DNA from: Planococcus sp. PAMC 21323
Lineage (GTDB): Bacteria > Bacillota > Bacilli > Bacillales_A > Planococcaceae
Direction: 5' to 3'
Assembly: GCF_000785555.1 (NCBI RefSeq)
Contig: NZ_CP009129.1
Coordinates: 3,038,001-3,102,000 of the forward strand
Length of the DNA: 64,000 nt
The notes below the pieces were generated by a model that worked only from the letters and a program-made list of their open reading frames with translations, did no database searches and was not told the origin of the DNA. Numbering within the stretch: position 1 is the stretch's first letter; every line of letters begins with the position of its first letter. The translations under genes were made by a program, and so were the position numbers. Below, one piece after another: positions 1 through 64,000 of the stretch.

Positions 1-318
1 AAATGGTCCTTCGTGCAATAAAATAATGAGCAGTTTTAACTTTCGTTCTTCAGGCGTCTCATCTGCAGGACTAACCGTTATTAAATTCTGGATAAGACGA
101 TAAATTTGATCGTTGGGTCCTGTAATTAATAGCCCTTCATCTGCGGTACGTTCAATTTTTAAATCAAACTCCACTAATGTCTTTTCAATTGATTTTAAAT
201 CTCTTTGAATTGTACGGACACTAACATCTAAATGCGAAGATAAGGAATGAACTGTATGTTTTCCAGAGGTTCTGACAATCAATTCGATTATGGATTTTTC
301 TCTAAACGTGATAAACAT
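1..318 (-). CDS. mtlR: MtlR-type PTS-regulated transcriptional activator (N-terminal part only)
   Basis: This is an open frame of 106 codons running off the left edge, starting at ATG 318 behind a GGGGGA Shine-Dalgarno. The N-terminus (MFITFREKSIIELIV) leads into a helix-turn-helix with SVRTIQRDLKSIE, as in DeoR/HTH_11 domains of MtlR/LicR activators. The PRD and EIIA/EIIB-like domains expected for the family lie outside the window. It follows mtlA in the same direction, with a hairpin between them. Proteins of this kind activate mannitol PTS operons and are controlled by PTS phosphorylation. The family call is good; the mannitol assignment rests on the neighbour. Confidence 0.75.
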   Translation of the reverse strand, partial: MFITFREKSIIELIVRTSGKHTVHSLSSHLDVSVRTIQRDLKSIEKTLVEFDLKIERTADEGLLITGPNDQIYRLIQNLITVSPADETPEERKLKLLIILLHEGPF

Positions 319-379
319 AGCTGTCCCCCTATTCCACTTTTAAATGTCTATTTTTAATGCTAGAAAATATAGATAGAAC

Positions 380-405
380 AAAAAGGCAGGAAATCCTACC
401 TTTTT
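380..405 (-). terminator. Hairpin between mtlA and mtlR
   Basis: The arms AAAAAGG and CCTTTTT enclose AGG/CCT around an AAAT loop, with one internal mismatch. A T-run follows on the minus strand, just after the mtlA stop. It probably attenuates read-through from mtlA into mtlR. Confidence 0.6.
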
Positions 406-416
406 ATTCGTATTAT

Positions 417-2309
417 TTAATTGCCGTTAATGATATCGATTATTTCTTTCGCAGATTTCGCTTCTACTAACCGATCCACATTGCTTTGATCGGCACAAAT
501 AACTGCAATCCCAGATAATATTTCTAAATGCGTTCCATCTTTTCCGGCAATCCCGAATATTATTTTCGCACTCTCTCCATCAAAGTCTACTCCATTCGGT
601 ACTTGAATAACAGTAAAGCCCGACTTGATGACAGATTTTTTTGCATCTTCTGTGCCATGAGGAATTGCGACATTATTGCCCATGTAGGTTGTTGTGATTT
701 CTTCACGTTTCAACATTTCGTCTACGTAAGATTCTTCGACATAACCAGCTTTAACTAATTGCTGTCCTGCAAAGCGAATCACTTCTTCTTTCGTACGGAA
801 GCGCTGTCCGATAAAGACATTTTCTTCCCGTAATAGTTGCTCGTCTTCCGAACTTGAAGATGTTGTTTCGTTTTCTTCAACAAGAGTCGCTTCATTAACC
901 TCTCCGTTTTTCAACCGATCGATCAGCTGGTCATATTCTGGACTCGACAAGAAATTGTCCACTGAAATATGATAAGCATCCGGCACTTTGTTTTCAGCGC
1001 GCGGTGTTAGCTTTTCTTGCGTAACAACAATTTGAGCGTCTAAAGGGATTGTGCTAATTGCTGTGTTCGATACCGATACATTTAATCCTGCTTCTTTTAC
1101 TTTTTTGCGTAATAGAGAAGCTCCCATCGCACTTGAACCCATTCCCGCATCACAAGCAAAGACGATTTTTTGAGCATTTGTCGGGAAAGCACCTGTTGCA
1201 ACTGAATTTGATGCTGTTATTTCCCGGGAAATAGAACTTTTTTTGCCTTTCATTTGTTCCATTTTCTTTGTGGCTTCTTCCATATCATCATCTGTTTGTT
1301 TACTCGCTTTTAAAATGACTGCTGAGATAACAAATGAAACCGCCGTAGCAACAAAGACTGCTGCAAAGTTGGCTAAATATGCCATTCCTTCCGGTGGTGT
1401 AACAGCTGCAATTGCTAGAATACTACCTGGTGACGCTGGAGCAACCAATCCGCCACCCATTAAAACAAGCGTGAATACGCCACTCATACCACCAGCTACA
1501 ACAGCTAGCAATAACATAGGTTTCATTAACACGTATGGGAAATAAATTTCGTGAATCCCACCAAGGAAATGGATAATCGCCGCACCAGGTGCAGATTGTT
1601 TGGCAATTCCTTTTCCAAATAACATAAATCCGAGTAACACACCAAGTCCCGGTCCTGGGTTGGCTTCTAATAGAAACAAGATTGATTTCCCTGTTTGTTG
1701 AACTTGCTCTAATCCAATTGGTGTCAACACACCGTGGTTAATCGCGTTATTCAAGAAGAGGATTTTGGCCGGTTCGATTAAAATACTCGTTAGCGGTAGT
1801 AATCCCGCTTCTAGCAACCAGTCTACGCCTGTAACAAGAACTTCTGTAAAAGCACTTACAGCCGGTCCAATTCCTTTAAATGCAAGAAGCGCTAATCCCC
1901 CACCTAAAATACCTGCTGAGAAATTATTTACTAGCATTTCAAAACCTGTTTTGATCTTTCCTTCTATCAATTGGTCAAATTTCTTAATAACATATGCACC
2001 AAGTGGTCCCATAATCATGGCACCTAAGAACATTGGCGTATCAGGAGCTCCGATAATAACACCCATTGTCGCAATCGTACCAACTACAGCGCCTCGTTGT
2101 TCGTAAATCAGTCGGCCGCCTGTATATCCAATAAGAAGTGGCAACATGTAGATAACCATTGGGCCTACTAATTTACTAAATTCCTCATTCGGATAAAATC
2201 CTGTTGGAATAAATAGAGCTGTGATTAATCCCCAAGCAATAAATGCACCGATATTAGGTAAAACCATAGAACTTAGAAAATTACCGAATTTCTGTACCTT
2301 CACTTTCAT
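417..2309 (-). CDS. mtlA: Mannitol-specific PTS permease EIICBA (fused)
   Basis: A 630-residue PTS transporter that imports and phosphorylates mannitol to mannitol-1-phosphate at the membrane. Residues 1-335 form the EIIC membrane domain, including NNAINHGVLTPIG and GGIHEIYFPYVLMKP. The EIIB domain has its phosphocysteine at C386 (VFACDAGMGSSAMG). A Ser/Glu-rich linker (about 475-495) joins EIIA, whose phospho-His is H551 (VAIPHGTED). In B. subtilis EIIA is a separate MtlF; here it is fused as in E. coli. The start has a good RBS (AAGGAGAGG). The upstream promoter carries a cre. The EIIC-EIIB linker contains a perfect Noc-binding palindrome at 1219-1232. Confidence 0.95.
   Translation of the reverse strand: MKVKVQKFGNFLSSMVLPNIGAFIAWGLITALFIPTGFYPNEEFSKLVGPMVIYMLPLLIGYTGGRLIYEQRGAVVGTIATMGVIIGAPDTPMFLGAMIMGPLGAYVIKKFDQLIEGKIKTGFEMLVNNFSAGILGGGLALLAFKGIGPAVSAFTEVLVTGVDWLLEAGLLPLTSILIEPAKILFLNNAINHGVLTPIGLEQVQQTGKSILFLLEANPGPGLGVLLGFMLFGKGIAKQSAPGAAIIHFLGGIHEIYFPYVLMKPMLLLAVVAGGMSGVFTLVLMGGGLVAPASPGSILAIAAVTPPEGMAYLANFAAVFVATAVSFVISAVILKASKQTDDDMEEATKKMEQMKGKKSSISREITASNSVATGAFPTNAQKIVFACDAGMGSSAMGASLLRKKVKEAGLNVSVSNTAISTIPLDAQIVVTQEKLTPRAENKVPDAYHISVDNFLSSPEYDQLIDRLKNGEVNEATLVEENETTSSSSEDEQLLREENVFIGQRFRTKEEVIRFAGQQLVKAGYVEESYVDEMLKREEITTTYMGNNVAIPHGTEDAKKSVIKSGFTVIQVPNGVDFDGESAKIIFGIAGKDGTHLEILSGIAVICADQSNVDRLVEAKSAKEIIDIINGN
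1219..1232. promoter_or_regulatory. Noc-binding site (NBS) inside mtlA
   Basis: The 14-bp palindrome ATTTCCCGGGAAAT is identical to the B. subtilis Noc-binding consensus as I recall it. It sits in the codons of the flexible EIIC-EIIB linker, where protein constraint is low. A noc gene is present in the same window. Binding itself is inferred. Confidence 0.65.
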
Positions 2310-2353
2310 GTGATCCTCTCCTTCTTAAAACTAGTTTGTCATAATGTACTCTT

Positions 2354-2383
2354 ATCATAGCCCCTAAATGGAAGCGCATTCAA
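2354..2383 (-). promoter_or_regulatory. mtlA promoter with overlapping cre
   Basis: On the minus strand, -35 TTGAAT (2378-2383) and -10 TATGAT (2354-2359) are separated by 18 bp. The 15-mer at 2368-2382 (ATGGAAGCGCATTCA on the plus strand) fits the CcpA cre consensus WTGNAANCGNWNNCW and overlaps the -35 element and spacer, predicting repression by CcpA. A TTGTCACG half-site at 2411-2418 upstream of -35 might be part of an MtlR operator; this is weak. Confidence 0.7.
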
Positions 2384-2693
2384 GAACAAGGAAAGTCAAC
2401 TTTGTCGGGCTTGTCACGACATGGCTGTAGTTTATTGAATTAGAGAAAAGTCGTAAGAAGCATTTTAACTTTTTGTAGCATGTTTGGATATACTCTTATG
2501 CTCTCTCAATTACATACTTCTAATGAGAAAAATGTTTGATTTCTAACTGTTAATAATATTCTGAAATTATTAATTGGGTAAATCTTTTTTTCTTAATCTT
2601 GCTTAGAAATCACTCCAAATTGAGTAACTCATAACGTGTTCACTCATTATTCATAGTAATTCCAAAGTATGTAAGGAGACTAATGGGTTCTCT
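2384..2693. other. Divergent intergenic region, upstream part
   Basis: An AT-rich spacer between the divergent mtlA and ahpC transcription units. Apart from the possible MtlR half-site near 2411 I see no gene, repeat or clear signal in it. Confidence 0.5.
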
Positions 2694-2747
2694 TTGACAA
2701 AAAGACGTTTTCATATAACAATAGTAATATAATTAGAATAATTATAA
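2694..2747 (+). promoter_or_regulatory. ahpC promoter with PerR box
   Basis: -35 TTGACA (2694-2699) and a weak -10 AACAAT (2717-2722) have a 17-bp spacer. Immediately downstream, TTAGAATAATTATAA (2733-2747) matches the PerR consensus TTATAATNATTATAA at all defined positions but one. This predicts peroxide-inducible ahpCF. The leader then holds an 8-bp inverted repeat (TAACGATG 2753-2760, CATCGTTA 2792-2799). Confidence 0.75.
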
Positions 2748-2837
2748 TTAAATAACGATGATTGATTAAAGAGAGTTTTCATTCAACTTTACATCGTTAC
2801 ATGTAATTGTTCTAAAAACATTAGGAGGTCATTATTT

Positions 2838-3407
2838 ATGTCATTAATCGGGAAAGAAATTCAACCATTTAACGCTTCAGCATACCAGGCTGGAAGTGGA
2901 GAGTTTATCGAACTAACAGAAGAAAACCTAAAAGGTCAATGGAGTGTTGTGTGCTTTTACCCAGCAGACTTTACATTTGTTTGCCCAACTGAATTAGAAG
3001 ATCTTCAAAACCAATACGCAACATTGAAAAGCTTAGGAGTTGAAGTATACTCTGTTTCTACAGATACTCATTTCACACACAAAGCTTGGCACGACCATTC
3101 AGAGGCAATCGGCACGATTCAATACACAATGATTGGCGACCCGTCACAACGCATTTCTCGCGGCTTTGATGTACTTGATGAAGAAGCAGGTTTAGCACAA
3201 CGCGGAACATTTATTTTAGATCCAGAAGGTATTGTACAAGCTGCGGAAATTAACGCAGACGGTATTGGCCGTGACGCAAGCACACTTGTTGGAAAAATTA
3301 AAGCAGCACAATACGTGCGCAACAACCCAGGCGAAGTTTGCCCTGCAAAATGGGAAGAAGGCAGCGAAACACTTAAGCCAAGTCTTGATCTTGTAGGTAA
3401 AATTTAA
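2838..3407 (+). CDS. ahpC: Alkyl hydroperoxide reductase subunit C (typical 2-Cys peroxiredoxin)
   Basis: A 189-residue peroxiredoxin that reduces hydrogen peroxide, organic peroxides and peroxynitrite in the cytoplasm and is recycled by AhpF. The peroxidatic cysteine is C49 in [13 protein letters not shown] and the resolving cysteine is C168 in EVCPAKW, so both catalytic residues are present. Length matches the family. The start is preceded by AGGAGG. It lies a few bases upstream of ahpF with no terminator between, and behind a PerR-box promoter, so the two are co-transcribed and peroxide-regulated. Confidence 0.97.
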
Positions 3408-3419
3408 GGAGTGCAGGAC

Positions 3420-4967
3420 ATGATATTAGATAAAGCAATAAAAGCGCAATTAGAACAGTATCTACAATTGCTGGAAAACGATGTGTTGTTAAAAGTCAGC
3501 GCTGGAACTGATAAGTTTTCTCGCGATATGACAGCATTGGTCGAAGAGATATCTGCTATGTCTTCCCGCATTACTGTAGAGCATACAGAGCTAGAACGAA
3601 CACCAAGCTTTAGCGTCAATCGCCCTGGACAAGATACAGGGGTTGTATTTGCCGGTATTCCTTTGGGGCATGAGTTCACGTCTCTTGTTCTAGCATTATT
3701 GCAAGTGAGTGGACGTGCACCGAAAGTCGATCAACACGTAATTGATCAAATTCAAAGCATTGAAGGTTCATACCATTTCGACTCTTACATCAGCTTGAGC
3801 TGTCAAAACTGTCCGGAAGTGGTTCAAGCGCTCAACTTGATGAGTATACTCAACCAAAACATCACACATACCATGATCGACGGAGCAGTATACAAAGAAG
3901 AAGTTGAACGTAAAGACATCATGGCTGTACCAACCGTTTTCTTAAACGGTGAATCGTTCGCAAGTGGACGTATGACACTTGAAGAATTGCTCGCTAAACT
4001 TGGCAGCGCTCCAGATGCTTCTGAATTTGCCAACAAAGAACCGTTTGACGTACTTGTTGTCGGTGGCGGACCGGCTGGAGCCAGCGCTGCGATTTACGCA
4101 GCACGCAAAGGAATCCGTACTGGTATTGTTGCTGAGCGTTTTGGCGGTCAAGTAATGGATACGTTGAGCATCGAGAACTTCATTAGTGTCAAAAAGACAG
4201 ATGGCCCGAAATTTGCGGCTAGTCTTGAAGAGCATGTGAAAGAATACGATATTGACGTGATGAACTTACAACGTGCGAAAAAGTTGGAGAAAAAAGAATT
4301 TTTCGAGCTTGAACTTGAAAATGGGGCTGTTGTAAAAGGCAAAACCATCATTCTTTCAACTGGTGCACGCTGGCGTAATGTTGGCGTTCCAGGTGAAGAA
4401 GAATTCAAGAACAAAGGTGTTGCTTACTGTCCACATTGTGATGGTCCATTGTTTGCGGGCAAAGACGTAGCGGTTATCGGCGGTGGAAACTCTGGCGTTG
4501 AAGCAGCAATTGATTTGGCAGGTCTTGTGAATCACGTAACTGTTTTGGAGTACAACTCTGAGCTTAAAGCCGATTCAGTTTTACAAGATCGTCTACGCAG
4601 CTTACCAAACGCAACGGTTATCACAAACGCTCGCACACAAGAAATTACCGGAACAGATAAAGTAAACGGCATTTCTTATCTTGATCTGCAAACCGGGAAT
4701 GTGAACCACATCGAATTAGCTGGCGTGTTTGTTCAAATTGGTCTGGTACCGAATACAGATTGGCTAGGAGACTTTGTTGAACGCACACAGCATGGTGAAA
4801 TCGTCATTGACCAGCGTGGCGCGACTAACGTTTCAGGTGTTTTTGGAGCTGGAGACTGTACTAACATCCCTTATAAACAAATCATCATTTCAATGGGATC
4901 TGGTGCGACTGCCTCATTGAGTGCTTTCGACCATCTTATTAGAAGTGAAGTTCCTGTTTTGGTTTAA
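3420..4967 (+). CDS. ahpF: Alkyl hydroperoxide reductase subunit F (NADH:peroxiredoxin reductase)
   Basis: A flavoprotein disulfide reductase of 515 residues that passes electrons from NADH to AhpC. An N-terminal tandem thioredoxin-like domain carries CQNC (C128/C131). A Rossmann FAD domain (DVLVVGGGPAG, near 210) and an NADH domain (VAVIGGGNSG) follow, with the flavin-proximal redox pair CPHC (C337/C340). I place the start at ATG 3420, eight bases after AAGGAG; the in-frame GTG at 3411 overlaps that Shine-Dalgarno. A strong hairpin terminator follows. Confidence 0.96.
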   Translation: MILDKAIKAQLEQYLQLLENDVLLKVSAGTDKFSRDMTALVEEISAMSSRITVEHTELERTPSFSVNRPGQDTGVVFAGIPLGHEFTSLVLALLQVSGRAPKVDQHVIDQIQSIEGSYHFDSYISLSCQNCPEVVQALNLMSILNQNITHTMIDGAVYKEEVERKDIMAVPTVFLNGESFASGRMTLEELLAKLGSAPDASEFANKEPFDVLVVGGGPAGASAAIYAARKGIRTGIVAERFGGQVMDTLSIENFISVKKTDGPKFAASLEEHVKEYDIDVMNLQRAKKLEKKEFFELELENGAVVKGKTIILSTGARWRNVGVPGEEEFKNKGVAYCPHCDGPLFAGKDVAVIGGGNSGVEAAIDLAGLVNHVTVLEYNSELKADSVLQDRLRSLPNATVITNARTQEITGTDKVNGISYLDLQTGNVNHIELAGVFVQIGLVPNTDWLGDFVERTQHGEIVIDQRGATNVSGVFGAGDCTNIPYKQIIISMGSGATASLSAFDHLIRSEVPVLV

Positions 4968-4976
4968 TAACAAAGT

Positions 4977-5026
4977 AAAGGACGGTAGACAACTCGATTG
5001 GATCGAGTTTGTCTACCGTCCTTTTT
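4977..5026 (+). terminator. Strong terminator after ahpF
   Basis: A stem of about 22 bp with a 3-nt loop is flanked by AAAGG and CCTTTTT. Its core (GTAGACAACTCGAT and complement) closely resembles the terminator arm at 37725-37762. It probably also stops the convergent diguanylate cyclase gene. Confidence 0.85.
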
Positions 5027-5042
5027 CAGTTTTTTTAAAAAC

Positions 5043-6155
5043 TCAACTTCCAATATAACTTGGACAAATCCTATTTCTTCCTGTGCGTTTTGCTGTATAT
5101 AAACAATCATCCGCAGTATTTACGATTTGCACTGTGTCACTAACTGTTTCTGGATATGTAGCCACTCCAATAGAAACCGTAATAGAGATTTCTTCTTTCG
5201 GTGAAATTTTAAATTTGTGTTGCTCTACAGCGCACCTTATACGCTCTGCTATTTCAATCGCTCGTTGATGTGGACAATCTGGTAAGATTACGGAAAATTC
5301 CTCCCCACCATTTCGGGAGACAATATCAAAAGAGCGTGTGCTGTTTTTCAACACTTTTCCTAACTCGATTAAAATTTTGTCCCCGATTGGGTGACCATAG
5401 GTATCATTAACATGCTTGAAATGATCAATATCAATCATTAACAAAGATAGTCTTTCTTCTTTCTCAGTAGCATTAGTGGTGAGCGTATTCCAAACGTTAT
5501 CGAACTGACGCACATTGTTTAAGCCTGTAAGAAAATCGGTAGTAGAGTCTTTTTCATACTTCATCAACAAGTATTGCGTTTTTCGTATATAGCTAACAAA
5601 TACAACCGAAGTCAATCCCCCAATTGTCGAAACTACCCAGAAGGAAAACACTAGGTTTTTTAAAACTATAGTATCTTTCACTAAATATGAAATAATTATA
5701 CTAAATACAATATTTGAAAAGATTATCATCGAAAAGCTTTGTTTAAATGCATTCTTTTTAAAATCCGCACTTTTACATAATTTATGAATTATCACAAAAC
5801 CTATAATTGTAATAGTCATCAAGACCATGGCAGCTATGGCTGAAGTTGTAAAACCAAACATAAATCTAGTTAAAATAATTAAAATCGCGCTAATAACAGC
5901 TTGAGGTACCCCTATATAGATGATCAACAACATAACTGGTACATAACGCAAATCAACTATCGTTTCAGCTGAAACTTGGATAGAAAAAAACATTAGGAAA
6001 TAGCCTAATAAGCCTCCAGCAAAACCGTCAACTAAAATAGAGATGATGCGATTTTTTTGTTCCAATTTAAGTTTTATCCTAATTTGTAAATACATAAAAA
6101 CCAATGAACCTAGTACGCACATATTTACAAACAAATCCGTCAGCATTGTCGACAA
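5043..6155 (-). CDS. Membrane diguanylate cyclase (multi-TM sensor + GGDEF)
   Basis: A 370-residue protein with about six hydrophobic segments (residues 8-190) of the 5TM/LYT sensor type, then a GGDEF domain. The active site is intact (RNGGEEF, 283-287), and RSFD at 274-277, exactly five residues upstream, fits the RxxD inhibitory c-di-GMP site. It should make c-di-GMP from two GTP with product inhibition. The start is TTG 6155: GGGGAGG lies 7 nt upstream of it, but 16 nt from the internal ATG 6146. It follows the DUF1761 gene by about 60 bp in the same direction. Confidence 0.88.
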   Translation of the reverse strand: MSTMLTDLFVNMCVLGSLVFMYLQIRIKLKLEQKNRIISILVDGFAGGLLGYFLMFFSIQVSAETIVDLRYVPVMLLIIYIGVPQAVISAILIILTRFMFGFTTSAIAAMVLMTITIIGFVIIHKLCKSADFKKNAFKQSFSMIIFSNIVFSIIISYLVKDTIVLKNLVFSFWVVSTIGGLTSVVFVSYIRKTQYLLMKYEKDSTTDFLTGLNNVRQFDNVWNTLTTNATEKEERLSLLMIDIDHFKHVNDTYGHPIGDKILIELGKVLKNSTRSFDIVSRNGGEEFSVILPDCPHQRAIEIAERIRCAVEQHKFKISPKEEISITVSIGVATYPETVSDTVQIVNTADDCLYTAKRTGRNRICPSYIGS

Positions 6156-6215
6156 AAATAATCCTCCCCGATATCCCTAAATTCAAGGGTAAAAACATTT
6201 TTATTAAGCTCTTCC

Positions 6216-6590
6216 TTACCCTAAAAAACCATGTAACGCTCCGACCAATGTGAAGATAATTAAATGATCTCCAATAGCAATCGCACAACTTTTTGTGTTA
6301 ATCAGCCCGAAGAACGTATTTTTTACATACACAAGTGAAATTAAGAATCCTACGATACTTCCTATCAAAGCTCCCCCTAGCAAACTATTCGAACCAGCTG
6401 CTTGAACGAGAACTGCTATAAAAAAAGAACTAATAAATGCTACCATCACCGAAACCACATATTTTAATGAGCCGGAGTTCGAGTTTTTCTTTCCGACTAA
6501 TACCGTATAGTAAATACCTCCATAAAACATATACAAAATTCCGCCCGCCAAAATCGCCCAATAATTTAATGTATTCAAGTCCAATAACAT
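6216..6590 (-). CDS. DUF1761-like small membrane protein
   Basis: A 124-residue protein with four hydrophobic helices. The N-terminus LNYWAILAGGILYMFYGGIYYTVLVGKK resembles DUF1761 proteins (function unknown). ATG 6590 is chosen because AGAGGT lies about 6 nt upstream; a TTG at 6608 would start ahead of that RBS. It precedes the membrane diguanylate cyclase gene and may share its transcript, but no functional link is shown. Confidence 0.65.
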   Translation of the reverse strand: MLLDLNTLNYWAILAGGILYMFYGGIYYTVLVGKKNSNSGSLKYVVSVMVAFISSFFIAVLVQAAGSNSLLGGALIGSIVGFLISLVYVKNTFFGLINTKSCAIAIGDHLIIFTLVGALHGFLG

Positions 6591-6876
6591 ATTTTTACCT
6601 CTTTTCAACAGAATTTAATGTTTTACTTATTAAATAGAGATTGAATATACCATGAAATTAAAAATGAACATATCCTCAAAACTATACTTAACAAACTATT
6701 TTTTTACACATATTGGACATAAACAAGGTCTATTGGTTAATTTATCTCTTAATTATAGACTATTATTAAATTAAGATACCCTTTTTTATTTGAAAACCGT
6801 TCGTTGTACTAAATCATTTTCAAATTTACTTATTAAATAGGCAAGTTAACCCATTTTTGGTTCAACATATTTAGTG

Positions 6877-6908
6877 TTAACAGTACGATAATGTTATAAT
6901 TAACAGTA
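6877..6908 (+). promoter_or_regulatory. rsbQP promoter candidate with direct repeats
   Basis: An extended -10 TGTTATAAT (6892-6900) stands 51 bp before rsbQ; the -35 region is weak (TTAGTG). Two identical 9-mers, TTAACAGTA (6877-6885 and 6900-6908), are 23 bp apart and flank the -10 element, as operator half-sites might. No convincing sigma-B promoter (GTTTAA/GGGTAT) was seen. The rest of 6591-6876 is AT-rich with nothing recognisable. Confidence 0.5.
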
Positions 6909-6950
6909 TATGAATAACTTTATAGATATAAGTACACAAGGGGGTTTACG

Positions 6951-7796
6951 ATGAACCAGAACGTCTTAACTCGAAACAATGTAAAAATTACAGGCTCCGG
7001 AAAACAAGCAATGATCTTTGCGCCAGGATTTGGTTGCGATCAAACGGTTTGGAATGCAGTTGCTAAATCATTTGAAAAAGATTATCAGGTTATTTTATTT
7101 GATTATGTAGGACTCGGACTTTCAGATGTTAAGGCCTATGATTCTGATAAATACAGTAAACTTTCTGGATACGCACAAGATGTATTAGATGTTTGTTCGG
7201 CATTAAATTTAAAAAATGCTGTATTAGTGGGTCATTCTGTTGGAGCCGTTATTGGGATGTTGGCATCATTACGTGAACCAGATTATTTTTCTGACCTTGT
7301 TATGGTTGGCCCTTCTGCTTGTTACTTAAATGATCCACCTGGATACATTGGCGGTTTTGAAAAAGAGGATTTAATCGGTTTAATGGATTTAATGGCTAAA
7401 AATTATATTGGGTGGGCGAATGTTTTTTCGACAACAGCTTTAAACAACCCAGACCTTCCAGATCTTGAAAAAGATATTGAAGATCGTTTCTGTTCTACAG
7501 ATCCAGTTATTGCACGCGACTTTGCTGAAGCATGCTTTTTCGCTGATAATCGACAAGATTTATCAAAAGTAACTGTACCTTCTTTAATCTTGCAATGTGC
7601 TAATGATGTAATTGCACCCGAATCTGCGGGCGAATATATGAACCAATGCTTACCTAATAGCACGATTAAATACATGAACGCAACTGGTCATTTCCCACAC
7701 ATGAGTCATCCTGAAGAAACGACACTTTTAATACGTGAGTATCTTTTAGAAACCTCAAAACCCCTGGAAAAGCAGGATGTAGGTGGACACACGTAA
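6951..7796 (+). CDS. rsbQ: RsbQ, alpha/beta hydrolase of the energy-stress sigma-B pathway
   Basis: A 281-residue alpha/beta hydrolase closely similar in sequence to B. subtilis RsbQ from memory ([41 protein letters not shown]). The catalytic triad is S96 (VGHSVGA), D219 and H247 (TGHFPH), the same numbering as in B. subtilis. RsbQ supplies or processes a small ligand required by the PAS domain of RsbP. RBS AAGGGGG is upstream. The stop overlaps the rsbP start by one base (TAATG), showing translational coupling. A C-terminal tail of about 15 residues extends past the usual end. Confidence 0.93.
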
Positions 7797-9001
7797 TGGA
7801 TGACCAATTAAACCACGCACCTTGTGGATTTCTGACACTTACGAAGGATGGCAAAATCATTTCTATAAATGAGACATTGCTTCGAGTGATTGATTACACG
7901 TCAGACGAACTTATTGGTCAACATATTAATGCTATTTTAACCAATTCAGCTCGTGTCTTTTTCCAGTTGTACTTTATTCCACTGCTTACTGTGCAACATA
8001 AAGTAGAAGAAATGCACCTTTCGTTAAATGCTAAAAATGGCAAAGATACGCCTGTTCTTATTAATGCTGCTCATTCTCAAGAAGAGCAATTAATTACATG
8101 CGTTATCATTCCTATTCATAAACGAAGTGAATATGAAAATCAATTGCTGATTGCTAAAAAAGTAGCTGAAGACGCTTTCAAAGAAAAAGAAAAAGCACAT
8201 GTGGAGTTAGAAGCTGCGCTTAAAACTCTGGAAACCAATCAAAAGGAACTTCTCGAAATCAATAAACAAAACCAAAAGTATAATCTAGACACTCACCGGG
8301 AATTGCAACTTGCTAAGAAAATACAAGAGCGTTCATTAACCAAACCCATCAGTAACGAGAGTCTTCAAATTGAGTCTTATTATAAAGCCTCGAGTGGATT
8401 GTCTGGGGATATTTATGGTTTTTATAAGATTAACGACCACCAATACAGCATCATCTTACTAGATGTAATGGGACATGGGATTTCTTCTGCACTTATCACC
8501 ATGTCTCTTCAGTCTTTGTTTCACCGACTCATTTCAACAGGCGTTTCAGCGAACATGGTCATAAAAGAATTAGACAACCACTTACATACGCTATTCCCTA
8601 GCAACGAAAGTGTTTGGCATTATTGCACGGCTGTTTATTTGTTTATTGATACGAAAAAGCAAACAATAGAATATGTTAATGCGGGACATCCGCCAATACT
8701 CTATCAAGATTCGGATGACGAGCAACTTGAGCTTTATGCAAGTTCTCCACCACTTGGAACCTTTGATGATATTCACTATAAGACAAATACGTTTTCCTAT
8801 AAAAAAGGTTCTCGAATCTGCTTATACACAGATGGTGTGTCCGAATCTCTCGAGCCAGAGCATTTAAATTCCTTATTACGAGAGAATTCCACTCTTTCTC
8901 TAACACAATTTAAACAGAAAATTTTAAACTCACTTGATGAAAAGGTAAACACCAATCATAAAAAAGACGATCAATGTTTTATATTGGTCGACTTAAAATA
9001 A
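7796..9001 (+). CDS. rsbP: RsbP, PAS-PP2C phosphatase activating sigma-B
   Basis: A 401-residue protein. It has an N-terminal PAS domain (about 1-110; NHAPCGFLTL, DELIGQHINAIL), a coiled coil (about 115-175) and a PP2C/SpoIIE-type phosphatase (SGDIYGFY, LLDVMGHGISSALITMSL, VNAGHPP, LYTDGVSE, KKDDQCFI). In B. subtilis it dephosphorylates the anti-anti-sigma factor RsbV-P under energy stress, releasing sigma-B. The metal-binding Asp residues expected for PP2C are present in SGD, DVMGHG and DGV. It is encoded directly after its partner rsbQ. The rsbV/rsbW/sigB targets are not in the window. Confidence 0.93.
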   Translation: MDDQLNHAPCGFLTLTKDGKIISINETLLRVIDYTSDELIGQHINAILTNSARVFFQLYFIPLLTVQHKVEEMHLSLNAKNGKDTPVLINAAHSQEEQLITCVIIPIHKRSEYENQLLIAKKVAEDAFKEKEKAHVELEAALKTLETNQKELLEINKQNQKYNLDTHRELQLAKKIQERSLTKPISNESLQIESYYKASSGLSGDIYGFYKINDHQYSIILLDVMGHGISSALITMSLQSLFHRLISTGVSANMVIKELDNHLHTLFPSNESVWHYCTAVYLFIDTKKQTIEYVNAGHPPILYQDSDDEQLELYASSPPLGTFDDIHYKTNTFSYKKGSRICLYTDGVSESLEPEHLNSLLRENSTLSLTQFKQKILNSLDEKVNTNHKKDDQCFILVDLK

Positions 9002-9039
9002 AAGGACAGAGAAAATTGAAATCATTTTCTCTGTCCTTT
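9001..9039. terminator. Bidirectional terminator between rsbP and GGDEF-EAL gene
   Basis: A perfect 16-bp stem (AAAGGACAGAGAAAAT and complement) with a 7-nt loop and T-runs on both sides serves the convergent genes. Confidence 0.9.
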
Positions 9040-9040
9040 T

Positions 9041-11452
9041 CTATGCCCGCTCTTTTGTATCATCCTGTTGAAAATAAGTAGTATTACGGATCATTTCAGT
9101 AGCCTGTTCTGTAGAGACTGCTGCACTGTAATAGTAGCCCTGAATTTGATCGACTTTATAATGTTTCAACAGCGTTTTTTGTTCTTCTGTTTCAACGCCT
9201 TCTGCAACGAGCTTGCAATCTAAACCATGTCCCATCGTAATAATCGCTTTTGTGATACTCTTCATTTCTTTATTATCAACAATATCTTTAATAAAAGAAC
9301 GATCGATTTTAATGGTATCGATTGGAAATCGTTTTAAATAGCTTAACGAAGAATAACCTGTCCCAAAATCATCAATCGAAATTTTAATACCTAGTTTCTT
9401 CAAACTTTCAATCGACTTTAATACATATTCTTCATTATTAATCAACAGACTTTCTGTTAACTCTAACTCTACCCATTCGCCTGCTAGACCTGTCTCTTTT
9501 AATACTTCAGTGACCGTTTGGACAAGACTGCCATAATGGAATTGGTAGGCTGAGATATTTATAGCCATCACCACTGGCGGAAGCCCATCATCTTGCCATT
9601 TCTTATTTTGTCTACACGCCTCACGTAACACCCATTTACCAATAGGATTGATCAATCCTGTTTCTTCTGCGAGTGGTATAAATTCAGCTGGAGATATTGC
9701 GCCCATTTCAGGATGAGACCAGCGAATCAATGCCTCCATTCCCCCGATTTCCTCAGAAGGCATTTTTATTTTTGGTTGATAATATACTTGAAACTCTTCT
9801 AGTTCTAAGGCTTTACGTATATTATTTTCTAATTGCAGTCGTCTTATTGGTTGATTATTAAATTCATTTTGATAAAAAACATAGTTAGACTTTCCTGATT
9901 CTTTTGCTTTGTACATCGCTATATCCGAATTCTTTATCAATAGTTCACTATTGCCTCCATCCATCGGATACATACTTATTCCAATACTGGTACTAATATA
10001 ATACTCATTGTTTTTTAATACAAATGGTTTTAAAATAGTTTCATTTATTTTTTGAGCCAATTCATGTACAAGATCTTTACTTTTTATATCGTTAAATAAG
10101 ACCGTAAATTCATCTCCACCAAAGCGTGAGACGATTGCCTTTTCCGGCAAACAATTTTCCAATCGGATTGCCACTTCTTTAAGCAAGGAATCCCCAGTTG
10201 AATGCCCCATTGTATCGTTAATTATTTTAAATCGATCCAAATCAATAAACAACACCGCAAATGCTTTATTATTTTTATCATTCTTGATGGAGTCAATCAG
10301 GTTATTCACTTGCTTTTGGAACAAAACGCGATTTGGTAATCCGGTTAATGCATCGTAATGAGCTTGTTTAGTCAGATCTTTTTGATATCCGTTAATCTCA
10401 TTAAATATTTTATTAATGATACCCCAGGCACCCAAAATAAATAAGAGCAAGATAAGAAACGTGACATACATCACTACGTTGGAAAATGATAAAAAAGCAT
10501 TACTCGGAACTGGTTTGATCAATCCTACTACCCAATTCATATCGTCACTGAATTTTACTTGTTCATACGCTACAAAATAGTCTTTTCCATCTCTTTGAAT
10601 TACGTTAGTACCTTTTATGTTTTGATTTATTTGATTCCATAGCTCTTTGTTTCCAGTAAGTTCATCTACATGCGGAAGCTTTACAGTTCCTTGAAACTCT
10701 CCAAACTCTTCTTCTGAAAGCTCACTTGCTTTCGCAGTTGTGGCCGCAATGGCCTCTTTTTTTTCTTCAACGCTGCTAGCGATTAAATCACCAGCATTAT
10801 TAACCACAAAAGCTTCAAATTTATTATCTCCACTATCTATTAGCTCATTTGATAAATACGCTAAATTAACCTCATAATGGATAAGGCCTACTTTTTCATC
10901 CTTATAAGGACCCTCTTCTTGATTGATCAGAGGTGTTACATTTCCAAAAACCCAACGTCTGCTATCTGCTGAAACATAAGGCATAGATTGATAGACTTCT
11001 CCACGATCTACGGCCATCGCCGCTTGGTAAAATGGTTGTTGCTTTTCAGAAGGAGAAAGATCATGACTGTGCGCTACCTCTTCATCCACGCGAACAACTT
11101 CTTCTCCGTTATGTGTATCATCTAAAAAACAGGCTTCATCCGTTTCAGGAATTTGTTCTTTAACATATTGGAATGCTTTTATTTGTTGTTCTCTCCAATA
11201 CTCTTTTCGCTCTGGTTCTGTGTAGTATTTTTCCCATGCAGGATTATTTGCCAATAACAATACAGTTTGACGCATTTTCGCTAACTCTTTATCAACCAAA
11301 TTCGCTACTTGATTGTTCTCGGTTTCTAGCTCTGCTAAAGATAGTTCTTCAAACTTTTTTTCATTAATAAAATATAAAATTAAAACAGGTATGATGCATA
11401 TGACTACAGATAAGAGCATTAATCTACGTTTTGATTTCTTTTCATTAAACAT
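9041..11452 (-). CDS. dCache-type sensor with GGDEF and EAL domains
   Basis: An 803-residue bifunctional c-di-GMP protein. TM1 is at 11-28, an extracytoplasmic sensor of Cache type spans about 30-320, and TM2 is near 325-345. GGDEF (RFGGDEF, 445-449) and EAL (GMEALIRW, 573-575; loop DFGTGYSSL) follow. Both catalytic signatures look intact. No RxxD inhibitory site precedes GGDEF. I take ATG 11452 as the start because it gives the membrane-anchor N-terminus MFNEKKSKRR and has AAAGG about 11 nt upstream; longer in-frame starts up to 11506 exist without a better RBS. Confidence 0.9.
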   Translation of the reverse strand: MFNEKKSKRRLMLLSVVICIIPVLILYFINEKKFEELSLAELETENNQVANLVDKELAKMRQTVLLLANNPAWEKYYTEPERKEYWREQQIKAFQYVKEQIPETDEACFLDDTHNGEEVVRVDEEVAHSHDLSPSEKQQPFYQAAMAVDRGEVYQSMPYVSADSRRWVFGNVTPLINQEEGPYKDEKVGLIHYEVNLAYLSNELIDSGDNKFEAFVVNNAGDLIASSVEEKKEAIAATTAKASELSEEEFGEFQGTVKLPHVDELTGNKELWNQINQNIKGTNVIQRDGKDYFVAYEQVKFSDDMNWVVGLIKPVPSNAFLSFSNVVMYVTFLILLLFILGAWGIINKIFNEINGYQKDLTKQAHYDALTGLPNRVLFQKQVNNLIDSIKNDKNNKAFAVLFIDLDRFKIINDTMGHSTGDSLLKEVAIRLENCLPEKAIVSRFGGDEFTVLFNDIKSKDLVHELAQKINETILKPFVLKNNEYYISTSIGISMYPMDGGNSELLIKNSDIAMYKAKESGKSNYVFYQNEFNNQPIRRLQLENNIRKALELEEFQVYYQPKIKMPSEEIGGMEALIRWSHPEMGAISPAEFIPLAEETGLINPIGKWVLREACRQNKKWQDDGLPPVVMAINISAYQFHYGSLVQTVTEVLKETGLAGEWVELELTESLLINNEEYVLKSIESLKKLGIKISIDDFGTGYSSLSYLKRFPIDTIKIDRSFIKDIVDNKEMKSITKAIITMGHGLDCKLVAEGVETEEQKTLLKHYKVDQIQGYYYSAAVSTEQATEMIRNTTYFQQDDTKERA

Positions 11453-11632
11453 GATGAGATCTACCTTTCTTAGCTGAGCCATAATCATTTGATGACATTT
11501 TAGCATATTTGTACTTTTTGGAAGTTAAAGTAAGATAAAATTAAGTCTTTTTTATAGATATGGAATTATATACCTAGTTTATCATAGTAATTCTGACTTA
11601 TATATTCTTTCATAAAACTTATTTTACATACT

Positions 11633-11672
11633 AAAAAGTAGCTCCTATCTTAGTTGACGGGAGCTACTTTTT
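11633..11672 (-). terminator. Terminator of the lipoprotein gene
   Basis: The stem AAAAAGTAGCTCC pairs with GGAGCTACTTTTT around a 14-nt loop. It sits just after the stop at 11681 with a T-tail on the minus strand. Confidence 0.85.
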
Positions 11673-11680
11673 ATATGTTT

Positions 11681-12955
11681 TCATTTCGTAAATATCCAAA
11701 TATCCAATGTTGCTTTGTCAGTACCTGCAGCTAGTACAGCTTGTTGTTCGCTTGATACTGAAACGATGTTCGAACTTAGCGTTCCTTGTAATTGGAGCTG
11801 CTTTATTGGTTCAAATCCATTAATGGTTCTTTGAACGCTAACTAATGCATCTTTTCGCTGGCTAGGCACCCACAACTCTATTTGACCGTCGAAATCAGCA
11901 TCCAACGCCGTGTACATATCGAGATTTTTACTGCCAATCGAGTGTGTCGAGTATTCCTTTCCAGAAGCGATGACTTTTAATTGTTGATTTTGTTGATCCC
12001 ACTCTATAAATTGCAAGTTACCTCCTATATGAGGCGTGGTAATCTCCGCTAACTCCAAGTTCTCTGTAGAATTAAATGCATCAATGGTTAATGCATGTCT
12101 CCATCGATGACTCTGTCCGAGCGGTTGACCTTCAGCTAATTGCTTTCCGGTTTCATCATATAACACTAATCTCGCTCCTTCTTCATCATTACTCAATGTT
12201 AATATGATTTCTTTCGTTCCATTTTGATCCCAATCTATCCACAGTGGCTTTAAACTTTCAATTACATCGCTTTCAGGCACAGAGGCTTCGTAGATTACCG
12301 CTCTTTTATTGGCATCAATAATCGCAAAGCCGCTTGCTTCTGTTTTGTCTCCGAAAATACCATGATCATACCGAGTAGATGGTTGCGTTAGCACAAGAAC
12401 CCGATTATCGTCATCTGCTAATAAATATGAATCGGGAAGTGCATCAATCGTAATTCGCTTTACTTCCTGTTCACCATTCCAAAAAACCAAATCACCATTT
12501 GAGTCTACATATACAAATTCATCTTCTTTTGTTTGTAATAAAGTTGTCTCTAAGTTGCCTATCGGTTGTGGCAGTTCTGATTGAATAACCGTTTCTGACG
12601 ATGGTTTCACAAAAAAGCTTGAGAATTCTGGATTTTTTTCTTCAGTAATTTCTTTTACCTGTCCATTTTGCGTATTTACATCGAACCTTTGAATCTTCCC
12701 ATCTTCTAGCACAACAGACCATTCCATTTTTACGCCCACTCCGTTACTTTCAATATGAATGGGAATGCCCTTGAGGTCAATTTGCAGTTCTTTTAGTCCG
12801 CTAATATTGGATTTTTGTAAATCAGCTGTTTTGTTTGGTTCATCTGTTGACTCCGCATCTCGAACACTGTTTTCGCTTTGACTGAAATCCTTTTCTTCTA
12901 CACATCCTGATAATATAGCTAGTATTGCTAAAAGAACTATATGCAATTTTCTCAT
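11681..12955 (-). CDS. Predicted lipoprotein with VCBS/FG-GAP-like repeats, function unknown
   Basis: A 424-residue protein with a lipoprotein signal (MRKLHIVLLAILAILSGC; lipobox Cys at 18), so it should be anchored outside the membrane. A low-complexity acidic stretch follows. The C-terminal two thirds contain spaced Asp-rich segments (DANKRAV, DWDQNGTKEI, DADFDGQIELW) typical of VCBS/beta-propeller folds. I do not recognise a specific function. It is preceded by AAAGAGGTG and bounded by its own terminator, so it is probably monocistronic. Neighbours (katG, GGDEF-EAL) give no clear hint. Confidence 0.7.
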   Translation of the reverse strand: MRKLHIVLLAILAILSGCVEEKDFSQSENSVRDAESTDEPNKTADLQKSNISGLKELQIDLKGIPIHIESNGVGVKMEWSVVLEDGKIQRFDVNTQNGQVKEITEEKNPEFSSFFVKPSSETVIQSELPQPIGNLETTLLQTKEDEFVYVDSNGDLVFWNGEQEVKRITIDALPDSYLLADDDNRVLVLTQPSTRYDHGIFGDKTEASGFAIIDANKRAVIYEASVPESDVIESLKPLWIDWDQNGTKEIILTLSNDEEGARLVLYDETGKQLAEGQPLGQSHRWRHALTIDAFNSTENLELAEITTPHIGGNLQFIEWDQQNQQLKVIASGKEYSTHSIGSKNLDMYTALDADFDGQIELWVPSQRKDALVSVQRTINGFEPIKQLQLQGTLSSNIVSVSSEQQAVLAAGTDKATLDIWIFTK

Positions 12956-13040
12956 TTAGACACCTCTTTATGCTTATCGTAATAAATCCTCTACAAAATT
13001 AATGTAAGGCAGCTTACATCAGAAGTCTCTCTTTAACTTA

Positions 13041-13076
13041 AAAAAATCCTAGTCAGCAAACTGACTAGGATTTTTT
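13041..13076 (-). terminator. katG terminator
   Basis: A perfect 16-bp stem (AAAAAATCCTAGTCAG and complement) with a CAAA loop. The A/T ends make it potentially bidirectional. Confidence 0.9.
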
Positions 13077-13080
13077 CTAC

Positions 13081-15297
<2,217 letters not shown>

Positions 15298-15389
15298 CTA
15301 ACATAACCTCCTATTTAATAGTAAGAATAATCTGTCTTTTTGAAAGTCACGTACCCCTTTGTGATACTTTTGTGTAAATAATTATCACA

Positions 15390-15423
15390 TTAGAATTATA
15401 CTAAAGTGCAGAGAGACTGAACA
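15390..15423 (-). promoter_or_regulatory. katG promoter candidate with degenerate PerR box
   Basis: On the minus strand -10 TATAAT (15395-15400) lies 17 bp from a poor -35 TGTTCA (15418-15423). The overlapping 15-mer TTAGAATTATACTAA (15390-15404) matches the PerR consensus at 11 of 14 defined positions. PerR control of katG is plausible, but the site is much weaker than the one at ahpC. Confidence 0.45.
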
Positions 15424-15481
15424 GCAATAAGGTTACTGATGTAAAAGCGATCTTCGAAAAAAATATCTATAGTTACTAAAA

Positions 15482-15546
15482 GAAAAAAACTATGCGAAGT
15501 GCTTAAAAGTAAGAAGTTTACTTTTAAAACATCGCTATAGTTTTTG
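15482..15546 (-). terminator. Terminator of the 7TM-PAS-GGDEF-EAL gene
   Basis: Long interrupted stem: AAAAACTAT/ATAGTTTTT, GCGA/TCGC and AAAAGT/ACTTTT pair in order, and the minus-strand side ends in a T-run. Confidence 0.7.
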
Positions 15547-15567
15547 AGAGTTATTGCCCATTCATGA

Positions 15568-18012
15568 TTAAGTAACATCTATTCTACTTAACAAGCTAGC
15601 ATGATAGTTTTTGGCTAAAAACTTGCTCATTTTCTCTCCAGTTAAAGGCTCTGAGTACAAATAGCCTTGCACTTCGTTACAGCCAATCGACTTTAAATAT
15701 TCTTCTTGCTCTACCGTTTCGACTTGTTCTGCAAGTGACAGTAATTTTAAGTTTCTAGCCATGACAATAATCGTATCGATAATGGTTCTTGCCTTTTCAT
15801 CATGCTCGATATCCCGAATAAGAGAACCATCAATTTTCAATCGATCAATCGAAAAGTTTTTCAAATGATTTAACGAGCTATACCCTGTACCAAAATCATC
15901 CATACTAATCGAAATGCCAAGATGTCTTAACCTATCAAAAATATCTTTTGCATATTCTACATCTTTAATCGCTAGGCTTTCGGTTATTTCTAAGTCCAAG
16001 CGCTCAAAATTGTATCCCGTTTCTCTAAAAATTTCTTGAATCTTGCCGATAAAATTATGATGAAAAAATTGTTTAATCGATACGTTAACACTCAAATACA
16101 ACTCTTCGCACCCTTGCTCTTGCCAGCTTTTTACTTGTTTACTAGATTCGCACAATACCCATTCGCCTAACTCAATGATTAACTCACTATCTTCGACTAT
16201 CGCAATAAAATCGTCCGGCTTTATTAATCCCTCTTTTGGATGATTCCACCTGAGTAAAGCTTCTACACCAAACATTTTTCCAGTTGCATAGTCTATTTGC
16301 GGTTGATAATAAATCTCGAATTCTTTCTCTTTAACCGCTTTTCTAACGTCTGCCTCTAATGAGAGTTGTTTAGGGTTTATCTCTTTTAAATAATTATGAT
16401 AAAACTCATACATGTTTTTCCCTTTTTCTTTAGCACTGTACATAGCTGCATCAGCGAACTTCATCAAATCTTCACCATCTTGACTATCTTGAGGATACAT
16501 TGCGACTCCGATGCTCCCTGTTATGTAAAGTTCTTGATTTTGATTTCCTAAAAGGAATGGTGTTTGGATTTGAAGTAAAATATCTTCCAACTGCTTTTGA
16601 AACGCTTCGAAAACTGAGACATCAGGAAATAGAAAAGTAAACTCATCTCCACCTAACCTCGACACGATTACGTCTTTGTCTACTAGAGATCGGAATCGAT
16701 CAGCTAATACTTGTAGTAGTTGATCGCCTACTTGATGCCCTAAAATATCATTCACTAATTTAAAGCGGTCTAAATCTAAAAAGCAGACAGCCATTTGTGA
16801 ATAGGCAGTTGAAAAGGAAATTCTGCGGTCTAACTCTTCAACAAAAAATCGTCTGTTTGGCAAAAGAGTTAGTGGATCGTGATATGCCATATGGTGCATC
16901 TTTTCTCTCGCTTCCGCAATCTCTGTAATATCTTTTACAAAAACATTGATATGTGACAGCTCTTCATCTAGAAAATTTGGCACTAATGTAATTTGCACAT
17001 CGATGTGACTTTTAAACTTAGTAAGCAGTTTTGTTTCAAACATTTGCGAGTCGCCATTAAATGCAATTTCTAAGAAATTTGTGAATTCATCACGCTGAGA
17101 TTCATGAATCAAGTCTTTAAACGAAGCATATTTTCTTAGTTCCTCTGGGTGGAAACCTGTTATTTCTTTCGTAGCTTCATTCACTTTATTGATTTCACCT
17201 TTAGTATCTACAGAAAATATAGCAATCGCTTGGTTCTCAAAAAGTGCTTCATATTGGTGCTTATTTCGATAAATAAGCTCTCGTTGTTTTTCGCTATAAA
17301 GTTCAGATATAAAACTTGGAAACAGTTCTAAAAATACTAAGCCGAAGATGTTAATCGTTAATGGTAATAATGTGTTATTAAAGTAAATCCCATCGTAAAT
17401 CGGAACGTTATGATTACTAAACAAATCATATTGAGAATACAAAGTGATGCTAGAAAACAAAGTATACCTGATGCTTGCAAATGCAAGTCCAATAGCAACA
17501 CTTCCATAAATAATCCATTTCACGTGAATTTTCCCTATTTTTCTTAGCTGACGAATAAAGCGAAAGCTAGCTATTGTATTTCCTAATAGCAAAGTGTTCG
17601 CACCGATAAACAATAAGAGATTCAAATTCAAATTATTTTCTATCAATTCTCTTCTAAGATCAATAAAGTTGACTAAGCTAATGCAACTAGCAAAAACAAT
17701 AGAGCCGATAAGTAAGCGTTGAAATGTAACTTCTTTAAAACAAATTGTACTTACAGCTGTATAAACTGAAAAAGCACTAAATAAGATAATGGCTACGATT
17801 AAGGATAAATCAATTAATGTAAGAGCACCTGAAAAATAGGTATCGAGGTATGCAAAATAAATAATACATCCGACAACCAAAGAGGTTATACGTAATTTAT
17901 TTTTATTTTTATCCAAGAAATCAATTTTCATTATAAATTTGACACCTATAAAAGCAGCTAGACTGGCAACTACAATTGATAGCATGTAATCATTAAGTGA
18001 ATAGTAATCCAT
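15568..18012 (-). CDS. Multi-TM sensor PAS-GGDEF-EAL protein
   Basis: An 814-residue c-di-GMP protein. Residues 1-235 contain about seven membrane helices with no recognisable ligand motif. A PAS domain (about 250-370; YEALFENQAIAIFSVD) is followed by GGDEF (SRLGGDEF, 454-458) and EAL (GVEALLRW, 584-586; DFGTGYSSL). Both catalytic signatures are intact; no RxxD I-site. RBS AAAGAGG is upstream. The gene immediately upstream in the same direction is a close paralogue that shares the sensor, PAS and GGDEF parts but lacks EAL, so the pair arose by tandem duplication. Confidence 0.9.
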   Translation of the reverse strand: MDYYSLNDYMLSIVVASLAAFIGVKFIMKIDFLDKNKNKLRITSLVVGCIIYFAYLDTYFSGALTLIDLSLIVAIILFSAFSVYTAVSTICFKEVTFQRLLIGSIVFASCISLVNFIDLRRELIENNLNLNLLLFIGANTLLLGNTIASFRFIRQLRKIGKIHVKWIIYGSVAIGLAFASIRYTLFSSITLYSQYDLFSNHNVPIYDGIYFNNTLLPLTINIFGLVFLELFPSFISELYSEKQRELIYRNKHQYEALFENQAIAIFSVDTKGEINKVNEATKEITGFHPEELRKYASFKDLIHESQRDEFTNFLEIAFNGDSQMFETKLLTKFKSHIDVQITLVPNFLDEELSHINVFVKDITEIAEAREKMHHMAYHDPLTLLPNRRFFVEELDRRISFSTAYSQMAVCFLDLDRFKLVNDILGHQVGDQLLQVLADRFRSLVDKDVIVSRLGGDEFTFLFPDVSVFEAFQKQLEDILLQIQTPFLLGNQNQELYITGSIGVAMYPQDSQDGEDLMKFADAAMYSAKEKGKNMYEFYHNYLKEINPKQLSLEADVRKAVKEKEFEIYYQPQIDYATGKMFGVEALLRWNHPKEGLIKPDDFIAIVEDSELIIELGEWVLCESSKQVKSWQEQGCEELYLSVNVSIKQFFHHNFIGKIQEIFRETGYNFERLDLEITESLAIKDVEYAKDIFDRLRHLGISISMDDFGTGYSSLNHLKNFSIDRLKIDGSLIRDIEHDEKARTIIDTIIVMARNLKLLSLAEQVETVEQEEYLKSIGCNEVQGYLYSEPLTGEKMSKFLAKNYHASLLSRIDVT

Positions 18013-18220
18013 AATTAAACCTCTTTCCTAATCAATTACGCATGCTATAACAAAAAAACAATACACTCATCCTACTTTATAATTACTAACGATAATTTTG
18101 GGTTGATTTTCTTATTTTATGTATTATTAGAAGTAAACCTAATGAACTAAATTATATCCATAATACAGGTATAATCACCAAATTTCAATAGAAAATTCCG
18201 AAAAATCAGCAAAAATAAAG

Positions 18221-18265
18221 CATCTAGACAATTTTGAATGTCAAAATCAAAATTGAACAGATGCC
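18221..18265 (-). terminator. Terminator of the truncated GGDEF paralogue
   Basis: Two-tier hairpin: GCATCT/AGATGC and AATTTTGA/TCAAAATT are separated by 4-nt internal loops, with a T-rich tail on the minus strand. It lies about 80 bp past the stop at 18345. Confidence 0.7.
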
Positions 18266-18344
18266 TTTGCTTTAACTTGAAGAAACTACCACTTATTTCA
18301 AAATTTGATCGCACAATTACAGCAGTAATGCACTACCTACTATA

Positions 18345-20015
18345 TCAAACTTCTGCTTCCAAAAGAGACTCTTCGAAATTCTTCTCACTTAAGTAATCTT
18401 CATAAAATACATACCTATTTTTCCCATGTTCTTTAGCACTATACATTGCCATGTCCGCAAACTTCATTAGGTTATCACATGATTGACTGTCTTGAGGGTA
18501 TATAGCGATGCCTAGGCTACCTGTCACATGAAACTCTTGATCTTGATTCTCCAATAAGAAAGGGGTCTGAATTTGTATCAAAATCTCTTCTAATTGCTTT
18601 TTAAACTTTTCATTCTCCACAATATTAGGAAATAGGAAAGTAAACTCATCCCCTCCTAATCTTGCAATGACTACATCTTGATCAACGGTATTTCTAAATC
18701 GATCGGCCACTATTTTTAGCAATTGATCTCCTGCTTGATGTCCCAATGTATCATTCACTAACTTAAAGCGATCTAAATCTAAAAAACAAACGGCCATTTT
18801 CGATTGACTATGAGATTTAGCGATCTGTCGATTCAACTCTTCTACAAAAAACCTTCTATTCGGTAGCAGCGTCAGGGAATCATGATAAGCCATGTAGTGT
18901 ATTTCTTCTCTTGCTTCTGCAATTTCAGATATATCTTTCGCAAATATATTAATATGTGTCAGTTTTTCTTCTAAGAAAATTGGTAGTAAAGTAATTTGCA
19001 CATCCACTGGCGTTTGAAGTTTAGTTACTAGTTTTGTCTCAAACATTTGGGATTCACCATGAAATGCTATTGTCAGTAGATGTATAAAATTTTCCTTTTG
19101 TGTCTCGTGGATCAGCTCACTAAAACAAGCTAAGCCTTCTAGTTCTTCTGAGTCGAAACCCGTCATTTTTTTAGCAATTTCATTTACTTTCGTTATTTTC
19201 CCTTTTTCATTTAACGATAAGATGGCAACTGCTTGGTTTTCGAAAAGCGCTTCATACTGATATTTGTTTTGATAAATAAGCTCTCTTTGTCTCTCGCTAT
19301 AAACATCAGACACAAAGTTGGGGAATAACTCTAAAAACACTAATCCAAAAATATTAATCGCCAGTGGCAGTAGAGTATGATCATTATAAAAAAAGTTTAA
19401 TAATGGAATGCCTTGATAACCAAATAAGTCGACGTTCGAAAATAAAGTGATACTAGAGAAAAGCGTAAACCGAATGCTTGAGAATGCTAGGCCAATAGCA
19501 ATACTCCCATATATGAGCCAGCTAATTTTTACTTTCCCCAACTTTCTAAGTTGACGGATAAATCGAAACGTGGCTATTGTGTTCCCCAATAATAAAAGGT
19601 TTGCACTAATAAATAACCATAGATTCATTTTAAGATTTTGTGCAATCATCTCTGTTCTAATATCGATTAAGTTTACTAAGCTAATGCAACTAGCAAATAT
19701 TAATGCACCAACTACTAGACGACGAAATGAAACTTCTTTGTTGGTAATTGTATTTATTGCTAGATAAACTGCACCAGAACTAAACAGAATGACCAATACA
19801 ATAAACACCCAATTGACAGATGAACGTATATCCGAAAAATAAGAATTGAGAAATGCATAATAAATCATCATACCGAAAACTAAAGAAACAATACGTATTT
19901 TATTTCTGCTTTTCTTGTTTACATTTACTTTTATGATAAAACTAACACCTATGAATGAAGCGATACTCGCTATTACTACTGATAATACATAATCACTAAA
20001 GGTATAGTAATCCAT
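18345..20015 (-). CDS. Multi-TM sensor PAS-GGDEF protein, EAL-less paralogue
   Basis: A 556-residue tandem paralogue of the downstream 814-residue protein: same MDYY start, same seven-TM region, PAS, and GGDEF (ARLGGDEF). The reading frame ends at LLEAEV, aligning with SLEADV at the first residues of the paralogue's EAL domain; after the TGA no EAL similarity remains in any frame I read. It is therefore either a diguanylate cyclase-only derivative or a decaying copy. Start ATG 20015 has GAGGGTG upstream; the 33 codons before it are lysine/isoleucine-rich and not conserved with the paralogue. Confidence 0.85.
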   Translation of the reverse strand: MDYYTFSDYVLSVVIASIASFIGVSFIIKVNVNKKSRNKIRIVSLVFGMMIYYAFLNSYFSDIRSSVNWVFIVLVILFSSGAVYLAINTITNKEVSFRRLVVGALIFASCISLVNLIDIRTEMIAQNLKMNLWLFISANLLLLGNTIATFRFIRQLRKLGKVKISWLIYGSIAIGLAFSSIRFTLFSSITLFSNVDLFGYQGIPLLNFFYNDHTLLPLAINIFGLVFLELFPNFVSDVYSERQRELIYQNKYQYEALFENQAVAILSLNEKGKITKVNEIAKKMTGFDSEELEGLACFSELIHETQKENFIHLLTIAFHGESQMFETKLVTKLQTPVDVQITLLPIFLEEKLTHINIFAKDISEIAEAREEIHYMAYHDSLTLLPNRRFFVEELNRQIAKSHSQSKMAVCFLDLDRFKLVNDTLGHQAGDQLLKIVADRFRNTVDQDVVIARLGGDEFTFLFPNIVENEKFKKQLEEILIQIQTPFLLENQDQEFHVTGSLGIAIYPQDSQSCDNLMKFADMAMYSAKEHGKNRYVFYEDYLSEKNFEESLLEAEV

Positions 20016-20210
20016 ATGAACACCCTCTTCTAACCTTTCACACCCATAGGGGCAACAGATTTTTTGTTTTTTTATCGTTTTTTTATAAATAAAAAAACCT
20101 TTAATTAAATACATTAATTACATACACCTATATATTAATAAACAAAATAAAACTTAATACCTAAATAACATTTATTTTACAGGTGTTGTTTATAAAAATC
20201 AACAAAAAAA

Positions 20211-20250
20211 CTGCCAAACAAAAGTAGATCATTCCACTTTTGTTTGGCAG
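20211..20250 (-). terminator. Terminator of the DUF4317 gene
   Basis: A perfect 15-bp stem (CTGCCAAACAAAAGT and complement) with a 10-nt loop is followed by seven T on the minus strand. Confidence 0.9.
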
Positions 20251-20268
20251 TTATTCCGCGCGAGATAT

Positions 20269-21462
20269 TTACTCGATTAAGTCTTCTGAAATCAATTTAA
20301 ATCCTTCAATCATCGTATCTTCTTCTACTTCAATTAATACACAACGTTTACCATTGTAATTAACTTGTTTGACGTAACGTAAGTCTTGAGGATTTATCGC
20401 AATATCCGCTACTTTCGTACTGATTTTAATTGATTTCGAAGTGTAACTAGGCACAATATGGCTAGCCTTCATTTCGTAGGTTTTGTCTTCAACCACTTGC
20501 TGAAATGCTCGTTCTACTTTTTCTGTACTAATATCTTTCATGCCGCTCGCTTTTAATACACGCTCTACTTCTTTAACGTCCATCATAGGAGTTTCTTCAT
20601 CGTCATCGTCACTTTCAGCTTCAATGACTAACATCTGATTGATTTCATCGTATACACCTGCAAGTGTTCTCGAATCAACTTCGTCTCCAATCACTGCTTT
20701 GACAATTTCCTCGAATACCGCTTTGTCTTCTTCAGCTGTAACGATCTCATCTCCATTTAATACATTTTCGATAAATTGGAAATCTGGCTTGTTTGTTTTT
20801 CCAGCGGAATACAAAATGCGATTGATGTCTGCCGCATTGTCCGTAAAGCTTGGGAACAAGAAACCACCAATTGGCGAAGATAGTTTAATAACTGGATCGA
20901 CTAGTATATTCGATTTAAATTCTTTTTCCACAAAATCAAATACCAGTGAACTTTTCGGCAGTTCGGTTTGGTTCATGCTGCTTAAAATAAATGGAGTGGT
21001 GTAAGTCTCATCTCGAAAATCCATTTCAGATTCATCTGATTTACGTTTTGTGGTTTTATGGTAGTTCCCACGAATAAACGTAATGACTATATCCTTTTCG
21101 TATTGAACATCTTGAACCATCTTTAAAGCAATTTGTTGCATGTTTTCTTTCCATTCTGCGACTTCTTTTGCTTCAAGTCCCTCGTATAATAAATGTTGCG
21201 TATGGTCTTTTTGTCCTTCTTCTTGTGGTTGGAATTTCACTTCAAATAGCTTAATATCCAGTTTTCCACCTAATACTTTTTTGAAATTGGCAAGAAAAAG
21301 TTCTTGTTGTTCTCGGTCTAATAAAGAAAATGACCGACTTTCCTCATGGTAAATTTCACTACTTTCCTGCTGAATATACACGTTATAAATGTCACCGATT
21401 TTCAGTAGATCGGAGTCTACTTTAAATCGTTTGCGAATATCTGCTATGTCTTTGTTATTCAT
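20269..21462 (-). CDS. DUF4317 family protein
   Basis: A 397-residue soluble acidic protein beginning MNNKDIADIRKRFKVDSDLLKIGDIYNVYI, which I recognise as the DUF4317 family of Bacillota. No signal peptide, membrane segment or catalytic motif is evident. An acidic run (ESDDDDEET) lies near residue 290. RBS GGAG is upstream and it has its own terminator, so it is probably monocistronic. Function is unknown. Confidence 0.75.
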   Translation of the reverse strand: MNNKDIADIRKRFKVDSDLLKIGDIYNVYIQQESSEIYHEESRSFSLLDREQQELFLANFKKVLGGKLDIKLFEVKFQPQEEGQKDHTQHLLYEGLEAKEVAEWKENMQQIALKMVQDVQYEKDIVITFIRGNYHKTTKRKSDESEMDFRDETYTTPFILSSMNQTELPKSSLVFDFVEKEFKSNILVDPVIKLSSPIGGFLFPSFTDNAADINRILYSAGKTNKPDFQFIENVLNGDEIVTAEEDKAVFEEIVKAVIGDEVDSRTLAGVYDEINQMLVIEAESDDDDEETPMMDVKEVERVLKASGMKDISTEKVERAFQQVVEDKTYEMKASHIVPSYTSKSIKISTKVADIAINPQDLRYVKQVNYNGKRCVLIEVEEDTMIEGFKLISEDLIE

Positions 21463-21499
21463 CTTTTCTCCAACTCCCTAACTAAATCTGTATGACCCA

Positions 21500-21544
21500 A
21501 AAAAGAGTATCAAAGCCGTAGGTTCGCTTTTGATACGCTCTTAT
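21500..21544 (-). terminator. Terminator of the GNAT gene
   Basis: The stem AAGAGTATCAAAGC pairs with GCTTTTGATACGCTCTT with slight mismatch, and six T follow on the minus strand. Confidence 0.75.
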
Positions 21545-21572
21545 TATAACAATGATTAAAGCAAACGAATGG

Positions 21573-22085
21573 TTACTCCACTAAATTATGAGGCATAAAA
21601 TAAATGAATTCATCATCTTCCTTTTCGAGTAAAACAAACCCTACTTTTTCTAATAATTGAATAGATGCTCTGTTTTCTAACGCGACACTAGCCTTTATTT
21701 TGAATTCACCTTGTTTTTTGACCCAGTGAATAACCGTATTCACCATTTCAAAAGCATATCCTTGCCTTTTAACTAGCGGACTTATTGTATAGCCAATCCA
21801 GTAAGTATTCGCTTCTTTTTTCAAAAAAATATCTCCAACAAGAGTTTGGTCAGTTTTTCGGATGATTGCAAGTTGGATTCCATTTTCCACAACCGGTTGT
21901 TTCAACAAGGCTTCTTCGTAGTCTTTTCTTGCCAACCCTTTAAAGCCCTGGAACTTCATCCACTCTAGATCATTTCGATACAACATAAAAGCATCAAGGT
22001 CTGATTCGATAAAGGGTCTTACAAAACATCGCTCAGACTCAATCAGCAAGTTTTGGTTATCATTTATCATGTCCTCTTTCGTCAT
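21573..22085 (-). CDS. GNAT family N-acetyltransferase (RimJ/RimL-like)
   Basis: A 170-residue acetyltransferase. The beginning (LLIESERCFVRPFIESDLDAFMLYRND) and the acetyl-CoA region (ISPLVKRQGYAFEMVNTVIHWV, then SIQLLEKVGFVLLE) fit the RimJ/RimL branch of GNATs. The substrate cannot be told from sequence. GGGAAGG precedes the start. It follows the deaminase gene by about 76 bp with no clear terminator between, so the two may be co-transcribed. Confidence 0.8.
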   Translation of the reverse strand: MTKEDMINDNQNLLIESERCFVRPFIESDLDAFMLYRNDLEWMKFQGFKGLARKDYEEALLKQPVVENGIQLAIIRKTDQTLVGDIFLKKEANTYWIGYTISPLVKRQGYAFEMVNTVIHWVKKQGEFKIKASVALENRASIQLLEKVGFVLLEKEDDEFIYFMPHNLVE

Positions 22086-22161
22086 TTTTTACCTTCCCTT
22101 CATACGAATCAATAGACACGAAAAGCACATCTCTGTAGCACCCATAATTGAATCGATTATT

Positions 22162-22644
22162 TTACTGCTTTGCATCAAACGAACGTTGGTGAAGTTTGTG
22201 CACCTGCTCGGCTAGCTCCGCAACGGGACCATCTACTACCGCATCCTTAATAACCTCTCCAATAGCTAAATTTCGAACGCGTGAAGGCGCTGCTCCCATA
22301 TCACTTAGCCAGTCGGTTAGTTGCTTAGAAGAGCTTGCATAAACGATTCTTCCCAAACCTACCCATCCATGAGCTGCTGCACACATTGGACAGTGTTCTC
22401 CCGACGTATAAACCGTTGCTTTGCTTCGTTCTTCAAGTGGTAAATGGTTTGCTGCCCATCGTGCAATTGTAAATTCAGGATGTTGTGTATGATCGCCTCC
22501 TGCTACGTGGTTATGATCCTCAAAGAGAACGTCTCCTGTAACTGAAACGAGAACCGAACCAAATGGCTCATCGCCTTTTTCTAAAGCTATTCCCGCTAAT
22601 TCCACACACCGCTTTAAATAAATTAAATCCGTTTCACTAATCAT
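22162..22644 (-). CDS. Cytidine/deoxycytidylate-type (nucleoside/guanine) deaminase
   Basis: A 160-residue zinc deaminase of the CMP/dCMP superfamily. The zinc/proton-shuttle motif is H55-P56-E57 (TQHPEFTIARWA) and the second metal motif is C85-x-x-C88 (GEHCPMCAAAHGW). The HPE variant instead of HAE suggests a divergent subgroup, so tRNA adenosine, guanine or another amino-purine substrate cannot be decided. The ATG has AAGGAGG upstream, directly preceded by a GAAGTAA tandem repeat (22656-22716) that must lie in the leader or promoter. Confidence 0.78.
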   Translation of the reverse strand: MISETDLIYLKRCVELAGIALEKGDEPFGSVLVSVTGDVLFEDHNHVAGGDHTQHPEFTIARWAANHLPLEERSKATVYTSGEHCPMCAAAHGWVGLGRIVYASSSKQLTDWLSDMGAAPSRVRNLAIGEVIKDAVVDGPVAELAEQVHKLHQRSFDAKQ

Positions 22645-22655
22645 TTTCTTCCTCC

Positions 22656-22716
22656 TTACTTCTTACTTCTTACTTCTTACTTCTTACTTCTTACTTCTTA
22701 CTTCTTACTTCTTACT
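22656..22716. repeat. Heptanucleotide tandem repeat (TTACTTC, 8.7 copies)
   Basis: Eight exact copies plus TTACT. On the minus strand the unit is GAAGTAA and the array ends a few bases before the AAGGAGG of the deaminase gene. The unit length is not a multiple of the helical turn, so copy-number change would alter promoter/RBS spacing. It is not a CRISPR: there are no spacers. Confidence 0.95.
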
Positions 22717-22758
22717 GAATAATCTACCTTAATGTTCCACTAGCATACCCCAAACTCA

Positions 22759-22802
22759 AAAAACGGACAGCAAAAAAGAGTTTCTTTTTCGCTGTCCGTT
22801 TT
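22759..22802 (-). terminator. Terminator of the synthase/GGDEF-EAL operon
   Basis: AAACGGACAGC pairs with GCTGTCCGTTT around a 19-nt loop with A/T flanks. It closes the operon ending at 22830 and leaves only about 40 bp for a deaminase promoter. Confidence 0.8.
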
Positions 22803-22829
22803 ATTTGATTGGCTTACTGAAAAGTTATT

Positions 22830-25160
22830 TCATTTCACAGGTACTTCAACTGTTTCTACGACTACCGCAAAATTATCATCCACTTTTTCAACATCCCACT
22901 CTGTCCGATCGAGTAAGTTTGCTATTTGATCTACAGGCACTGGCCGGCTGAAATAATAGCCTTGTGCTAGGTCGCACCCTTCTTCTTTAAAGTAATTATA
23001 TTGTTCTAAAGTTTCTACGCCTTCAGCAACAGACTTTAAATCCAACTTCTGTGCCAAACTAATAATTGTAGAAATAATAGAGTTGGTTTTTTTATTTTTA
23101 GATAGATTTCTAATAAAGGATTGATCAATTTTGATAGAGTCGATTGGAAGATCCTTTAAGTAAGATAAGGAAGAGTAACCCGTTCCAAAATCATCAATCG
23201 AGATTCGAACCCCTAGCTTTTTCAATTTATTCATAATGGCTATCATCGATTCAGTATTTTCTAGGAAAACACTTTCGGTTAACTCAAGTTCTAATATGTT
23301 CGGATCTAACCCTGTTTCCTCGAGAACCTGTTGGACAGTATCCACGATATCATTATTCACAAATTGTTTGACTGACAAGTTCACAGCTATATGGAAAGGA
23401 CGACCATACGTATCGTTCCATTGTACCGCTTGTTTACAGGCCGTTCTTAGCACCCATTCTCCTATTGGAATGATTAATCCCGTTTCTTCTGCAATCGGAA
23501 TAAAGCGATCAGGTGGAACGATTCCCCACTCTGGGTGGATCCAACGAATAAGCGCTTCTGCCCCATACATACACCCTGTTTTCGGATCGATCTGCGGTTG
23601 GTAGTACATGACTAACTCATTATTTTCTAGCGCGTTATGAAGATTTTCTTCAAGGTTGACTCGTTCTTCAAAAGAGCTATTCATCGAGTTCGTAAAGAAC
23701 TTGTAATTGTTCCCGCCTAATACTTTACTATTGTACATAGCAATATCCGAATTTTTTATCAATGACTCTATATTCTCACCATCTGAAGGATAAAAACTAA
23801 TGCCAATACTAGATCTCAAATATAGTTCATGCTGATCGATAAAAATCGGCTTACGAATTTCTTCTAAAATCCTCTCTACGATACGAGAAACTTCAAACTT
23901 CGTTCTTCCTAATAATATAACGGTAAATTCATCTCCACCTATACGAAACACAATATCTCCTCTAGAAACGCAACTGTTTAATCGTTTTGCGATTTGCTGC
24001 AAGAGTTTATCACCAACTGTATGGCCACGCGTATCATTTACCATTTTGAATTTATCTAAATCAATAAATAATACAGCAATTTCCTGTTCTAATTCCACAA
24101 AGCTATTTAGTTTCTCTGTAAACTGCAGACGATTAGGAAGTCCCGTTAAGTTATCGTGATAGGCCAGATAGGTACTTTCCTCTTCGGCTTTTTTGCGATC
24201 AGTAATATCCTGGATGGCACAAATAGACATCTTCTTTCCTTCTCTTTCTACAAAGTTCACATTGATTAATGTAGAAATGATATGTCCTTCTCGATCGACT
24301 AGCTCTGCTTCAAAGTTATGAATCGGGGTTCTTTTTAGAAAGCCTTTAAGCAAAGTCATTCGGCGACGTTCAGAAGGTGCCAATAAATCGAGTAAATACT
24401 GCTGTTCTGTCCCAAAAAGTTCATTTGATGCTGGATTGGTTTCCAAAATTTGATGATCTTCTTGAGCAACAATAATCGGTACAGGTACCAAGTTGAACAT
24501 ATTACTCAAAAACTCGCCTTTGTCACGGTTCTCTGCCTCAGCAATTCGGCGTAACTTGTTTTGAAAAAATGTTTTGCGGTTTGCCTGTTCTAAAATGTTT
24601 CCGCCTACGATACAAGTTCCAACAAGCACCCAAAGAAGTAAAGAAAGTATTTCAACTTCACTTGTGCCTATTAATGTAACTTGATAGATGATCACATAGC
24701 TTAGGGTAATTGGAACCGCAATTTTAAATCTTTGTCTCAGTATAAAGAATGCAAACATACTGACTATAATTATTCCACAAATCGATAGAATATAATTATC
24801 TAATACAATTTGACCTATATAAACTACACTCATCCCTGCAAAGCCATTGGAGATTGCTGTCATAAGCTGATGGTATTTTGAAAGGCGATTTGAAGATAAA
24901 ACTAGTAAATTCAACGTAAATATAGGGTATAAGACAAAAAATATCACCTTAGCAATGTGCGGGTACTCTGGTTGTATATTAATATACGAGAATATAACCA
25001 AAGTAAGCCAGGCAAAGTAAGACAAGGCTATACCTAGTTTATTAAACACTCGTACTTCATTGTCATTTATAGATTTAAATTCATTTTCTAGTGAACGGTC
25101 CCGAAAACTTAAGGTCATTGGATGAAAAGACAATACAAGTTGATTTTTATTATTGTTCAT
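22830..25160 (-). CDS. Multi-TM sensor PAS-GGDEF-EAL protein coupled to an oxoamine synthase
   Basis: A 776-residue c-di-GMP protein: five to six membrane helices (about 42-190), PAS (about 215-325), GGDEF (FRIGGDEF, 408-412), EAL (GAEALIRW, 535-537; DFGTGYSSL). Both active sites look intact and there is no canonical RxxD site. ATG 25160 lies 4 nt after the TGA of the synthase gene and has no strong Shine-Dalgarno, so translation is probably coupled. The membrane sensor is therefore a candidate receptor or effector for whatever the synthase makes; this is inference from gene order only. Confidence 0.88.
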   Translation of the reverse strand: MNNNKNQLVLSFHPMTLSFRDRSLENEFKSINDNEVRVFNKLGIALSYFAWLTLVIFSYINIQPEYPHIAKVIFFVLYPIFTLNLLVLSSNRLSKYHQLMTAISNGFAGMSVVYIGQIVLDNYILSICGIIIVSMFAFFILRQRFKIAVPITLSYVIIYQVTLIGTSEVEILSLLLWVLVGTCIVGGNILEQANRKTFFQNKLRRIAEAENRDKGEFLSNMFNLVPVPIIVAQEDHQILETNPASNELFGTEQQYLLDLLAPSERRRMTLLKGFLKRTPIHNFEAELVDREGHIISTLINVNFVEREGKKMSICAIQDITDRKKAEEESTYLAYHDNLTGLPNRLQFTEKLNSFVELEQEIAVLFIDLDKFKMVNDTRGHTVGDKLLQQIAKRLNSCVSRGDIVFRIGGDEFTVILLGRTKFEVSRIVERILEEIRKPIFIDQHELYLRSSIGISFYPSDGENIESLIKNSDIAMYNSKVLGGNNYKFFTNSMNSSFEERVNLEENLHNALENNELVMYYQPQIDPKTGCMYGAEALIRWIHPEWGIVPPDRFIPIAEETGLIIPIGEWVLRTACKQAVQWNDTYGRPFHIAVNLSVKQFVNNDIVDTVQQVLEETGLDPNILELELTESVFLENTESMIAIMNKLKKLGVRISIDDFGTGYSSLSYLKDLPIDSIKIDQSFIRNLSKNKKTNSIISTIISLAQKLDLKSVAEGVETLEQYNYFKEEGCDLAQGYYFSRPVPVDQIANLLDRTEWDVEKVDDNFAVVVETVEVPVK

Positions 25161-25164
25161 ATGC

Positions 25165-26451
25165 TCACATAACTCTATGCATATCAACTAATCTATTTTC
25201 TTTAATTCCACTAACTTGATGTTTGCCACAAACCTCTTCTAAAGCATTTACTGTATAATCAATCTGCTCTTTTGTATGATTGTAGTTGACGATTAACCTA
25301 ATTCTTCCTTGGTTCATTTTCACAGCAGGAAAAACAATAGGAGTAGAATAAACACCCATATGATAAAGGTCATTGACGACCAATCTCAATTTATTATGAT
25401 CCTCAATAAATACGGGAATAATCGGGCTCTCGCTGCTTCCAAGGTCAAATCCTTTAGATATTAATGAATTTCGCATGTAGTTACTTTTAGCATGCAGTTC
25501 ATGAATTAATGAAGGATTGTTTTCTATCTCTTCAAGTGCTGCCAAAACCACTGCAGCATCTGCAGGTGTTAAACAGGCTTGGAATAAATAAGAATCGGAA
25601 AACCGGAGCAATGAACAATATTTCTTGTCTGCTGCAAGAAAACCACCAATAGAAGCTGTTGCTTTCGATAACGTAGACATAATAAAATCAACTTCACTAC
25701 TTACCCCTTGCTCATAACAATACCCTTGTCCTTTGTCTCCATAAATACCGAATGTATGTGCTTCATCAACGTATAGATAAAAATTATGCTTCTGCTTTAA
25801 CCTTACCATTTCTTTCAATGGAGCTAAATCGCCACTCATTGAATAAGCTGACTCAATAACCACAAAAATATTTTCAAATGAATCTTGATATCTTGCTAAC
25901 TTCTTTTCAAGATCCACAACATCGTTGTGTTTAAATGGAACCCATTTTCTAGCATTAGATAGCTTTATACCGTTAATGATAGATGAATGACTCTCGCGAT
26001 CAAAAAGAATAAGATCTTTGCTACCTACTAACATTGAAATAGCACCTAAATTTGCAGTAAATCCTGTTGGGAAAAGAACAGCACTTTCTTTTCCAGTCAT
26101 TTCACTTATCTTTCGCTCTATATCTTTGTGTAAAGTTGTCATTCCACAAGAAGAGGCAGAAGTTCCAGCCCCAGTACCAAACTGACTTAAAGCGCGAGTC
26201 GCTTTTTCAATGACATTCTTATTTCTATTTAAACTAAGATAATGATTCACATTCCATAAAATACATTCTTTTTTTTCACCTGTTTGTTCTGTAATAACGT
26301 TCATTAAAGTAGCAGGACCACTTTCTAAATATCGGTCATATTCATTATCTACCTCAACAAAACTATGAATTGTTTTAGCTCTTTCCTCTAAATCAGTGAC
26401 ATCTTTTAAATAAGTAAGGACTTCCCCAATTGAAGCAAAGTTATTCGTCAT
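25165..26451 (-). CDS. Alpha-oxoamine synthase family PLP enzyme (BioF/KBL/SPT/CqsA-like)
   Basis: A 428-residue fold-type I PLP enzyme. The PLP lysine is K263 (STLSKATASIGGF). D229 and H232 are in VDEAHTFG and H155 in DRESHSS. These enzymes condense an acyl-CoA with an amino acid and release CO2 (biotin, threonine degradation, sphingoid bases, CAI-1-type autoinducers). About 60 extra N-terminal residues and the unusual GTGAGTSASSCG loop argue against a housekeeping BioF or KBL, and no bio or tdh genes are nearby. The partner is a GGDEF-EAL gene. GGGGGT precedes the ATG. Product unknown. Confidence 0.85.
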   Translation of the reverse strand: MTNNFASIGEVLTYLKDVTDLEERAKTIHSFVEVDNEYDRYLESGPATLMNVITEQTGEKKECILWNVNHYLSLNRNKNVIEKATRALSQFGTGAGTSASSCGMTTLHKDIERKISEMTGKESAVLFPTGFTANLGAISMLVGSKDLILFDRESHSSIINGIKLSNARKWVPFKHNDVVDLEKKLARYQDSFENIFVVIESAYSMSGDLAPLKEMVRLKQKHNFYLYVDEAHTFGIYGDKGQGYCYEQGVSSEVDFIMSTLSKATASIGGFLAADKKYCSLLRFSDSYLFQACLTPADAAVVLAALEEIENNPSLIHELHAKSNYMRNSLISKGFDLGSSESPIIPVFIEDHNKLRLVVNDLYHMGVYSTPIVFPAVKMNQGRIRLIVNYNHTKEQIDYTVNALEEVCGKHQVSGIKENRLVDMHRVM

Positions 26452-26490
26452 TATAAAACCCCCGTCGTATATTTTTAAAATATAATTTAT

Positions 26491-26546
26491 TAGTACTATC
26501 GTAACTATTCATAGTGCTATTGTAACACTGTTGTAAATTTATTCAA
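26491..26546 (-). promoter_or_regulatory. Promoter and two-copy operator of the synthase/GGDEF-EAL operon
   Basis: On the minus strand -35 TTGAAT (26541-26546) and an extended -10 TGTTACAAT (core 26519-26524) have a 16-bp spacer. Two 15-mers, TAGTACTATCGTAAC (26491-26505) and TAGTGCTATTGTAAC (26512-26526), differ at two positions and have a 21-bp period, two helical turns. One copy covers -10 and the other lies just downstream of the expected start, an arrangement typical of repressor binding. Confidence 0.6.
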
Positions 26547-26894
26547 TTAAATTTTTATTAATTCTCAAAAATATACTAAATATTTTCAGATAATAGGGAC
26601 TAAAGAGTTTCTTATCAATAAAAAACGCGTCATTAAAGGATTCTTAACATCTCATTGTTAGTAGAGATTCTCGCATTAGGTTATTTATCAGGCTTTTTTA
26701 AGTTAAAAATTGGAAATTTTTTATTTGAAGTAAGCATTTAGAACCCTAAAAACCTTAATTAATATGTTCAAAACCAGGTATTCTCTTCAACTAAATTGTT
26801 TTAGAGAAGACTAAATGTCTATTAAAGAGTTTTTTTAAAGGACCAATATACCCTGTCGTTATTTAAAAATATTACTCTCCTTTTCTAACCCCAT
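26547..26894. other. AT-rich spacer
   Basis: About 350 bp of low-complexity AT-rich DNA upstream of the synthase operon. I see no ORF with an RBS, no repeat and no further signal. Confidence 0.6.
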
Positions 26895-26944
26895 AAAAAA
26901 GAGCGTCTACAAGTCGATTATTCGACTCGTAGACGCTCTTTTTT
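26895..26944 (-). terminator. Terminator of the nucleoside hydrolase gene
   Basis: A stem of about 23 bp: AAAAAAGAGCGTCTAC pairs with GTAGACGCTCTTTTTT, with an inner AGTCGA/TCGACT. The GTAGAC/GTCTAC and ACTCG words recur in terminators at 4977 and 37725. Confidence 0.9.
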
Positions 26945-26963
26945 AGATCTCTGAAGCTTTCCA

Positions 26964-27923
26964 TTAATTCAATCTGTCCGAAATAACTTCTACCGCTTTT
27001 ACAAATTCAGCGACAAATTCTTCGCGATTAACGGTATGAAGAACGTGTACGTTTGGCTTTTTGCCGGAACGACTTGTATAGTCAACAACTGTAGCTCCCG
27101 CTGTAAGCCCTTCTAGCGCTACTTCTACATAGCAATCTTGGCCTTCAAATAATTCGGGTCTCAACAAATACATAACGGCACAAACATCGTGGAAATGTAA
27201 CACTTGATCATAGTTTTCTTCATGAAACGGTGTTCGCTTCATAACTTCCAAATAATAAGTCACAAGATGATACGCTTTTTCTGCAAATTCTGTTCCGATC
27301 GCCAATATACTTTTGGCTTCATCGATTGTGACAAACGCTTTGTGGGTAACGTCTAATCCGCTCATCACAACGGGTACACCTGAACGAAACACAATTTCTA
27401 CTGCGTGCGGATCTACATAGGCATTAAATTCTGCACTTGGCGACATATTGCCACCTACTGCTGCTCCGCCCATCCAAGAAATCCGCTCGATTTTTGGTTT
27501 GACTTCAGGGTGTGCCAGTAACAACGCTGCTACATTGGTTAAGGGTCCAGTTGCGACAATGGTCATTTTCTCATTACTCGCCATAATTGTTTCCAGCATG
27601 GCTGTGATAGCTGGTCGTTTACTTACTGGTAAGGTTGGTGCGGGAAATTGTACATTGCCAAAGCCACTTTCTCCGTGAATATCTTCCGCCACTTCTAGTT
27701 CACGAAAGATCGGCTGTTCTAATCCACGTGCTATTTCAACATTTGCTCCGATATAACTTAAAAAAGAACGAGCGTTGTAATTCGTTTTGTCTTGAGAGAT
27801 ATTTCCTGAACACGTGGTAACAAGTCGAACGTCGAAAGCCTGTTCATTTGCAAATGCTAAAGTTAGCATCATCGCGTCGTCAATTCCTGGGTCTGTATCG
27901 ATAATGAGCGGTAATTTAGTCAT
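26964..27923 (-). CDS. Inosine/uridine-preferring nucleoside hydrolase
   Basis: A 319-residue ribonucleoside hydrolase that splits nucleosides into base and ribose. The calcium-binding N-terminal motif LIIDTDPGIDDAMM is intact, and YVDPHAVE and the later HDVCAVMYL supply further metal and catalytic residues. I start at ATG 27923, eight bases after AAAGGTGG; a GTG at 27935 overlaps that RBS. It lies about 40 bp after the MarR gene in the same direction, so MarR may control it. Exact nucleoside preference is not readable from sequence. Confidence 0.88.
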   Translation of the reverse strand: MTKLPLIIDTDPGIDDAMMLTLAFANEQAFDVRLVTTCSGNISQDKTNYNARSFLSYIGANVEIARGLEQPIFRELEVAEDIHGESGFGNVQFPAPTLPVSKRPAITAMLETIMASNEKMTIVATGPLTNVAALLLAHPEVKPKIERISWMGGAAVGGNMSPSAEFNAYVDPHAVEIVFRSGVPVVMSGLDVTHKAFVTIDEAKSILAIGTEFAEKAYHLVTYYLEVMKRTPFHEENYDQVLHFHDVCAVMYLLRPELFEGQDCYVEVALEGLTAGATVVDYTSRSGKKPNVHVLHTVNREEFVAEFVKAVEVISDRLN

Positions 27924-27962
27924 TGAAAAAGCCACCTTTCTTGAATTTCTAATGCATTATTC

Positions 27963-28382
27963 TCATTTATTTAATTTGCGGAAAATCTTGAGTAGCTGAT
28001 CTCTTTCTTCAGCTGTTAAGGTTTCAAATAATTTTTTTCGCAATTCGACGCCTTCTTCGTTTGCTCTTTTGACCATTTCTGCGCCTTTATCTGTAATGGA
28101 TAAAATAATCATTCGACGATCGGAATCCGATGTCGACCTAACCGCTAACTTTTTACTGACAAGTTTTTCTGATAAATGCGTTATTGTCGGAGGAGTTAAC
28201 CCAACTTCTTTAGCGATGTCCGATGGGAAGCTATCTCCATGAGCTTTTAAATGAGCCAGAACCAAGATATGCGACACTCCAAGATCTTCATTGAAAGCCT
28301 TATTCCATTGAACGATTAAATTATCTGTTACTTTATCCATATTGTGAATGATTTCAAAAATAGTCTGCTCACTCATGTTCAT
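27963..28382 (-). CDS. MarR family transcriptional regulator
   Basis: A 139-residue winged-helix regulator: recognition region DIAKEVGLTPPTITHLSEKLVSKKLAVR, wing SDSDRRMIILSITDKG, then a dimerisation helix. ATG 28382 and ATG 28376 are both possible; the RBS is weak (AGTAGGGA). It has its own promoter with an inverted repeat downstream and probably co-transcribes the nucleoside hydrolase. A similar palindrome lies in front of the SDR pair upstream, so it may also control those genes. Ligand unknown. Confidence 0.87.
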   Translation of the reverse strand: MNMSEQTIFEIIHNMDKVTDNLIVQWNKAFNEDLGVSHILVLAHLKAHGDSFPSDIAKEVGLTPPTITHLSEKLVSKKLAVRSTSDSDRRMIILSITDKGAEMVKRANEEGVELRKKLFETLTAEERDQLLKIFRKLNK

Positions 28383-28403
28383 AAATCCCTACTTTCTAAT
28401 GAA

Positions 28404-28432
28404 GAAGAGCCCCTATTCTCTAGGGGCTCTTC
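28404..28432 (-). terminator. Strong hairpin in the MarR leader
   Basis: GAAGAGCCCCTA pairs perfectly with TAGGGGCTCTTC around TTCTC. No T-run follows on the minus strand, so it could be an mRNA leader structure, or a barrier to read-through from the SDR genes, rather than a classic terminator. Confidence 0.5.
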
Positions 28433-28437
28433 ATTTA

Positions 28438-28487
28438 GATATTACTTATATCAATCATATCATAGCGAGGAAAGCACATTATTACAA
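28438..28487 (-). promoter_or_regulatory. marR promoter and operator candidate
   Basis: On the minus strand -35 TTGTAA (28482-28487) and -10 TATGAT (28459-28464) have a 17-bp spacer. An inverted repeat GATAT-N5-ATATC (28438-28452) follows the -10 and resembles TTAGATATCTAA at 30259-30270, suggesting autoregulation and a small regulon. Confidence 0.6.
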
Positions 28488-28512
28488 AACGATACGGACA
28501 TTCTCAACTTAC

Positions 28513-28662
28513 TTAGTTTTTCCAAGCCCCTGCGCTTAAAAGTTTTTCTTTGCCTTTGAAAGCGTAAAGAACAGCTACGATCGCTAGCACTAACATAACA
28601 AGAATTGTGTACAATCAACCTTAATAGCTACCGGTAAACTGGAAGATGTAGCCGTAATCGTC
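28513..28662 (-). pseudogene. Decayed C-terminal remnant of an MFS-type permease
   Basis: Directly after, and in frame with, the stop of the upstream SDR gene the translation continues as DDYGYIFQFTGSY, stop (TAA), G, stop (TGA), then LYTILVMLVLAIVAVLYAF and KGKEKLLSAGAWKN, stop. This reads like the last transmembrane helix and tail of an MFS (ACS-type) sugar-acid transporter broken by two stops; everything upstream of this tail is gone. It suggests the SDR operon once ended in a permease gene. The family guess is from pattern only. Confidence 0.5.
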
Positions 28663-29460
28663 TTAACCATTTGATAACTCCTTAAAATCTGGAATGGTCG
28701 GATTGCTCAAGTAATGTCCGCCTTCTACTTTAATCGTTTGACCTGTAATAAACTTCGATTCATCAGAAGCAAGGAATAGCACTGTGTTTCCGATATCATC
28801 TGGTTCGCCGTGGTATGGCAGTTGATTGTATCTCATAAACGTATCTAAAAGCTCTGGAGATAAACTGTTTTTTGCAGCTGGCGTTAAAATTAATCCAGGT
28901 GCAACTGCGTTGCAACGAATATTTTGCTTGCCGTATTGAGTGGCAATGTATTTTGTTAAGTTAACCACACCTGCCTTTGATGCCCCGTATGCTGAACGAA
29001 CCGAGTCGCCTGCAAATCCAGCCATAGACGTCGTATTAATAATTGCACCGCCACCATCTTTAATCATATGGGGAATCGCAAATCGACTTCCAAGAAGAAC
29101 GCTCTTCAAGTTCAAATTCATCAAGCGGTCCCATTCTTCAAGATCCAAATTGACCACATCGATATCCTTTTTCAAGTTAGTTCCGCCAACATTATTCACC
29201 AACACGTTGATTTTTCCATATTGTTCTACCGTGTACTCAACCGCTTCTTGAATTGAGCTTTCTTTGCTTGCATCAAGGAAGATCCCTAGCGCATCGCCGC
29301 CTTGTTCGTTAATCTGTTTTGCCGCTTCTTTCGCGCCTTCTAGATTAAAGTCTGCAATGACGACTTTTGCTCCTTCTTTTGCTAATAAATTAGCTGACGA
29401 AAGTCCAATTCCAGAAGCTCCACCTGTAACTAACGCTACTTTGTTTTTTACTCTAGCCAT
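28663..29460 (-). CDS. Short-chain dehydrogenase/reductase (glucose-dehydrogenase-like)
   Basis: A 265-residue classical SDR. The nucleotide motif is TGGASGIG near residue 13, NNVGG is the NNAG equivalent, and the catalytic Ser/Tyr/Lys are in NTTSMAGF and YGASKAG. The C-terminus (GQTIKVEGGHYLSN) is standard. It is probably an NAD(P)-dependent sugar or alcohol oxidoreductase. GAGGAG precedes the start. It is the second gene of an SDR pair whose following permease gene has decayed; substrate unknown. Confidence 0.85.
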   Translation of the reverse strand: MARVKNKVALVTGGASGIGLSSANLLAKEGAKVVIADFNLEGAKEAAKQINEQGGDALGIFLDASKESSIQEAVEYTVEQYGKINVLVNNVGGTNLKKDIDVVNLDLEEWDRLMNLNLKSVLLGSRFAIPHMIKDGGGAIINTTSMAGFAGDSVRSAYGASKAGVVNLTKYIATQYGKQNIRCNAVAPGLILTPAAKNSLSPELLDTFMRYNQLPYHGEPDDIGNTVLFLASDESKFITGQTIKVEGGHYLSNPTIPDFKELSNG

Positions 29461-29481
29461 TGTTCATTCTCCTCTTCAAAT

Positions 29482-30231
29482 TTAACGTAATTTCACACTA
29501 CCGCCATCTACCATAAGCGTTTGCCCCGTAATAAAGTCTGCATCTTCACTTGCTAAAAAGACTGCTGCTCTTCCAATATCCCCTTCAGGATCGCCAATGC
29601 GACGAAGCGGAATATTATTAATCATGGCTTCATACATTTCTGGTGCATTGTCTCGCCATTGTTCTACTCCAGATGTTAATGCGATTGGAGAAATAATGTT
29701 GACGTTGATGCCGTCTGGTCCCCATTCGTTTGAAGTCACACGCGAAATCGCGCGTATTGCTTCTTTTGCAGCTGCGTATGAGGTTTGTGTGTTTTGTCCG
29801 TTTATGCCCGCTCCTGATGCAAAGTTAATTACTTTTCCTTTGTTTTTCTTTAACTCTGGATAAGCTGCTTGCATAAAGTGAACCGTCGGATAAAAGCCTG
29901 TGTTAAACGATAAATCAAATTGTTCTTGCGTCGTTTCAATAAACGATGCTTGTTGCGATGCATGTGCGTTATTGACTAAAATATCGAGCGTTCCAAACTC
30001 CGCTACCACATCACTGACAATTTGTTGCACATTTTCTTTTACCGCTATATCTCTAATGAATAGAGCGCCTTTCGTGTACTGATTGATTTCTGCTAAAGTT
30101 TCTTGTCCTTTTTCCTCATTGATATCGACAATTGCAATATGTGCGCCTTCTTTAGCCATTGCAAGAGCAATTCCTCTGCCGATCCCTGAAGCACCGCCTG
30201 TAATGATTCCAACTTTTCCTTCTAGTTTCAT
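29482..30231 (-). CDS. Short-chain dehydrogenase/reductase
   Basis: A 249-residue classical SDR: TGGASGIGRG cofactor motif, NNAHA, catalytic Ser in NFASGAG and YAAAKEA, C-terminal TGQTLMVDGGSV. ATG 30231 is chosen because GAGTG lies 6 nt upstream; the in-frame ATG at 30249 lacks an RBS. It is first in an operon with the next SDR (21-bp gap). The promoter carries a palindrome like the one at the MarR gene. Substrate not identifiable. Confidence 0.85.
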   Translation of the reverse strand: MKLEGKVGIITGGASGIGRGIALAMAKEGAHIAIVDINEEKGQETLAEINQYTKGALFIRDIAVKENVQQIVSDVVAEFGTLDILVNNAHASQQASFIETTQEQFDLSFNTGFYPTVHFMQAAYPELKKNKGKVINFASGAGINGQNTQTSYAAAKEAIRAISRVTSNEWGPDGINVNIISPIALTSGVEQWRDNAPEMYEAMINNIPLRRIGDPEGDIGRAAVFLASEDADFITGQTLMVDGGSVKLR

Positions 30232-30258
30232 TCTATTCACTCTTTCCATATGAAATAT

Positions 30259-30314
30259 TTAGATATCTAAGTATTAGACTCCTAAATATTATCAGCAGCC
30301 TATGTATTTTACAA
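30259..30314 (-). promoter_or_regulatory. SDR operon promoter and palindromic operator
   Basis: On the minus strand -35 TTGTAA (30309-30314) and -10 TAATAT (30286-30291) have a 17-bp spacer. The perfect 12-bp palindrome TTAGATATCTAA (30259-30270) lies just downstream of the expected start. Its GATATC core matches the repeat at the marR promoter. Confidence 0.55.
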
Positions 30315-30445
30315 CTTAATTGATAAATTCAACGGGTACTTCTATCTTTTGGCCTGGGAAATTTTTTTATTGGTTATATTCTTGTAAAAAAGACGCGTTT
30401 TTGGGTTTAATCTATTATTTACTTTTAAATCAATGAACGTTAAAA

Positions 30446-30475
30446 AGGCGATTCCCTTTTGAATAGGATCGCCTT
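30446..30475 (-). terminator. Hairpin copy 1 of a duplicated terminator
   Basis: GGCGATTCC and GGATCGCC arms enclose CTTTTGAATA, preceded by AAAAA, so the T-run falls on the minus strand. The 28-mer at 30448-30475 recurs at 30810-30837 with three differences. It could terminate the ankyrin gene transcript after it crosses the repeats. Confidence 0.6.
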
Positions 30476-30530
30476 AGCTTGTAGAAAAAGAATAGTAATT
30501 CATTGTTTCTTATTTATATGGGATCTTCCG

Positions 30531-30636
30531 CATAAAACGGACGCTTTCCGCGGACGAAGCGCTGAGCCTCCTCGTCGCAAGCTCCTGCGGGGTCTCATCA
30601 CTCCGTTCTTCCGCAGGAGTCGCCGTTTGATGCTCC
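30531..30636. repeat. GC-rich dispersed repeat, copy A
   Basis: A GC-rich block in an AT-rich gap, starting near CGGACGCTTTCCGCGG. It contains the inverted repeat CTCCTGCGG/CCGCAGGAG (30582-30618) and the words CTCCTCGTC and GGGGTCT that it shares with the opposite-strand copy B. It has no coding potential I would trust; probably a REP/MITE-like element. Confidence 0.65.
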
Positions 30637-30727
30637 AGATCCTTGAGTGACGGCTTAAAAAGACCTCGTAACGCTTTTGTTAGTAGATAATAAACTAATT
30701 CAACTCACTTTGATTAAAGCAGGAAGA

Positions 30728-30810
30728 TTCCAAGCGTTCTGACCACGGAGACTCCCGTGGAGTAACGTAGCGACGAAAGCTGAAGACCCCAGTGACGAGG
30801 AGACTGAATG
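30728..30810. repeat. GC-rich dispersed repeat, copy B (inverted relative to A)
   Basis: Contains CCACGG-AGACTC-CCGTGG (30743-30760), followed by AGCTGAAGACCCC and GACGAGGAG, the reverse complement of words in copy A. Copies A and B are separated by about 90 bp of ordinary AT-rich sequence. Confidence 0.65.
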
Positions 30811-30841
30811 CGATTACCTTTTGAATGGAATCGCCTTTTTT
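30810..30841 (+). terminator. Hairpin copy 2 of a duplicated terminator
   Basis: GCGATTACC pairs imperfectly with GGAATCGC and six T follow on the plus strand. It is 25/28 identical to 30448-30475. No plus-strand gene precedes it, so it may be a relic of the duplication. Confidence 0.55.
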
Positions 30842-30866
30842 ATACCATTTTTTAATCATAACTTTA

Positions 30867-31538
30867 CTATTCTTCTAACAGTTTAATCATTGCGGTATAG
30901 CCTTTTTCCTTCGCATAATCGAGTGCTGTTTTATCCGAGTTGTCACGAAGTTCTTTGTTCGCATTAAATGTTACCAATACCTGTACAATTTGCTGATATA
31001 TTTCCGAACCGTCCGTTAATGCGACTGCTTCAATCAATGCCGTATAGCCAAAATTATTTTGATGATCGATGTCTACTTGACCATCTTCTAACAGTAGCTT
31101 CACATTGTTTAAATGTCCTTTTTCAGCAGCAGGTATTAACGCATTGCCCCCATAACGATTCACAATCGATTGATTGGGTTTTGCATGCTCGATCATATAC
31201 CTTAAAATCTCTGTTTTCCCTTGGGCGCCTGCATATAAATAAGCACTATCTTGAATACTATCTTGTTGATTGATGTCTGCTCCCGCATCAATCAATAGTT
31301 TCGCTATCTCGACATGATTGCCATGCGTGGCAATTAATAGCGGTGCTTCCTTTTTAGTATTCGTTTCATTTATTGGATAGGATGGATCCTGTAAAATTTC
31401 TTGCACCTTTTTTAACTCGTTGTTTTCAACTGCTTGAATAAGTTCGCTTGAGTGTTGCTGCACAATCTTCTCCCCTTCCTGACTACATCCCGTGACTAGT
31501 AATAAACTACTTGCGACCAGGCCTATAAAGCGGTTCAT
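30867..31538 (-). CDS. Ankyrin-repeat lipoprotein
   Basis: A 223-residue protein with a lipoprotein signal (MNRFIGLVASSLLLVTGC, Cys 18) followed by four to five ankyrin repeats (APLLIATHGNHVEIAKLLIDAGADIN, NALIPAAEKGHLNNVKLLLEDG, KTALDYAKEKGYTAMIKLLEE). It should sit on the outer face of the membrane and bind a protein partner. RBS AAAGGAGG. It is isolated: the plus-strand neighbour upstream is a 45-residue membrane peptide, and downstream are GC-rich repeats. No partner can be named. Confidence 0.88.
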   Translation of the reverse strand: MNRFIGLVASSLLLVTGCSQEGEKIVQQHSSELIQAVENNELKKVQEILQDPSYPINETNTKKEAPLLIATHGNHVEIAKLLIDAGADINQQDSIQDSAYLYAGAQGKTEILRYMIEHAKPNQSIVNRYGGNALIPAAEKGHLNNVKLLLEDGQVDIDHQNNFGYTALIEAVALTDGSEIYQQIVQVLVTFNANKELRDNSDKTALDYAKEKGYTAMIKLLEE

Positions 31539-31652
31539 GCAAAACCTCCTTTACGCAATTCGAATGTGCGTTAAAAAGTTATGAAACAGCAAAGTACCAT
31601 TCAAGTATTCTCTGCTTTATACTAATCTTACTTACTAAAGGGGGCAGACACA

Positions 31653-31790
31653 ATGTCCGAAATGGCAAACGATTTTAAAGAGGCGTTAATCGCGAAAGTA
31701 AAATGTCTATCTACGAGTTCGCTGTACTTAATAAAGTATATGGCCATCATTTTGGTGCCGTTATACATTATTTATTTATTTTTGAATTGA
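31653..31790 (+). CDS. Small single-span membrane protein (45 aa), unknown
   Basis: MSEMANDFKEALIAKVKCLS opens this 45-residue frame and a hydrophobic helix (KYMAIILVPLYIIYLFL, about 29-44) closes it, ending ...LFLN. It has a strong RBS (AAAGGGGG, 9 nt before ATG), a possible -10 TATACT at 31618-31623, and a terminator right after the stop. The amphipathic, charged N-half would be cytoplasmic or membrane-associated. It is divergent from the ankyrin lipoprotein. I do not recognise a family; being bounded by its own RBS and terminator is the main evidence that it is real. Confidence 0.6.
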   Translation: MSEMANDFKEALIAKVKCLSTSSLYLIKYMAIILVPLYIIYLFLN

Positions 31791-31798
31791 TAGATGTC

Positions 31799-31836
31799 AA
31801 AAAGACGATTCCGTTTTGTACGGACTCGTCTTTTTT
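31799..31836 (+). terminator. Terminator of the small membrane peptide
   Basis: AAAAAGACGA pairs with TCGTCTTTTTT, with an inner CCG/CGG and TTTTGTA loop. Its sequence resembles the duplicated hairpins at 30446 and 30810. Confidence 0.85.
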
Positions 31837-31939
31837 GTTTCGAAGTTTTTATTGAAGCTTTAAAATTAGTTACTTGTGATAGGTTTTTCTACGGTATAGC
31901 TTATTAAGGTTAGATTTATTAAAAATGAAAAAAGAGTCT

Positions 31940-32311
31940 TTATCCATTTTTTGCAACAGGAAAATGTTTGATGTTTTTCTTTCCCCATTCGTCCATTAGT
32001 AAAACGATTGGAATTAGGCTTTCCCCTAAAGTGGTTAATGAGTATTCTACTTTCGATGGAACTTCAGCAAATACTTCTCGGTGGACAATCCCATCCTCTT
32101 CTAGCTCTCTAATTTGAGTAGTCAGTACCTTATGTGAAATTTTGGGAAGTAGGCGGTTAATCTCACTAAAGCGCAACACACCCTCTGTCCCCAAATAATA
32201 AATAATAATGATTTTCCACTTGCCACTAATAATCGATAAGGTCAGTTCCTTTTCGCAATTAAATTCGCCACTCTCAATTTCCCTTTTTATTTCTGACCGC
32301 AGATCACCCAT
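31940..32311 (-). CDS. HxlR family regulator
   Basis: A 123-residue winged-helix regulator of the HxlR/YodB/HypR family: CEKELTLSIISGKWKIIIIYYL, RFSEINRLLPKISHKVLTTQIRELEEDGIVHRE, EYSLTTLGESL. C19 is the conserved N-terminal cysteine that in several relatives senses reactive electrophiles such as quinones or aldehydes. It is divergent from a formaldehyde dehydrogenase gene, with an operator-like repeat between, so it probably controls formaldehyde detoxification. RBS GGGGGG. Confidence 0.87.
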   Translation of the reverse strand: MGDLRSEIKREIESGEFNCEKELTLSIISGKWKIIIIYYLGTEGVLRFSEINRLLPKISHKVLTTQIRELEEDGIVHREVFAEVPSKVEYSLTTLGESLIPIVLLMDEWGKKNIKHFPVAKNG

Positions 32312-32345
32312 TAGATTGCCCCCCTTCTTCCATTTCTTCCTGAAA

Positions 32346-32405
32346 GTAACCTTTAGGTAACCTTCTCACAAAAAAGTGCGTTCTTCCATTAAAAAGAATT
32401 ATAAT
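32346..32405 (+). promoter_or_regulatory. HxlR operator and fdhA -10 element
   Basis: GTAACCTTTAGGTAACC (32346-32362) combines a direct repeat of GTAACC with the inverted core ACCT-TT-AGGT, similar to operators of HxlR-family regulators. A TATAAT at 32400-32405 could be the -10 for fdhA; no good -35 was seen. Confidence 0.5.
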
Positions 32406-32519
32406 TTAGAATATAAAGAATATTGAATATAAATAACCAAATGTTTGCCCTTCTCCGATGCTGCCCCGGTGCAAAGATTCGATCTTTATCTGTAAAAAAT
32501 TAGATAGGAGCTGACAGAA

Positions 32520-33737
32520 ATGGCAGGAAACAGAGCGGTTGTATACAGAGGTGCTGGAACTGTAACAGTTGAAGATATTAGCTACCCTGAATTAATCATC
32601 AGAGACGGTCCCGGGGTAAATCCATTGAATGTAGGGCGTAAATGTGAACATGGCGTGGTTGTAAAAGTTGTTACTACGAATATTTGCGGAAGTGATCAAC
32701 ACATGGTGCGCGGCCGGACGACAGCTCCTGAAGGGCTTGTACTCGGCCACGAAATCACAGGAGAAGTCATTGAAGTCGGCCGTGATGTTGAATTTATCAA
32801 AAAAGGGGACCTGGTGTCTGTTCCATTTAATATTGCTTGTGGCCGCTGCCGCAGCTGTAAAGAACAAGACACACATATTTGCGAGAACGTAAATCCGGAT
32901 CGTCCTGGATCTGCTTATGGCTACGTAGACATGGGCGGATGGGTCGGCGGGCAATCGGAATATGTGATGGTCCCTTACGCAGATTTCCAGTTGCTGAAAT
33001 TTCCGGATAAAGATCAAGCGATGGAAAAAATACTGGATTTAACGATGCTTTCCGATATTTTCCCGACAGGCTACCACGGCGCTGTGAGTGCGGGTGTGAA
33101 ACCAGGAGCTACTGTTTATGTTGCCGGGGCTGGTCCTGTAGGTTTAGCCGCTGCCCACTCTGCTCAACTACTGGGTGCATCTGTTGTCATCGTGGGGGAT
33201 TTAAACAAAGAGCGCCTTGCACAGGCTCATAGTTTCGGCTGTGAAACTGTCAACCTTCGGGAACATGCGAACCTTGCGGAACAAATTGCTCAAATCTTAG
33301 GCGTCCCAGAAGTGGATTGCGCCATTGATTGTGTAGGCTTTGAAGCTAGTGGACATGGCGAAGGAGCCGGAGAAGCACCGGCTACCGTATTAAATTCCAT
33401 TATGGAAGTTACTCGTGCAGGTGGACGTCTTGGTATACCAGGCCTTTATGTAACCGGTGATCCTGGCGCTGCTGACCAAGATGCTCAAAATGGAACCTTG
33501 AAGGTACGCTTAGGACTTGGCTGGGCAAAAGCTCACACGTTTGTGACGGGCCAAACTCCGGTTATGAGATACCATCGTGACTTGATGAAATCGATTTTAA
33601 GCGGAAGAGCACAAATTGCCAAAGCAGTAAACGCAACGGTCATTACGTTGGATCAATCACCAGAGGCATACGCTGAATTTGACCAAGGGGCTTCCAAGAA
33701 GTTCGTCATTGATCCTCATGGGCATTTTAAAAAGTAG
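32520..33737 (+). CDS. fdhA: Glutathione-independent formaldehyde dehydrogenase (zinc ADH family)
   Basis: A 405-residue medium-chain zinc dehydrogenase resembling Pseudomonas putida formaldehyde dehydrogenase/dismutase, oxidising formaldehyde to formate with NAD. Catalytic zinc ligands C56, H77 and D179 (ICGSDQH, VLGHE, LSDIFPTGYHG) and the structural cysteines C107, C110, C113 and C121 are all present. The Rossmann motif is VAGAGPVGLAAA. An RBS (TAGGAG) precedes the ATG. It is divergent from hxlR. Base composition is visibly richer in GGC/CGG codons than its neighbours, so transfer from another lineage is possible. Confidence 0.92.
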   Translation: MAGNRAVVYRGAGTVTVEDISYPELIIRDGPGVNPLNVGRKCEHGVVVKVVTTNICGSDQHMVRGRTTAPEGLVLGHEITGEVIEVGRDVEFIKKGDLVSVPFNIACGRCRSCKEQDTHICENVNPDRPGSAYGYVDMGGWVGGQSEYVMVPYADFQLLKFPDKDQAMEKILDLTMLSDIFPTGYHGAVSAGVKPGATVYVAGAGPVGLAAAHSAQLLGASVVIVGDLNKERLAQAHSFGCETVNLREHANLAEQIAQILGVPEVDCAIDCVGFEASGHGEGAGEAPATVLNSIMEVTRAGGRLGIPGLYVTGDPGAADQDAQNGTLKVRLGLGWAKAHTFVTGQTPVMRYHRDLMKSILSGRAQIAKAVNATVITLDQSPEAYAEFDQGASKKFVIDPHGHFKK

Positions 33738-33812
33738 ATTGCTTAAGGCATGCATGATGCGTAGTTGGCTATTAGATTTTCCAAAACAAAGCATCACTAT
33801 TTCGATATGAAG

Positions 33813-33845
33813 AAGCGCCAGGATAATGATCCTGGCGCTTTTGCG
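33813..33845 (+). terminator. fdhA terminator
   Basis: A perfect 12-bp stem (AAGCGCCAGGAT and complement) with an AATG loop, then TTTT. Confidence 0.85.
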
Positions 33846-33961
33846 AAGTTGCATTACTAAACAGTCTACTAGCTCTTTACAGAACTAATCTGTCCTTGCT
33901 TAATTCAATTTTAAGCCGAACAAAGACATCGCAAGTTCAAAATAATCATATCTATATAAAC

Positions 33962-34013
33962 AAAAAACACCTGCTTCAGACTTCTATGTAAGAAGAAATA
34001 GGCAAGTGTTTTC
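33962..34013 (-). terminator. Terminator of the DUF1846 gene
   Basis: AAAACAC-CTGC pairs with GCAAGTGTTTT at the base, with one mismatch and a long loop, and a T-run on the minus strand. Confidence 0.6.
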
Positions 34014-34019
34014 TAAAAT

Positions 34020-35528
34020 CTAATTGTAATACAGGTTCTCAGTTGGATAGATCGGATCATTGGTGATGTCGATTCCAAGCTTCTTAAAAGTCTGTTCGTT
34101 TTCTCTATTCAATATGACCGTAGAATGAGCTTGAGTGTCTTTTAAATTTGGTAATTGCTTATAAGCCAGCTCAGAAGTAGGATTGGTGACCGCACTGATT
34201 GCCAGTGCAATGAGCACTTCATTGGCGCTTAATGTTGGGACGCGGCTGTTCAAGTCATCCGTTTTCAACCGTTGAATCGTCTGTAAAATCATCGGCGACA
34301 ACAAATTAATTTCATCGGAAATATTGGTCAATTTCTTCAACCCATTCAAAATCGCGGCTGCCGAAGCATCCATCAAAGTTGTCGTTCGACCGGTGATTAT
34401 CTCACCATTCGGCAGTTCTATCGCAATTACGGCTTGTAGATTCGTGCTGTCAATCTGCTCTTGGATTGCTTTCGCATAATTACGGGCCGGCAATACAGGT
34501 GTCCGGTCCTCTTTCTTTAAATTGGTCTCTTCCAGAATCACTTGCATGTGGCTTACACTGTCTTCATCGGCAAGCCCTTTTTTATAGTCATTCTCTACGA
34601 CGAAACTGCGCCGAATGATTTCCTGCTTGGCAGCTTCCTGGACAATCCTATCGTCGGTAATGCCCGATTTCAGACGATTGACCCCCATATCAGTTGGTGA
34701 GCTGTAAACAGACGCTTTACCGGTAATCCTTTCGATAATCCTTTTGATGACAGGAAACGTCTCAATATCACGATTGTAATTGATCGCTACTTTTCCGTAT
34801 GCTTCATAGTGATAATTATCAATCATATTTACGTCTTTCAAATCGACGGTAGCCGCTTCATAAGCGATGTTTACCGGGTGCTTTAATGGCAAGTTCCAAA
34901 CCGGAAACGTCTCAAACTTGGCATAGCCGACTTCATTTCCAAGTTTATTCTCGTGGTACATTTGGTTAAGGCAGGTGGCCAGCTTTCCGCTACCTGGGCC
35001 AGGGCCCGTTACTACTACGATTGGCTTTGTCGTTTGAATATAAGGGTTTGTCGCAAATCCCTCTTCCCCAAGGACCGCGTCCACGTTTGTCGGATAACCT
35101 TCGATTTCACGGTGAATACAGACGCTAATTCCGCTTCTCTCAAGCTTAGTCATAAATACTTTGACTGTTGGTTGCCCTTGATAACGAGTGATTAAGACGC
35201 TGTTGACAGAAATGCCATATGCCCGATATTCATCAATTAAGCGCAAGACATCTTGGTCATACGTGATGCCGTAATCTTCACGGACTTTGTTTCGTTCGAT
35301 GTCTCCAGCGTAGACACAGATGATGATTTCCGCCTTTTCTTTCAGTGTATGCAATAGTTTGATTTTGGCATCTTCATCAAACCCAGGCAAGACACGCTTG
35401 GCATGTTTGTCGCCTATCAATTTTCCGCCAAATTCCAAGTAAAGTTTATCGTACTGCTGCACCCGTTCTAGGATGTAGGCTGATTGTTCTTGCAAATATT
35501 TCTCCGAATCAAATCCAATTTTTTTCAT
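34020..35528 (-). CDS. DUF1846 family protein
   Basis: A 502-residue cytoplasmic protein I recognise as DUF1846 ([33 protein letters not shown]). A glycine-rich nucleotide-binding-like loop [18 protein letters not shown] is at about 175-192. The protein is full length for the family, and function is unassigned. It sits between terminators, with no operon partner. G+C is somewhat higher than in the flanks, as for fdhA, so the two may share a history. Confidence 0.8.
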
Positions 35529-35848
35529 TAATTTTGGTCCCGCTTTCTTTGCTTCAAAATTTCTCTTAACGCAATCGATAAAAACGCCTTAAGAGAAAAT
35601 TTCAGCTAAAATTCATCTTCTATCATTATATAGCTTTTTAAAAAAAGAGAAAGGAAAACCACCTCGGTCCGTTCGATGATTGCGTGGTTTTAATAAGTGC
35701 CGCCATAACCTTATCATCCATGTATTCAAACAAAATAACGAAATTTAGACCCGCATTTAGCAGATTCAAATAGCCAAAACTTTATTTCCTTTTGATGGTT
35801 TTCAATAACTGAATTGTTCTTAGCGTTTGGTAATAATATAAACCCCAT
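35529..35848. other. Intergenic region between DUF1846 and rlmH
   Basis: Contains a weak hairpin AAAACCAC/GTGGTTTT (about 35655-35691) that may stop rlmH transcription, and two unconvincing minus-strand frames, one following the rlmH stop in frame. Nothing with an RBS is seen. Confidence 0.5.
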
Positions 35849-36328
35849 TTACTTATGATAAGGTTCACCCTTCATAATCCGAAACGCTCGGTAAACCTGC
35901 TCCACCAAAATCAACTTCATCAGCTGATGAGGAAACGTCATTTTTGAAAACGATAATTTTTCATCTGCTCGCTTTAATACATCATCGTGTAAGCCAAGTG
36001 ATCCGCCAATGACGAAAACAATTTTGCTGCGGCCATAGGTCATTAACGATTCGATGTCTTTTGCTAGCTGCTCTGAAGTTTTCATTTTCCCGTCAATGGC
36101 TAATGCAATGACATACGCGTCAGCGGAAATTTTCGCCATAATTCGATCGGCTTCTTTCTTTTTGACAATTTCCATGTCCGCATCGCTTAATTGCTCTGGT
36201 GCTTTTTCGTCTGCAACTTCAATTTCGTTAATTTTTGAATAGCTTCCTAATCGTTTTGTGTACTCTTCAATTCCAGATTTCAAGTATTTTTCTTTCAATT
36301 TTCCTACACTGATAATTGAGATATTCAC
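35849..36328 (-). CDS. rlmH: 23S rRNA (pseudouridine-1915-N3)-methyltransferase RlmH
   Basis: A 159-residue SPOUT methyltransferase acting on pseudouridine 1915 of 23S rRNA in the assembled ribosome. The SAM knot carries [13 protein letters not shown], and the C-terminus ends ...[12 protein letters not shown] as in the family. The start codon is GTG 36328 with GGGGGA seven bases upstream. In Bacillus the same gene (yydA) stands next to the small CxxH/CxxC gene and a DnaA-box cluster, and both features are conserved here. Confidence 0.95.
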
Positions 36329-36363
36329 AACTTATCCCCCTTTACATTAAATTTACAAACAAG

Positions 36364-36746
36364 TTATGCACAAAAGTTATACACATACTCACAAGGCGAA
36401 TCAACATCTTGTGTTCGGTTAGGTATTCGCCACAAGATACGTTGCAGCCTCTTTACAATAGTTGCAGGTTGTGGATAACTTTTCTGTATCTGATAATTCC
36501 GTTAGAATAGGATAGTTTTTAGTCTCTGCTACGAATACGTCTAACGCATGTTCTACATGGGTTTTACAGCATTTTATCTCCATTTATTCCACCTCTTTCG
36601 ATTTCCGAATATTCCACATAGTTATACACATTTCATCTAGCTTTATCCACACCCTATTTTAACAGACCAAAAGAGTTCCGGATAGCGGAGCTTTTGTCCT
36701 CTTGTGGATTGTTAACAATAAATTTACAGATGAAAAGTTATCCACA
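36364..36746. promoter_or_regulatory. DnaA-box cluster at rlmH/yyzF
   Basis: Six DnaA boxes lie in 383 bp. Perfect TTATCCACA is at 36470-36478 (minus), 36643-36651 and 36738-36746 (plus). One-mismatch forms are TTATGCACA at 36364-36372 and TTATACACA at 36377-36385 and 36622-36630. This is far above chance density. As I recall, B. subtilis has a DnaA-box cluster next to yydA (rlmH) that titrates DnaA; the same role is inferred here. Confidence 0.8.
36419..36583 (-). CDS. CxxH/CxxC small zinc-ribbon-like protein (YyzF/BA_5709 family)
   Basis: A 54-residue protein beginning MEIKCCKTHVEHALDVFVAE, with CxxH at C6/H9 and CxxC at C40/C43, the pattern of the CxxH/CxxC family found beside rlmH in Bacillus. 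The four ligands probably hold zinc. GAGGTGG precedes the ATG. One perfect DnaA box (36470-36478) is embedded in its codons for Leu-Ser-Thr-Thr. It precedes rlmH in the same orientation. Function unknown. Confidence 0.82.
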   Translation of the reverse strand: MEIKCCKTHVEHALDVFVAETKNYPILTELSDTEKLSTTCNYCKEAATYLVANT

Positions 36747-36953
36747 TACTATTTCTATGTTTTCGAGTGTTCCTTCTTCTTCTCTTCATTGTAGATTTTG
36801 ATATTTGAATAGTATTAGTTCAAGACAATAGGTATTGACTTTGCGATAAGCACCCACCTGAAGTGACCCTACTCAGATTTCCTTTGCCTATACGAATGTT
36901 ATATACTGATTTCACATATCTATCACTTTATTATTACATTTGGAGGAGATCTT

Positions 36954-37703
36954 ATGATGTTCGAAAACAAAGTAGTAATTGTTAATGGTGGAACCGACGG
37001 AATCGGTAAGGAAGTCGTCTATTTCTTTTGTAAAGAAGGGGCTACTGTTCATTTTACCGGAAGAAATTGCGACAAAGGCTCTCAAGTAGAGAGCGACTGC
37101 AACGGAAACGCTCATTTTTACCAAGTTCATAACGAAAACGTGGAAGAAATCGAAAGCTTTTTTAAAACACTTGAAGCTGACGAACATCATGTTGATATTT
37201 TGTTCAACAATGCGGGTATTCTTTCTACAGGAATGGGGCCTTTGTCTCGAGTAAAGTTGGATGACTGGAATTACTTGATCGCTGTCAATCAAACAGCTAT
37301 CTTCGCTTACATGAAATATTCTTTACTTGTGATGAGTAAGAAGCGTAGTGGAGTCATTATTAATAATGCCGCGATTCTTGGAAACGACAAAGTTAATCCG
37401 ATGCTACCCGCTTATAGTGGAACAAAAGCAGCAGTTGTGGCGATGACCCAAAGCACAGCACTTCGCTTTGCTAACTTAGGTATCCGCGTCAATTGCATAT
37501 CTCCTGGCCCTACAGAAACTGACTTATCCATTAACGCATATGGTGGAAAAGAGAATTATGAAAAACAATCTAAAGGACATCCTAGAGGAAGTTACGGGAA
37601 AACCAGTGAGATTGCAGAAGTTGTTTTATTTTTAGCTTCAGACAAAGCATCTTATATAAACGGTGCGGAAATAGTCGTAGACGGTGGCTATTCCTTAAAA
37701 TAA
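36954..37703 (+). CDS. Short-chain dehydrogenase/reductase
   Basis: A 249-residue classical SDR. The cofactor motif is NGGTDGIGK, where the usual TGG is NGG. NNAG (FNNAGIL), a catalytic serine that appears replaced or shifted (INNAAILG), and YSGTKAA follow. The C-terminus INGAEIVVDGGYS is standard. Two adjacent ATGs (36954, 36957) follow GGAGGAG; the second has the better spacing. It is one of the few plus-strand genes, inserted between the rlmH and htrA blocks. Substrate unknown. Confidence 0.82.
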   Translation: MMFENKVVIVNGGTDGIGKEVVYFFCKEGATVHFTGRNCDKGSQVESDCNGNAHFYQVHNENVEEIESFFKTLEADEHHVDILFNNAGILSTGMGPLSRVKLDDWNYLIAVNQTAIFAYMKYSLLVMSKKRSGVIINNAAILGNDKVNPMLPAYSGTKAAVVAMTQSTALRFANLGIRVNCISPGPTETDLSINAYGGKENYEKQSKGHPRGSYGKTSEIAEVVLFLASDKASYINGAEIVVDGGYSLK

Positions 37704-37724
37704 ACAAATTCAGGGTGCAAAAAA

Positions 37725-37762
37725 ACTGTAGACCACTCGAATAAACCGAGTTTGTCTACAGT
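37725..37762 (-). terminator. htrA terminator
   Basis: ACTGTAGAC pairs with GTCTACAGT, with inner ACTCG/CGAGT, and seven T follow on the minus strand. Its core repeats the sequence of the ahpF terminator. Confidence 0.8.
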
Positions 37763-37767
37763 CTGAG

Positions 37768-37797
37768 TCCGCATAGAACCCTCTATGCGGATTTTTT
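37768..37797 (+). terminator. Terminator of the plus-strand SDR gene
   Basis: TCCGCATAGA pairs perfectly with TCTATGCGGA around ACCC, followed by TTTTTT on the plus strand. Confidence 0.85.
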
Positions 37798-37800
37798 ATT

Positions 37801-39015
37801 TTATAGAGCTGAATTGTCAACAAGCTTTAGTTTAAACTCCATCAACTCACCATCTCGGTAAGCTTTAACCGTCAGTTCATCACCGATTTTCTTTTCATTG
37901 TATAGATGCTTTCGCAACTGAATAATATCATCTATTGCAATCCCATCCATCTCGATAATCACATCAAACTGCTCCATACCTGCTTTAGCTGCAGCTGAGC
38001 CATCTATCACTGAATTAACGACAACACCCTTCATAAGGTCTTCAGGAAGGTTTAACGTATCTTGACGAGAAGCTTGAGGCACTTGAATCAGATCCATCAA
38101 GGTAACACCCATCGCTGGTCGAATCATCTCACCATTTTGTTCAATCGACTCGATCACCGGAATCGCGGAGTTAATGGGAATTGAAAACCCAATACCTTCT
38201 ACTTGTGAAGTCGCGATTTTCATCGAATTAATACCGATCAATTGCCCCGCTAAATTGACCAATGCTCCGCCACTATTCCCCGGATTGATCGCTGCGTCTG
38301 TCTGCAACACTTCTGCCTGCCAATCTTCTTGGCCATCGCCATTTAAATCCACTGGGACCGCTCGATCTTTACCAGAAACCACTCCTGTCGTCACTGAACC
38401 TGAAAAATCGAGACCTAATGGATTGCCGATTGCAATTACTGTTTCTCCTTGCTTTAACGCATCTGAATCCCCAAATTGAGCAACAGCTTGCACTTTAGCT
38501 CCATCCATTTCGAGTACAGCCAAATCCGTCCAAATATCGCTTCCTACTAGCTCGGCTTGAACTTTCGAACCGTCCGACAAGGTCACTTCAATACCGCTAG
38601 CTCCATCAATCACATGATGGTTGGTAACGACATAGGCCGTGCCATTTTCGTTTTTATAAATGACACCAGATCCTGTTCCAACAGCTTGCTCTTGTTGAGA
38701 CGATTGGGACCAAAAATCTCCATTTGCTTGCAAATTACTGACGCCTACAACGGCATCAGCCGCTATATCAACTGCTTTCGTAACATCTGTCGTAATATTA
38801 ACCGAGATCGTTTCAGAACCTGCCTTCGTCTCTTGCTCTTCAATTTGCGTAGTACTAGTCGCACTATCTGGTCTCATTTCTGGTAATGTATAAAACAATA
38901 CCCAAACCAGTAATGCACCTACTACAACTCCACCTAATCCTGCAGCAAACGCACCTAAACGACTAGGTCTTTGCCTACCGTTCGGAGTTTGATTGTAATA
39001 ACCCACCGCACTCAT
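37801..39015 (-). CDS. htrC: HtrA/DegP-like membrane-anchored serine protease (YycK/YyxA)
   Basis: A 404-residue protease. It has a cytoplasmic N-terminus, one TM helix (about 22-43), a trypsin-like domain with the triad H134 (TNHHVID), D164 (WTDLAVLE) and S248 (NPGNSGGAL), and one C-terminal PDZ domain (about 290-395). A loop DLNGDGQEDW at 223-232 has an EF-hand-like Asp pattern. It degrades or refolds damaged exported proteins at the outer membrane face. It is the last gene of the walRK-yycHIJ neighbourhood, as in Bacillus, separated from yycJ by a repeat and a terminator. Confidence 0.93.
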   Translation of the reverse strand: MSAVGYYNQTPNGRQRPSRLGAFAAGLGGVVVGALLVWVLFYTLPEMRPDSATSTTQIEEQETKAGSETISVNITTDVTKAVDIAADAVVGVSNLQANGDFWSQSSQQEQAVGTGSGVIYKNENGTAYVVTNHHVIDGASGIEVTLSDGSKVQAELVGSDIWTDLAVLEMDGAKVQAVAQFGDSDALKQGETVIAIGNPLGLDFSGSVTTGVVSGKDRAVPVDLNGDGQEDWQAEVLQTDAAINPGNSGGALVNLAGQLIGINSMKIATSQVEGIGFSIPINSAIPVIESIEQNGEMIRPAMGVTLMDLIQVPQASRQDTLNLPEDLMKGVVVNSVIDGSAAAKAGMEQFDVIIEMDGIAIDDIIQLRKHLYNEKKIGDELTVKAYRDGELMEFKLKLVDNSAL

Positions 39016-39170
39016 CCTTCCTCTTCTTCTTTATCTGTTTACCCCGCTTGAATCATTTATAAGACCTTTATCATTTTAGTTTAAAAATTTTGCGTGACCA
39101 AAGCAAGTCGGAAAAACTTTGTATATTTAACTTTCCTCTAGTATCAACAAAAAGAATAATTCAACACACT

Positions 39171-39302
39171 CAGAAGAAAGAGCGGAAGGCGGCGACTCCT
39201 AGGGGATCAGGACGAGCTGAAGACCCTGGACTGAGCAAAGCGAAGGAAGCGGCTGAAGCCGGCCCCCCTGGAAAGCGTCCGCCTGGAGCGCTTTCTTCTT
39301 TT
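39171..39302. repeat. GC-rich dispersed repeat, copy C
   Basis: A GC-rich block with inverted ends (AGAAGAAAG-AGCG at the left, GCGCTTTCTTCT at the right) and internal GGCGACTCCTAGGGG, GACGAGCTGAAGACCC. It shares GACGAG and AGCTGAAGACC with copy B. A plus-strand frame through it is just a by-product of its composition. Confidence 0.65.
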
Positions 39303-39312
39303 ATTACAAATA

Positions 39313-39357
39313 AAAAAGCCATCCAAAAGTCATTTTCATGACCTTTGAACAGCTTTT
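39313..39357 (-). terminator. yycJ terminator
   Basis: AAAAGTCAT/ATGACCTTT with outer AAAGC/GCTTTT arms, and a T-run on the minus strand. It ends the wal operon before htrA. Confidence 0.65.
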
Positions 39358-39360
39358 CTC

Positions 39361-40149
39361 TTACACAACGATTAATTTAGTCGGTATATTAGCATCCGTA
39401 TCAAACAGATTCACGTATTCACCTGTGATAATCCCTTTTGACTGCAAGGTTTGCTCGACACTCATACGCGCTAAATCCTTCATATTATTATCTTTACTCA
39501 AATGCGAAAGATAAATACGCGTCGGTTTTTCAGCAATCACTTCACTCATCGCTACTGCCGCATCTTCATTAGACACGTGACCCACATCACTCAAAATCCG
39601 GCGCTTGATCGACCATGGATAACGGCCCATCTGCAGCATTCCTACATCGTGATTACTTTCAAACACGTATGAATCAGACGCTTGAATAACACCTTTCATC
39701 CGGTCGCTCACATAGCCTGTATCTGTAATTAACGACAGCTTTCGGCCATTTGCATGAAACACATAAAACATTGGATCTGCTGCATCGTGTGACACCGCGA
39801 ACGATTCAATATCCATCGAACCAAAAGTCTTTACCGTGTCCATATCAAAATGAAAACGTTGCTCTACAGGAACCGCTCCGATTAACCCATCCATAGCAGT
39901 CCATGTTTTCGCATTGGCGTAAATCGGTACTTTATGTTTACGCGCGACAATACCCAAGCCTTTAATATGGTCGCTATGCTCATGCGTAACCAAAATGCCA
40001 TCTAAATCGCTCATTTTTTTACCGATTGCAGCAAACAATTCTTCCATCTTACGGCCACTAAGTCCCGCATCGACTAAAAAAGAATGCTCCCCGTTTTCGA
40101 TATATGTGGCATTGCCGCTTGAACCGCTGGCTAATACACTGAATTGCAT
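39361..40149 (-). CDS. walJ: Metallo-beta-lactamase-fold exonuclease YycJ/WalJ
   Basis: A 262-residue MBL-fold protein with the metal motif [10 protein letters not shown] near residue 56 and downstream His/Asp ligands ([21 protein letters not shown]). WalJ proteins are dinuclear-metal DNA exonucleases linked to the WalRK regulon and mismatch repair. RBS AAGGAG. It is the fifth gene of the wal operon, 14 bp after yycI. Confidence 0.93.
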
Positions 40150-40162
40150 AGTGAAAATCTCC

Positions 40163-40972
40163 TTACTCTACTTCTTCTGGTGGTTTGTTCAATTCAATAA
40201 CTCCGTCTTTTACAGCATTCACAAAATAATCTTGGCGAGTACCATCTGAAAGTTCTGCTTGAACATGCCAAGTTGGGACAAACATTTGACGGTCTTTTGA
40301 TACTTGTACGTGTACTGAATACCCAAGCTCCGTGTTCACAATTTTAGAGCCGTATTCTAGCTTGTTTTTTTGGTAAAGCGTATGAATCGCAGTTACGGCT
40401 GTGACTAAGCTTTTCGGTTCTTCATTTTCGATAATATTGGTAAACATTGTTTGTTCATAACGAACAATATCCCCTTCTTTATCCCAATAAACCGTTACTT
40501 TTCCATCGTCACTAAAATAAAGAAGTTCGCCCGCCAGCTTTTGGAAATAAGTAGCTTTGTTTAACTCTTTATCAATTTCCCATAACTCATAAGAAGTGCC
40601 TTCATATACGTTTTGTTCCATAAAGGTATTCAACGCTTTCGCACTTCCTGGTTCTCCAACAGGTGCTAAGGCTTTTTCATAAGAAACTTGAAGTTTTTTA
40701 CCTTCTTGAATATTGACTTGAACGTTATCTTTGGGTGCCTCTTTTGCAGTAAAGATTTTCGTTTCTCCACGAATATAAGGCATTCCTTCAACGTTTTCAA
40801 GAAGGTTTGAATAGCTAATTTTATCAGCTTGTAACTTTTCATCTACTGAGGATTCTGAAAGAACTTCTACATTTTTCGCTTCTGTATAACGGTTTAGATA
40901 CAAGGAATACAAAAAAACATTTAAAATTGAAAAGACAATGATAAAAATGGTCTTGGTTTTATTCCAATCCAA
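40163..40972 (-). CDS. yycI: WalK regulator YycI
   Basis: A 269-residue protein with one N-terminal TM helix ([20 protein letters not shown]) and a large extracytoplasmic YycI domain. With YycH it controls the WalK kinase (negatively in B. subtilis). The start is TTG 40972 (MDWNKTKT) preceded by GGAGGG; it overlaps the end of yycH, indicating translational coupling. Confidence 0.93.
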
Positions 40973-42293
40973 CTTCTCGCCCTCCTGTCAATTCAGATGG
41001 CAATTCCGTCCAAATACCATTTGTTTTAACGTACCAAGTCGGCTCAAATGTAATGATAAAATCATCTTCACTTCTCGTTAAGTGATAAGCAGGCGTGATA
41101 TCTGTGATATTGGATCGTTCTTCATCGTCTAATTTTCCAAGAGCTTTTAATACATTTTCACCTGAGTCCAACACGACTACTCTGTTTTCTGCTTCAGAAT
41201 CTAATTGATACGCAGGTCGAATATAGCTATAAACTTGTTCGATTCCGTCATCTATCCCCCACTTGATCTCTAAGGTGGTTGTTGTAGAGTTACTGAACAC
41301 CGGTAAATCAGCTACGTATAATTGATACTCGATTTGCTGATTGACAGAATTCATTCCTGTGTAGAAATACTGATCCGTCCACCCACCATGTGCATTAATG
41401 TAGTTAAGTGAATCGAATAGTAAATCTGAAGGAATGGCAGGGTCTCTTGTTTCTGCTTTTGGCTGGATATAACTTATGCTTTTTGCATTCGGATTTTCTC
41501 TCATTAATGCGCCCGATTCATCTGTATACTCTTGAGTTTTTAAATCCGCTGAGAATACTAATTCCGGACTATTTAACAAGGCGTCCGCAAAATTCGAAGT
41601 CGAAATGCCTTCTAATAGAAAACCGATGCTCGATTTTTCGATTCTATCTTTTTGAACGTAAATTGGTAAGGTTCCAATCGCTTCATCTGTTACATAAGTT
41701 TCAAAGTCTTTCGCTTGATCTACTATTTCTGTTTTAAATTGATATAGATCTTCTACTCGTAGATCTGCTTTATAGATTCTGCCAGACAAAGTATTAATAA
41801 AGTATAATGCGGGACGGTCATTAGCTGGCGCATCCCACTCAACAATTAACCGATCAAATGAAGATTCTGGAATTGTTGTATCAATAATATTATTAATTGA
41901 ACCAAAGACAGGCAATGGCACTAATCCAGGATAATAAACAAGCGCTCTATTTGAGCTATGCATATAAGACTTGATCGTTGCAGGTGTAGCTTCATCCTGC
42001 ACCATTCTAATGTTGCTAATTTGCCAATTCTTCACAGATTCAATTAACAAACCAATATTATTTTGATCGCTTGTACCTGTCACATCTTCGGTGTGATGAA
42101 ATAATAGTTTTACAGGTCGAACGATTTCTTCTGTGTTTTTAGGTTTTGAAATTGGTGCATCGACCGTAGTCGTTGGTTCAATAATTTCATGAGTAGGAGT
42201 GAAAGTCCAAATCGTGAAGGTTAATGCAAGACTGAGTAGGATGAGTAAAAACAAAGCAATTGACTTAATATGTTCTACATACTTCAATCCCAC
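40959..42293 (-). CDS. yycH: WalK regulator YycH
   Basis: A 444-residue protein with one TM helix (about 10-32) and an extracytoplasmic YycH domain. It forms a membrane complex with YycI and WalK. It overlaps walK at its start: GTG 42293 and TTG 42287 are both possible, and TTG has the better spacing from GGGGGT. It overlaps yycI at its end. Confidence 0.92.
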   Translation of the reverse strand: MGLKYVEHIKSIALFLLILLSLALTFTIWTFTPTHEIIEPTTTVDAPISKPKNTEEIVRPVKLLFHHTEDVTGTSDQNNIGLLIESVKNWQISNIRMVQDEATPATIKSYMHSSNRALVYYPGLVPLPVFGSINNIIDTTIPESSFDRLIVEWDAPANDRPALYFINTLSGRIYKADLRVEDLYQFKTEIVDQAKDFETYVTDEAIGTLPIYVQKDRIEKSSIGFLLEGISTSNFADALLNSPELVFSADLKTQEYTDESGALMRENPNAKSISYIQPKAETRDPAIPSDLLFDSLNYINAHGGWTDQYFYTGMNSVNQQIEYQLYVADLPVFSNSTTTTLEIKWGIDDGIEQVYSYIRPAYQLDSEAENRVVVLDSGENVLKALGKLDDEERSNITDITPAYHLTRSEDDFIITFEPTWYVKTNGIWTELPSELTGGREVGLE

Positions 42294-44110
42294 TCACCCC
42301 CGTCGTCTTCTTCGAATGGCAGTGTAAAGAAAATACTTGTTCCTTTACCCAACTTACTCTCAGCCCAAATAACGCCTCCATGAGCATTGATCATTTCTTT
42401 GGAAATAGCTAAGCCTAGTCCCGTACCGCCCATTTCACGTGATCTTGCACGATCTACGCGATAAAAACGATCAAAAATTCGATCAACATTTTCTTTTGGA
42501 ATTCCCATTCCTTCATCACTAATCTGAATCAGTAGGAAACCTTCTTCTACTGTCATATTAAAGCGAACTTTTCCGCCTTCTGGAGAATACTTCAATGCAT
42601 TCGAAATAATATTATCAATTACTTGAGTCAATTTATCCGGATCAATTTCCACAAAATACTGTTCTTTAGGCAATTGACGTTTAAAATTCACTTTATGCGA
42701 CTTCGACATCTCAAAACGATCAATGATGCGATTGAAAAAGACGTTAAATTCGACCATTTCTTTACTCAATTCGGTTTCACTCGAATCCATTTTTGATAAT
42801 TTCAGTAAATCATTTACCAGTCGAATCATTCGTTCTGTTTCCGTTTGCGTTACATTTAAAAAGTTTGGCGCTAAGTCTGGATCTTGCCATGCCCCATCAG
42901 CTAAAGCCTCTAAATAACTGCGCATCGTTGTCAAAGGTGTCCGCAATTCATGTGATACGTTGGCAACAAACTCACGACGTTCAATATCAATTTTCTCTTG
43001 CTCCGTATTGTCATGCAATACCGCAATTAATCCATTAACAAATCCCGTTTCTTTTTGGATCACAGAAAAAGTTGTTCGTAATAATGTGCTTTGTTCATAC
43101 GAACTCAAATCTAGCGTGACAGAATCTTTCATATCAATCAAATCTTCGAAAGTATATTCTTCTTCAAGACCTAATACGCTTGTCACTGGTCGATTAATAA
43201 CCGTTTCACGTGAAACATTAAGCAATTGAAGCGCAGGGTCATTAATCAAGATAATGCGTCCTCGTCTATCAGTTGATAATACTCCATCTGTCATATTAGA
43301 AAGAACAGATGCCAATTTACGGCGTTCACTTTCTGTCGATTGTTGAGATTCCTGTAATCGATTTGTTAAATGGTTAAAGGCTCGAGCCAGCTGACCAATT
43401 TCATCGTCACTATAAACCCTTACCTTGCGTGAAAAGTTTCCTTTCGCCATTGCTTGTGCTTGTCTTCGCATATCGGCAATCGGACGTGAAATGGTTTGAG
43501 CAACCAAAATCCCTAAAATCGCAGTAATAACCAAGGAAATGGTCGTACCTACGGCAAGGATCGAGTTGATATCATCCATTTGGTCATATACATTTTCAAT
43601 TTCAGCTTCTACATATAAAGTTCCGAGCAAGGTGCCACCTGTTGCAACAATTGGCAAGGTACGCACCCAAATTCGCTCTTCACTTTCTTTATCGACATAA
43701 GTTTGTTCTAAATCGATTTCTCCAATGATAGATTGCCGAACTAAATCATTAGTTGAGCGTTGCCCAACTAATATTTGATTTTCGATAACAGACGATGCAA
43801 GAATGCTGTACCGCGTATCCACTACCCGTATTTCATTAATATCATCTGACTGAAAACCATATAATACGGTCCGCAATGTTTGCTCTAGTGTTGAATTTTC
43901 ATCTGTACGTTCTTTGATCATTTCTTCACGTACACTAAATTCGATGATTTCCATACGGTCTTCGATGGAACTTATAAAGTTCCCTTTCAATGTTTCTTCA
44001 AGCTGCTGAGCGAAATACAACCCAATAATCTGCATAGCCAGCAAAATCAACAAAATATAAATTAGCACAAATTTCACATGTATCGACTTTAAAAAATTTA
44101 CTTTTGACAT
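42284..44110 (-). CDS. walK: Essential cell-wall sensor histidine kinase WalK (YycG)
   Basis: A 608-residue kinase: TM1 (about 13-32), extracytoplasmic PAS-like sensor (35-180), TM2 (about 183-205), HAMP (205-257), cytoplasmic PAS (about 262-370), HisKA with phospho-acceptor H387 (FVANVSHELRTP) and HATPase (DKLTQVIDNIISNALKYS, DEGMGIPKE, GGTGLGLAISKE). It phosphorylates WalR to control autolysin and peptidoglycan genes. AGGAG lies in the last codons of walR. A near-perfect parS (43202-43217) is embedded in its PAS-coding part. Confidence 0.97.
   Translation of the reverse strand: MSKVNFLKSIHVKFVLIYILLILLAMQIIGLYFAQQLEETLKGNFISSIEDRMEIIEFSVREEMIKERTDENSTLEQTLRTVLYGFQSDDINEIRVVDTRYSILASSVIENQILVGQRSTNDLVRQSIIGEIDLEQTYVDKESEERIWVRTLPIVATGGTLLGTLYVEAEIENVYDQMDDINSILAVGTTISLVITAILGILVAQTISRPIADMRRQAQAMAKGNFSRKVRVYSDDEIGQLARAFNHLTNRLQESQQSTESERRKLASVLSNMTDGVLSTDRRGRIILINDPALQLLNVSRETVINRPVTSVLGLEEEYTFEDLIDMKDSVTLDLSSYEQSTLLRTTFSVIQKETGFVNGLIAVLHDNTEQEKIDIERREFVANVSHELRTPLTTMRSYLEALADGAWQDPDLAPNFLNVTQTETERMIRLVNDLLKLSKMDSSETELSKEMVEFNVFFNRIIDRFEMSKSHKVNFKRQLPKEQYFVEIDPDKLTQVIDNIISNALKYSPEGGKVRFNMTVEEGFLLIQISDEGMGIPKENVDRIFDRFYRVDRARSREMGGTGLGLAISKEMINAHGGVIWAESKLGKGTSIFFTLPFEEDDGGEWD
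43202..43217. promoter_or_regulatory. parS-like site inside walK
   Basis: CGTTTCACGTGAAACA differs from the parS consensus TGTTNCACGTGAAACA only at the first base. It probably binds ParB and Noc-independent spreading could start here; binding is inferred. Confidence 0.75.
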
Positions 44111-44114
44111 TTAA

Positions 44115-44822
44115 CTACTCCTGTTCAGGATTTCGCAAATAATACCCTACACCGCGACGTGTCACAATCCATGCAGGATGACTTGGGTTATCTTCGATTT
44201 TTTCACGCAAACGTCGCACTGTAACATCGACTGTACGAACATCCCCAAAATAATCATAGCCCCATACCGTTTGCAATAAATGCTCGCGGGTCATGACCTG
44301 TCCAATATGCTTGCCAAGATAGTGAAGCAATTCAAATTCACGGTGAGTCAATTCGATTGTTTCTTCACGTTTTAAAACAAGGTAAGCATCCGGTTGAATC
44401 GTTAAAACACCTACTTGAATATCATTAGAATTTTGTCCTTCTTCTTCAGCAGGCGCTACATTTTGTCGTCGCAAATTGGCCTTCACCCGTGCGATTAATT
44501 CGCGCGTTGAAAATGGCTTTGTGACATAGTCATCAGCCCCTAATTCTAGGCCTAAAACTTTATCAATTTCAGAGTCTTTTGCCGTTAACATAATAATTGG
44601 GAAATCGAATTTTTTGCGGATTTCACGACAAACTTCCATCCCGTCACGGTTCGGCAACATAATATCCAATAGCATTAAATCAGGCTGGATTTCTCCTGCA
44701 ATTTTAATCGCCTCATCCCCGTCATATGCGCAAACTACATTAAAGCCTTCTTTTTTTAAGTTAAATTGCAAAATATCCGCAATCGGTTTCTCATCGTCTA
44801 CAACTAAAATTGTTTTACTCAT
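44115..44822 (-). CDS. walR: Essential response regulator WalR (YycF)
   Basis: A 235-residue OmpR-family regulator: receiver domain with phospho-acceptor D53 ([12 protein letters not shown]), Thr/Lys switch residues ([20 protein letters not shown]) and a winged-helix DNA-binding domain ([45 protein letters not shown]). The second of two adjacent ATGs (44822) has ideal spacing from AGGGGAG and gives the same length as B. subtilis WalR. It is first in the walRK-yycHIJ operon. Confidence 0.97.
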
Positions 44823-44987
44823 CATTTTTCTCCCCTTTTTCTTCCCATCTATACCCTTTTTGCTTATCATTGTTCGTTCTTTACTACCCTATACTTTATC
44901 ATTGTTCAAGGCTTTTCGCACCTATCAGTGGCTACGTGTCGCTTTGCCAAAGGAGCTCAAAACCTAATCTTAATCTACAAAAGTAAA

Positions 44988-45013
44988 AAGCAGCCGCCCA
45001 TAGGCGACTGCTT
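44988..45013 (-). terminator. purA terminator
   Basis: AAGCAGCCGCC pairs with GGCGACTGCTT around CATA, followed by TTTTTACTTTT on the minus strand. Confidence 0.8.
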
Positions 45014-45046
45014 GATCTCGTATCATAAGCTATCATAATGTAAAAA

Positions 45047-46333
45047 CTATCTCCAAACACTTGTAACGATGTTTGTTTGGTTGCGGTCAGGACCGACAGA
45101 GAAAATTGAAATTTGTACGCCCGTCAATTGTGCAATACGCTCTAAGTAATGACGTGCAGTTTCTGGCAACTCATCTAATGATTTGCAGTTTGTTACGTCT
45201 TCAGACCAGCCTGGAAGCTCTTCATAAACAGGCTCGCACTCATCTAACATACGCAAGTTTGCAGGGTATTCTGTGATCAATTCACCTTTGTAACGGTAAG
45301 CTGTACAAATCTTAACTGTTTCAAGACCTGTTAATACATCAATCGAGTTAACCGTTAAATCTGTTAAACCACTTACACGTCTTGCATGACGAACAACGAC
45401 GCTGTCAAACCAGCCGATGCGGCGTGGACGTCCTGTAGTTGTCCCATATTCTTTCCCAACTTCACGGATTTGTTGACCTACTTCATCAAACAATTCTGTT
45501 GGGAATGGTCCATCACCTACACGTGACGTGTACGCTTTACATACTCCGATAACGTGTTGAATTGTCGTTGGGCCAACTCCAGCACCAATTGTTACTCCGC
45601 CCGCTACTGGGTTAGAAGATGTAACAAAAGGATATGTTCCTTGGTCGATATCAAGCATTACGCCTTGAGCGCCTTCAAACAATACGCGACGTCCATCATC
45701 AATTGCATCATTTAATACTTTTGATGTATCTGTTACATATTTAGCGATTTCTTGACCATATGCATAATATTCTTCCATAATTTCTTCTACAGTAAATCCT
45801 TCTGTTTCATAAAACTTCTCGAACAGACGGTTTTTCTCGATTAAGTTCATGCGCAGTTTTTCTTCGAACACAACATGGTCCAATAAATCCGCCATACGAA
45901 TTCCGACACGTGCTGCTTTGTCCATATAAGCAGGTCCGATGCCTTTACCTGTTGTTCCAATTTTGTTTGCTCCGCGTCGTGCTTCTTCTACTTCATCTTG
46001 TTTAATATGGTACGGCAATAAAACATGTGCGCGGTTTGAAATGCGCAAGTTTTCAGTTGTGACGCCACGCTCATGAAGACCTTTTAACTCTTTAACAAGC
46101 GCTTTTGGATCGACAACCATTCCGTTTCCGATTACTGATGTTTTATCTTTATAAAAAATTCCTGAAGGAATCAAATGTAATTTATACGTTTCTCCACCGA
46201 AAATGATGGTGTGTCCAGCGTTATTACCGCCTTGGTAACGTGCAATTACTTCTGCATGTTCTGATAGAAAATCAGTGATTTTCCCTTTTCCTTCGTCTCC
46301 CCATTGCGTTCCTACTACTACGACTGACGTCAT
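45047..46333 (-). CDS. purA: Adenylosuccinate synthetase
   Basis: A 428-residue enzyme that makes adenylosuccinate from IMP, aspartate and GTP in AMP synthesis. The GTP/IMP loop is [12 protein letters not shown] at 7-18, and the [11 protein letters not shown] segment and the N-terminal histidine (NNAGHTI) are present. GGAGG lies 9 nt before ATG. It stands alone between terminators, between dnaC-type helicase and walR, as in Bacillus. Confidence 0.97.
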
Positions 46334-46424
46334 AATTCCGCACCTCCGTTAGGCATATGCCCTATCTCAAACAGCTTTTATTATACCAAGCAAAACAAAT
46401 ACCGTCAATACAAAACAGAAGAAA

Positions 46425-46465
46425 ACACGAACATATAAATGTGTTACCACATTTAATGTTCGTGT
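46425..46465 (-). terminator. Terminator of the replicative helicase gene
   Basis: ACACGAACAT and ATGTTCGTGT with inner ATGTG/CACAT. The hairpin follows the stop codon directly and ends in TTTT on the minus strand. Confidence 0.85.
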
Positions 46466-47821
46466 TTAAAAATCTCCGCCCGATTCATGTTGACTCCAAT
46501 CGATGGTTACGAATTTATTATATTCTTTCACAAACGCTAGTTTAACAGTACCTGTTGGACCGTTACGTTGCTTCGCGATGATAATTTCAATCATATTTTG
46601 ATCTTCTGTTTCTTTGTCGTAATAATCCTCACGATACAAGAATGACACAATATCGGCATCTTGCTCAATACTTCCAGATTCACGTAAATCCGACATCATT
46701 GGTCGTTTATCTTGTCGCTGCTCTACTCCACGAGACAACTGAGACAAGGCGATAACGGGTACTTCAAGTTCACGAGCCAAACCTTTTAATGAACGGGAAA
46801 TGTCCGAAACTTCTTGTTGACGGTTTTCGCCGGATTTTCCGGGTCCCTGGATCAATTGAAGATAATCAATCATGATCATGCCGAGTCCGTACTCTTGTTT
46901 CAAACGACGACATTTTGCACGAATGTCATTTACCCGAATACCTGGCGTATCATCGATAAAGATTCCGGCATTGGATAAACTCCCCATCGCCATCGTCAAC
47001 TTGCGCCAATCTTCATTTTGAAGTGCACCTGTACGAAGCACTTGTGCATCAATATTACCTTCTGCACAAAGCATACGCATGACGAGCTGTTCCGCACCCA
47101 TCTCCAAACTAAAGATGGCGACATTTTCGTCTGTTTTCGTCGCTACGTTTTGTGCGACGTTCAAAGCGAAAGCGGTCTTACCAACAGAAGGCCGTGCAGC
47201 TACGATAATCAAGTCGTTTCGTTGAAACCCTGCTGTGACCTTATCAAGGTCTCGGAAGCCTGTAGGAATACCTGTGACGTCTCCTTTACGGGTATGCAAC
47301 AATTCGATATTGTCATAGGTCTTGACCAGAACATCTTTGATGTGGGTAAAGTCACCGGCCTTTTTCCGGCTTGATACTTCCATCATTTTCTTTTCTGCTT
47401 CAGAAAGCAAGGCTTCTACTTCATCTTCACGTGTAAAGCCGTCTTCTACAATCGTTGTCGCTACACGGATTAATCGACGAAGCAAGGCTTTTTCTTCAAC
47501 AATATGTGCATAATGCGCAACGTTAGCAGCTGTTGGTACAGCATTAGCAATTTCCGTTAAATAAGATAAACCGCCGACATCTTCTAATTCTTTTTTGACA
47601 GAAAGCTCTTCTGTCACAGTCACAACATCAATCGCTTTTCCTTGATCTGATAAATTCAGCATCGTCTGGAAAATCTTTTGATGGGCAATGCGGTAAAAAT
47701 CTTCCGCCATGACGATTTCAGCAACCGTAATCAGGGACGGTGGTTCTAAAAAGATGGCACCAATCACCGATTGCTCGGCTTCATGGTTGTGCGGGGGGAC
47801 ACGATCTATCATTTCGTTCAT
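46466..47821 (-). CDS. dnaC: Replicative DNA helicase (DnaB family; dnaC in Bacillus)
   Basis: A 451-residue hexameric helicase. The N-terminal DnaB domain (PPHNHEAEQSVIGAIF) is followed by a RecA-like domain with Walker A (ARPSVGKTAFALN), Walker B (GMIMIDYLQLI) and the arginine-finger region (QRNGPTG). It unwinds DNA at the fork. It is the last gene of the yybS-gdpP-rplI-dnaC run, 12 bp after rplI. Confidence 0.96.
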   Translation of the reverse strand: MNEMIDRVPPHNHEAEQSVIGAIFLEPPSLITVAEIVMAEDFYRIAHQKIFQTMLNLSDQGKAIDVVTVTEELSVKKELEDVGGLSYLTEIANAVPTAANVAHYAHIVEEKALLRRLIRVATTIVEDGFTREDEVEALLSEAEKKMMEVSSRKKAGDFTHIKDVLVKTYDNIELLHTRKGDVTGIPTGFRDLDKVTAGFQRNDLIIVAARPSVGKTAFALNVAQNVATKTDENVAIFSLEMGAEQLVMRMLCAEGNIDAQVLRTGALQNEDWRKLTMAMGSLSNAGIFIDDTPGIRVNDIRAKCRRLKQEYGLGMIMIDYLQLIQGPGKSGENRQQEVSDISRSLKGLARELEVPVIALSQLSRGVEQRQDKRPMMSDLRESGSIEQDADIVSFLYREDYYDKETEDQNMIEIIIAKQRNGPTGTVKLAFVKEYNKFVTIDWSQHESGGDF

Positions 47822-47833
47822 CGGTGTCTCACC

Positions 47834-48283
47834 TTACGCTTCTTCAGTAACATGAACTCGAAGTGTAGCAGTTACATCCTGATGCAATTTCACAGGAATA
47901 TTCGTATAGCCAAGCGCACGGATAGCATCATCTAACTCCATTTTACGTTTGTCTAATTTGATGCCATTTTTCTTCTCAAGAGCTGTCGCTACTTGTTTTG
48001 TTGTTATTGATCCGAAAATACGTCCGCCTTCACCCGATTTAGCGGTCAATTCGATTGTTAAGCTTTCTAGTGTTTCTTTCAATTGTTCCGCTTCTTGACG
48101 CTCTAAGTCAGCTTCTTTTTGCTCTTTTTTCTTTTGTCCGTCCAACTTACTAATTGTTGCTTGGTTAGCTTCAATCGCCCAATTGTTTTTCAGTAGGAAG
48201 TTATGTGCGTAACCATCTGCTACGTTTTTAATTTCACCTTTTTTGCCTTTGCCTTTTACGTCTTTTAAGAATATTACTTTCAT
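47834..48283 (-). CDS. rplI: 50S ribosomal protein L9
   Basis: A 149-residue L9: N-terminal domain [31 protein letters not shown], long linker helix and C-terminal domain. Its ATG overlaps the gdpP stop (ATGA), so it is translationally coupled to the c-di-AMP phosphodiesterase. Confidence 0.97.
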
Positions 48284-50253
48284 TCGTTTGTTCCTCCTTC
48301 AGTATCTTCCAAAATCACCGCTTTTAATTGTTCAACGGCTTGTTCTATTGTTGAATTTGGCATTTGGGTAGCCGCATTTGTTAAATGACCACCACCGCCG
48401 AGGTTTTCCATAACTATTTGAACGTTGACTTCACCAAGTGAACGGGCACTAATTCCAATGCCGCCTTCTGCTCGCTCAGCCACAACAAAAGACGCATTAA
48501 CATCTTTCATCGTTAATAAAATATCTGCTGTTTGCGCAATCAGCACAGGGCTGTAAACACGATCTGTTTCCCCTTTTGCAATCGCGATACCATCACCAAC
48601 AAATTCTACAGTTTGAACAATTTTAGCACGTTCTACATAGGTTTCTAAGTCTTCTTTTAGTATACGTTGAACGAGTACTGTATCAGCTCCATTTGAACGC
48701 AAATAAGAAGCGGCTTCAAAGGTGCGGGCACCTGTTCTTAACGTAAAGCTTTTCGTATCTACGATAATACCAGCTAGCATCGCTGTTGCTTCTAACATCG
48801 ACAATTTCTCATGCTTTGGTTGATATTCGATCAATTCAGTTACCAATTCCGCGGTCGATGAAGCATAAGGTTCCATGTAAACGAGCATTGTATTGGTAAT
48901 GAATTCCTCACCTCTACGATGATGGTCGATTAATACAACTCGTTCCATCCTTTGCAATACGCGTTCATCAATAACCATTGACGGTTTATGCGTATCGACT
49001 ACAACAAGAAGTGAATTCTCGGTCATTTCAGCTAACGCCTCTTCAGGGGTTATAAACTGTGAAAACAATTCCGGTTCGCCTTCAATTTCTTCCATTAAGC
49101 GCATAACGCTGCGATCGTATGCGTCAAAGTCAATAATGATGCGTCCTTTGACTTTGTTCATGGCTGCCATTTTAGCTACACCGACTGCGGCACCGATTGA
49201 ATCCATATCTGGCATTTTGTGACCCATGATAAACACTTGATCACTTTCTTGGATTAAATCACGTAGCGCATGTGAGATAACGCGCGCCCTGACACGTGTC
49301 CGTTTTTCAACGGGGTTGGTCTTGCCGCCATAAAACTTCACTTTTCCACTTGGGTGCTTGATGGCAACTTGATCGCCACCACGTCCTAGCACTAAGTCCA
49401 AGCCAGATTGAGCGAGTCCACCTAATTCAACTAATGAAGCAGAACCTGCTCCAACGCCGATACTAAGGGTCAGTGCTAGATTATCTTTAGATGTAACTTC
49501 ACGAATATCATCCAAAATAGCAAATTTCGATGATTCAAGCTCTTTTAAAATCGATTCATTAAAGACAGCCATAAATCGTTCAGAAGAAATACGCTTCACA
49601 AAAATCCCATGATCTGATCCCCATTGATTGACCAATGAAGTAACTAAACTATTGACTTTGCTACGTGTTTGATCGTCCATACCTTGTGCAAGTTCATCGT
49701 AATTATCAATGAATAAAATTCCGATAACCGTACGATCGGCATAATAAAGCGACTCAATTTCCACTTGTTCTGTAATATCAAAAAGATAAAACAAGCGGTC
49801 GTCCGCCTTATAATAGACACGGTATTTCCGATCGCCAAACGCGATTGTCAGCTCTTTTTCATCCGATTTCACAAGCGGATGAAAGTCCTCAGATAAAGTA
49901 AAGAGAGATTCTCCGATTAATGTATCGTATTCAAGTGTCGAAGTCATATAAGGATTTGCCCATTCGATGTCATACTGTTCATTGACTAACAAAATACCAA
50001 TCGGCATTTCGAGCAAAGCTTCTTCCCCGACTTTCTTCATTCGGTACGATAATGTTTCTATATGCTTTTCAGTAGCCTCATAAACTCTTTTTTCGGTCAC
50101 CCAAGTGGCTGTAAAAGCCAACACAAAAAGCAGTGTAAAAATACCAGCGGCCCATTCAGACCAAAGCGAAATCAAAATCGCTGCGGCCATGCCAAGAGCT
50201 AGGAGTGCGATAAGTGGATATCGAAGTTTTCGTTTTCTGAAAAAAGCCGACAT
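48280..50253 (-). CDS. gdpP: Cyclic-di-AMP phosphodiesterase GdpP (YybT)
   Basis: A 657-residue membrane enzyme: two TM helices (12-53), a PAS domain (about 75-150), a degenerate GGDEF domain (about 170-300, no GGDEF signature) and a DHH/DHHA1 module ([35 protein letters not shown] near the end). It hydrolyses c-di-AMP to pApA and thereby affects wall stress, potassium and beta-lactam tolerance. It lies between yybS (14 bp) and rplI (overlap). Confidence 0.96.
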
Positions 50254-50267
50254 TATTCTTCAGCTCC

Positions 50268-51227
50268 TTATTTTCCTTTAAACTCGTGTGCTCGTTTGAC
50301 CCAACCACGGATATCAAATCCAAGATCTACGATTCCGACAATACTCGTGAATGACTGCAAAGGAAATGCCAATACAGTAACTAGCACTGTCACCCACTTT
50401 GGCCAGCCTTCTTGGTGAATGTAGTAGTGGTAAAAAGAAACACCCTGCAAAAACAAGAGGAATTGGAGCAACACGGTGGCATTGATGAAAATCATGTACG
50501 CCATTGTACCAGGTTCAAACTCTGATAATAACGAAACAAGCAACACGATTAAATAATACCATAAAACAGATTTCGGCAATTTCATGTTCCGAAAAGGTGG
50601 AAACTTAGGAGCCATAATCCCAAAGCGTTTCAAGATTGGCAGGAGAATCAGTAATAACACCCACACAACTGCAAAAACGCCTAATACGAGTAACACGGGC
50701 AATAAGGTTTCAAATGAAAACTGCAATTGCGAAACCAGTTCATTATAATCTGCTATAGAAGCTTCAGAAGCTCCTAGCTTTTCCATCATGACACCCGTTT
50801 GTTCATAAGATTGATCAAAGCTTGCAGAAAACTCTTCTAACACATTGATGCCAAACAGTAAAATTGAAGCCATATATTGAACCATTAATGACATCAGCAG
50901 GACTAAACTCGCACCCATGAACATAAATAATTTACTCTTCTTATAATAAATCGAAATACCGATTACCAACCCTAGCGGTACGTGGATTAAGGCTAACGGT
51001 AATGAAAAAAGGCCACCAATGATAAAAGCTAGTATCAGGCAGACTGCTGCGAAAAGCGCAGAAGCTTTCCAAGGATATTTCGCACTGTACCAAGCAATTG
51101 GCAATGCCAAAACTAACGTACTTACTATACTTAAAACAGGTACGTAAACTGAAATGGCTAGCAGCACGGTAAATACCGTGGCCATCATCGCACCGTTTGT
51201 AAGTTGTCGCGTTTGTTGATTTTGCAT
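50268..51227 (-). CDS. yybS: DUF2232 membrane protein YybS
   Basis: A 319-residue polytopic protein with about eight TM helices of the DUF2232 family, conserved next to gdpP in Bacillus. I start at ATG 51227 (MQNQQTRQLTNGAMM), after GAAGGGGA; in-frame codons upstream to 51299 have no usable RBS and are not family-like. Function unknown. Confidence 0.88.
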   Translation of the reverse strand: MQNQQTRQLTNGAMMATVFTVLLAISVYVPVLSIVSTLVLALPIAWYSAKYPWKASALFAAVCLILAFIIGGLFSLPLALIHVPLGLVIGISIYYKKSKLFMFMGASLVLLMSLMVQYMASILLFGINVLEEFSASFDQSYEQTGVMMEKLGASEASIADYNELVSQLQFSFETLLPVLLVLGVFAVVWVLLLILLPILKRFGIMAPKFPPFRNMKLPKSVLWYYLIVLLVSLLSEFEPGTMAYMIFINATVLLQFLLFLQGVSFYHYYIHQEGWPKWVTVLVTVLAFPLQSFTSIVGIVDLGFDIRGWVKRAHEFKGK

Positions 51228-51406
51228 ATGACTGTATTTCCCCTTCTTTCGGGTATATTTCATCCTTGTAATTGTACCATGATTCAAGAACTGGAACAAA
51301 AAGAGCTGTCCTCAATAAGACGGTAACTGTTGTAAAACAAGAGTGATGTTAAAATTATGACTTCCGCTATCATTTTTCAACATATTTCCTTGTTTTAACG
51401 CATAAA

Positions 51407-51432
51407 AAAAAGACCGGTTTCCCGGTCTTTTT
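51407..51432 (-). terminator. rpsR terminator
   Basis: AAAAGACCGG pairs with CCGGTCTTTTT around TTTC, just after the rpsR stop. Confidence 0.9.
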
Positions 51433-51442
51433 GGAATCTTAA

Positions 51443-51679
51443 TTATCTTTCTTCCGCAACAAACGGTAGAAGTGCCATGATACGTGAGCGTTTAATAGCG
51501 ATTGTCAACTTACGTTGCCATTTAGCGCTAGTGCCTGTAACACGACGTGGCAAGATTTTCCCTCTTTCAGAAATAAATTTCTTCAAAAGATCAGTATCTT
51601 TATAGTCAATGTGCGTGATGTTGTTGGAAGTGAAGTAACAAACCTTTTTCCGTTTTTTTCCTCCGCGACGTGGTGCCAT
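51443..51679 (-). CDS. rpsR: 30S ribosomal protein S18
   Basis: A 78-residue S18 ([52 protein letters not shown]). Third gene of rpsF-ssb-rpsR. It forms the S6:S18 heterodimer that binds 16S rRNA and probably the leader of its own operon. Confidence 0.98.
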
Positions 51680-51728
51680 ATCGAATTACCTCCTTTACTT
51701 AATGATTAATCGTTAGTTTTGGTCCATC

Positions 51729-52208
51729 TTAGAACGGTAAATCGTCATCCGATACTTCTATCGGGCCGCTACCACTTGAGAATGGATCTTCATCTACACG
51801 AGTATGGTTTTGCTGACTTGGGCTCGGTGATTGGTTCTGTTGATACGAAGGCTGCTGTCCTTGTGAACGGTCCGTATTAGCATTAGCATTTTTTGGCTCA
51901 AGAAATTGAACACTATCTGCCACTACTTCTGTTGTATAGACGCGTTTCCCGTCTTGTCCCTCGTAGCTACCTGTTTGGATACGGCCTTCAACACCAGCTA
52001 AGCTTCCTTTTTTCAGGAAATTCGCTGTATTTTCAGCTTGTTTGCGCCAAACGGTACAATTAATGAAATCAGCTTCGCGTTCACCTTGAGCGTTTGAGAA
52101 TGTCCGGTTTACAGCAAGTGTAAAACGAGCAACTGCCGCGCCGCTTGGTGTGTAACGAAGGTCTGGATCTTTTGTCAGTCTTCCGACTAAAACAACTCGG
52201 TTAATCAT
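51729..52208 (-). CDS. ssb: Single-stranded DNA-binding protein
   Basis: A 159-residue SSB: OB fold ([35 protein letters not shown]), a Gln/Asn/Ser-rich linker (about 112-145) and the acidic partner-binding tip DDDLPF. It coats ssDNA at forks and recruits repair proteins. It sits between rpsF and rpsR as in most Bacillota. Confidence 0.97.
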
Positions 52209-52258
52209 CAGAATTCAACCTCCTTCAAGTCAAAAAAATTTCAGTGTCGGTATCCTGT

Positions 52259-52546
52259 TTACGCGTCTTTGCGTACAGCGATATGACGAATAATGTCTTC
52301 GTTAATGTTCGCAAGACGTGTGTATTCGTTGATAGCTTCAGAACCAGCGTTTACTTTTACGATCTGGTAGAAACCTTCACGTAAGTCGTTGATTTCATAA
52401 GCTAAACGACGTTTACCCCACTCTTTCGACTCGATGATTTCAGCTCCGTTAGAAGTAAGGATGTCGTTGAAACGCTCTACTAGAGTTTTCTTCGCTTCCT
52501 CTTCAATTGCAGGCTGAATGATATACATTAATTCATATTCTCTCAT
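52259..52546 (-). CDS. rpsF: 30S ribosomal protein S6
   Basis: A 95-residue S6 ([60 protein letters not shown]). First gene of rpsF-ssb-rpsR. GAGGAGGTG precedes the start. The leader contains a hairpin typical of S6:S18 autoregulation. Confidence 0.98.
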
Positions 52547-52568
52547 CGTGTTGTCACCTCCTCATGGA

Positions 52569-52596
52569 CTTGGGCCCTGCTGTATCCAGCGGGCAA
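52569..52596 (-). promoter_or_regulatory. rpsF leader hairpin (S6:S18 autoregulatory motif)
   Basis: On the minus strand CTTGCCCGCTG-GATA-CAGCAGGGCCCAAG folds with GCTG/CAGC and GCCC/GGGC stems and presents a CCG next to the loop stem. This matches my memory of the conserved S6:S18-binding element in rpsF leaders. It lies about 25 nt before the start codon. Confidence 0.65.
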
Positions 52597-52724
52597 GGAG
52601 CAAGCAATTCATAAATATTACTCACATCACAGTATTGTATCACAATAACAGTGCACTAGCAAGCATGTTTTCAACTTTCAAATCAGCTATACTTTCTATC
52701 ATAGATCTCAAAGGACGTGAAGTG

Positions 52725-53282
52725 ATGAGCCCCTCTCGAATCATTGAATTAGAAATGGAGAAAATAGCACCTCAAGCGCTTTGGTTTAATGCTGCTTTAC
52801 TCGTTGCATTCGCTGCTCTTTATCATTTTTTTAACGAGCCGCTAGCGTTTGGCTTTTCTTTAATTGGCATTTCTTTGTTTTTCACCGGCTATCTTTTGCT
52901 AATCGTTTTACATGAACTGTTTCATTTAATAGGCTTTGTGATATTCGGAAAAGTGCCGATTTCTTCATTGAATTACGGTGTAAACTTGAAACTTGGTATC
53001 GCCTATGCCACTACCAATAAACCTGTACAAAACCCCGCCATGCGCAAAGCGCTCCTATTACCTTTTTGGACAACCGCTTTTATCCCTACCGTGTTAGGGT
53101 TTTGGGTCGATAGCCAAGTCCTCGTTTTTTTAGGAGCTATGCTGACCGCAGGTGCTTTTGGCGACTTTGTTATGTATAAAGAATTGCGCAAAGAAAAAAA
53201 CGCGGCATGGATCCTCGATGATCCTTCGCTGCCGCGTCTTCATGTTTATGATCACTATCCTGATCATGAAAGCACTGATTAA
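52725..53282 (+). CDS. DUF3267 membrane zincin-like protein
   Basis: A 185-residue protein with about four TM helices. HELFH (63-67) sits in a membrane helix, an HExxH-type zinc site as in DUF3267 proteins. ATG 52725 follows AAAGGA by 9 nt; the frame extends upstream, but across the divergent rpsF leader. It is a possible intramembrane or membrane-associated metalloprotease, substrate unknown. Confidence 0.78.
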   Translation: MSPSRIIELEMEKIAPQALWFNAALLVAFAALYHFFNEPLAFGFSLIGISLFFTGYLLLIVLHELFHLIGFVIFGKVPISSLNYGVNLKLGIAYATTNKPVQNPAMRKALLLPFWTTAFIPTVLGFWVDSQVLVFLGAMLTAGAFGDFVMYKELRKEKNAAWILDDPSLPRLHVYDHYPDHESTD

Positions 53283-53299
53283 TTTCGGTGCTTTTTATA
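53267..53299 (+). terminator. Terminator of the DUF3267 gene
   Basis: AAAGCAC pairs with GTGCTTT around a 13-nt loop, then TT. It overlaps the stop codons of the two convergent genes. Confidence 0.6.
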
Positions 53300-53675
53300 C
53301 CGCTGAATAGCTTACTTCCCATTTTCCTGTCGGGATTGGTGTTTTCAATAAATTTTTATCTTTTGCAAGATACGCAAGTGTTTCGACAACTTTGCCGTCA
53401 ACTTTTACTTGAATTTTCTTCTTATCGTATAAATCTATTTCAGGATTTCCTGAGTAGTCTTCCAAATAATCTAGAGCTGGCCATAATACTTCGGGAACAT
53501 TATATATTTCTCCTTCAACTTGACCTTCACTAGCTAAAACCATTGCTGGATAGCCCATTTCAGTGTCATATAAAGATCCTTTTGCCATTGCCCGTTCTTC
53601 CACTAATTCAGCTTCTTCCAAGTAACAGTGATACTTCCCGCCTTGTTTTAGCGTTCCGTATACAAATAACAACAT
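53295..53675 (-). CDS. Gamma-glutamylcyclotransferase-fold (AIG2/YtfP-like) protein
   Basis: A 126-residue protein with the family signature LLFVYGTLKQGGKYHCYL, and E/Y-rich strands (GYPAMVLASEGQVEGEIYNV). It is probably a small amine or peptide cyclotransferase. ATG 53675 has GGAGG at 8 nt; an ATG at 53690 overlaps that RBS. It begins immediately after the ychF terminator. Confidence 0.83.
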   Translation of the reverse strand: MLLFVYGTLKQGGKYHCYLEEAELVEERAMAKGSLYDTEMGYPAMVLASEGQVEGEIYNVPEVLWPALDYLEDYSGNPEIDLYDKKKIQVKVDGKVVETLAYLAKDKNLLKTPIPTGKWEVSYSAV

Positions 53676-53692
53676 TCTCAATTCCTCCATGC

Positions 53693-53727
53693 AAAAACCG
53701 GATGCGGTAAGGCATCCGGTTTTTTTT
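53693..53727. terminator. ychF terminator
   Basis: AAAAACCGGATGC pairs with GCATCCGGTTTTT around GGTAAG, with T-runs in both directions. Confidence 0.9.
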
Positions 53728-53774
53728 AGTTTTGTGATCTTTCATTCAATAGTGCATAACGGTCGTTTCCGCTT

Positions 53775-54875
53775 TTAGACGTTAAATCTAAATAGCATTA
53801 CGTCGCCGTCTTTGACGATGTATTCTTTACCTTCTTGACGTACTTTTCCTGCTTCTTTTGCTGCTGCCATTGATCCAATTTCGACCAAATCATCGTAGGC
53901 AACTGTTTCAGCACGGATAAATCCGCGTTCAAAGTCAGAGTGAATAACGCCGGCACATTGTGGTGCTTTCATGCCTTTTTTAAATGTCCATGCACGTACT
54001 TCTTGAACGCCCGCTGTGAAGTATGTTGCTAGTCCAAGCAAGCTGTACGAAGCTTTAACCAATAAGTCTAATCCAGACTCTTTAATCCCTAGTTCTTCAA
54101 GGAACATTGCTTTTTCCTCGTCTTCTAGTTCAGCCATTTCTTCTTCGATTTTCGCACAGATGACGATAACGTCTGCATTGTCTTTCGCAGCGAAATCACG
54201 AACCGTTTGAACGTATTCGTTGTTGTCTGCATCTGCAATTTCATCTTCAGCAACGTTTGCTACGTAAAGCATTGGTTTGATCGTCAATAAGTTCAAGCCT
54301 TTTGCAATCTTCAATTCATCTTCTGTAAATTCAATTGAACGTGCCAATTGACCATTTTCAAAGGCTTCACGCAATTTCATTAGTACTGGCTCTTCTGCAA
54401 CAGCGTCTTTATCTTTTTGCTTTACTAATTTCGCTGCACGCGCAATGCGTTTTTCGATACTTTCCATATCAGCTAAAATTAACTCTAAGTTAATAACTTC
54501 AATATCAGAAATCGGATCTACTTTACCCGTTACATGCGTAATGTTGTCATCAGCGAAACAACGAACCACTTGGCAAATTGCGTCAACTTCACGAATATGA
54601 GACAAGAATTTATTTCCTAATCCTTCGCCTTTACTCGCGCCTTCTACAATTCCAGCAATGTCCGTAAATTCAAAAGCAGTCGGAACGGTTTTTTTCGGTT
54701 CCACTAATTCTGTCAATTTATCAAGACGCTCATCTGGAACTTCAACAATTCCAACGTTTGGATCTATTGTACAGAACGGGTAGTTTGCCGCTTCTGCACC
54801 CGCTTTAGTTATTGCATTAAATAATGTGGATTTCCCCACGTTTGGTAATCCTACAATCCCTGCAGTTAATGCCAT
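53775..54875 (-). CDS. ychF: Redox-regulated ATPase YchF
   Basis: A 366-residue Obg-family P-loop protein: G1 [13 protein letters not shown]3 [17 protein letters not shown], and NVAE in place of NKxD, which gives ATP rather than GTP preference. The C-terminal TGS domain ends ...[12 protein letters not shown]. It is ribosome-associated. ATG 54875 is used; the GTG at 54884 is too close to the RBS. Confidence 0.96.
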
Positions 54876-54963
54876 AGGATGCACAACCTTTCCTCTATAT
54901 AAAACGAATTATTTTTTACACAACCATTCCATTATAAGAACGAAACATGAAATTGTCCATTTT

Positions 54964-55164
54964 TCATTCTCTTTCGGCTTTCACTAAAATCTTTTTCATC
55001 TTTTTATTAAATTCCATACGAGGTAGCATTACACTATGTTGACAACCTTCGCATTTTATTCGGACGTCTGCTCCCATGCGGATAATTTTCCATGCATTTG
55101 CTCCGCAAGGATGACCTTTTTTCATTTCCACTATGTCATTCAGCCCAAAATCCTTCATTTCCAT
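54964..55164 (-). CDS. DUF951 family protein
   Basis: A 66-residue protein (GLNDIVEMKKGHPCGANAWKIIRMGADVRIKCEGCQHSVMLPR) with four spaced Cys/His residues typical of DUF951. GGAG lies 8 nt before the ATG. It is conserved between mscS and ychF in Bacillota. It may bind nucleic acid; function unknown. Confidence 0.9.
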   Translation of the reverse strand: MEMKDFGLNDIVEMKKGHPCGANAWKIIRMGADVRIKCEGCQHSVMLPRMEFNKKMKKILVKAERE

Positions 55165-55179
55165 GAATTTTTCTCCTTT

Positions 55180-56073
55180 TTATTCATTTTTAGCATTTTT
55201 GGTTATATTAGATTCTCCAGGAGACCGCTGAACCATCACCATACGTGGATATGGAACTTCGACTCCTCGTTGATCCAAGAAATCTTTTAAATCACGGCGT
55301 ATCTCTCGTGCTACAGCAAAATGCTGCATCGGCATGGTTTCCGCTGTAATTCGCATAACCACTTCAGTCGTCGTTAAGTTTTGTACGCCTAGTAATTCTG
55401 CCGGTTTGATAATTTGTTCGTATCGCTCCTGCAAGCCCCCTAGAAATACCATAATTAATTCTTCGACGCGTTTAATATCCGACTCATATGAAATATTAAT
55501 GTCCACAACAGCAATCGAATTATGAACTGAAAAATTCACGACATCCTGAATATTGCCATTCGGAAAAATAAACAATTCACCGGTCCACGCCTTCACCTTT
55601 GTTGTTCGCAATCCAATTTCTTCAACAGTTCCTTCAGCAGCTGCAATACGCACATAATCCCCTACAGAAAACTGATCTTCAAAAATAATAAAAAAGCCTG
55701 TAATGACATCGCGCACCAAATTTTGTGCACCGAACCCTACTGCTAAGCCTAAAACCCCTGCACCTGCAATAAGCCCTGTAATGTCGATTGTAAAAGTCGC
55801 CAATATAGAAACAACTGCTATAAAGTAAACGACATAGGCTACGACATTGGATAATAATTTCGATAAAGTTTGCTGTCTTCGCTCATTGTAAACAAGCGGA
55901 CCTCTAATGCGGACAGAAAAAGTTTTACGTATCAGCATGCGCAATACTTTTACCAACACAATTGCAGCTACTGTAATCAAAATCACTTTCAAAAACACAA
56001 CGAACAAACCTACCCACATGGCTTCATCTGACAGAATCGTTAAAATGCGTTGCATTATTTTTTCAACATTCAC
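55180..56073 (-). CDS. MscS family small-conductance mechanosensitive channel
   Basis: A 297-residue channel: TM helices at about 17-42, 75-95 and 100-125, with pore helix TM3 GAGVLGLAVGFGAQNLVRDVITGFFIIFEDQFSVGD and a cytoplasmic beta domain (GTVEEIGLRTTKV, FPNGNI). It releases solutes on hypo-osmotic shock. The start is GTG 56073, seven bases after AAGGTG. It precedes DUF951 by 15 bp. Confidence 0.92.
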   Translation of the reverse strand: MNVEKIMQRILTILSDEAMWVGLFVVFLKVILITVAAIVLVKVLRMLIRKTFSVRIRGPLVYNERRQQTLSKLLSNVVAYVVYFIAVVSILATFTIDITGLIAGAGVLGLAVGFGAQNLVRDVITGFFIIFEDQFSVGDYVRIAAAEGTVEEIGLRTTKVKAWTGELFIFPNGNIQDVVNFSVHNSIAVVDINISYESDIKRVEELIMVFLGGLQERYEQIIKPAELLGVQNLTTTEVVMRITAETMPMQHFAVAREIRRDLKDFLDQRGVEVPYPRMVMVQRSPGESNITKNAKNE

Positions 56074-56092
56074 TCTTTCACCTTCCTGGTCT

Positions 56093-56806
56093 TTACATCA
56101 AATTAAAGTTATATATAACCGAGACAACTATCCCTACAACTACTATTCCTGGCAATAAATTAGCCACTCTAATTTTCGTTATCCCCATCAAATTCAACCC
56201 GATTGCAACGATCATGATGCCACCGGTTGCGCTCATTTCTAAAATAAACATCTCCAACGCTTCAGCTGGGATTAATATGCTGATTTGAGTCGCAAATAAC
56301 GCAATCAATCCTTGATAAACAAATACAGGAATCGCTGCTAGCATTACACCAAACCCAAGTGTAGACGCTAAAATTATAGAAGTAAATCCATCAATAATCC
56401 CTTTAGAGATCAAGACGCCATGCTCGTTACTAAGACCACTTTCCATTGCTCCGATAATACCCATCGCACCGATGACAAATATTAAGGTCGCAGTTACAAA
56501 ACCTTGAGCTAAGCTACCTTTACTTTCTTTTGTTCCAAGCATACGTTCAATCCAGTGACCAAAGTCATTTAACTTTCCTTCTAGATTTGCCCACTCGCCA
56601 ATGACTGTACCTAGCACTAAACTGATAATAACAATCACAAAATTTTGACTTCCTAACCCCATATCTAGCCCTAGCACAATTACCGATAAGCCGATTACAT
56701 ACATAACCGTTTCTTTCATTTTTTCAGAAATATTACGAAGAGCTCTTCCAAGTATGGTTCCCACTATAATTAAAACAGCATTTATCAATGTACCTAAGAG
56801 AACCAT
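56093..56806 (-). CDS. DUF554 membrane protein (YqgA/YdfK-like)
   Basis: A 237-residue protein with six to seven TM helices; GTLINAVLIIVGTILG at the start and MGLGSQNFVIVIISLVLGTVIGE are typical of DUF554. GGGGGAG lies upstream. It sits 19 bp before mscS. Function unknown; transporter-like topology. Confidence 0.85.
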   Translation of the reverse strand: MVLLGTLINAVLIIVGTILGRALRNISEKMKETVMYVIGLSVIVLGLDMGLGSQNFVIVIISLVLGTVIGEWANLEGKLNDFGHWIERMLGTKESKGSLAQGFVTATLIFVIGAMGIIGAMESGLSNEHGVLISKGIIDGFTSIILASTLGFGVMLAAIPVFVYQGLIALFATQISILIPAEALEMFILEMSATGGIMIVAIGLNLMGITKIRVANLLPGIVVVGIVVSVIYNFNLM

Positions 56807-56902
56807 TACATTTCTCCCCCTTTATCTTGCCTACTTACAGCAAGGTCCTCTTCTCCCTCTTTTTGAGAGCATTACTCAGTTTTACACTTATCAAAAACAG
56901 AA

Positions 56903-56928
56903 CCTATTCCCCTGTTTTGGGAAATAGG
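56903..56928 (-). terminator. parB terminator
   Basis: CCTATTTCCC pairs with GGGGAATAGG around AAAACA, followed by TTCTGTTTTT on the minus strand. Confidence 0.75.
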
Positions 56929-56934
56929 CACTTA

Positions 56935-57768
56935 TCAGCTTAATAATTCTAAAATTCGTTCTAAATCATCTTCTGAGAAAAACTCGATTTCTATTTTCCC
57001 TTTGTTCTTGTTTTTCTTAATTTGTACTTTTGTACCGAAACGATCTCGTAATTCTGATTGTTTTTCTTCTATAAAAATATCTTTCTTTTTCTCTAGTGTT
57101 TCACGTGGAACATTCTCATTTAAACGTTGCACTAAATTTTCCAATTGACGCACATTCAGACTTTCTTTCACTACTTTTTCAGCAGTTTCCGGAATAAGTT
57201 TTTTGCTTCTTAAGCCAAGTAAAGTACGCCCGTGCCCCATCGACAATTCCTTGTCAGAAATAAGTTTGCGGACAGCTTCTGGTAATGCTAAAAGTCGGAT
57301 GTGATTTGCAATATGTGGACGACTTTTCCCTAAACGAAAAGCTAATTGTTCTTGAGTTAAGTTCAACGCTTCCATTAATTTCTGATAGGCTTCTGCTTCT
57401 TCAATCGGCGTTAAATCTTCACGTTGAAGGTTTTCTAATATAGCAAGTTCCATCATTTGTTGATCTGATAATTCTTTTACGATTGCTGGAACTTTTTTCA
57501 ACTTCACTAATTTTGCTGCACGGAAACGACGTTCTCCAACCACTATTTCATACTTTTCGCCTGCTTTTCTAACGACAATTGGCTGCAAGATTCCATGTTC
57601 CTTAATAGACTCTGCCAATTCCTCTAAAGCTACTTGATCAAATATTTTTCGTGGTTGATATGGATTGGCTTGGATTTCGCCAACATTGATTTGATTTACT
57701 TTGTCAGTATCACTAATTGTTTCTCCTGGAAACAAGGCATTAATACCTTTTCCTAATCCTTTAGCCAT
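56935..57768 (-). CDS. parB: Chromosome-partitioning protein ParB (Spo0J)
   Basis: A 277-residue CTP-dependent clamp: N-terminal MAKGLGKGINALFPG, CTPase motif GERRFRAAKL, HTH (LTQEQLAFRLGKSRPHIANHIRLL) and a C-terminal dimer domain. It loads on parS and recruits SMC. ATG 57768 overlaps the end of parA; a TTG at 57774 is an alternative. A perfect parS (57097-57112) is inside the gene, as in B. subtilis spo0J. Confidence 0.97.
   Translation of the reverse strand: MAKGLGKGINALFPGETISDTDKVNQINVGEIQANPYQPRKIFDQVALEELAESIKEHGILQPIVVRKAGEKYEIVVGERRFRAAKLVKLKKVPAIVKELSDQQMMELAILENLQREDLTPIEEAEAYQKLMEALNLTQEQLAFRLGKSRPHIANHIRLLALPEAVRKLISDKELSMGHGRTLLGLRSKKLIPETAEKVVKESLNVRQLENLVQRLNENVPRETLEKKKDIFIEEKQSELRDRFGTKVQIKKNKNKGKIEIEFFSEDDLERILELLS
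57097..57112. promoter_or_regulatory. parS site inside parB
   Basis: TGTTTCACGTGGAACA is, on the other strand, TGTTCCACGTGAAACA, a full match to the parS consensus and at the same place as the spo0J-internal parS of B. subtilis. Confidence 0.95.
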
Positions 57769-58522
57769 TACCAATCACTTCCTTTGCCAATTCTAAATAC
57801 ACTTCTGCGCCTCTGGATTTCGGATCATAAATAATAATTGGCTCTCCATGACTCGGTGCTTCGCTTAATCTTACGTTTCTTGGAATAATCGTTTTATATA
57901 CCTTATCTTGAAAATACTTTTTCACTTCTTCAATTACTTGCACGCCTAAATTTGTACGTGCGTCTAGCATCGTCAGCAAAACACCGTCAATCATTAAATC
58001 GTGGTTTAAGTGTTTTTGCACTAAACGAATCGTACTTAATAGTTGGCTTAGTCCCTCTAATGCATAATATTCACATTGTACTGGAATAATAATGGCATCA
58101 GAAGCTGTCAATGAATTTAAAGTCAGTAACCCTAATGATGGCGGACAATCAATGATTATGTAATCGTACATATCTTTGACTTCTGCTAATGCATTTTTTA
58201 AGCGAGCTTCTCTTGATATTGTTGAAACTAACTCGATTTCAGCTCCAGCTAAAGAAATAGTTGCAGGCACTACATGCAAATTTTCTACTTTTGTTTCCAT
58301 TATGGTATCTTTTACAGCAATGTCGTCGATTAAAACTTCATAAATACATTTTTCGACGTCCCCTTTGTTGACGCCTACTCCACTCGTCGCATTTCCTTGA
58401 GGATCGATATCTATTAATAGAACTTTTTTGCCTAAATAAGCAAGGCAGGCACTTAAGTTCACTGAAGACGTTGTTTTTCCTACGCCGCCCTTTTGATTGG
58501 CGATCGCAATAGTTCTCCCCAC
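57761..58522 (-). CDS. parA: Chromosome-partitioning ATPase ParA (Soj)
   Basis: A 253-residue deviant-Walker ATPase: KGGVGKTTSSVNLS at 11-24, DIDPQGNATSG and YIIIDCPPSLG. It works with ParB in origin segregation and control of DnaA. The start is GTG 58522 with a poor RBS, suggesting modest expression. It overlaps parB. Confidence 0.96.
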   Translation of the reverse strand: MGRTIAIANQKGGVGKTTSSVNLSACLAYLGKKVLLIDIDPQGNATSGVGVNKGDVEKCIYEVLIDDIAVKDTIMETKVENLHVVPATISLAGAEIELVSTISREARLKNALAEVKDMYDYIIIDCPPSLGLLTLNSLTASDAIIIPVQCEYYALEGLSQLLSTIRLVQKHLNHDLMIDGVLLTMLDARTNLGVQVIEEVKKYFQDKVYKTIIPRNVRLSEAPSHGEPIIIYDPKSRGAEVYLELAKEVIGNG

Positions 58523-58709
58523 ACTTGCACCAACTTTCTTTATTACTTTCTTTATTTTACTGCGGAATCTTTATTTTAGCTATTTTATTAACGCTAAAAA
58601 AGATGTTCGCAACATTTTATTCAATAAAAATCAGATACTTACTTTATAGTAGCATCCTATTTTTATATTGTATCAAAATTTTTCAACAATACGATGTTCT
58701 AACCACGAA

Positions 58710-58741
58710 AAAAGCTCTTTCCAATCTGGGAAAGAGCTTTT
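58710..58741 (-). terminator. noc terminator
   Basis: AAAAGCTCTTTCC pairs with GGAAAGAGCTTTT around AATCTG, just past the noc stop. Confidence 0.9.
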
Positions 58742-58743
58742 CG

Positions 58744-59607
58744 TTATTTTTTCTTCGGAATTTTCACTGTGATTTGGTAGTATTCTTCGTGTTCTTCTTC
58801 TTCTGTCGTCAAATCAATGCCACTTTTAGAAACCATACTTAAAGATTCTTTAATCGTGTTCATCGCAATGCGCATATCTCTGCTAAAGGCTTTTTTTCGT
58901 GCTTTTGGCTTTTTAGGTTCTGTTGAAAGTAATTTGATCACTTTCGCTTCTAGCTGCTTTACATTTAAACTTTCTTCAATGGTTTCATCAAACAATTTCT
59001 TTTGTTGCTCTGCGTCTTTTACTTGCAATAATGCTCTTGCATGCCGCTCTGTTAACAATCGATTAAGTAGCGCTGTCTGAATTTCTTCAGGCAATTTTAA
59101 CAAACGTAGTTTGTTCGCGACTGTCGACTGACCTTTACCCAGGCGTTGTGCTAAAGCTTCTTGCGTAATTTCTTGTATATCTAGCAAGTTACGATAAGCA
59201 TGTGCTTCTTCTATTGAAGTAAGTTCTTCACGTTGAAGATTTTCGATTAAAGCGATAGATGCTGTTTCTTTATCGCTCAAGTTACGAATAATAGCCGGTA
59301 CTTCTGTCCATTCGAGCGATTTCATTGCACGAAAACGTCGTTCACCGGCAATGATTTCATATTCGCCTTCATTTCCAGAGTTTCTGACTACAATCGGTTG
59401 AATGACCCCATGAACATGAATCGTCCGGGCAAGTTCTTCGATTTTTTCTTCATCAAAAATTGTTCTCGGTTGATATTTGTTTGCATGTATTTTATCGAGC
59501 GGCAGTTTAATGACTTGTTCTGACGCCTGATGTTCTGCTGTTTCCTTCTTTGCTGTATCATTTGCTTTATCTCCGCCTCCAAAGAAACGAGAAAAAGGAC
59601 TTTTCAT
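58744..59607 (-). CDS. noc: Nucleoid occlusion protein Noc
   Basis: A 287-residue ParB paralogue. The amphipathic membrane-binding N-terminus [14 protein letters not shown], CTPase motif [11 protein letters not shown] and HTH ([24 protein letters not shown]) are present. It binds NBS sites around the chromosome and blocks Z-ring assembly over the nucleoid. ATG 59607 is preferred to TTG 59613 on RBS spacing. A perfect NBS occurs in mtlA. Confidence 0.96.
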
Positions 59608-59667
59608 CCTCAAGCACCACCTTTTACAAGCTCACTTTATCACTGAATCTACAATCACTTTTACTGC

Positions 59668-59699
59668 TCGCTTAATGTTCCACGTGAAACATTAAGCGA
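59668..59699. promoter_or_regulatory. parS within a 32-bp palindrome between noc and rsmG
   Basis: The core TGTTCCACGTGAAACA (59676-59691) is a perfect parS. The flanks TCGCTTAA and TTAAGCGA extend the dyad to 32 bp with only one mismatched pair, and they include the rsmG stop codon. It may double as the rsmG terminator stem, though no T-run follows. Confidence 0.95.
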
Positions 59700-60405
59700 T
59701 TGGTGACTTGTTTGGAACTCCAGCTTTCCGTGGATATTTCTTTGGTGTTTCTTTAAACTTTTTAAATACCTGAATATAACGCTCGCTTTCTTCTACCGGT
59801 AGTAAGAAAGAGTGAACGGCTTCTAGCTTTACACCTAGTTTTTGTAATGCTTTTTCTGCATCATCTAATTCATCTGAAGCCGTTGCTGCTTTCATCGCTG
59901 CAAAGACCCCGCCCTTTTTAACAAGTGGCACACATAATTCAGCTAGTACCGATAACCGTGCTACTGCACGGGCCGTTACGACGTCATAGCTTTCACGATG
60001 AGCAGATTGTCCAAAGTCTTCTGCTCTAGAATGTATAAATTGAACTTTAGAAAGTCCAAGTTCACCACTCAAGTGCTGCAAAAATTGAATGCGTTTGTTC
60101 AAAGAGTCCACTATCGTAACCTCAATATGGGGAAAACAGATTTTTAGTGGGATACTGGGGAATCCTGCACCGGCACCTACATCACAAATTTTCATCGGTT
60201 TTGTGAAATCTAAGTAAAATGCCGCAGTAATAGAGTCATAAAAATGCTTTAAATACACAGCCGATTGTTCTGTAATTGCCGTCAGGTTCATCTTGTCGTT
60301 CCATTCAACTAATTCCTTATGATAGATTCGGAATTGCTCGAGTTGTTTTTCGGTTAAGACAATCCCTTTTTCATTGAGGGCATCTTTAAACTGTTGTTCA
60401 TTCAA
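59692..60405 (-). CDS. rsmG: 16S rRNA (guanine-527-N7)-methyltransferase RsmG (GidB)
   Basis: A 237-residue SAM methyltransferase: [17 protein letters not shown] motif I, then [11 protein letters not shown] and VTARAVA. It modifies G527 of 16S rRNA. The start is TTG 60405 with GGGAGG at 8 nt. The stop lies inside the parS palindrome. Confidence 0.96.
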
Positions 60406-60444
60406 ACTAGCTTCCTCCCTCTTTCTTAATCTTTATGTAAATTA

Positions 60445-60476
60445 AGAAATGGACTGGTGTGAGCCAGTCCATTCTT
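60445..60476 (-). terminator. Hairpin between mnmG and rsmG
   Basis: ATGGACTGG pairs with CCAGTCCAT around TGTGAG, with AGAA/TTCT extensions. The T-tail is weak (TTTCTTAATTT on the minus strand), so it is probably a partial terminator. Confidence 0.6.
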
Positions 60477-60507
60477 TTGTCTAGCTTATGCCTTTAGTTG
60501 TTTTGCG

Positions 60508-62397
60508 TTAAACAGAGATTTTTGCAATCTTTCCTTGTTCAATATACACCAATAAGATGGATATGTCAGCCGGATTAACACCAGAGATGCGTGACGCCTG
60601 CGCGATCGACAACGGTCGAACTTCTGCTAGCTTGCCTCGTGCTTCGGTCGCAATTCCAGAGATTGCGTGGTAATCGATATTATCTGGAATCTTTTTGTTT
60701 TCCATTTTTTTGAGTTTGTCGACTTGTAACAACGATTTCTCAATGTAACCTTCATATTTAATATGAATTTCGACTTGTTCTTTTACTTCATTTTCAAGCT
60801 CTATTGATGAAGCTGTCAGTTTAGAAATCATGTCGTATGTCATTTCTGGACGTTTCAACAAATCCGCTCCACGAATGCCATCTTTTAATTCACTGCCCCC
60901 TGCATCGCGAATCGCTTGCTGGGTTGCTTCATTTGGCTTGATCATGATGCTTCTTAAACGTTTGATTTCTTCTTCAATACACTCTTTTTTAGCAAGAAAC
61001 TTCACATAACGCTCTTCAGTGATCATGCCAATTGAATACGCTAATTCTGTTAAACGAATATCAGCATTATCATGGCGAAGTAATAAGCGGTATTCAGCAC
61101 GAGATGTTAACAGACGATAAGGTTCGCTTGTTCCCTTTGTGACTAAATCATCGATCAATACACCGATATATGCGTCAGAGCGGCTCAATATTACTTCTTC
61201 TTTTCCTAGTACTTTTGCTGCAGCATTAATTCCAGCCATCAAACCTTGTCCCGCTGCTTCTTCGTAACCAGACGTTCCATTAATTTGACCTGCTGTGTAC
61301 AAATTCACAATTTGTTTTGTTTCTAGTGTTGGCCATAATTGCGTCGGAACAATTGCATCATATTCAATAGCATATCCAGCACGCATCATTTCCGCCTTCT
61401 CGAGCCCTGGAACGGACTCTATTAGCTTCCGCTGGACATGTTCAGGCAAACTCGTTGAAAGGCCTTGTACGTAAACCTCGCGCGTATTACGGCCTTCTGG
61501 TTCTAAAAAGATCTGATGACGCGGCTTATCGTTAAAACGAACCACTTTGTCTTCGATTGAAGGACAGTAGCGTGGACCTGTTCCTTTAATCATTCCTGAG
61601 TACATTGGTGACAAATGAAGATTGTCATCTATAATCTGATGAGTTTTTTCATTTGTATAGGTTAACCAGCATGGCAGCTGATCTGTAATGTATTCCGTCG
61701 TTTCATGACCAAACGCACGCGGTACATCATCGCCTGGTTGAATTTCCGTTTTGCTGTAATCAATGCTATTGCTATTTACACGTGGAGGCGTTCCCGTTTT
61801 AAAACGAACTGTTTCAAAGCCAAGCTTCTCCAAGTTTTCTGCCAATTTAATGGATGGTTGTTGATTATTGGGGCCACTTGAATAACGTAGATCTCCAATA
61901 ATAATTTCACCACGCAAGAAAGTACCTGTTGTGATAACAACTGATTTTGCACGGTAAATTCCGCCTACTTGAGTGATAAGTCCTTGGATCTTACCATCTT
62001 CAACGATCAATTCTTCTGCAATTCCTTGATGCAATGTTAAATTCGGTGACTCTTCCATCAAGCGTTTCATTTCTTGTTGGTAAAGTACTTTATCTGCTTG
62101 TGCGCGCAGTGCGCGAACAGCAGGTCCTTTAGCTGTATTCAACATTCTCATTTGAATGTGTGTTTTATCGATCACGCGTCCCATGGCTCCGCCAAGTGCG
62201 TCTATTTCACGTACAACAATGCCTTTCGCTGGTCCACCAATAGATGGGTTACACGGCATAAATGCGATCATATCCAGATTCATCGTCAAAACAAGCGTTT
62301 TAGCACCCATTCGCGCAGACGCAAGAGCAGCTTCCGCTCCTGCATGTCCGGCTCCTACAACGATGACATCGAACGTGCCTGCTTCGTATTGTGGCAT
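60508..62397 (-). CDS. mnmG: tRNA uridine-34 5-carboxymethylaminomethyl modification enzyme MnmG (GidA)
   Basis: A 629-residue FAD protein: dinucleotide motif [14 protein letters not shown] at 13-26, [12 protein letters not shown] and [13 protein letters not shown]. It works with MnmE to modify wobble uridine in several tRNAs. It lies 22 bp after mnmE, with GAAGGGA upstream. Length is normal. Confidence 0.97.
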
Positions 62398-62419
62398 GTT
62401 CGTTCATTCCCTTCGAGTT

Positions 62420-63805
62420 TTATTTCCCTAGACAGAACTGAGAGAATAATTGGTTTAAGAGGCCGTCATCTGCGGTATCTCCAATGATTTCACCAAGAAG
62501 TTCCCACGTTCGAGTAACATCAATTTGAATCATATCTACGGGAACTTCCATTTCAGCGGCTTCAATAGCGTCTGAAATGGTTTTATGTGCCTGATGCAAC
62601 AATGCAATATGGCGCACATTGGATACATAGGTCATGTCCCCTGCTTCTATTTCTCCTTTGAAAAACAAGGCAGCAATCGCTTCTTCAAGCTGATCAATTC
62701 CTTCTTCTTCAACTAATGAAGTTGTCACTAGCAATTTATCTCCAGCTAGCTTCTGCACCTTTTCTAAATCGATTTTCTGAGGCAAATCGGTTTTATTGAT
62801 TACGACAATATAGTCCATATCTTTCACCGTTTCAAACAACAGTTCATCTTCGTGAGTTAGTGCTTCTGCATAATTTAACACGTAAAGGATCAAATCAGCT
62901 TCTTTTAATACTTTTCTTGACCGTTCAACACCAATTCGCTCGACAATATCTTCTGTTTCACGAATTCCTGCCGTATCAACTAAACGCAATGGAACACCAC
63001 GGACATTCACGTATTCCTCTATTATATCACGGGTAGTTCCTGCTATTTCTGTGACAATTGCTTTATTTTCTTGAACCAGACTATTTAAAAGAGAAGATTT
63101 CCCAACGTTCGGACGCCCTAAAATGACGGTTGAAAGCCCTTCTCTCAAAATTTTCCCTTGCGAGGATGTTTGCAACAATTTATCAATTTCAGAACGAACC
63201 CATTTTGATTTTTCCAGCATAATCGGACGTGTCATCTCTTCCACATCGTCGTATTCTGGGTAATCGATATTGACTTCCATTTGAGCAATTGACTCAAGTA
63301 AGGCTTGACGCAATGTGCCAATTAGCTTCGAGAGCTTGCCTTCCATTTGATTGAGTGCAACATCCATGGCACGATCCGTTTTTGCACGAATCAAGTCCAT
63401 AACCGCTTCTGCTTGAGACAAATCGATTCGGCCATTTAAAAATGCTCGTTTCGTAAACTCACCCGGTTCAGCAAGTCTTGCTCCTGCACGTAATACCAAT
63501 TCAAGCACTCGATTTACCGAAACAATTCCACCATGGCAGTTGATTTCAATAACGTCTTCGCGGGTGAAGGTTTTAGGCGCTTTCATAAGAGATACCATAA
63601 CTTCTTCCGCTATTTCACCAGTCGCCGGATCTTCAAGATGTCCATAATGGATTGTATGCGTTGTTTGAGCAGCTAATGCTTTATTGCTTGGAGCCCGGAA
63701 CAGCTTGTCTGCAATTGCAACAGCTTCAGGTCCGCTCAAGCGGACTATAGCGATTGCTCCCTCTCCGCTCGGTGTCGATATGGCAGCGATTGTGTCGAAT
63801 TCCAT
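62420..63805 (-). CDS. mnmE: tRNA modification GTPase MnmE (TrmE)
   Basis: A 461-residue GTPase: N-terminal formyl-THF-binding domain ([25 protein letters not shown]), G1 [24 protein letters not shown], and the C-terminal FCLGK with the conserved Cys. It forms the MnmE-MnmG complex. ATG 63805 has AGGAGG at 7 nt; the frame extends to 63856 without a better start. Upstream lie DnaA boxes. Confidence 0.97.
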
Positions 63806-63844
63806 GATGTTCCCTCCTCTTAAGAAAAGCAGCACATTCCGCTC

Positions 63845-63853
63845 TGTGGATAA
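63845..63853 (-). promoter_or_regulatory. DnaA box upstream of mnmE
   Basis: Perfect TTATCCACA on the minus strand, 40 bp before the mnmE start codon and 70 bp from a pair of further boxes. Confidence 0.75.
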
Positions 63854-63922
63854 CAATCAGAGCAGTAGAGCAGCTTGATAACAAAAATATATAGTCATCC
63901 TTTTATTTTTTGCTTAAAAAAA

Positions 63923-63942
63923 GTTGTCCACATGTGGACAAC
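63923..63942 (-). terminator. Palindromic terminator made of two DnaA-box-like 9-mers
   Basis: A perfect 20-bp palindrome: GTTGTCCACA followed by its complement TGTGGACAAC. On the minus strand seven T follow, so it is a terminator for the gene expected upstream (jag). Each half contains TTGTCCACA, one mismatch from the DnaA box. Confidence 0.75.
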
Positions 63943-64000
63943 CAGTAAATGCACATGGCTTTCTAACATACTACAATAGCATAAAGTACTTGAAATCGAA

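Follow-up and report, generated by a model that had tools for sequence, protein, structure and literature searches.

A predicted alpha-oxoamine synthase paired with a membrane GGDEF-EAL protein in Planococcus: a possible signalling module

The CqsA/CqsS and LqsA/LqsS systems both pair a synthase of the alpha-oxoamine synthase (AOS) family with a multi-helix membrane sensor. The available text of PMC4821796 describes its CqsS cluster as histidine kinase domains and reports a laboratory chimera of CqsS and the adenylate cyclase Rv1625c that was regulated by CAI-1, which is a main argument for cyclase membrane domains as receptors. What the transmembrane domains of adenylyl cyclases do has been termed a signal-transduction blind spot (PMC12414865). 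Here, we analysed a 64,000-nucleotide stretch of the genome of Planococcus sp. PAMC 21323 (the window), in which an AOS gene is followed by a gene for a membrane PAS-GGDEF-EAL protein. This pair, and the loci of related synthases in Fibrobacterota, differ from the Cqs and Lqs systems in their predicted output, which is c-di-GMP turnover in Planococcus and a class III cyclase in Fibrobacterota, not a histidine kinase. The features of the locus are as follows.

25165..26451, minus strand: alpha-oxoamine synthase, putative signal or lipid synthase, 428 aa, in a clade of its own
26140..26181, minus strand: substrate-loop motif of the AOS, FGTGAGTSASSCGM, aa 91-104; the usual Arg is absent
25663..25665, minus strand: codon of AOS Lys263 (TLSK), the PLP lysine by alignment
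25161..25164, minus strand: gap of 4 nt between the AOS stop and the GGDEF-EAL start; P. halocryophilus (L039) and G006 (L070) also have 4 nt here
22830..25160, minus strand: membrane protein of 776 aa with PAS, GGDEF, and EAL domains; ATG at 25160, stop ending at 22830
24513..25160, minus strand: sensor domain at the N-terminus, aa 1-216, without a Pfam match; six transmembrane helices are probable
24204..24512, minus strand: PAS domain, aa 217-319 (Pfam)
23709..24164, minus strand: GGDEF domain, aa 333-484, motif GGDEF intact (PF00990, 158.4 bits)
22941..23648, minus strand: EAL domain, aa 505-740, motifs intact (PF00563, 275.8 bits)
22760..22802, minus strand: intrinsic-terminator-like stem-loop of 20 pairs after the GGDEF-EAL gene
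26519..26546, minus strand: promoter-like site upstream of the AOS gene, TTGAAT-16-TACAAT, with TG before the second hexamer

The AOS frame is intact from its ATG at 26451 to the stop ending at 25165, and the product matched PF00155 (Aminotran_1_2) with 163 bits. His155, the DEAH motif (229-232), and Lys263 were conserved in all four rows of alignment A1 and aligned with 3a2b; we take these to be the stacking His, the motif contributing its Asp, and the PLP lysine, respectively. Together with the PF00155 match, these residues identify the gene product as a predicted alpha-oxoamine synthase, a fold type I PLP enzyme. Its closest solved structures were serine palmitoyltransferases (SPTs; 3a2b, E 3.7e-73), and its top curated score came from the SPT model of Bacteroidota, NF047600; this score was only half the cut-off (326.3 against 640 bits), and the second SPT model, NF047599, gave 320 bits against 500, so that an SPT identity was rejected. 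The AOS is further unlike SPT in lacking the GSR loop Arg, in its extra N-terminus, and in the absence of recognised sphingolipid genes nearby. Also rejected were identities as BioF (TIGR00858, 313.7 bits, cut-off 426.45; no biotin gene among the ORFs listed at 16-33 kb), 5-aminolevulinate synthase (TIGR01821, 251.5 bits, cut-off 338.55), and KBL (TIGR01822, 245.5 bits, cut-off 493; apart from the KBL rows in the tree).

The earlier note had described the N-terminus and substrate loop of the synthase as atypical, and both descriptions held: the first 53-58 residues lie beyond the stretch covered by most curated models, and the loop Arg (in GSR, SVR, AVR, GTR, GCR, or GAR), present in 16 of the 19 other AOS rows of the alignment, is replaced in all ten rows of the clade to which this AOS belongs. 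The three other rows without this Arg were CqsA, the CqsA-like L141, and Thermincola_other_L057. Membership in CqsA/LqsA was not supported. With the corresponding model, NF005526 (cut-off 428 bits), the AOS scored 198.9 bits and did not exceed four SPT or SPT-like rows (200.7-226.9 bits), whereas the true members L144 and L143 reached 580.5 and 478.3 bits.

In the phylogenetic tree, the AOS and nine relatives formed a separate clade (support 100/100), outside BioF and KBL; a place inside either would, according to the earlier note, have refuted its idea. The clade and CqsA stood in separate starred groups, and SPT rows were not grouped with the clade, nor were they one group themselves. Approximately unbiased (AU) tests joining the clade with alpha-hydroxyketone (AHK), Bacteroidota SPT, KBL, BioF, or PigH rows rejected none of these placements (p 0.11-0.47; CqsA/LqsA 0.474, SPT 0.36, BioF or KBL 0.11-0.26), so that the trees do not fix where among AOS enzymes the clade belongs. 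Clade members were found in three of 261 genomes of the family, all Planococcus and one per species, in four of 167 Fibrobacterota genomes (a raw count, uncorrected for kinship), in one other Bacillota MAG (Thermincola), and on two plasmids (Rhizobium and Photobacterium). Fourteen genomes of a 398-genome Bacillota sample passed E 1e-95, of which two were assigned to the clade (>850 bits) and 12 were treated as other AOS (321-350 bits). Two of ten plasmid records were members, the remaining eight showing 35.7-39.3% identity. No member was found in the phage collection (19 records at E <=1e-20, best identity 33.5%) or, by pattern-based scans, in viral collections.

The partner protein carries the domains and motifs of GGDEF-EAL c-di-GMP enzymes, with GGDEF, EALIRW, DDFGTGYSS, and AEGVET intact at aa 408, 535, 656, and 712, and the corresponding activities are predicted; its PAS domain lies barely above the Pfam cut-off (24.3 against 22.6 bits). 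The sensor domain occurred in three of the 261 family genomes, always 4 nt behind a clade AOS. No homology was detected between this domain and CqsS (best E 1.5 against the CqsS profile; reversed controls 1.4), the cyclase sensor of Fibrobacterota described below, or two other GGDEF membrane proteins of the window, and PDB sequences searched with the Planococcus and cyclase sensor-domain alignments gave no match at E 1.

The spacing of 4 nt and the lack of a strong ribosome-binding site before the GGDEF-EAL gene, both pointed out in the earlier note, were confirmed, the latter by eye, with a weak GTGAG as the only candidate. Terminator-like sites numbered four against 2.4 expected (sd 1.6), none of them at the junction of the two genes, and promoter-like sites were at background (19 against 16.1 expected, sd 3.7). 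In line with the earlier note, none of the 19 ORFs (>=90 aa) that overlap 16-33 kb was recognised as a biotin, threonine, or sphingolipid gene; profile libraries were applied to seven of them, and the others were inspected by eye. As regards threonine dehydrogenase, the neighbour expected of a KBL gene, the nearest alcohol-dehydrogenase-like gene, a putative label given by eye, lies at 32520-33737, approximately 6 kb from the AOS gene. Five of the 21 GGDEF matches of the genome fall inside the window, so that mere adjacency to a GGDEF gene is weak evidence.

The two genes were adjacent, with identical 4-nt spacing, in all three Planococcus genomes having either part, each from a different species, and the remaining 258 family genomes yielded neither part. 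Thus, the adjacency queried by the earlier note is not confined to one strain, although wide conservation across the family (3/261) was not observed. Both genes were under purifying selection across the three species (dN/dS 0.07-0.09, calculated with our own Nei-Gojobori script; dS of the sensor domain, at up to 1.4-1.5, was near saturation). In a tblastn comparison of the flanks, with rows of >50% identity taken except for the AOS, the same two genes flanked the pair in the window and G006, and one flank differed in G009, where the pair was intact. In G045 and G011, both flanking genes adjoin each other and the pair is absent; searches for remnants between the flanks returned chance-level matches only (best E 0.14). 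A tblastn search with the GGDEF and EAL domains of the window gave no match in 34 Planococcus loci (~4 kb each) that surround further AOS or aminotransferase genes. The pair in Planococcus behaves as one cassette, and its co-occurrence in three of three genomes may reflect one gain, and hence not three events.

In Fibrobacterota, a gene for an ACP-like/receiver protein lay directly downstream of the clade AOS at all four loci, and a membrane cyclase gene was divergent to it at three. Comparison by hhalign showed the cyclase sensor domain to be homologous to the sensor of CqsS-type kinases (probability 99.1, E 1.2e-17). The sensor domains of all ten cyclase-type proteins, one of which (L142) has no Pfam cyclase match, matched the CqsS profile at E 3.4e-12 to 0.011 (Z 1000), against a best E of 1.4 for reversed-sequence controls. 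Five CqsS-type kinases were used, one of which directly follows a true alpha-hydroxyketone synthase (580 bits, cut-off 428). A tblastn search of plasmids with one cyclase sensor domain gave no match; the homology emerged from profile comparison. These proteins naturally have the layout of the CqsS-Rv1625c chimera (PMC4821796), in which a CqsS-type domain precedes a class III cyclase; the chimera was laboratory-made and tested with CAI-1.

Variation among these loci was also observed. One genome, G657, has no cyclase within 8 kb upstream of its clade AOS, and it carries a second cassette with the same gene kinds in another order, whose synthase has the CAI-1 synthase CqsA as its best PDB match; the synthase slot can thus hold a CqsA-like enzyme. 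Another, G817, has a cassette of the same layout with a synthase of another type. The ACP-like reading of the gene downstream of the AOS is based on a profile match to NodF (E 0.0098) and RhiE (E 0.056). The usual ACP motif is DSL, and its Ser looks absent by eye. A fold search with a single-sequence model of this protein (mean pLDDT 51.7) returned mostly receiver domains as best matches, none below E 0.014, and nothing for the N-terminus. The structure models were poor overall (mean pLDDT 51.7 and 48.5).

No second-messenger enzyme was seen beside the clade AOS in the Thermincola MAG or on the Rhizobium and Photobacterium plasmids. The Thermincola MAG has an HD-domain gene, HD-GYP-like by eye, 6.3 kb from its clade AOS. 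PigH-type, SDR, multi-HAMP, HD-GYP, and several flanking-gene labels were assigned by eye or annotation, not by profile.

Fibrobacterota supports, at the level of gene content, a pairing of the synthase clade with signalling genes independent of Planococcus. The coupling of a signal to a second messenger, as the earlier note had proposed, thus stands in part: clade members adjoin CqsS-type cyclases at three of the four Fibrobacterota loci, whereas no neighbour with a CqsS-type sensor was found in Planococcus, where the receptor step is consequently an analogy. The genomic data support the pairing of a synthase with a second-messenger enzyme as its putative receptor. For Planococcus, we propose that the two genes form one operon and a self-contained signalling module in which the AOS product is read by the membrane c-di-GMP enzyme, a reading whose chances we judge to be evenly balanced. 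The AOS would condense an amino-acid-type substrate (or SAM, like CqsA) with a fatty acyl thioester, and its product would be a lipophilic amino-ketone or hydroxyketone. Such a product could dissolve in or cross the membrane and be bound by the sensor domain, and the ligand-bound sensor would shift the balance between c-di-GMP synthesis by GGDEF and breakdown by EAL. The whole would amount to Cqs/Lqs-like quorum sensing with a c-di-GMP enzyme as receptor in place of a histidine kinase. In Fibrobacterota, the product of the clade AOS may act on a receptor in which a CqsS-type domain is joined to a class III cyclase, and the ACP-like/receiver protein may be a further component.

The same pair could instead serve lipid physiology: the AOS would make a structural or specialised lipid (a sphingoid-like base, sulfonolipid-like compound, or other amino-ketone), and the GGDEF-EAL protein would report membrane state or tune c-di-GMP to it, as co-regulated physiology and not cell-cell signalling. 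The SPT-type structure matches and top curated score fit this explanation, and a membrane-embedded sensor would suit a membrane lipid. Some 2.2-3.8 kb upstream in the window lie two genes labelled by eye as SDR-like dehydrogenases (28663-30249), which could act on the ketone, but neither adjoins the pair at the other two Planococcus loci. Moreover, at none of the three Planococcus loci was an ACP, acyl-CoA, or acyl-AMP ligase gene recognised by eye next to the pair, whereas among five SPT- or prodigiosin-type AOS loci from plasmids, all carry an ACP gene and four an acyl- or AMP-ligase gene. The Fibrobacterota relatives sit among signalling genes. We consider the lipid explanation unlikely, though far from negligible.

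Information might also flow in reverse, with the local c-di-GMP pool of the GGDEF-EAL protein governing the making or use of the AOS product (e.g. in biofilm matrix or cell-surface traits) and the ligand of the sensor and PAS domains unrelated to it. GGDEF proteins are often devoted to one output, this genome has 21 GGDEF matches, and the PAS domain may sense something else. This explanation appears improbable; it accounts neither for the exclusive tie of the sensor domain to the AOS across 261 family genomes nor for the CqsS-type cyclases beside AOS relatives. That the genes are chance neighbours with no functional link seems very improbable. The window is rich in GGDEF genes, and the flanks common to the window and G006 mean that persistence could be shared ancestry; against this stand the single 4-nt spacing in three species, joint presence and absence over 261 genomes, the intact pair beside a changed flank in G009, and the 34 other Planococcus loci without GGDEF or EAL.

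Returning to the signalling reading, we tentatively suggest, at somewhat short of an even chance, a class of cell-cell signalling systems shared by a Gram-positive genus and Fibrobacterota. In this class, membrane second-messenger enzymes would themselves sense a ketone made by an AOS; the sensing enzyme would be the c-di-GMP enzyme in Planococcus, and in Fibrobacterota the natural fusions of a CqsS-type domain with a class III cyclase. The loci set a synthase of the right family beside class III cyclases with natural CqsS-type domains, and beside a membrane GGDEF-EAL protein in Planococcus, and supply concrete gene pairs for a ligand search. If the suggestion is true, the Fibrobacterota fusions would show in nature a cyclase membrane anchor gated by a ligand, and ketone-type signalling would reach a Gram-positive genus, with c-di-GMP and cyclic nucleotides among its outputs.

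The Planococcus strain, of Antarctic origin according to PMC6225704, has a genome of 3,199,864 bases with its second contig, and the contig spanning the window accounts for 3,196,500 of these. The earlier note described an alpha-oxoamine synthase (AOS) gene followed after 4 nt by a membrane PAS-GGDEF-EAL gene, and the gene coordinates bear this arrangement out.

Genes of the pair in the window
26451-25165, minus strand: AOS gene, 428 aa
25160-22830, minus strand: membrane PAS-GGDEF-EAL gene, 776 aa, 4 nt behind the AOS gene

A 20-pair terminator-like hairpin lies 3' of the PAS-GGDEF-EAL gene, and the terminator scan found none at the junction of the two genes. Promoter-like sites in the window were at background level. 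By eye, short direct repeats of CTTACTT-like units were seen at 22650-22716, between the deaminase gene and the operon terminator.

The window AOS scored under the cut-off of every curated AOS model.

Scores of the window AOS against curated models, with cut-offs (bits)
SPT of Bacteroidota: 326, cut-off 640
SPT-beta: 320, cut-off 500
BioF: 314, cut-off 426
KBL: 246, cut-off 493
ALAS: 252, cut-off 339
CqsA/LqsA (alpha-hydroxyketone autoinducer synthases): 199, cut-off 428

In trees of 29 and 31 AOS rows, the window AOS and nine relatives formed one group with 100/100 support, set apart in both trees from KBL, PigH-type, and CqsA/LqsA rows and from scattered SPT rows. The deeper branches were poorly supported, and no tested joining of the clade with another group was rejected. 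Judged by these alignments, the synthase is a clade of its own among AOS enzymes, its deeper placement aside. In place of the Arg of the GSR-type loop, the clade has TSA plus one of S, A, or M, or else TPAV. This Arg is also missing from CqsA, the two other hydroxyketone synthases, a CqsA-like synthase of Fibrobacterota (locus L141), and one other Thermincola AOS; because of this last case, the loss is no more than a hint.

The clade AOS was found in 3 of 46 genomes of the genus (>840 bits), the other 43 having more distant AOS only (E 1e-60), and in 3 of 261 genomes of the family. The Bacillota sample contained it in 2 of 398 genomes, the second, recognised by identical coordinates, being a MAG labelled Thermincola (67% identity), which was also the sole carrier among the 10 genomes of its order. 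Four of 167 genomes of Fibrobacterota (the name used here for the phylum to which a MAG with the title Fibrobacteria bacterium belongs) carried the clade AOS, as did 2 of the 10 plasmid records matching at E 1e-60; none was found in the phage and viral collections.

Clade AOS on plasmids
L060 11851-13137: Rhizobium rhizoryzae plasmid, 47% identity
L061 11866-13173: Photobacterium damselae plasmid, typed conjugative, 48% identity

This scattered occurrence suggests horizontal transfer of the clade. The Rhizobium plasmid, which also encodes ParA and phage tail, holin, and lysozyme proteins, is possibly a phage-plasmid with a signal-type synthase; the Photobacterium AOS lies among genes of hypothetical proteins, insertion-sequence genes, and one for a double helix-turn-helix regulator. 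On a Legionella lytica plasmid (L072 3869-8740), an AOS gene is directly followed by genes annotated as phosphosulfolactate synthase and 2-phosphosulfolactate phosphatase, neighbours which suggest a cysteate-derived lipid.

Of the 261 family genomes, the 3 that carry the AOS, and no others, had the sensor domain of the GGDEF-EAL protein (aa 1-216). Among the 398 Bacillota genomes it was found in 1, that of the window; this sample looks identical to that used for the AOS, and thus probably covered the Thermincola MAG. The spacing was 4 nt in all three Planococcus species, and both genes were under purifying selection (dN/dS 0.07-0.09), the sensor domain being the most changed part (70-71% identity vs 90-93% for GGDEF and EAL). 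One of the other two pair-bearing genomes (G006) has both flanking genes as in the window; in the other (G009), a search for the deaminase found none, and that side is taken up by different genes. In two relatives lacking the pair (G045 and G011), 946 and 935 nt separate the flanking deaminase gene from that of the nucleoside hydrolase, with only chance-level matches to the pair between them (best E 0.14); in G008, a third relative, the nucleoside hydrolase is missing at that site. As a control, 34 loci of ~4 kb, each centred on a different AOS or an aminotransferase gene, were searched by tblastn with the window's GGDEF and EAL domains, and neither was found. The Planococcus pair behaves as a unit. 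Against this, the three pair-bearing genomes may represent one gain, and the region is GGDEF-rich (5 of the genome's 21 GGDEF matches). These five lie within ~19 kb (5070-24164); at 15568-20114, two paralogues stand in tandem and share 64% identity along most of the protein, one a full PAS-GGDEF-EAL and the other stopping just before the EAL domain.

In all four Fibrobacterota genomes, a receiver-domain gene lies directly downstream of the clade AOS (Pfam match in the three genes scanned, the fourth being 64% identical to one of those). The domain ahead of the receiver resembles acyl carrier proteins (ACPs); among PDB profiles it matched NodF best (E 0.0098). A membrane cyclase gene is divergent to the AOS in three of the four; none was found within 8 kb upstream of the clade AOS in the fourth, G657. 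Ten of the 167 genomes had the cyclase sensor domain, the four AOS carriers among them; these are raw counts uncorrected for kinship.

Class III cyclase with CqsS-type sensor, AOS and ACP-like/receiver genes adjoining
L067 2184-8365: genome G814
L068 8023-12366: genome G815
L069 4680-12953: genome G816

In two further cassettes, the same cyclase and ACP-like/receiver genes accompany a different synthase. That of G657 (L141 2960-8647, contig 212) has another gene order and encodes a CqsA-like synthase, a cyclase, and three proteins of the ACP-like/receiver kind, along with a C-terminal clade AOS fragment; its synthase matched best the CqsA/LqsA model NF005526 (300 vs the 428-bit cut-off) and, in the PDB, CqsA (E 2.9e-52). 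That of G817 has the gene order of G815 and a synthase nearest PRK07505 (279 of 342 bits). Near the cassettes of G814, G816, and G817 a giant protein is encoded, whose numerous repeats look HAMP-like by eye.

CqsS-type kinases for comparison came from plasmid records of Cupriavidus, Vibrio, Rhodanobacter, Dyella, and Polaromonas, the Cupriavidus kinase being encoded directly behind a synthase over the CqsA/LqsA cut-off (580 bits). Alignment of the five CqsS-type with the ten cyclase sensor domains gave an hhalign probability of 99.1 (E 1.2e-17), and the CqsS profile was matched by all ten (E 3.4e-12 to 0.011, Z 1000). For one of the ten proteins (L142), Pfam gave no match to a cyclase. Scores against the profile were at chance level (best E 1.4) for reversed sequences, for the Planococcus domain, and for two other membrane domains of GGDEF proteins in the window. 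The Planococcus domain was modelled as six long helices at low confidence (mean pLDDT 48.5).

The closest solved structures to the window AOS were serine palmitoyltransferases (3a2b, E 3.7e-73), with CqsA far down among the matches (E 7.2e-30). That the pair serves lipid metabolism instead of signalling is, in our estimate, the less likely, rival reading. CqsA is described as coupling decanoyl-CoA with SAM or 2-aminobutyrate, the ketone being detected by CqsS (PMC3376566), and a response to the CqsA signal CAI-1 is reported for a CqsS-cyclase chimera (PMC4821796). The ligand step in Planococcus would follow by analogy, because its sensor domain was unrelated by sequence in the comparisons made. 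In the openly licensed literature, we found no report of an oxoamine synthase with GGDEF, or of CqsS with Fibrobacter. Papers that treat CqsS, CqsA, or LqsS together with adenylate cyclase exist there, PMC4821796 and PMC12414865 among them. The most likely reading, for which we judge the case evenly balanced, is that the pair comprises a signal synthase and a partner receptor that would itself be a second-messenger enzyme.
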